Source: Novakomyces olei
Taxonomy: Eukaryota > Ascomycota > Novakomycetes > Novakomycetales > Novakomycetaceae
Length of the DNA stretch: 27,026 bases
Direction of reading: 5' to 3'
Assembly: GCA_016906335.1 (NCBI GenBank)
Contig: JADEYG010000010.1
Span: forward strand, 1-27,026
Of the stretch, positions 1 to 27,026 are shown one piece after another; the first letter of the stretch is position 1; each line of letters opens with the position of its first letter. The translations under genes were made by a program, and so were the position numbers. Under the pieces are notes generated by a model that was given only the letters and a program-made list of their open reading frames with translations, was not told where the DNA came from and ran no database searches.

Positions 1-107
1 AAATAATTACCCTTTAGTCACGAGATCCGCTGCTCATGGCCATCAAAAACACACGCGAGGTTGCGTTTGCCGCATACATCGCACGGATTGAGTACCAGAA
101 CACTTGA
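1..107 (+). CDS. Possible 3' end of an unrecognised gene
   Basis: An open frame enters near the left edge and ends at a TGA at 105-107. The last residues read MAIKNTREVAFAAYIARIE followed by YQNT. There is an upstream stop in this frame within the window, so either the gene is frame-broken like its neighbours or this is chance. The residue mix looks like an amphipathic helix at a protein C-terminus. I do not recognise the family and assign no function. Confidence 0.22.
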
Positions 108-1085
108 TTTTGAGCCTTCGACATCGCGAGCATCTAATACGGTACATTTAGCTTACGCATAAATATGTCAAACTTACGCGTTAGGGGGCCCTTTTGTTAA
201 CCCGGTGAGCATTGCCCGCCATTGCCGCCCGCCTTTTGGGCAGAGTGATGTATGTACCCGAATAGACGGCGATACTGCACTATTATTTGTATTTTTATCA
301 ATTAATATAAATAGAGAGTGAGTGGGGAAATGTAGGAGAACGCTTGCCATAGTAAAATAAAAGGCATATGTACGAGGTCAGACAACGACATGATAAGGTC
401 GATATGCGATGGGCAAATAGGCTTTGTCGCTATTGAATGTGGGAAAGTAAAATCTGCTTATTATGGGACTAGATACCATCGTTGTGATCATTGCTGAGCT
501 ATAGTCAGGCGAAATTCAAAACGAGGGAGAGTATTTATAAAAGTGGTCTATTAGGAAGCTGTGCCGTGGTGCAACACAAAATGCAGCATACCCAGGAAAT
601 TATTCCACATGAACGCTTTCAAGTTTGATTTGTGCTTGCACCTTTTCACTCATGTCATAAACTTTTAACAAAGCAATTTTAACTGAAAAATATAGCCTCC
701 ACTTTTTTTTTTTTTTTTGCGCAAATGAGAATTTTATTTTATTTTATTTTTTTCTTCAATAAAATTGTATGCGGCAATTGATCACTTTTGCTGAGCAAGA
801 CAAATCAAATTTTCCTTCATATCAGCCGACAGCACTGTCTTCTTACAACTTCCAATCATTTTGAAAGACTTGGATGGCCAATTTTTTTATTTGCAGGGTT
901 TGCGATACCAGATTGCCAGATAATATAGTAAACTTTGTTATAATTGATTCAATTGTTGGCAACCGAATGCTGGAATTTTTACAAATTGGGGGCAAGAGAG
1001 CCAGAAAACAGGTCGCACATAGAATAAGACTTTTAATCCAATCTGAGTGAAGAGAAAACGGCCAGCGCTTCTCGTCCTTTCGGAA
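108..1085. other. Intergenic, no gene seen
   Basis: No frame of convincing length or composition is visible on either strand. The stretch is AT-rich and includes a 16-base T homopolymer at 703-718 followed by TTTTA-type runs to about 750. Such T tracts are common in fungal promoters and terminators but prove nothing here. Confidence 0.6.
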
Positions 1086-1240
1086 CGATAATTTGTTATC
1101 GCTGCTTAAGCAAGCGCGTCACATACATCCAATCGGAAACGTTCCCGATCGCTGAGTGGGTACGATATAGTCAATACTGATAAAGTGAGAAGGAGCTTAC
1201 CTTTGTGTTACTTTCTTTATTCTATAAATACCTGTTATCG
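1086..1240. promoter_or_regulatory. GATA-site cluster upstream of the FAD oxidase
   Basis: Four matches to HGATAR, the consensus of fungal nitrogen GATA factors (AreA/NIT2/Gln3), lie 165-320 bases before the oxidase start. Two form a palindrome, CGATAATTTGTTATCG (1086-1101). The others are TGATAA at 1178-1183 and CGATAA on the minus strand at 1235-1240. A TATA-like TCTATAAATA lies at about 1221-1230. The sites are seen directly; binding and nitrogen control are inferred from the family consensus. In AT-rich DNA single sites occur by chance, so weight rests on the clustering and the palindrome. Confidence 0.5.
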
Positions 1241-1406
1241 GAAGCGCTACCGCGAGATACGTGGGCGCAATGTAACCTGCCTTTCGGAGAGCGATCTGGT
1301 CTTACATCAGATACTCCATCTTTATGGACTTAATAAAGACTGAGTAACTACTTGAACTTAATTAGCAATTACAGTTCTGCTGCTTTGATATTTGAAGACG
1401 CGCAAT

Positions 1407-2831
1407 ATGAAAATTCAAAAGTCAGACCCAATAATCATAGTTGGTGGGGGCGCTTATGGTCTTTCGACTGCACTCCATTTGTTGCAAGATGGTTTCACCA
1501 ACCTATCCGTCTTTGAAAAGAGCGAGACAATTCCTCCTTTACAGTCGGCTGCGAATGATCTCAACAAAATTGTGCGAGCGGAATACGAGGAGCCATTCTA
1601 TTCGGATTTGACCTTGGTAGGCAGTATACTTTTTTTCAATAAACATATTTTTGTTCAATTTTGATCCGGTTTAGACATCGGCATAAAATGTTTTGTGCTA
1701 TCATCTTTGGCTATTTACAGTTTTATTAATTTATCAGAAAGCAATTGAAGCTTGGAAAACTCCTCTTTTTGCGCCACATTTCCACCAAGTTGGTTTCGTC
1801 CACTGTGTGTCTGGAGCTGCTCCACAGGAAGCACAAAACACTCTAAACAGGTTCCAGAAGGCGGCGGAAAATAATCCGGTTCTAAAGCCTCATGTGAAAC
1901 CAATTAACGGGCCCGTCGACGTGCATGAAACTTGCTGGCAATTCAATCAGGGCCAAACGCCAGGCTGGAAAGGCTACGTCAACTACTATGACGGTTACGC
2001 ACACTCAGGAAATGCTCTTGTTTCTGTCTTTCGAGCCACAATTTCATCTGGCGTAAAGTACTTCTTGGGCCTCAATACGAAGTCAAGAAAGTGATTTACG
2101 GTAAGCCTGTGTCTCAGAATTTTGCCGGTGTTCAAACAAAAGACGGTAAGATTTATAAGGCCGCGCTCGTTATTGTAGCGGCTGGAGCGGCAGTTGGACG
2201 CTTGATTCCAGAACTTGGAAGGCAAGTCGTTGCTAAGTCTTGGTCTGTAGCCCATGTCCATTTGACGGACGAAGAAACGTCGGCTTTACGTGGAATCCCT
2301 GTCACTTATGCCCGTGATTTAGGCTTCTTTTTCGAGCCTGATCCAAAGACAAATTTGTTGAAACTGTGTCCCATGGGTGGTGGCTATATCAATACTGACC
2401 CAATGAATGGAGTATCTTATGCTCCGGAGTCTTATGGAGATAGTGCGTTTATGCCAGAGGAGGACGAAAAGAAAGTACGGCTTTTACTAAAGCAAACCCT
2501 ACCTTATTTGGCCGATCGCCCTCTGGTGCAAAAGACACTTTGCTGGTTTGCCGATACAAAGGACACAGATTTTATTTTCGATTATGCCCCAAATTCTAAT
2601 TCTACAGTACTTGTAATGTCTGGTGACTCTGGCCATGCTTTCAAGATGTTTCCAATAATTGGTTCATGGATCGTCGATCTTTTGAAGGCTCCCAATGGCC
2701 AACAGAATACAAAGCGCTGGCGCTGGAAGGAAGCTAACGACAAAAAAGAGAAATGGGCCGGAGAAGTCAGCTGGCGGCTTGGCGCAAGCACAGAGTTTGC
2801 GGATATCAAGCAGCCAAGGTCCAAACTATAG
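1407..2831 (+). CDS. Peroxisomal FAD-dependent amino-acid/fructosyl-amine oxidase
   Basis: This is a DAO-family flavoenzyme related to fungal fructosyl amino acid oxidases, sarcosine oxidases and pipecolate oxidases, which oxidise a secondary amine with O2 and release H2O2. The ATG at 1407 gives a short leader and then the FAD-binding beta-alpha-beta motif IIIVGGGAYGLSTALHL. The segment NDLNKIVRAEY matches the family's flavin-attachment neighbourhood, and GWKGYVNYYDGYAHSGNAL follows in exon 2. The C-terminal GDSGHAFKMFPIIG is the usual second FAD contact. The protein ends in SKL, a canonical PTS1, so it should act in peroxisomes beside catalase. One intron (1617-1737) restores the frame. A one-base shift near 2068 breaks the frame; beyond it the sequence resumes as PQYEVKKVIYG. 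Length is about 430 residues, normal for the family. The exact substrate cannot be read from sequence. Confidence 0.85.
1617..1737 (+). other. Intron in the FAD oxidase gene
   Basis: The intron starts GTAGGC and ends TATCAG. Removing these 121 bases joins the codons for DLTL directly to KAIEAWKTPLF, as the oxidase family requires, with no phase change. A TATTAAT element about 10 bases before the acceptor could be the branch site. The intron holds in-frame stops, so splicing is needed. Confidence 0.7.
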
Positions 2832-3299
2832 ATCTTGGCAACAGAATTGGGATTATTATTATTAGAATTATTTTTAGGTAAATAGTAAAAACATTTTCTT
2901 TTGAATTGGGAATCATGCTGAGCTTGAACAAATTAGATATAATAAAAAATCAATTGAAATCGGGGAAAAATTACAGTGAAATGCAAAGGTGTAGTGTGAA
3001 GAAGAATGGGCAGCAATGTGAATTTACTAATGATAACAGTTGTCTTTTCCTTCGACAGAGGCCAGCTGCACAAATTAATAAGATCAGATATACAAAAATA
3101 TCAGTGATGTGACTATAAATGCTCTCAGTTATAAGACCAACATAATGGGGGTAAGTGTTTAAACCTTTATTTGCAATATGTAAAAAAGGCTTTTTAAACC
3201 TAAGAAACAATGTAATTAGATGTATACCAATGTTGGAAAAGAAATTTATCATATCGTACATAATTAGTGACCGAGACTGACTAAATGGAGATTCTGTCG
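2832..3299. other. Convergent intergenic region
   Basis: This lies between the 3' ends of the FAD oxidase (+) and the P5C dehydrogenase (-). It is AT-rich with no convincing gene. An open stretch at 2906-3112 (+) lacks any recognisable domain and has a composition like spacer DNA. Both genes' polyadenylation signals are expected here, but no single signal stands out. Confidence 0.5.
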
Positions 3300-5100
3300 C
3301 GAACAACTTACCGTTGCTTGGATATAAAACCGACAGGGGAAAAAATTCTTCCTTGATCAAACGAGATACAGAATTGCGTAAACCGTCTGAGCTGCCGCCT
3401 TAATGTACGTACGCTCGCTCGGAGCGCCGCCGAAAGATGGCTGACAAATAGAAGCATATTTTGCAGTCTGTGAAGAGTAGAATTATTACAAAATAATAAA
3501 TAAAACGCTAAAATAATGACGTATGGAAAAAAGTTTCCGGCAGAAAGCCGGAGTATTTTCAGCTCTTGATGATTTTCCGGTCCTGAGGAAAAAGCACCTG
3601 AAGGGCCAACCCGCCACCAGGCCGGTCAATCAGTCTTAAGCATCTTTGAGAAATCGGCATCAGGGTAACGTAAACAGTAAGAACAGGCCAAAGATTTCCT
3701 CATTGAAAAGCTATGCTCCGAATCTTTGCAACGTAGACAGTAGGCTTGACAATAATATCCCACAGAATCATCAATAATACCACCAGCAATGCACTCCAAC
3801 TGGAATCGGCTATGCTCATACGATAATCTTCTTGATCTTATCGAAGAGCGTCGGTGAATGACGGGCCAATAAGCTCCAATCTTGTCCGGGTTGCCGAAGT
3901 AATCTTGCTGATACCATTTTCAACAGAGAGAGAAACTCTTGTGCTCGGCGATTCCGGAAGGTACAAACGCGAAGTTGCTGAGCACTTTTGGCCCTGGTAC
4001 CAAATGATCCACGGATAGTGTGGTAAACCAGCACTTGGAATATCAGCGGTAGAGTCGAACAAATGGAAGATTCTTCCCATTGTCTCAGCTCCAACACGAG
4101 AAACTCGCGATAGAGATTGCTGGCAATCCTGTACCAATACGGCATAAAAGATCGAAAAACATCAGAAGACCCAATAAAATTAAGACAGCGGAAGTCAGGG
4201 TGTTTAAAGACAGCGTCGTTGATGACTCAGATCACCAGTTGACGAATTGAATACATCTTTGGCAGACTGCTTCCAAGAGGATTTTGTATACAGATAACTG
4301 GCATAGACGCTAAGGGAGAACTCCAGAGAACCACGTTGCCCATATAAGAGCGGGAGCAGAGACCAAATTACTCCTAGAGCGGTAAAGTTGAAGGGAAGAT
4401 GGAATAGAGAAACCCTCCAAGGCGATAGTCGAGTCGGCTAATTCAGGTTAGAATTGTGAACAAGGTATAAAACTGCAATACGCTAGTAAGATGATATTAT
4501 ATTTGAACATAACCGAGCAGACACAAAGTAGCCAGGAATCAACTCCACATTCCAATCACTGCCCGGTCAGGCTGTCTACAAATCTTGCGGCAATTACAGT
4601 TCAATCGAAAGAAATCGGCCAATTCGGCGGAAGCATCAATTTCAGCTTGCAGATGTTCTTTCTTGGGCCTAAATATTTGCTGATAGTTCTCATATTGACT
4701 TTCAGTCACCAATTCAGCTGCCTTTAAAAAGATGCTTGCACGATGACGAATGGTGTGTTCTCCCACTCCTCTTACACTTAGGGCTGCTTCAATGCTCAGA
4801 GACTTGCTCCTTTTCGAAAGAGGGTATTAGTGAATTTAATTGCGTGCTCTGCTGGTAAAGGCGATCCCATGATTTTCGCTACTGTGCATTTGCCGATCGA
4901 ATACATATTCGCTTTGCAAGGCAATTGAGATCGGAGTCTCTTTAGAACAACTTCCAACTTTTCACGTTTCCTGAACCCTTTTTATAGTGTAACTAGAAAA
5001 ATTTAGCAAACGTTGGTTAATTGATAGCAAAATAAAGAATTTTTTGAACGGATGGAGGAAAGTTTGCATTGGCGTACGTTAGACTCGTTTCTGGGATCAG
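3300..5100 (-). CDS. PUT2: Delta-1-pyrroline-5-carboxylate dehydrogenase (ALDH4 family)
   Basis: This mitochondrial aldehyde dehydrogenase oxidises glutamate semialdehyde (P5C) to glutamate with NAD+. In animals the same enzyme, ALDH4A1, oxidises 3-hydroxy-P5C to 4-hydroxyglutamate. Read from about 5000 downward one finds RASIFLKAAELVTE, AEIDASAELADFFR, FNFTAL, GNVVLW, PLASMPVI and FNFIGSS-like segments. The catalytic block is GQKCSATSRLYLPES, holding the nucleophile Cys. GYY, KPTVYVAK, GPVLTVYV and YPDADFSKMLKTIDR follow, the order of human ALDH4A1. The C-terminus (IKEEFFPL) lies near 3330 but its exact stop is uncertain. At least one intron is present (4438-4543) and others are likely at both ends. 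Several one-base frame shifts interrupt the reading. The start is unresolved; a mitochondrial leader is expected upstream of 4980. Identity is secure, boundaries are not. Confidence 0.93.
4438..4543 (-). other. Probable intron in the P5C dehydrogenase gene
   Basis: On the minus strand the sequence between the AEIDASAELADFFR exon and the GGFLYSIFPFNFTAL exon contains stops and no ALDH similarity. It ends CTAACCTGAATTAG, a good branch site (4447-4451) and acceptor. The donor is less certain: GTTGAT starting at 4543 fits best, but the joined frame is off by one base, consistent with the indels seen in this gene. Confidence 0.6.
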
Positions 5101-5856
5101 GTAAGCGAATGCATGGTGTCTTGTTCGAATTGAACAAACCGACCCGCCTGGCGCATTGATCGGCGATTAGAGATTAATGAAAACCAGCCATATTACAGAT
5201 GTGCTGACGCTTGCTTTGTATAAAATGCTGTTACACCGGAAGTCTGAAAGCACAAGAAAATGGCTTGTCAAAGAGCAGGCTGTCCCTTTATACATCTGTT
5301 ATCGGATAATAATTATTATAATTCAGCTACAATAAATGTACGTCGGATGCTTTCCCGATGGTTATTTTTTCCTTATTGTTCCATATCGGACGGAAACTCA
5401 AATTGGAGTGGCGGTAAAGTGCGAATATATCCCTAACACAATCGCATTTGAATGGAATTGGAGAGGAAGCAGACCATGTATTTGTAAGAAATTCTTATTT
5501 GATGTTTCAAACTAAAATGACCCAGCTGTCAAATGTTTGCGTGTTGTTTTGGACTATTTTGTATCAGTTGATGAACCATGTGAATGTGTTCAGTACTAGC
5601 AAGTGATGGTAAATGTATATGTATTTTTTCTAATAAACAATTACCTAAAACTACTGACTTGTCGTTATAATTAACAGTGTCTTGTAGAGCTATGGAAAAG
5701 ACATGCCTGACCTAAGAAAATTCTGCAAAACATTAGTCAGAAATAATTACCAATAAATGTGCCGTCCTACTTAAAGCCAGATAAACTTTGGACGTGAATG
5801 AATCTCTTAGCCACTAAGAAATTCATATTTTATGAAGCAGATCAATACTGTAAAAT
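5101..5856. other. Intergenic between P5C dehydrogenase and P5C reductase
   Basis: No gene is seen. The region should hold the promoter of the P5C dehydrogenase (transcribed leftward) and the 3' end of the reductase. One minus-strand HGATAR match (CGATAA) lies at 5299-5304. The rest is AT-rich without notable repeats. Confidence 0.5.
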
Positions 5857-6796
5857 CTATTTAAAACATTTTAGTGCTTGTATCGTTAATGTGGGTAACT
5901 TCCCATAAGGCGGGCTAACGGTAACTGCTTCAAGCACAGCTCGTCCAAATGACCTCGAACCCTGTTCTTCCATGACCATCACTCCAGCGATGTACAGCCT
6001 CCAGTGAAGTGCCCTGAACCTCAATTCCGCTGGAGATACCCACTTTGAAGAATACCCGCTGTACGCGCATAGACTGAAATCACTCATTTTACGGGCAAAC
6101 TGCGGGGCACGCCAACAGCGACAGAAGCATCAATCATAGCATCACAACAATTGAGAAAAATGCGGGCGTAAGAGCCAGCCACAGCAGTAGCTGACATTCC
6201 ATCAATTTGGTTCAATTGGACTGTTTCGCCAATTTGTTCGAAAATGAAATTTTGCAAGTAAAAAGGTCTTGAGGTTTGGATCTGATCTTCAATAGCAGTC
6301 AGAGACTGTAGCAACTGAAGCAACATGAAAGGTACAAAAACCCAAGACCAGATCTTTTGTATGGTTTCAGCCGAGTTTAGATCCGTAAATGCTCCTTCCA
6401 ATTCTGGTCTCAGCCACATACACTATCAAAAGTTGCCCTTCAATACCTGACGAAGAGCGTCATTGTTCAGTACCTCTGCAATCTCGCTAGTTCAAGCCTA
6501 AGATTTAGTATCTTGCTCCCTGACCGCTTGACGTTCTGGCTTCGATAAACTGAAAGCTGTCGAGTATTTGAAAACGAGCCTCAAGTCTTGAGCCCGGACC
6601 GCTCGCTGCGTACGCATGCAAGAACCGTGAAAAGATGGTTCGCGCTTTTTCAACAGCGGCAAGTAACCGCCTAAAATGCAACGCCATGTTTCCTGCCGAA
6701 AAGCGAAAATCAGGTCAGAGAAATACTTCAAACGGTGGTGCTAGCTAACGTACCACATCCTAGTATAACAAGAGTCAAGTTACAGGAGCATATATA
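5857..6796 (-). CDS. PRO3: Pyrroline-5-carboxylate reductase
   Basis: The enzyme reduces P5C to proline with NAD(P)H in the cytosol. Exon 1 (about 6796-6754) encodes LTLVILGCG, and splicing at 6753/6693 gives GCGNM, the Rossmann motif of the ProC family. In exon 2, VRTQRAV-like and PSEIAEVLNNDALRQVLKG-like segments follow, then the helical dimerisation domain with AMIDASVAVGVPRSL (the conserved A.ADAGV.AGLPR block). Near the C-terminus, AGVMVMEEQGSRS FGRAVLEAV corresponds to the family's TIAGL.ALE..G..RAAV..AV. The stop is at 5857. The start codon is uncertain because an indel separates the nearest ATG (about 6796) from the frame. Several further one-base shifts occur. This is a biosynthetic-direction enzyme among catabolic genes, which is unusual. 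The Aspergillus prn cluster also contains a reductase-like member, prnX. Confidence 0.88.
6693..6753 (-). other. Intron in the P5C reductase gene
   Basis: The donor is GTACGT and the acceptor CGGCAG; length is 61 bases. A CTGAC branch-like element lies about 25 bases before the acceptor. The joined codons read TGT G|GA AAC ATG, giving Cys-Gly-Asn-Met exactly where the family has its GxGNM nucleotide-binding motif. This is strong support for the splice sites. Confidence 0.8.
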
Positions 6797-7229
6797 TACA
6801 ATAGAGTCTGCAATGGATGTTAAAGCAAAGCCTAAGCGCGTCCGGTTTTGTCTGGTCTACTGCTGATATTAATTTATTATATACGCTTGAAAAACAGAGA
6901 GTATAGTGCAATCTTTCGATGCGTATCTTCCAAATCTTCGGTATAACGTTGTGATAAAGCATTAAATGGTTCTATGGATTCGGATCCGATGATATTGTGC
7001 GGGATATATAAAACGTGTGTGTGGGCGTAATATTAAATATAGTCTGAAATGGATAGATCGATAAGAAATAATGAAATAAATCTGCAAAACTTTTTGGCGC
7101 TATATTACTAAAATTTCATACGGATCTACATAATCGATAACGGAAGGTTTACTCATAATCGTAATCAAATTTATCTAAATTTCTTCATCGCTAAAGTTCT
7201 GTGTTCAAATTGAAATACAGGACTTCTAT
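6797..7229. promoter_or_regulatory. Promoter region of P5C reductase with scattered GATA sites
   Basis: This gap lies upstream of the reductase (-) and downstream of proline dehydrogenase (-). HGATAR matches occur at 6952-6957 (TGATAA), 7059-7064 (CGATAA), 7135-7140 (CGATAA) and 7171-7176 (AGATAA on the minus strand). The density is only modestly above what AT-rich DNA gives by chance. No gene is visible. A TATATATA run lies right at the reductase start (about 6789-6797). Confidence 0.4.
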
Positions 7230-8640
7230 GTAAGACAGCTGGTAAAATCGAGAAAAACATCTCCGGGCAAGCTCTTCTTAAAGCTTTGTGTTCATTCACC
7301 AAGTGGTGCTACAGCGTCTCTATTTTCAACAGCTCTGCGAAGAAGGTAAGCCCAGACTTCAGTCATCGTTCCCATTGCGAGCACTTGTAAACCTCTGGAG
7401 TGCCGCGTTGTCCTCATTTGTAGTAGAGAGAAACTGACTTCGTCGACATTCCATGAGCTGTCCAAATGAACTGGACGTTGGTAAATTGTGCTGATTCGAT
7501 GCTTGTGAAGATCGTGAGCTTCATTACACTTTTCTTGTTGTGGCTTGCCAAAAAAAGGTTAACCAATGGGAAGGCTTATCAATACAATTGGTTCAAACTG
7601 TTGTTTAGTAAGACTGAGAGATGTAGTTGTAAGCATCGTCAGTATTCTTTGTATCGTGGATCAGACACCTCTCGTCGGTATTCATATAGGCGCCTTGACT
7701 AACTTCAGACCGAGTGTAAATCCTTCTTTTTCAGCCTCACCATATGCTGAGGATGTCGACGGAGTATTTTCAAGTAGCCTGATTATGTATATAGATAATC
7801 GATAGCGTCCCTGTTATATTTGGCATGAGAACCATGCCGGCTTTGATATTCCCCATTGGAAACGCTGAGATTCAGCATCAATGAGGATGCGAATACCGCG
7901 AGATTTGCATTTTGTAGCAATTTCATCCATAGATCAACTGCTTGTTGTGACGGAAGTTCGTCCGTGCTAAAGCCGCCGCAACATTAGGCCCGGCTCAGTC
8001 ATTCTAAAAATTAGTTTAAAAGAATTTCTAAAAAGTCTTGAACCTGTTTGGTTTCAAGCTTTAGCGCCTTCTTTCACTTACTTAGAGCCAGATAGTCCCT
8101 TCTCCAGAAACTCCACAGTCAATAAAGTCCGACCCGCCAGGATTCTATGTTTGCACACTAGCAAAGCTGGGTCTACAGACAGTCCCTTTTTCTTTTTTTC
8201 CAACACCGCCATTCCTAAGCTTGCCTGTTCTGTTTTATGATCGAAGTTATCTCCTTCGCATAAGTCATAATCATGCCACGAAACCCCATATTTTTTTATT
8301 GCCAAACGGTAGATTTAGACTTGATAGCATTTCTCCAGAACAAAACTGATTGTAAAACGTTTTTTCAGAAGATTTTTAACAAAGGGTTTGCGATCGACAT
8401 TAAAATAACTGATCTCCTGGCTGAGATTTTTGTTAAGGCAGCAAGCGCTGAGTAAGAAGATATGGTTTTGATGAGACGTTGAAACGAGCATGACCTTAAA
8501 AGGAAGGATCGGTATCGCGCAGACAGAGGTGTAACGCAGATGTCTCAGCAGGCTTATCGAGCTGCTCAGCCCGTACCCCGGCACTTGAAGAGGAGGACTG
8601 GATTCCCCTGACAAACAGATCGATCAAGTAATTTGAAGAA
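7230..8640 (-). CDS. PUT1: Proline dehydrogenase (proline/hydroxyproline oxidase)
   Basis: This mitochondrial inner-membrane flavoenzyme oxidises proline to P5C, and in some family members hydroxyproline to 3-hydroxy-P5C. The minus strand shows a basic N-terminal leader, NVDRKPFVKNLLKK, and then a segment equivalent to the family's YN.FC.GE. It continues with FDHKTEQASLGMAVLEKK, AGRTLLTVEFLEKG, DEIATKCKSRGIRILIDAE (TIM-barrel FAD region), GFTLGLKLVK, FLASHNKKSVMKL, GTPEVYKCS and YLLRRAVENRDAV. The last is the highly conserved R-R..EN.D motif that binds the substrate carboxylate. Order and spacing match fungal Put1/PrnD over its full length (about 460 residues). Many single-base shifts interrupt the frame. 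The start is unclear: ATGs at 8693 and about 8614 are both possible. The C-terminus runs to about 7230. Confidence 0.93.
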
Positions 8641-8693
8641 TTTCGAACCGGATTTAAAAGATCAGTCTAGAATTGACACAGCAAACTTGCCAT

Positions 8694-9500
8694 TTCGATT
8701 TACTCTGTCAAGTTTAGTTTTCGAATCTAGTATTGGAGGTTCAAGGAAGGAGCTTTGATTTAAGGTGGTAGACTCCATCTTATCAGCATATCGAATCATG
8801 CCTATTAGATTCTTTATTCATTCTCGGGTTTGTTTCCGTGTCAGGCACGACAGGGTAAATACAGAATATTTTGCTTTACAAATTGTCATACTTGATTGTT
8901 CGCCCATGCCCACAATTGCCGCCTGGAACTCCTGTCATCGGCCAATCAAAGACCACTATCTTATCAAGGGTGGAAAAAAAAAAAAATACACTAACCTCTC
9001 CTTCGGACATGAAGGGGAGCCTTCCGTCCGCCATATTGTGGAGACAGGGCAGTTTTACCGACGATGCTGCGACACGGGCAAAGCTCCGATTATTTCGTAT
9101 GAAGTGTTAAACAGCACAGTAATCCCAGTCCGCTAGCAGCATTTATAAGCAAATTATTACAGTATTTTACTAATTTTATTGCGGCCTAGAACGAGAACAA
9201 TTGGTCTTCAGATGAAAGGGAAACCGATTTCTTGCCAACTCCATTCTCTAAAAGACGAGGAAAACTGGCTAGTTTTTGCATTATATACTTCTAGACTCTT
9301 ATTTCTAGATTGCCTAGCCGCCATCAATCCATATTAACGTTCGTTTTCATCGGCTTCGAACTTCTATTCAAGGATTAATATAATAATAAATAATGCCAAA
9401 ATATTTGCCCGACGAGTTTTAACCATTGCTCAATTAATGATACAATATTATGAAGTTCTTACATCTAAGCTTTGACATAATGATTAAATTGGCTATGCAA
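8694..9500. other. Region upstream of proline dehydrogenase, with GATA sites and a GC-richer patch
   Basis: This lies between the start of proline dehydrogenase (-) and the 3' end of the aminotransferase (-). HGATAR matches are at 8780-8785 (minus-strand TGATAA) and, overlapping, 8956-8961 and 8961-8966 (minus-strand AGATAG and TGATAA). A GC-richer patch at about 8890-9135 is open on both strands, but neither translation resembles a family I know. It may be a small gene, a broken exon or dense promoter DNA. It contains an A13 homopolymer at about 8974-8986. The stretch 9140-9500 is AT-rich and shows nothing. Confidence 0.4.
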
Positions 9501-10992
9501 TTATCCTTTTAGCGCGTTGGCTATAGATTCGCCACGTACTCAACATTTCCTGGATTAAGACCAGCAATGGAAATACGGAATTTCCGCCATATATATATGG
9601 TATTCCTCTTCATTTGTTAGAACAATCGATTATTGGATATAAGATGATAAAAACCTTAAGTTTCCGAACAATCTCCGGAGACAATCCAGAAGCCGAACAT
9701 GCCAGTCTGCTTGATTAAATGGTCCCAAGTCCAGGGGCACCTTCGATATTAGTCAACAGTTCTAGTCGATATGATTAAATGAAATGCTGAAGGAGATACC
9801 TAATGGAAAGCAGATTCTATATAATCTTTCCCTCATCAACCGAATCCTTGAGCTCATAGTAATCAAATCTCGGAACATTCTTGGCCGAAGATCATCATTG
9901 GTTAGAATATTTGTAGCGATTTTAGCCCCGTAAGCCGGAGGATTGGAGATTTCAGATCGCTGCAGCATTTCAAGCATAGATTGACTATTAATAGCTGACG
10001 TTGTGCTGTTCGTCTTGAGAACAAAGCATCCAACTCGTTCTCCTAGAAAGTAAAAACAGTCAAATAACTTTCAGAATAGAAATGCAAACCCAAATTTCTA
10101 ATTAACATTAAAAAATCATCTTGTCAAGCTTCTTACCATAAAGACCCATATTTTTAGCAAACGATACACAAACTCCAGCTTCCATATGTAATTCGCCGAT
10201 GATGTAGTGAATAGCAAACGCGTCGTTATCAATATTTCCAGAGTTAAATCCCAGTACGCGGCATCAAGCAGAGGGAACATTTCTTTAATTTTCAACAATT
10301 TGCACAATTTTACCCACTGATCTCGGCTTGATCACAGCCAGTTGGATTATGAGCACAACAATGCAAAATGACAACTGACTTATCATCTGCCGCTTCCAAA
10401 TGAGAATAATACGTATCAAAGTCCAAATCTTTAATTCTTCATTATAATATGCAATTTTTCACACTTGAAGCCTAGCGAAGAAAAACTTGGGAAATGATTC
10501 GACCAGGTTGGCACAGGAATATAAATTTTTGGTAGAGTTTTTGGGATGACATGCCCTTAGAAGCGCTCCTGCCACATGCAAAGAGCCAGTGCCCGATAAG
10601 GTCTGACATGTTGCAATCTGAGATTAGCCCTTGACCAATTAATCTCATTTATACATTTTAGACACATTCGAAAATGAATAGATGTTATACTTGTCTTGAG
10701 ACTTTGCATAAATCTCTGAGCCCAGAACCAGCTCGGCAACAGACTGCCTAAATTAGGCAGTCCTAGAATTGGAAGGTATTCATGATTCAGACCCTCATAT
10801 GCTAAGCTTTCGCGGCTTTTCCTGACAGATGGCAGGATCCATGGTTGTCCATTTTCATCACGATATGTCCTTGTCCCAGATTGACTTTTCGTGTATCAGT
10901 GCTTTCTGAAACTGTGCAGTCAGTGCAAAAATAGCATCAGGAGGAACGTATATGGCGCACGCCAGAAAAGACGGCGTCTCGTCTTTTGTCAT
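9501..10992 (-). CDS. Aspartate aminotransferase
   Basis: This PLP enzyme (fold type I) exchanges amino groups between aspartate and 2-oxoglutarate; the mitochondrial form also converts 4-hydroxyglutamate to 4-hydroxy-2-oxoglutarate. The ATG at 10992 gives a short N-terminus, then VPPDAIFALTAQFQ, an INLGQGTYRDENG-like block, QPWILPSVRK-like, and NHEYLPILGLP. Next come HCCAHNPTGCD, LLDAAYWGF-like (D and Y contact PLP) and FAKNMGLYG, where the Lys forms the internal aldimine. SNPPAYGAKIATNIL follows with its conserved substrate-side loop, then GMFGFSGLSPEIVRK. After a 47-base intron come EYHIYMA and ISIAGLNPG, and the gene ends at the TAA at 9501. The order matches the family throughout at about 410 residues. 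There is no clear mitochondrial leader or PTS1, so the copy may be cytosolic. Several one-base shifts break the frame. Confidence 0.93.
9608..9654 (-). other. Intron in the aspartate aminotransferase gene
   Basis: The donor is GTTTTT and the acceptor GAAG|AGG; length is 47 bases. A perfect CTAAC branch site lies at 9616-9620, 8 bases before the acceptor. Splicing joins the codons of GLSPEIVRKL to those of EYHIYMA, adjacent in all aspartate aminotransferases. Confidence 0.72.
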
Positions 10993-11393
10993 TTTTGCCG
11001 ATCCTGCTATTGAGCCCAAAATAATGGGTTCTTTTGAGAGGCACAAGGCACGTAGTCCTATATATATGTACATATATATATTTGCCGGACCTCATCGAGT
11101 GTTCTGCGCTTTCGCCTTTATACATAGCTCAATTCTCCAGAGATTACAATAGTGCTATAAGTGAATTGAGGTCAATTTTCACGTTATTGGAAGTATCTTG
11201 AGTTGTTCTCATACCCTGCGATACTTTTGCGAAGTTTCTTGGACACGGAAGCGATCCCGTTCATATCAAAGGCGCCCACTTAAGATTGATTAAATAAATG
11301 TTCAAGTTATGAGAGTATAATTTAGCGCGCTTGGAACGACTTAGCAAAATCCCGTCTAGCAGCCAAACTACGAGTGCTCTGCCGCAAGATACA
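10993..11393. promoter_or_regulatory. Divergent promoter between aminotransferase and aldolase
   Basis: About 400 bases separate the starts of the aminotransferase (-) and the aldolase (+), an arrangement that often gives shared control. A TATATATGTACATATATATA palindrome at 11059-11078 lies between them. I saw no HGATAR cluster here. Small open frames exist on both strands but match nothing. Confidence 0.45.
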
Positions 11394-12389
11394 ATGACAA
11401 ACCATCCTAAGTTGCACGTTCCATCATCAGGCGTTTGGTGCCCGGCCATAACCTTCTTCAATCATGATACGGACTCATTGGATTTAGACTCACAATCGCA
11501 ATATTTTTCGTACCTGGCGAGATCAGGGCTCACTGGACTCGTTTATACTTGGCACCAACGCGGAGGCTTTTCTGCTGACCCGTGAAGAGCGCAAGCAGCT
11601 TATTGCAACAGCCCGCGAATCAATTGGACCCGAATTTCCGATCATGGCCGGTGTCGGAGCCCACTCTACAAACAGACGTTAGAACTTGCTCAGGATGCTT
11701 ATGAAGCGGGGGCTGACTACTTACTGGTTTTGCCTCCCGCTTACTTTGGCAAAGCACCACCATAAGCGTGATAAAGAATTTTTCGTTACTGTGGCAGCCA
11801 AAGCCCCGCTTCCAGTCGTCCTGTACAACTTCCCGGTGTTTGCAATGGCGTCGATTTGGATTCAGATACAATTACGGCGATTACACGCGAAGCGCCTAAT
11901 CATAATGTTGTGGGAGTTAAACTGACTTGCGGATCTGTCGGTAAGATCACCCGTTTGGCAGCAACATTTTCGCCTGAAGAGTTGCCGTGTTGGTGGTCAG
12001 TCTGATTTCCTTATTGGCGGTTTAGCGTCCGGCAGGCAGGAATGCATTGCCGCGTTGCAAACGTTTTCCCAAAAACTATCTCTTGCATCTATAGGCTGTA
12101 CAGTGAGGGCAAATATGAGGAAGCTTTGAAATTGCATCAAAGGCAGCCCTGGCTGAGAGTGCTATCAAGGGAGGAATTGCTGTACAAAATATGCTGTACC
12201 TACCATCTGGAATCTGCTGGAGTATTCAAGAGCATTACTTCAAAATTGGAGCCAAGGCAGCCATACGAGGCTCCTAGCGAGCCAGCTAAGCAAACTATCA
12301 GGGAAAAACTAGCTGGAGTTGCCAAATTGAATCAATCTGTAGACAAAGGTTTAAAGAGACGCCAGGTAATAAAGAAAAATGTTAATTAG
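11394..12389 (+). CDS. DapA-family aldolase (4-hydroxy-2-oxoglutarate or 2-keto-3-deoxy-sugar-acid aldolase type)
   Basis: This is a class I (Schiff-base) aldolase of the DapA/HOGA1/GaaC superfamily, about 310 residues. The ATG at 11394 starts MTNHPKLHV. The sequence continues GVWCPAITFF, GLTGLV-ILGTNAEAFLLTREER (frame shift near 11550), FPIMAGVGAHST, YEAGADYLLVLPPAYFGK, PVVLYNFP (catalytic Tyr) and NVVGVKLTCGSVGKITRLAA (Lys forms the Schiff base). It then reads GGQSDFLIGGLASG, NVFPKTISCIYRLYSEGKYE and LAGVAKLNQSVDKGLKRRQ, with the stop at 12387-12389. The KLTCG..GK form is shared with fungal 2-keto-3-deoxygalactonate aldolases (GaaC) as well as hydroxyoxoglutarate aldolases, so family alone does not fix the substrate. 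Its neighbours point to 4-hydroxy-2-oxoglutarate, cleaved to pyruvate and glyoxylate. About five one-base shifts occur. Confidence 0.85.
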
Positions 12390-12999
12390 CACTGTATTTA
12401 AATTTGGTCTGTTTCCCCTGATATTGAAAACTTTTTGGTGTAAATTGTTGTAAATTTGTTATGACTTATTGGGACCTATCGTAACTTGACAATCTGAAGG
12501 ATATCTGCCAGGTCCACTATACTAGATGCTCGACACAACAGTTTTGAGAAGGTTGGATTTCAGCTGGTCGAATAATTGGATTTAACGAGCAACACTTTGT
12601 ATAATTAGGATGAACAAATAATTATACTTAGGGGACTGTTTCACCGCCTTTTTTACGGAGCAAGAGGAAATCAAAATTGTAAGTAAAAAAAGCACATCCT
12701 ACCTTTTGTTGATATTGCCGAAAAACATTATTATCATTCGAGTTCTGCGTTCAAAGTGGATTCGCCCGATCCAGGTTTGACTTTTTTTCATTACAAGAGT
12801 CGTTCTTAAAAAATCTAAAAACCTGAAGGTACGATTGAGGTACGAAGTGCTGAGTTGATCTGATGAGAGCACGCCAGAGTTCACCGAGTACTTGTCTAAG
12901 TTTCGGAGATGAGTATAGTATGTGCAGTCAGCACTCAATCCGGCAAAATTAAGCGCTCGGAGAAACTCCATTTTTCAAGCCAATCAAAGATTAAATCAA
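12390..12999. other. Intergenic, no gene seen
   Basis: This lies between the aldolase stop and the GATA cluster before the transporter. An open minus-strand stretch at 12699-12971 shows no recognisable motif and low-complexity composition, so I treat it as chance. Confidence 0.5.
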
Positions 13000-13116
13000 T
13001 TATCAGATTAATTATCAGATAACTATCAGATCAATCAGATTAATTATCAGATTGCGACATCGGCAATATGGTCTGGTTTAGTCAGCGAAGTTATTATTTT
13101 TTTCCTGTGTTTATCT
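13000..13116. promoter_or_regulatory. Dense GATA-site array upstream of the peptide transporter
   Basis: Six HGATAR matches fall within 117 bases: TTATCA at 13000, 13012 and 13044, AGATAA at 13017, CTATCA at 13023 and TTATCT at 13111 (start positions; TTATC/CTATC are minus-strand GATAA/GATAG). Most sit in an imperfect tandem repeat of about 12 bases related to ATTATCAGATTA. The array ends about 170 bases before the transporter's first ATG. Fungal nitrogen GATA factors need two or more close sites, so nitrogen-regulated expression is a reasonable inference. Confidence 0.6.
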
Positions 13117-13287
13117 CATACCCACTTGCTGTTGTAAGCACATTGTTCTGCGCACATTCAAATGCCGATGGCCGCTTTGTGGACTGATGCAGTCGCATGT
13201 CGGAATATCCACACGTTTCGCAGAAGGCATAAAAGCAAAAGATACAGACACACAAGGCATTTGGTCTTTAATTCTAATCCGACGCCA

Positions 13288-15810
13288 ATGCTGACAGGAT
13301 CTGACGTAGAAAAAGTCAGAATACTCGACCTTTAGACGACGAAATGGCACGGCGGTGCTCAAGGATGGAGAATTGGCTTCAGAGCATGAGTTAGAGATGA
13401 CAGGTCCAGCGCAGACTCTTCCTCTTTTATTTCCAGCAATGATCTGGACAAAATTACGCAAATAGACGGTTCCAATGTGCTCTGTGCCAGTAAGTGCTTA
13501 ATAAAATGTTCCTCGTGTCTAAGCATGTAGCCCTGCGGATGTGGGTAATTGCTATATTCCTGGTGACTATCGGTGTTGCTGTCAATTCCATATTTATGTT
13601 TCGTTTCCCTTCCGTAACAATTTCGGCCATTGTTTTGCAGATCGCCGCTTTCCCGCTCGGACGGCTTTGGGAGATTATTATGCCAAACAACTCTATATCT
13701 TGTTAGATGGAGTATACCAATAAACCCGGGCCATTTCACGTGAATGAACATTGCTGCATTTTATTATGGGCAATTTAGCCTTACCGTAAGCACGAAATTG
13801 CTCAAAAAGAAAAGACGAAAAAGAGAATCTTTTTAGGATCAGAGATGCAAGAAATGTTAATGGAAACGAAACAATCTCGAGGCAACCCTTGATCCCCAAT
13901 CAAAAGCAGCTTTCAAAAGACTTACAATTCTAGCATTCGCCTGAGTTCAGAAATTTTGTTAGAAATAAAACACTATTGGAAGCAAGATTCAATGGGGGTT
14001 TCCAATATCTTTTTACAATCTCTGTTATGCTATTTGGACTGGGTATGGCCGGGATGTCAAGGTCCATTCTTGTAGACAACCCGGACATGCTTTGGCCTTC
14101 TAATCTCGGCAACATTGCTTTGCAAACGTATTGCATGGCCGCAATTCTCAATCAAAAGAACTTACAGGCTGGAGAATTTCCGTTTACTCCTTTTTTATCT
14201 GTGTTCTTTCCGGCGCTTTTGTTTGGCATTGGTTTCCGGACTTTATTTTCCCGGCTTTAAGCACTTTGGGTGCCTTTATCAGCTGGTGCAAGCCGTCTTC
14301 AGCTACTCTTGCCCAAGTATTCGGAATGAGCACAGGCATGGATTGTTTCCACTAACTTTAGATTGGAGCCAGATCGCCAACTTGGGCTCACCTCTCACAC
14401 ACCGTGGTGCGGTGATTACAAATATGGCTTCGTCAATTGTGTTTTGGCTGTTTATTGTACCCCGGCACTTACTATTCTAATGTTTGGGATTCTGCTTATT
14501 TTCCTCTGCTGAGACAACAAAACGTGAGTTTGTCTCCAACCCCTTTGCATTTAACAACAGATTTTAAGCCTTGCCTACCGCCGTTTACGTATTTATTATT
14601 TGACTTTAAATTTTTATTTTTGCTTAGTCTTTGCCGTTACTAATAGGCCAGTTTATGACAAGAACCGGTAAAAGCTACAAGACCGACAGAATAACTAAGC
14701 GGCATCACTTTCAATGAAGAAGGGTACAGCAGCTATTCCAGTATCTATCTGCCTATTACATACGCTCTTTCTTTTGGATTGGAGTTTGCCACGATTAGCA
14801 GACATAGTGACGGTCGGTCTAAACGAGTTGCCTAAATCTTTAAACCTCACCGTGATAAAAGCGCAACAGAAAATGTGTACAATCAAATACAAGTAAAACA
14901 CAATCGACACCCTACTGGTGGCACGGATCTATCCTTATAATTGGCTTTGCTCTTATGATGGCAGCATCTCAAGGCTGGGGTACACAAACGCCTTGGTGAC
15001 GCTGTGATCTAAGCTGTCTATTGCTCTCGTTACATTTGTTCCTTTTGGCGTGTTGCGGCTAAAACAATCAAAAGGTTTCATTATGGTCCTGATGCAAATT
15101 ATGCGGGTTACTGGTTTCATGGAAGACCACTATCTGTAATTTTTATGATGGCTTTTGGGTTTTTGTCGGGCTGATAAGGTCTGGCATTTGCACAGACATG
15201 AAGTTTGGGTATACCTGGGAATCCCACCGAGAACTGTTTTCTTTGTACAGCTTGTTGGAATACTTTGTCAGGTCTAGTGGAAGTTGGGGCGTAAATTGGA
15301 CGCTGGCAAATGTGGCGCACGTTGCACTAAAGACGCTTATAATAACTTCAATTGCCGGTTTGCCAATCACATTACAATACGAATATAATCTGGGGCGTTA
15401 TTGGACCTCAGAGAGTTTTCGGCAGACTCTTATGGCAAACTATATTGGTTCTTTCTCATTGGTGCATATTGCCAGTCATCAGGTTCGTTATCTCGCCTTT
15501 AGCCTAAATCTTTCGTGCGGCTTGTCAGTATTCCTTTTCTTTAGTGGCGCCAGCAATATTGCAACCATAACTGGTGTTAATATTACTCTTGGGCAATCGG
15601 TTGGTTTTGTTTCAACTACTCATCCGCAAAATAACAGAGCCTGTGGTTGATCTACAATTTTCCCTTGAGCGCTGCGCTGGATGCTGGTACCAGCATTGCA
15701 ACGATCTTATATTTTTTGTCATTAATTTGACTGGGGCGAGTAGTAGTTTTTCCTGGTGGGGACAACTGTCGCAGGGAAAGGCTGCCGACGCGGAGGGCTG
15801 CCCCATTTAA
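13288..15810 (+). CDS. OPT-family oligopeptide transporter
   Basis: This is a proton-coupled plasma-membrane importer of tetra- and pentapeptides (fungal OPT clade), with about 12-16 membrane segments. An ATG at 13288 opens an acidic cytosolic N-terminus ending NDLDKITQIDGSN. TM1 follows as MWVIAIFLVTIGVAVNS with FRFPSVTISAIVLQ and FPLGRLWE. The signature NKPGPFHVNEH is at about 13720. Next come GLGMAGMSRSILVDNPDML and WPSNLGNIALQ, FIFPALSTLGAF, FPLTLDWSQIA, YYSNVWDSAYFP, a KLGRYWK-like loop and GIPPRTVFFVQLVG. The sequence continues with WGVIGPQRVFG and SGASNI..ITGVN, then LSAALDAGTSIATILYF and WWG..EGCPI before the TAA at 15808-15810. Order and length (about 800 residues plus introns) match the family. 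Numerous one-base shifts occur, and probably introns near 13800-13970 and 14525-14640. Import of collagen- or proline-rich peptides is inferred from the neighbours. Confidence 0.9.
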
Positions 15811-16490
15811 ATATGCCAACAGCTAGCTGTAGACTGAATCCAGTCAACAAACTCGTATGAATGAATAGATTAGAATTGAAACTAATTAAAAGGAAACGGA
15901 AAACAGTAGCAGATAGCCAATGGAAATTGAGTAAAAAGGGTAACAATAAATCTAGAATTTTCCCCATCGTCCATGTAGAACACTTTTATCTACAGTCACC
16001 TTGAGGCTATAAGCTTGCTGTCCTCGCTTCAGGGTGTTGACCTCAGCAGTAAGATCTTCCCGCCTCTCCCTAATACTTCGCACCACAGTGTCCATTGGCA
16101 AGTCGCTTCCTAGACGATGGCGTCCTCTTCAGACCCTTCCTCTACTTCAACCCACGGCCTTACACCATCAAACACTACGCATAATGCCAGGCAGCAATTT
16201 AGGGTGAGGTAACTACTAACAATAATCTGAGTTTATTCTAATATAAAAAGTTCATTGGGCCCCTACAACAAGGGAAGTCTACAATCGCCATGAAAAATAC
16301 ATTTAACATTTATTAAGAATGCCAATTTGAAATTTTTCAAGTAAAAAGATATTCGAAACCAAAATTTCCCTTTGAACTAATGCGCTAAATTAAATCAAGC
16401 AACGCTTATAGTAAAACGAAGTAATGTCCATGGCAGATATGCGGAATGCCTTAAGTCTACTTATCCGAGCCGACGAGGCAGTCATTTATA
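15811..16490. other. Spacer with two short uncertain open frames
   Basis: A 47-codon frame on the minus strand (16095-15952) begins MDTVVRSIRERREDLTAE and looks like a short coiled coil; an overlapping frame continues upstream of it. On the plus strand an ATG at 16117 starts MASSSDPSSTSTHGLTPSN and ends at a possible GTGAGG donor, with TACTAAC 7 bases further on. Neither matches a family I recognise. They could be remnants of a larger gene or chance. From about 16210 on the sequence is AT-rich spacer. Confidence 0.3.
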
Positions 16491-17300
16491 TACTACCGAT
16501 CAACTACTTACTAAACTAAGTCAGTGTACACCTAAACTTCGTTAGTTTAATTCTTCAAAGTGACTATTCAATTACTTAAATAAATCTATTAGGGTTATAT
16601 ATGGTTAGGTTTAGTTAAGTACCCGTATTACTTCTTAATTCTATTTTCAGAGCTGTTCAGCTCCGCCTTTCGTTTATCTTTGTCACGGTTGCTTAAAAGT
16701 GGCTGGGAGCACTTAAGTAAGCAACTTCGTAGTTTAGTTAGTTAATTTAGTTTAGTTAGTTTATTTAATTAGTTTAGTTAAGTTGTATTGGAGGAAGGTG
16801 CTTAGAGTAGCGCTCCGGAGCTCGGACTCAAGCACTTCTGCAATAAGTAATAACTTTAGTAGTTTCGTTTAGAGTCGGGTGGATCTTTGGTAGTACGAGC
16901 CGAGCCCAAGTATAAGAAGAAGGTATTCTTCTACTGGATTCGGGCGTTACAAAAACCAGGTTCCGCCTAATATTAAGTGTCTTGAGATTAGTTCTAAAGA
17001 TTGGGTCTCCCCAAGTTCGATTACACGTAGCGAGAAAAGTAGAAGCAGGACTCTATTTATATCCTCGCTATTTCGATAGGGGTTCAGTGGGCAGAGATTA
17101 CGGGAACTGCGCTGAAAGCTAAGCCCGATATTGCCCTAGTGTCAAAAGTCAGGGTTAAAGCCCTTTATACACTAAAGCTCCTATGGAACTAAGTAATAGC
17201 ACAAATAGTGCTATATAGCACTACCTAGTACTATTGCTATAAACTACTATATAAACCATATAGTCCTTATCTTGAGTAATCCAGCTTTCGCTTTTTTAAA
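16490..17300. repeat. TTTAGTTAG-rich, hairpin-rich AT region
   Basis: Runs of TTTAGTTAG and TTAGTTTAGTTAG occur at about 16545-16620 and 16728-16785; they resemble the telomere unit without its GGG. Short inverted repeats are frequent: GCTCCGGAGC near 16815, AGAAGAA/TTCTTCT near 16918-16938, TTGGG/CCCAA at 17001-17014, TAGTGT/ACACTA (17137-17142 and 17169-17174) enclosing AGGG/CCCT, and a perfect 18-base palindrome at 17206-17223. No gene is recognised, though a short frame near 16895-16970 has coding-like composition. Confidence 0.5.
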
Positions 17301-17393
17301 TAGGCCATGTCACACCTAAATTATGACCCCCCTCCAGGTAGGCTCCTATTTCTTTCAGCCTTCTCTACTATTTCACCTAATCTATCTGCCCCT

Positions 17394-18510
17394 TTAATTC
17401 TGGTCTTCTCCTTCCTGAGCCCCAATCGTGTGCTCCTCGTAGACATTTGCCAATGCCACGGAGTTGTCCGAATCCGCCGACAGTGTCTCCAATTCCCACC
17501 TCACTAGGCGTTCCACAGTGTTTTCCTGCCCCCAACTGGTATCACCTGTAACCAGTGAGCGCACTGTTTTCCAGGAGATCACTGCATGGAGCCAACCGGT
17601 CCCATGTAGCGCGAATCCCTTCTTCAGGTCACAAAATGTAGCCCCTGAAGTCATGAATGCCCTGGTACACAAAACACACCACCTATGTGGTGTACTGCGC
17701 GAAGTATCAAGGTTCGCAGCCGACGGTGGCCAGGCGAATACCAATTTCCTTCCCAGCACGCAAACCAGCACGTGACCCAAGAACACGTTGTCCACGTGTA
17801 TGTCCGTGATCGTCCCAGCCGGAGAGACCACCGTGCTCCAGTCCGTTTTGAGGCGGTTTTGTATCTATTTGTAGCGGGTTAGGGCCCTCGGGCTCAAGGT
17901 TAGTAAGCCCTGCGTTCGAGGGCGGCACATTGTAAGCCGCGTACCACTCGATTTTTTCCGCGCCCGTAAACGAAACCTGCACAAACCGAGCCACCGAAAT
18001 GTCCGTAGATTTGCTCGGGTCACGAACCGTTAAAAGTTGAAGGTCGTGCTGGCAGAGTCCTCCATACGGCCGGCCACGTTGGCTCCCTCAAACAGTCTTT
18101 CCGGGATTCCCGTAACGGTATGAAGCCATTTGTGCTTCTAGTCCGCCGCTGCCCAAAGTATATTCCTACCCGTCCGGTGCGTCGGCATTTTTGACGTTCG
18201 AAGATCCCATTCCGACACCAGTTCTGTCATGATCCTCGCCTTGGCGAGTTCCTGACAACCGCGTTGGGAAGCGAGGGGCGGACGCCTGTAGTCGACTTGG
18301 GATGTCGCCGTCGCAAGCTTCCGCCAACGCGGCCAAGACCAGTCGGCGCGTAACCGCGATGGGTCTTGGACGTAGAGTTGTCTTAGTGCGCATTGTAGGT
18401 ACGCGCACTAAGCCAGCTTGGCCACGGGAGCGAGGGCTCCATGCACAATGTGCACGGACTCGCTTCCCGTTCACATTCTCGCACGCTAGCAGTGCGACCC
18501 TTCGCACTCT
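17394..18510 (-). pseudogene. Decayed JmjC-domain protein gene in a GC-rich island
   Basis: The minus strand carries a fungal JmjC-type protein; the family are Fe(II)/2-oxoglutarate oxygenases, many of them histone demethylases. From about 18100 downward it reads GANVAGRMEDSASTTFNL, ARFVQVSFTGAEKIEWYAAY and, after a frame change near 17860, SPAGTITDIHVDN, which has the iron-binding HxD. LVCVLGRKLVFAWPPSAANL follows, then GFALHGTGWLHAVISWKTV, whose GWLHAV supplies the third iron ligand. The stop is at 17394. The N-terminal part (18510-18166) encodes an Arg- and Cys-containing stretch that may be a degenerate zinc cluster. Two or more frame breaks and at least one in-frame stop are present. Base composition (clearly GC-richer) and CpG content differ from the cluster to the left. 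Chromatin-related function is inferred only from the family. Confidence 0.65.
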
Positions 18511-18690
18511 GCTGCGCGAACATTCATAGTTATTCCATAGACTTAGTTTAGGCTGGAGCTTCCCTCTCTAACTTGTGCGACCTTCGCATAAGTTACTTGG
18601 GAAGAGTAGTTTAGAATGCGAAGGAGCATCCGCTCCTCCGCAACTTAGTTATAGTTTATAGTGCCGTGAAGGCCTCTCGCCCTTCACGGT
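18379..18690. repeat. Run of consecutive GC-rich hairpins
   Basis: Five strong inverted repeats follow one another: CTTAGTGCGC/GCGCACTAAG (18382-18391 with 18403-18412), AGTGCGA/TCGCACT (18491-18497 with 18502-18508), an 11-base stem with one G-T pair (18569-18579 with 18585-18595), an 11-base stem with one mismatch (18617-18627 with 18632-18642), and CCGTGAAGG/CCTTCACGG (18664-18672 with 18681-18689). Loops are 4-11 bases. Part lies in the 5' area of the JmjC relic and part outside it, so coding constraint does not explain them. Confidence 0.7.
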
Positions 18691-18729
18691 GATTATCTCA
18701 AAGTGGAGTAATATTATATTTACTCTGGT

Positions 18730-19085
18730 AAGCTTTACAGTAATCGCTAGATATATTCAAGACGGAATTATGGCGAAATTCCATTTTTATGTAAGTGATT
18801 CTTATTATGTATATTCTAGTCAGGGTTTTCGCTTTTCCTTTACGCCATAATTCCATTTCGAAAAATAATTATGTATGAGGGGGGGTCATGCAATTCCTTA
18901 GCATTCCGCGAATTATGGGCGTAATTCTAATAAGAATGGTAGGAGAAACGTGGAGGCAGGGTTTTTAGGAGAAATTTTCCGACTAAATTCCAAATTATAA
19001 TATGGGAAATTGCGCGGGATGCTAAGATTGATAAACGGGACGACCTTAAGAGCAAAATAGTTTCCGCCTTATTCTAATAATTGGC
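18730..19085. other. AT-rich spacer with GAATTATGGCG inverted repeats
   Basis: GGAATTATGGCG (from about 18763) is repeated inverted as CGCCATAATTCC (about 18843-18854). A related GAATTATGGGCGTAATTC hairpin lies near 18910. The words ATATTCAAGACG at about 18752 recur at about 20683, on the far side of block A. No gene is visible. Confidence 0.5.
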
Positions 19086-20640
19086 AATATTGCGGCTGAG
19101 GGTAGGGTTGTGAATTTATATATTATATAAAGATGGTTAAAAATTTTAGCTATCTGATATATTAATAAAAAATTATAGGAGAGCCCCAGTATAAGTTATA
19201 AGAAAACGTCAGAAATAGAAAAATAAGAGTGTGTATCCATGTGTAGAGGTGACAAACGTCGATGAACAATGTTTTTACAAAAAGTCATGGTTATTAGAGG
19301 GTGCAGTAGGAGTTATATATATTGTTTACAGTTGGTTAGTTTATGGGATTTATGGGTTTAAGATTTTAAAGCTCATGACGGCGCAGGGATGCTTTTTTGT
19401 GGCATTAATAATGTATAGTAGATATTTATTTAAGCAATTATGTATATTGTAGTATAATAATGTATGGTTATTTAATGTATAGGAATATGTATGTATAATA
19501 AGTATGGTTAATAATGTATGGTTAAATATGGTGAATGTATTGTAGTATTGTAAGTTGTATGTATATAATGTTGGTAGATAATGTATTGTAAAGTTATTGT
19601 AAGTATGTATGTATATAATGTTGGAGAATATGTATGGAGGATATGTATGTTATATTGTGGTATATAATATATGGTAAATAATGTATTGTAAAGTTAAATG
19701 TATGATAATAATGTTGGTTTAATGTTTGTAAGTAAATGTATATAATGTATGGTAAAATATATGGTAGATATGTTTGTAATTTTGTAAAGTATGTATGTAT
19801 AATATATATTGGTTAGAATCATTGGTATTATATATGGCATTTAATGTTTGGTATTAATTATGGTGGTAATGTATGGAGGGATATGTATTATAATGTATGG
19901 TTATAATATTGGGGGATATGTATGGGATATGTATGGGGAATTAATGGTATGGGATTAATGTATGGAGAATATGTGTATGGGGAATAATGTATGGGGGAAT
20001 AATGTACGGTGATATTTATTTAGTGGTTAGGTTATTTATGGATCGAATGGAGTAGAGAATTATTGAGATTGTTGGATATGAAAGGGGGGAGAGAGTTGGA
20101 GTTGAGATAGGAAGTAAAGGGAAAGAAAAATGGAATAGAGTAATGTGAAAGTTGGCCAAAAAATGTTTGATAAAGGACAGTTATTGAAAGGGAAGATTGT
20201 TTTAATATTATTTAGTATATTTTATAATATTGGTTAAAGTTAGTAAAGGATCAAATAAAATGATGATGTAAAGTTTTAAAAGGCGGAAATTGTATAATAA
20301 TAGTGAAGGGGTGTGAGGGGATGTGGAAAAGTGATGGGGATGAAGAAAGAAAGATTTTGGAAGAGTGAGGGAAGGCAGATGGAAGTTGATGGAGTTAGGA
20401 GGTAGGGCTATGGTTTAAAGTGAGAAGAATTGGGTTATTTAGTTCTAAGTGTATTGAATGTTAGGGTTAGTAATTTTTTATAAGAGATGATAGCATGTGG
20501 GGGAAGAAGTTTATAAAATAGAGAATGGTAATGGGGTTAGGGGTTATGGAGGAATAATGTTTGGTAAATGATGTATGGGGATTAATGTATGGGGATAATG
20601 TATGTAGGAATATCTATGGATATAAATATAAGTATTTTAT
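19085..20640 (+). repeat. Subtelomeric block A with C-depleted minisatellite
   Basis: This is a degenerate copy of the terminal block B. Shared landmarks include AGAGGTGACAAA.CGTCG (about 19244), AAGCTCATGACGGCG (about 19371), the long minisatellite of ATAATGTATGG-like units (19440-20010), GAGAGAGTTG.AGTTGAGAT (about 20089) and TTTGGAAGAGT.GAGGGAAGG (about 20356). Where block B runs into the telomere, block A has a telomere-like scar (about 20397-20470, with GGGTTATTTAG and TTAGGGTTAG), then more minisatellite to 20620. Bases 19436-19819 contain no C on the plus strand. No gene is present; an open frame at 19231-19452 lies in the conserved non-minisatellite part and resembles nothing known. 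Confidence 0.75.
20397..20470 (+). repeat. Interstitial telomere-like scar
   Basis: At the position equivalent to the telomere junction of block B, block A shows GGAGTTAGGAGGTAGGGC, GGGTTATTTAG and TTAGGGTTAG in the same G-rich orientation as the terminal telomere. This fits a former chromosome end, or a recombination junction at telomeric repeats, later capped by the helicase gene and block B. Confidence 0.45.
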
Positions 20641-20949
20641 TAAGCATGGAGTACTAATATAAATATATTCAAAAAATATATATTCAAGACGAAGCTATTG
20701 CGAAATTTCATTTATGTGTAATGTAATCTTAGTCTTTAGCTTTTAATTTAGTATCTTAGCGGTAGTAAAATTCACTTTGCCAAACAGTCATGGAGTATGT
20801 CAAGATTGAGCAATTTGGGGCTTGCATCTGGTGGTGTGTAGAATTTGTTGTGTTCTGCCTCCAAAGCCGGCATTGGAAATAATGCCGGTAGAAAGGCATT
20901 ACAGACATACACATTAGACTCAGGTCTGGGGTCCCTTAAGCTTTGTTGT

Positions 20950-23900
20950 TTCTTATGTTACTGCTAATTCACAGGTGGTTTCCCCAGTGACAACGATTTT
21001 AAGCACACTCCGAGTCTGAGCGAAGTGTGTGAAAGAATTCCTTTTTTGAAAGTTCAGAGGTTTACTATTGCAAAATATGTTCTAAAGTTGCTTCACATCT
21101 CGAAAATGTCTACAGCAGCACGTCTCTGTTGCCATCGCGATGGACTGGGTAAGCACGAAATACAAAGTGCCTTACTTCAGGTCGTTTTTCTCTGAAAAAC
21201 AGTTTATTCGTTATTTTCGCGTATATAAACCACAAGCGGAAATCCCCACTGCTGCTGCTCTTAGATTTCATTTTGAAAACTCAGTCAACTCTACCAGCAA
21301 ATTTTGGATGAATTACAATTCAGATGACCAGAGATACACCCCCGTAGGGTTGCTAAAATTTGGTTTTCATAAAGTGCACATAAAAACTACAGGCCGGAAT
21401 ATCTTGAACAGTTGGGACGAATCGTATAATGTACTTATACGTCAAGAAGTTGGTTTTATGTACCGAAGATTTTTGCGATGTGCGACGAGTCAGGAGGGAA
21501 ATACCTGGGCTATGGCAACCAAACTGAGCAGTTTTGTGCCAGAGTCAGCAGGCCGTTAATTTTCGGCGAAAATTCATTCTACCCGGCAACGCTATTTCGT
21601 ATTGGCCGGTTGCCAGTTGAGTATTCTTTAAGTATTTTCTCACCGAATTAAGTGAATGCAGAAACCTAATGTGAATGGATGCAACCTTGCTTTGGCCGGA
21701 ATATGGTCTTGCTCGGTCCTTTATTCAATATTAGCTTGGTTCATTCAGAATTCACGACGATTTTTGATTCGCCCCATTCTAAGTTCTGTGCGTCACGGAT
21801 GCCTTGGATGAAGGCGACCCATCTAAAGGAATGGGAAAACCGACCAGTTTCCATACATACTATCTGGGTTGATTTATTGTGCGCAACTAGCTCTTTTCAA
21901 AGAAGCGCATCGTTTACCAGGGATATCTAAATGGTGAGGATCGATCGGTATACTGTTGAATTGGAGAGTTTATCTTTTTCAAGTCTCAAAATATTATATG
22001 AATACTGACCATGTATATGGAACACAAACAAAGATCAATGTCATACCATAAAACCTTCTATTTTTATGTATTGAAGTTACCCGGCCCTATACGTTTCATC
22101 TGGTGAAGCAAGCTTTCAAAGTTTGAGAACTGCTCTTATGTTTGACACCGAATTCAAATTTTTATTTGCCATAGACATTTTATACGATTTTATTTACAAA
22201 TACAGAGTTGGATGGTGGTTTTGGTGTCGCACCCAAAACCACGGTATTTAATCAGACGGAAAAATATTTGTATAAGCTTTTGACAGCGAATACGATTGTA
22301 ACGGGCTTTTTTTTCATGACAGAAGGGAGATTGGGATCGATCAAAGTACAGGAAGTTACTTAATATCCGCAGATATGTTTCCTTCGGTATGCATTATACG
22401 TTTTATCGATTTCAGCCCCGCCACTGCGGAGGGCAGAAACAACTACAATCTGGGTACAGAACGGTTCACGGAAACGCAATATTTTTTTATCAAGGATGGC
22501 AAAAATGTCATGGGACGACGTATACAAAACTCCAAAATCTGACTGGGAAGACCGCGGCTATAAGCCGATTTTTGCCTGAAGATGTTTGGTGATCTGCTGT
22601 TGGATTATTTGTGTAGTACAACCATTTTTATTCTACCTTAAGGAATTGTAGGGTTGAGAAGAGACCAACCATCCTTTTATTCATGTCTAATGGTACTTTA
22701 TGGGATGCCCAGAAACTTATCAAATATCTTGCACAATGTTGTTCACACGCTTGTGTGCCAAGTCTTTCCAGTTTCTTCATGGCGAAAAATTCGGTTCAAT
22801 CATTATGTTAATTTGCAACCAAAACTTTGAGAAGCACTGGGAGATATGGATACAGCAGCACCGAAACGATTCTCTATAGCGGATTGCGGGAACCTTATTC
22901 AGCTTCGAATCACGCGACTTCTACGCACCATTCAGTTTACGGTTAACAGTACGGGATTTGCAAATATACCAGATCTTGTATTGAATAACAGCCAAAAAGG
23001 CATGCGAAGCATGATTACATTTTTTAAAATGGATAAGCGATATCTCAGTCAAAAAAATTATACTAACGCGCCAGCCGCACTTCTTGACAAGGTAGAGCTT
23101 ACCAGGTCAACACAAATTTCACAATGAGGATGCTTTGAGAACAGCTAGCGATTATTTGGAATCATTACCAATTTCGCTCCAACATTCAAGGCGAAGCTAT
23201 TATGGGCCTTGTTAAGAAAATCCCAGAAGTAGTACTGTGTTTTCCAACCGGATATGGAAAGACTAGTGTTATACAAGTGGCCGCTAGCACGCATGGTGCA
23301 GTGTGTACCGTGGTTATCGTTCCTTTTGTGCTTTGATGGCTTGATATGGAACGTCATTGCAAATCCATTGGCATAAAACACAGGGGTTTGGACTGCACAG
23401 GACAATCTTGACAAGTTACTACAGCATTACACTTATGTCTATTGAAGATCGCAATTTCAGGCTCTGGGCAACAATACCTAACAAATTTATATCAACGCGG
23501 TATTATGACCCGGCTCGTTTTTGAATGAATGTCATTTAAGTCTAACGGCCGTCATACAGAGCACATTAAAAAAGCTCCCTGATTTGAAATGAATAACGTA
23601 CCTATTGTATTAATGTCTGCAACTTTGCCGCCATCTATACGAGCAAGGTTTGCTGAGCAATTTTTTGCTAGAGGACGCAACTTATTACACCGTGCCCAAG
23701 CCGGCGAGAGGAATATAAGTTACAGGCGTTAAAGATGCAAAAACATTATTTTGGCCGCCTCTAGCACACTCCAAGAAACGCTACATTAAATGAAAGAAAC
23801 CGTCAATGTGTATTACACGAAGCCGAAAAGATGCGGAGGCTATTTCTGAGCGCTGCGGCGCACACTGTTTAAACAGCACGATTGAGTAAGGATACTAAAA

Positions 23901-24775
23901 GAACAGACGCTAATGAACTGGGTTAATGGGAACAAAGCAAAATTTTAGTAGGAACAACAGCAATTGGGACCGGGAATAATATGGAGCACGTCCGCTTGGT
24001 TATCCATGCGGGGTACCCTACGGCTTGATAGATTTCAGTCAGGAATCTGGGCGTGCAGGCAGAAGATGGTGAACAGTCTGTGATTAATATTAGACGACAG
24101 AACAGAAGCCCAAGCGATCGAAAAACCATTGCTCACATATCTCGAGACAACAATTTGTCGACGGAGACTCTTGATAATTTCTTTGACGGCATTGAAAACC
24201 CCCCAGCGTGTGCCCGCTGATGAGTCACTTTGCGACATATGTCAAAATCGCAAGAAATGTCAGATACAGTGGGCAGGGGAGGACTGCGGAGAGAACGCGT
24301 ATTGAAACGAAAGCGGTCGGATATTTTAATTACAGAAAAACATAGAAGAATTGATGATAAAATTAACCGGAAAATGTGTGCTTTGTTTACTCGCAGACAT
24401 CAAGAAATAGAACATACGTTTTATCAGTGCAAAAATCAGCTTAAGTTTAAGTATATGGACGAGAAAAAAAGGCGTTGAATCGAAGTCAGCGAGGATGGAT
24501 CAAGTCTAGTAGCGGTGTTGACCGCTGCTGCTTACCACAAAATATATGCCAGGCACACTTATGCGGGCACGAAACCGTGTAAGTATACTGACAGAATCAT
24601 CCTGCATTGTTTGCTATTTTTTGAATTGAAGTATGATAAGCTTACGTACCGAAAAACTGGATGGAAGAAGAGCTTCCTGCCACGAGGGGTCAGACTGTTT
24701 TATCTGGGGCGGAAAGGAGACGTCTGTGCGGCAAGAATTCGAGCCGTCAGACTTTGTTTATGATATTTTAATGGC
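20950..24775 (+). pseudogene. Telomere-linked RecQ-type helicase gene, frame-broken
   Basis: This is a large superfamily 2 helicase of the kind found at fungal chromosome ends (TLH genes). Near 21060-21110 the sequence YYCKICSKVASHLE is the C2H2-like finger of the OrsD/DUF3505 type that starts many such proteins. A long middle region is followed by the helicase core. It has FPTGYGKTSV (Walker A, about 23241-23270), a VFDECH-like motif II near 23515, VLMSATLPPS (motif III, about 23607), VGTTAIGTGNNMEHVRLVIH (motif V, about 23948-24010) and YGLIDFSQESGRAGR (motif VI, about 24020-24063). The C-terminal part is Cys-rich: SLCDICQNRKKCQ (about 24223), then CCLPQNIC and CKYTDRIILHCLLFFE near 24530-24635. 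A tail resembling SDFVYDILMALRKYKPN ends near 24800. Many one-base shifts and some stops break it. Such helicases are proposed to act in telomere maintenance when telomerase fails. Confidence 0.8.
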
Positions 24776-24799
24776 ACTGAGAAAATATAAGCCAAATTA

Positions 24800-25235
24800 A
24801 ACAGGCCATAGCTGTTACAGGTGTTATAGATCTATATTTAATTCTAAATCCCAGTTCTTTTGCAAAGCAAAGACGTGTACTGTACTCCGAACGTTTGCAG
24901 AATCGAAGAAAGAAACTAAATGTACACACATGTATATGAACTAGACGATCAAATCAGCAAGAACTAGATTTCAAACAAATTATTTTAAGGATTGGGTGAG
25001 TCCGTGCATTACGCTAACCTGTTGTATAAGAACGCTAGCTGCTATTACTATAGTTATTCCCACCTTGCATTTCACGTCTTTACAAAAATCCTCCCATTTC
25101 ATTCGCTGGCCCCTACATTTTAGGAAAGTCCTGTCCATGTTACGTGAATACACGTACGCAACTTGCAATTCACGTAACCTGTAAATCTTATTGGACCTGC
25201 ATTTACTATTACTTGCTGCCGCTAAACTTACAAAT
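24800..25235. other. Spacer between helicase and block B
   Basis: No gene is recognised. The plus strand here still contains many Cs, unlike block B. A perfect 11-base inverted repeat GTTACGTGAAT/ATTCACGTAAC lies at 25139-25149 and 25168-25178 with an 18-base spacer containing CACGTACG. It could be a paired binding site or a small hairpin. Confidence 0.5.
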
Positions 25236-26913
25236 ACTGTCGCGAGGGTAGGTTATTGAATTATAAAATATAATTATTATACAAGTGGCTGCACATATTA
25301 TAGTTATCTGATAATATAATAAAATATTATAGAGAGGGCAACATAGTAATAGAAGTATAATAAGAAATACGTCAAAAAATAAGAAAAATTAAGAGTGTGT
25401 AAGTCCATTAGAGGTGACAAAACGTCGAAAGAACAAGTTTTTTACAAAAAGTGTATGGTTGGATAGAGGGGAGCAGTAGGAGTGGAAAATATATATTTGT
25501 TTACAAGAATTGAATGGTAGTTATGGAGATATATAGGTTTTAAAGATTTATAAAAAGCTCATGACGGCGGCAGGATGCATTTTATGTGCATTATAGTAAT
25601 GTATAGGTAGAAAATTTATTGCAAAGTAATGTATGTATAATAATGTAGTATAATAATGTATAGTATAATAATGTATAGTATAATAATGTATGGTATTATA
25701 ATGTATTTAAAGTAATGTAGTATAATAATATATGGAGGAATAATGTATAGAAGAATAATGTATGGTATATAGTATGGTATAATAATGTATGGTATAATAA
25801 TATATGGTAGAATAATGTATTGTAAAGTTATTGTAAAGTAATGTATGTATAATAATGTATGGAGGGAATAATGTATGGAGGAATAATGTATGTATAATAA
25901 TGTTGGTATAATAATATATTGGTAAAATAATTATTGTAAAGTGAAAATGTATGTATAATAATGTATGTATAATAATGTATTGTTAAAGTAATGTATGTTA
26001 TAAATGTATGGAGAATAAGTATGGAGAATAATGTATGTATAATAATGTGTGGTATAAAATATATAGAAAATAATGTATTGTAAAGTAATGTATGTATAAT
26101 AATATATGGTGAAGAATTAATGTAATGAGAATAATGTATGTAAAGTAATTATGTATTAATAATGTATGGTAGAATTAATATAATGGCATAATTAATGTAT
26201 GGTATAATATATGGCATTAAGTATGGTATTATAATATTATGGTAGAATAAGTATGTAGAATAATGTATGGAGAATATGATGGAGGAATAATGTATGGATG
26301 AATAATGTATGGGATGAATAATGTATAGAGAATAATGTATGGTAAATTAATGTAGGCTAATGTATGGAAATAATGTATGGAGAAATGAGAGAAAATGAAG
26401 AAATAATTAGAAATAATGTAGGGCATAATGTAGGGGCATAGATTATAGATTGTTCAGTTAGGGTTAGGTTAATTATTGGGATAATGTATGTGGTATTATA
26501 ATGTATGAGGAAGTTGTTTTATTAGGTTAGGTGTTTATCAGGGAGTGGAGTAGAGAAATATTGTTGAATTGTTGGATAAAGAAAAGATGGAGAGAGTTGA
26601 GTTGAGATGGGAAAATAGAAGTAGAAAATGGGAATAGATTTATGTAGATTTTGGCAAAAAAAAGGTTGAAAAAGGAGAGTAATTGAAAGAAAGATTGTGA
26701 TTAATATGTATAGTATAATATAGAGTTGTATGTTAGATTATAAAGGGATCAAGCAGCAGGTTAAGGAATATAAAAGATAAAAAAAAGCAGAGAATAGAAA
26801 TAATAATTGATTGAATGGTGTGGGGGGATGGTGAAAAGAGATGGGAGATGAAGAAAGAAAGAATTTGGAAGAGTTGAGGGAAGGAAATGGAAGTAAGATT
26901 GGAGAGGAGAGGC
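25235..26913 (+). repeat. Terminal subtelomeric block B with C-free minisatellite
   Basis: This is the telomere-adjacent repeat block. The first ~380 bases are conserved with block A (AAGAGTGTGTA, GAGGTGACAAAACGTCG, AAGCTCATGACGGCGGC). A minisatellite of about 13-15 bases follows, best seen as three near-perfect ATAATGTATAGTATA units at about 25654-25698, with GGAGGA and TTGTAAAG variants. Bases 25623-26186 (564 nt) contain no C on the plus strand. From about 26540 a purine-rich segment shared with block A leads to the telomere. Open frames on the minus strand are products of the repeat composition. Confidence 0.8.
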
Positions 26914-27026
26914 TTAGGGTTATTTAGGGTTAGTTATAGGGTTAGTTATTAGGGTTAGTTAGGGTTAGTTAGGGGTTAGTATTAGGGGTTAGTTAGGGTT
27001 AGTTAGGGTTAGTTAGGGTTAGTTAG
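26914..27026 (+). repeat. Telomere repeats (TTAGTTAGGG type)
   Basis: The chromosome end carries G-rich repeats running 5'-3' to the window edge. The last ~40 bases are regular 10-base TTAGTTAGGG units (equivalently GGGTTAGTTA). The inner part is irregular, with GGGG and TTATTAGGG variants. The orientation is that of a right-hand telomere. The unit differs from the canonical TTAGGG by an added TTAG and from the Yarrowia lipolytica unit by one base. Confidence 0.9.

Follow-up and report, generated by a model that had tools for sequence, protein, structure and literature searches.

The window, the whole stretch of 27,026 nucleotides analysed here, holds six gene families within one 12.5-kb stretch at 3300–15810: P5C dehydrogenase (P5CDH), a probable P5C reductase, proline dehydrogenase (PRODH), aspartate aminotransferase, a DapA-family aldolase and an OPT transporter (Table 1). 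The most economical reading of this arrangement, plausible though unproven, is a proline/4-hydroxyproline cluster, and we give about even odds (0.5) that it represents a real fungal catabolic cluster near a telomere, disrupted in this sequence by uncorrected deletions or by very recent inactivation. Pfam or PDB matches place all five families named in the initial annotation inside the stretch, the PRODH match being weak; a probable P5C reductase, missing from that list, sits between P5CDH and PRODH. The subtelomeric position is borne out by the array of TTAGGGTTAG units at 26914–27026, a unit for which a literature search gave nothing useful among the matches listed. The statement that a complete route is encoded fails as written: no cluster gene is intact in the sequence. 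The oxidase-like gene is the flank of the cluster and lies outside it, with one modelled intron (1617–1737) and one apparent frameshift, and a tRNA search with bacterial settings found none.

Table 1 Features of the window
Feature	Position	Strand	Basis
Fructosyl amino acid/peptide oxidase-like gene	1407..2831	+	PDB 3djd, E 2.3e-62
P5C dehydrogenase (Put2/ALDH4A1-like), many frameshifts	about 3310..4990	-	4OE4, 4OE5 matches; outer limits by eye
Probable pyrroline-5-carboxylate reductase (ProC-like)	about 5870..6740	-	TIGR00112, PF14748, 2ahr; limits by eye
Proline dehydrogenase, short pieces	about 7180..8015	-	PF01619; N-terminal end not located
Aspartate aminotransferase, broken	9689..10888	-	1YAA, E 7.6e-30 in three stretches
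DapA-family class I aldolase, 3QFE type, broken	11394..12390	+	3QFE, E 1.2e-68
OPT oligopeptide transporter (ISP4-like), three frames	13530..15721	+	PF03169 pieces, TIGR00727
Telomeric array	26914..27026	+	10-base unit TTAGGGTTAG, irregular

The families and their order can be read from the window, weakly for PRODH and P5C reductase, and from them we infer a substrate, a flow of intermediates and co-regulation of the genes. In the proposed route peptides would enter the cell through the OPT transporter. PRODH would oxidize (hydroxy)proline to a pyrroline, and P5CDH would form glutamate or 4-hydroxyglutamate. The aminotransferase would then convert 4-hydroxyglutamate to 4-hydroxy-2-oxoglutarate, from which the 3QFE-type aldolase would produce pyruvate and glyoxylate, and P5C reductase would reduce the pyrroline back to the imino acid. 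By family matches, a candidate is present for each step of the animal route. The hydroxyproline interpretation offered earlier is partly supported by the gene set, which fits the four animal steps plus an importer and, with an aminotransferase and an aldolase beside PRODH/P5CDH, exceeds the needs of plain proline catabolism; it is weakened by the broken genes and by an aldolase that does not decide the matter.

P5CDH is recognized in PDB sequence comparison by 4OE4 (E 6.2e-10) and 4OE5 (E 1.6e-7), with slight Pfam support (E 0.089), and its matches are spread over different frames. Frameshift-tolerant alignment of its two blocks gives 20 + 8 frameshifts and 0 stops; one of the frameshifts lies next to a modelled intron and could be an artefact of phase (20 versus 19). 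The aminotransferase matches are likewise spread over different frames, with low Pfam support (E 0.0018 and 0.0029) and two GT..AG intervals, picked out by eye, where the alignment shows extra length. Its three blocks contain 6 frameshifts and 0 stops within aligned codons, and a further stop, which lies within an insertion of 20 codons in block 3, is left out of the count. These five blocks score 133–376, compared to 22–36 for shuffles (three each), so the matches of both genes are not due to chance. The OPT gene is represented by four pieces of PF03169 (E 1.4e-14, 5.9e-10, 5.6e-5 and 1.6e-7) that cover positions 3–77, 151–211, 103–147 and 460–622 of the 623-position profile, with 212–459 lacking a match, and by TIGR00727 (E 1.1e-10 on 13934–14257). 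PRODH is the weakest of the five named families: PF01619 is matched with E 5.2e-5 and 23.4 bits against a 27-bit cut-off (best stretch 8014–7694), a second fragment at 7295–7558 has E 0.0018, and comparison of the region with the PDB gives no match at E≤1. For P5C reductase, TIGR00112 proC is matched on 6087–6422 with E 1.6e-4 and 21 bits against a 197-bit cut-off, and PF14748 and PDB 2ahr give further weak matches (E 0.015 each). These last two genes have short frames that do not go beyond about 110 codons.

The aldolase matches Pfam DHDPS in two frames (E 5.5e-11 and 3e-6) and aligns with 3QFE, in a frameshift-tolerant alignment, at 68.5% identity over 295 codons with 11 frameshifts and 0 stops; the two have active-site motifs in common. 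We take 3QFE to come from Coccidioides immitis. A literature search on 3QFE returned by title no paper on the protein, and no established function was found in it. In a shared block, identities of the window aldolase are 48/147 to HOGA1, 48/147 to YagE, 48/146 to 6T3T, 43/147 to 1O5K, 50/146 to a Haloarcula sequence and 43/147 to a Metabacillus sequence, and it is thus roughly equidistant (29–33%) from HOGA1, YagE and two DHDPS-type chains. By sequence it groups with 3QFE and cannot be assigned as a HOGA. The initial annotation had treated the aldolase as the informative member of the cluster, but its similarity to HOGA1 does not exceed that to YagE or the DHDPS-type enzymes, so it leaves the substrate undecided. 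Some motif likeness presumably also extends to GaaC/LGA1, the fungal 2-keto-3-deoxy-L-galactonate aldolase. In prokaryotic genomes, 64 stretches fit a pattern made from the 3QFE sequence, none of them a confirmed relative, and the 1167 plasmid records that match a 3QFE query are all below 60% identity, the best 15 of 1167 at 27–32%.

Equivalents of the Schiff-base Lys196 and the catalytic Tyr168, whose roles in HOGA are described in an excerpt of PMC3188589, are kept in the alignment as GVKLT and LYNFP. The places of HOGA Ser77, Asn78 and Ser198 are taken by Thr, Asn and Thr, so that only Asn78 is kept. The same excerpt describes Asn78 and Ser198 as unique to HOGA and gives kcat/KM values for human HOGA, relative to wild type, of 0.02 for Ser77 to Thr and 0.18 for Ser198 to Thr (PMC3188589). 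The GXXGE motif has Ala instead of its final Gly, and the place of HOGA Tyr140 holds Tyr when counted from the preceding proline, a placement that an alignment gap makes ambiguous. A DHDPS (DapA) identity is not supported, as neither the window aldolase nor 3QFE has an Arg at the place of DHDPS Arg138 (second substrate) and 3QFE scores 116 against a TIGR00674 cut-off of 206. Several points speak against the proline/4-hydroxyproline reading: no gene is intact, the aldolase is roughly equidistant from HOGA1, YagE and the DHDPS-type chains, Ala stands in GXXGE and Thr at Ser77 and Ser198, and PRODH and P5C reductase are weakly detected.

Every cluster gene lacks an intact reading frame. Stop-to-stop frames in the cluster reach 185 codons at most, and matches to one family are split across frames for OPT, the aldolase, the aminotransferase and P5CDH. 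Frameshift-tolerant alignment covers three of the six genes (P5CDH, aminotransferase and aldolase). At the permissive setting, their 893 aligned codons contain 45 frameshifts, of which 39 are deletions, and no stop; the counts shift with the setting, to 39/0 in 900 codons (middle) and 31/1 in 907 (strict). If decay is assumed to bring 5 substitutions per indel, 10.7 stops would be expected at the permissive setting (P 2.3e-5), with P 0.12 at a ratio of 1 and 0.014 at 2; at the strict setting P is 0.57, 0.21, 0.068, 0.0057 and 1e-4 at ratios of 1, 2, 3, 5 and 8. The case built on missing stops therefore loses strength when the ratio is low and when the strict setting is used. At the strict setting the flanking oxidase, a control whose reference is just 36% identical, shows 1 frameshift and 0 stops in 393 codons, compared to 31 frameshifts in 907 codons for the cluster; at the permissive one the oxidase shows 6 frameshifts and 1 stop. 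Residual long-read errors are mostly homopolymer errors, according to an excerpt of PMC8812927. Here the −1 sites show no enrichment at homopolymers (35% versus 32%, from 34 of the 37 sites), which leaves a homopolymer error model unsupported, and homopolymer run lengths in the cluster show no clear departure from a Markov model.

Old neutral decay is disfavoured because 45 frameshifts come with 0 stops and identity is still high (68.5% for the aldolase). Uncorrected base deletions at the contig end, or very recent inactivation, would fit these frames better than old pseudogenes. A recently inactivated subtelomeric relic, in which an ancestor's cluster worked and the deletions are true mutations of this strain, would account for the loss of every intact frame and for the lack of homopolymer enrichment at the 34 examined −1 sites, and gene loss is common at subtelomeres. 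We nevertheless consider it rather unlikely, as the absence of stops across 893 aligned codons with 45 frameshifts, together with the aldolase identity, suggests few substitutions, and deletions make up 39 of the 45 events. Improbable in our judgement is a proline cluster of PRODH, P5CDH and P5C reductase whose neighbours, an aminotransferase of unrelated function and a KDG-like aldolase of sugar acids, form no hydroxyproline route with it. The near-equidistance of the aldolase from HOGA1, YagE and DHDPS-type chains agrees with this, as does the location of aldolase and OPT on the opposite strand. Among three bacterial or archaeal matches, two adjoin sugar-acid or ketoglutaric semialdehyde genes and one an aldehyde dehydrogenase, which carries little weight for the 3QFE type since one of the three is YagE and another is 55% identical to it. 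However, the window aldolase keeps HOGA's Asn78, where YagE has Gly and DHDPS-type chains have Thr, and a chance placement of aminotransferase and aldolase beside PRODH/P5CDH seems unlikely.

The proline/4-hydroxyproline cluster remains our preferred reading. More tentatively, and with some doubt, the cluster may be intact in the living fungus and provide clustered 4-hydroxyproline use with peptide import, the 3QFE family then being the fungal 4-hydroxy-2-oxoglutarate aldolase. If real, the route would supply a function for an aldolase family with a solved structure, for which the literature searched gave no established role, and a genetic handle on fungal use of hydroxyproline from collagen or plant extensins. 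The locus also calls for caution, as broken frames had been taken as a working pathway on a reading without tools.

Among known systems, PDB 3QFE, a putative dihydrodipicolinate synthase family protein, is intact, unlike the window aldolase. The animal mitochondrial 4-hydroxyproline pathway (PRODH2, ALDH4A1, GOT2 and HOGA1) has four enzyme families in common with the window, whose aldolase shows no particular closeness to HOGA1 (32.7% in the shared block) and whose genes, with broken frames, are clustered and joined by P5C reductase and a peptide transporter. The literature matches listed include by title no fungal hydroxyproline gene cluster, which is no proof of its absence from print. Pfam matches in 1–19202 include neither a proline permease nor a PrnA-type regulator, a miss that broken frames make weak evidence. 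The prn cluster of Aspergillus nidulans, given in an excerpt of PMC5983819 as prnA, prnX, prnD, prnB and prnC, shares with the window the linkage of PRODH and P5CDH, the window PRODH match being weak; it has the proline transporter PrnB, the regulator PrnA and prnX, whereas the window has OPT, aminotransferase, aldolase and P5C reductase.

A six-frame translation of positions 1-19202, with stops read as X, was searched against Pfam and matched seven families: FAD oxidoreductase, aldehyde dehydrogenase, proline dehydrogenase (PRODH), class I aminotransferase, P5C reductase dimerisation, DapA-family and OPT. Several of these matches fall under Pfam's own cut-offs, among them aldehyde dehydrogenase (0.089), aminotransferase (0.0018 and 0.0029), P5C reductase (0.27) and proline dehydrogenase (5.2e-5). 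Sequence searches against the PDB strengthened four assignments, namely fructosyl amine oxidase, Put2/ALDH4A1 (P5C dehydrogenase, P5CDH), aspartate aminotransferase and 3QFE, a putative dihydrodipicolinate synthase family protein related to the aldolase; the same search gave no match for PRODH. A probable P5C reductase, absent from the list in the initial annotation, is called from an NCBIfam proC match (1.6e-4), with weak support from Pfam and the PDB. Its typical C-terminal stretch was judged by eye and, taken alone, matched no family. The initial annotation had read a complete breakdown route for proline and hydroxyproline, with a peptide importer, from the sequence. The Pfam and PDB matches largely bear out the families and their place, but not completeness: no gene in the cluster is intact, and the longest stop-to-stop frame inside it spans 185 codons.

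Features of the window, with cluster genes listed in their order on each strand
Feature	Position	Strand	Remarks
Fructosyl amino acid/peptide oxidase-like gene	1407-2831	+	Immediately outside the cluster; one apparent frameshift; preserved better than its neighbours
P5CDH		-	
P5C reductase (probable)	5870-6740	-	Typical C-terminal stretch at 5860-6129
PRODH		-	
Aminotransferase		-	
Aldolase (DapA-family)	11394-12390	+	
OPT		+	
More GC-rich region (49%)	17001-19000		Overlapping open frames without a Pfam match
AT-rich subtelomere	19001-27000		Parts strongly strand-asymmetric; GC skew 0.91 in 26001-27000
Tandem repeats	25592-26354		15-base, degenerate
Telomeric array	26914-27026		Window end

One spliceosomal-type intron was modelled in the oxidase, and introns of this type were recognized by eye in the aminotransferase. 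The telomeric array is built from an irregular unit of 10 bases, TTAGGGTTAG, which might aid placement of the fungus.

Matches to the OPT profile (3-77, 103-147, 151-211 and 460-622) are spread over three frames. Frameshift-tolerant alignment against PDB relatives covered the aldolase, two blocks of P5CDH and three blocks of the aminotransferase. The aldolase aligns over 295 codons at 68.5% identity with 11 frameshifts and 0 stops, the two P5CDH blocks contain 20 and 8 frameshifts and likewise 0 stops, and the aminotransferase blocks contain 6 frameshifts and no stops in their aligned codons; one aminotransferase stop lies inside a 20-codon insertion, outside the aligned codons. Pooled, the three genes show 45 frameshifts over 893 aligned codons, and none of these codons is a stop. 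Single-base deletions dominate, with 37 frameshifts of -1, 2 of -2, 5 of +1 and 1 of +2.

The chance that a random substitution in the 893 codons creates a stop is 4.7%. For neutral decay at assumed ratios of 1, 2, 3, 5 and 8 substitutions per indel, 2.1, 4.3, 6.4, 10.7 and 17.1 stops are expected, compared to 0 observed (P = 0.12, 0.014, 0.0017, 2.3e-5 and 3.9e-8, respectively). A stricter setting, in which the frameshift penalty was raised and the stop penalty lowered, leaves 31 frameshifts across 907 codons, with a single stop, and gives P values of 0.57, 0.21, 0.068, 0.0057 and 1e-4 at the same ratios. From the excess of frameshifts and the deficit of stops, deletions thus seem to have outpaced substitutions in the cluster genes.

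Such a lag of substitutions behind deletions implies either that bases are absent from the assembly only, or that the locus died very recently through a deletion-rich process. Frameshifts and premature stops that break genes are a known result of long-read errors (PMC12007338), and errors in repeat regions often outlast short-read polishing (PMC8812927); a duplicated subtelomere would be the kind of repeat in which errors escape such polishing. PMC8812927 also describes residual errors as mostly homopolymer errors, yet of the -1 sites examined (34 of the 37), 35% lie near runs of at least three bases compared to 32% of all positions, which argues against an assembly error.

Breakdown of proline and 4-hydroxyproline, with OPT importing peptides, is the most economical account of this gene set, and we give this reading about even odds. 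References to the cluster as a functioning pathway should wait until the sequence has been checked and the same linkage has been observed in other fungi.

The aldolase translation (window protein) was compared with its relatives over the block shared with 4-hydroxy-2-oxoglutarate aldolase (HOGA1). It is 32.7% identical (48/147) to HOGA1 and equally to YagE, another DapA-family enzyme, 32.9% (48/146) and 29.3% (43/147) to the DHDPS-type chains 6T3T and 1O5K, 34.2% (50/146) to a Haloarcula protein and 29.3% (43/147) to a Metabacillus protein. Identity to 3QFE is 70.7% (106/150), a figure favoured by the reading of the window protein against 3QFE itself; 3QFE is 28.4% identical (44/155) to HOGA1 and matches seven NCBIfam models, all seven under cut-off. 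Fungal GaaC/LGA1 presumably have some motifs in common with the window aldolase.

In HOGA, Lys196, Tyr168 and Ser77 serve catalysis, and Asn78 and Ser198 bind substrate (PMC3188589). At the corresponding positions the window protein has Lys, Tyr, Thr, Asn and Thr. Counting from the preceding proline, the place of HOGA Tyr140 is also a Tyr, where an alignment gap is ambiguous; in the alignment there is no Arg at the place of DHDPS Arg138, and the GXXGE motif reads GTNAE. Judged by sequence, this combination is consistent with a class I aldolase that forms pyruvate; it would allow a substrate derived from hydroxyproline and does not establish one. Human HOGA retains 2% of its efficiency with Thr at 77 and 18% with Thr at 198 (PMC3188589). 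For the reductase, the comparison is with E. coli ProC, which oxidises both 4-hydroxy-L-proline isomers with a kcat/KM 150-300x below that for proline (PMC12899673), so that by analogy a P5C reductase belonging to a cluster of this kind could serve the proline or the 4-hydroxyproline side alike.
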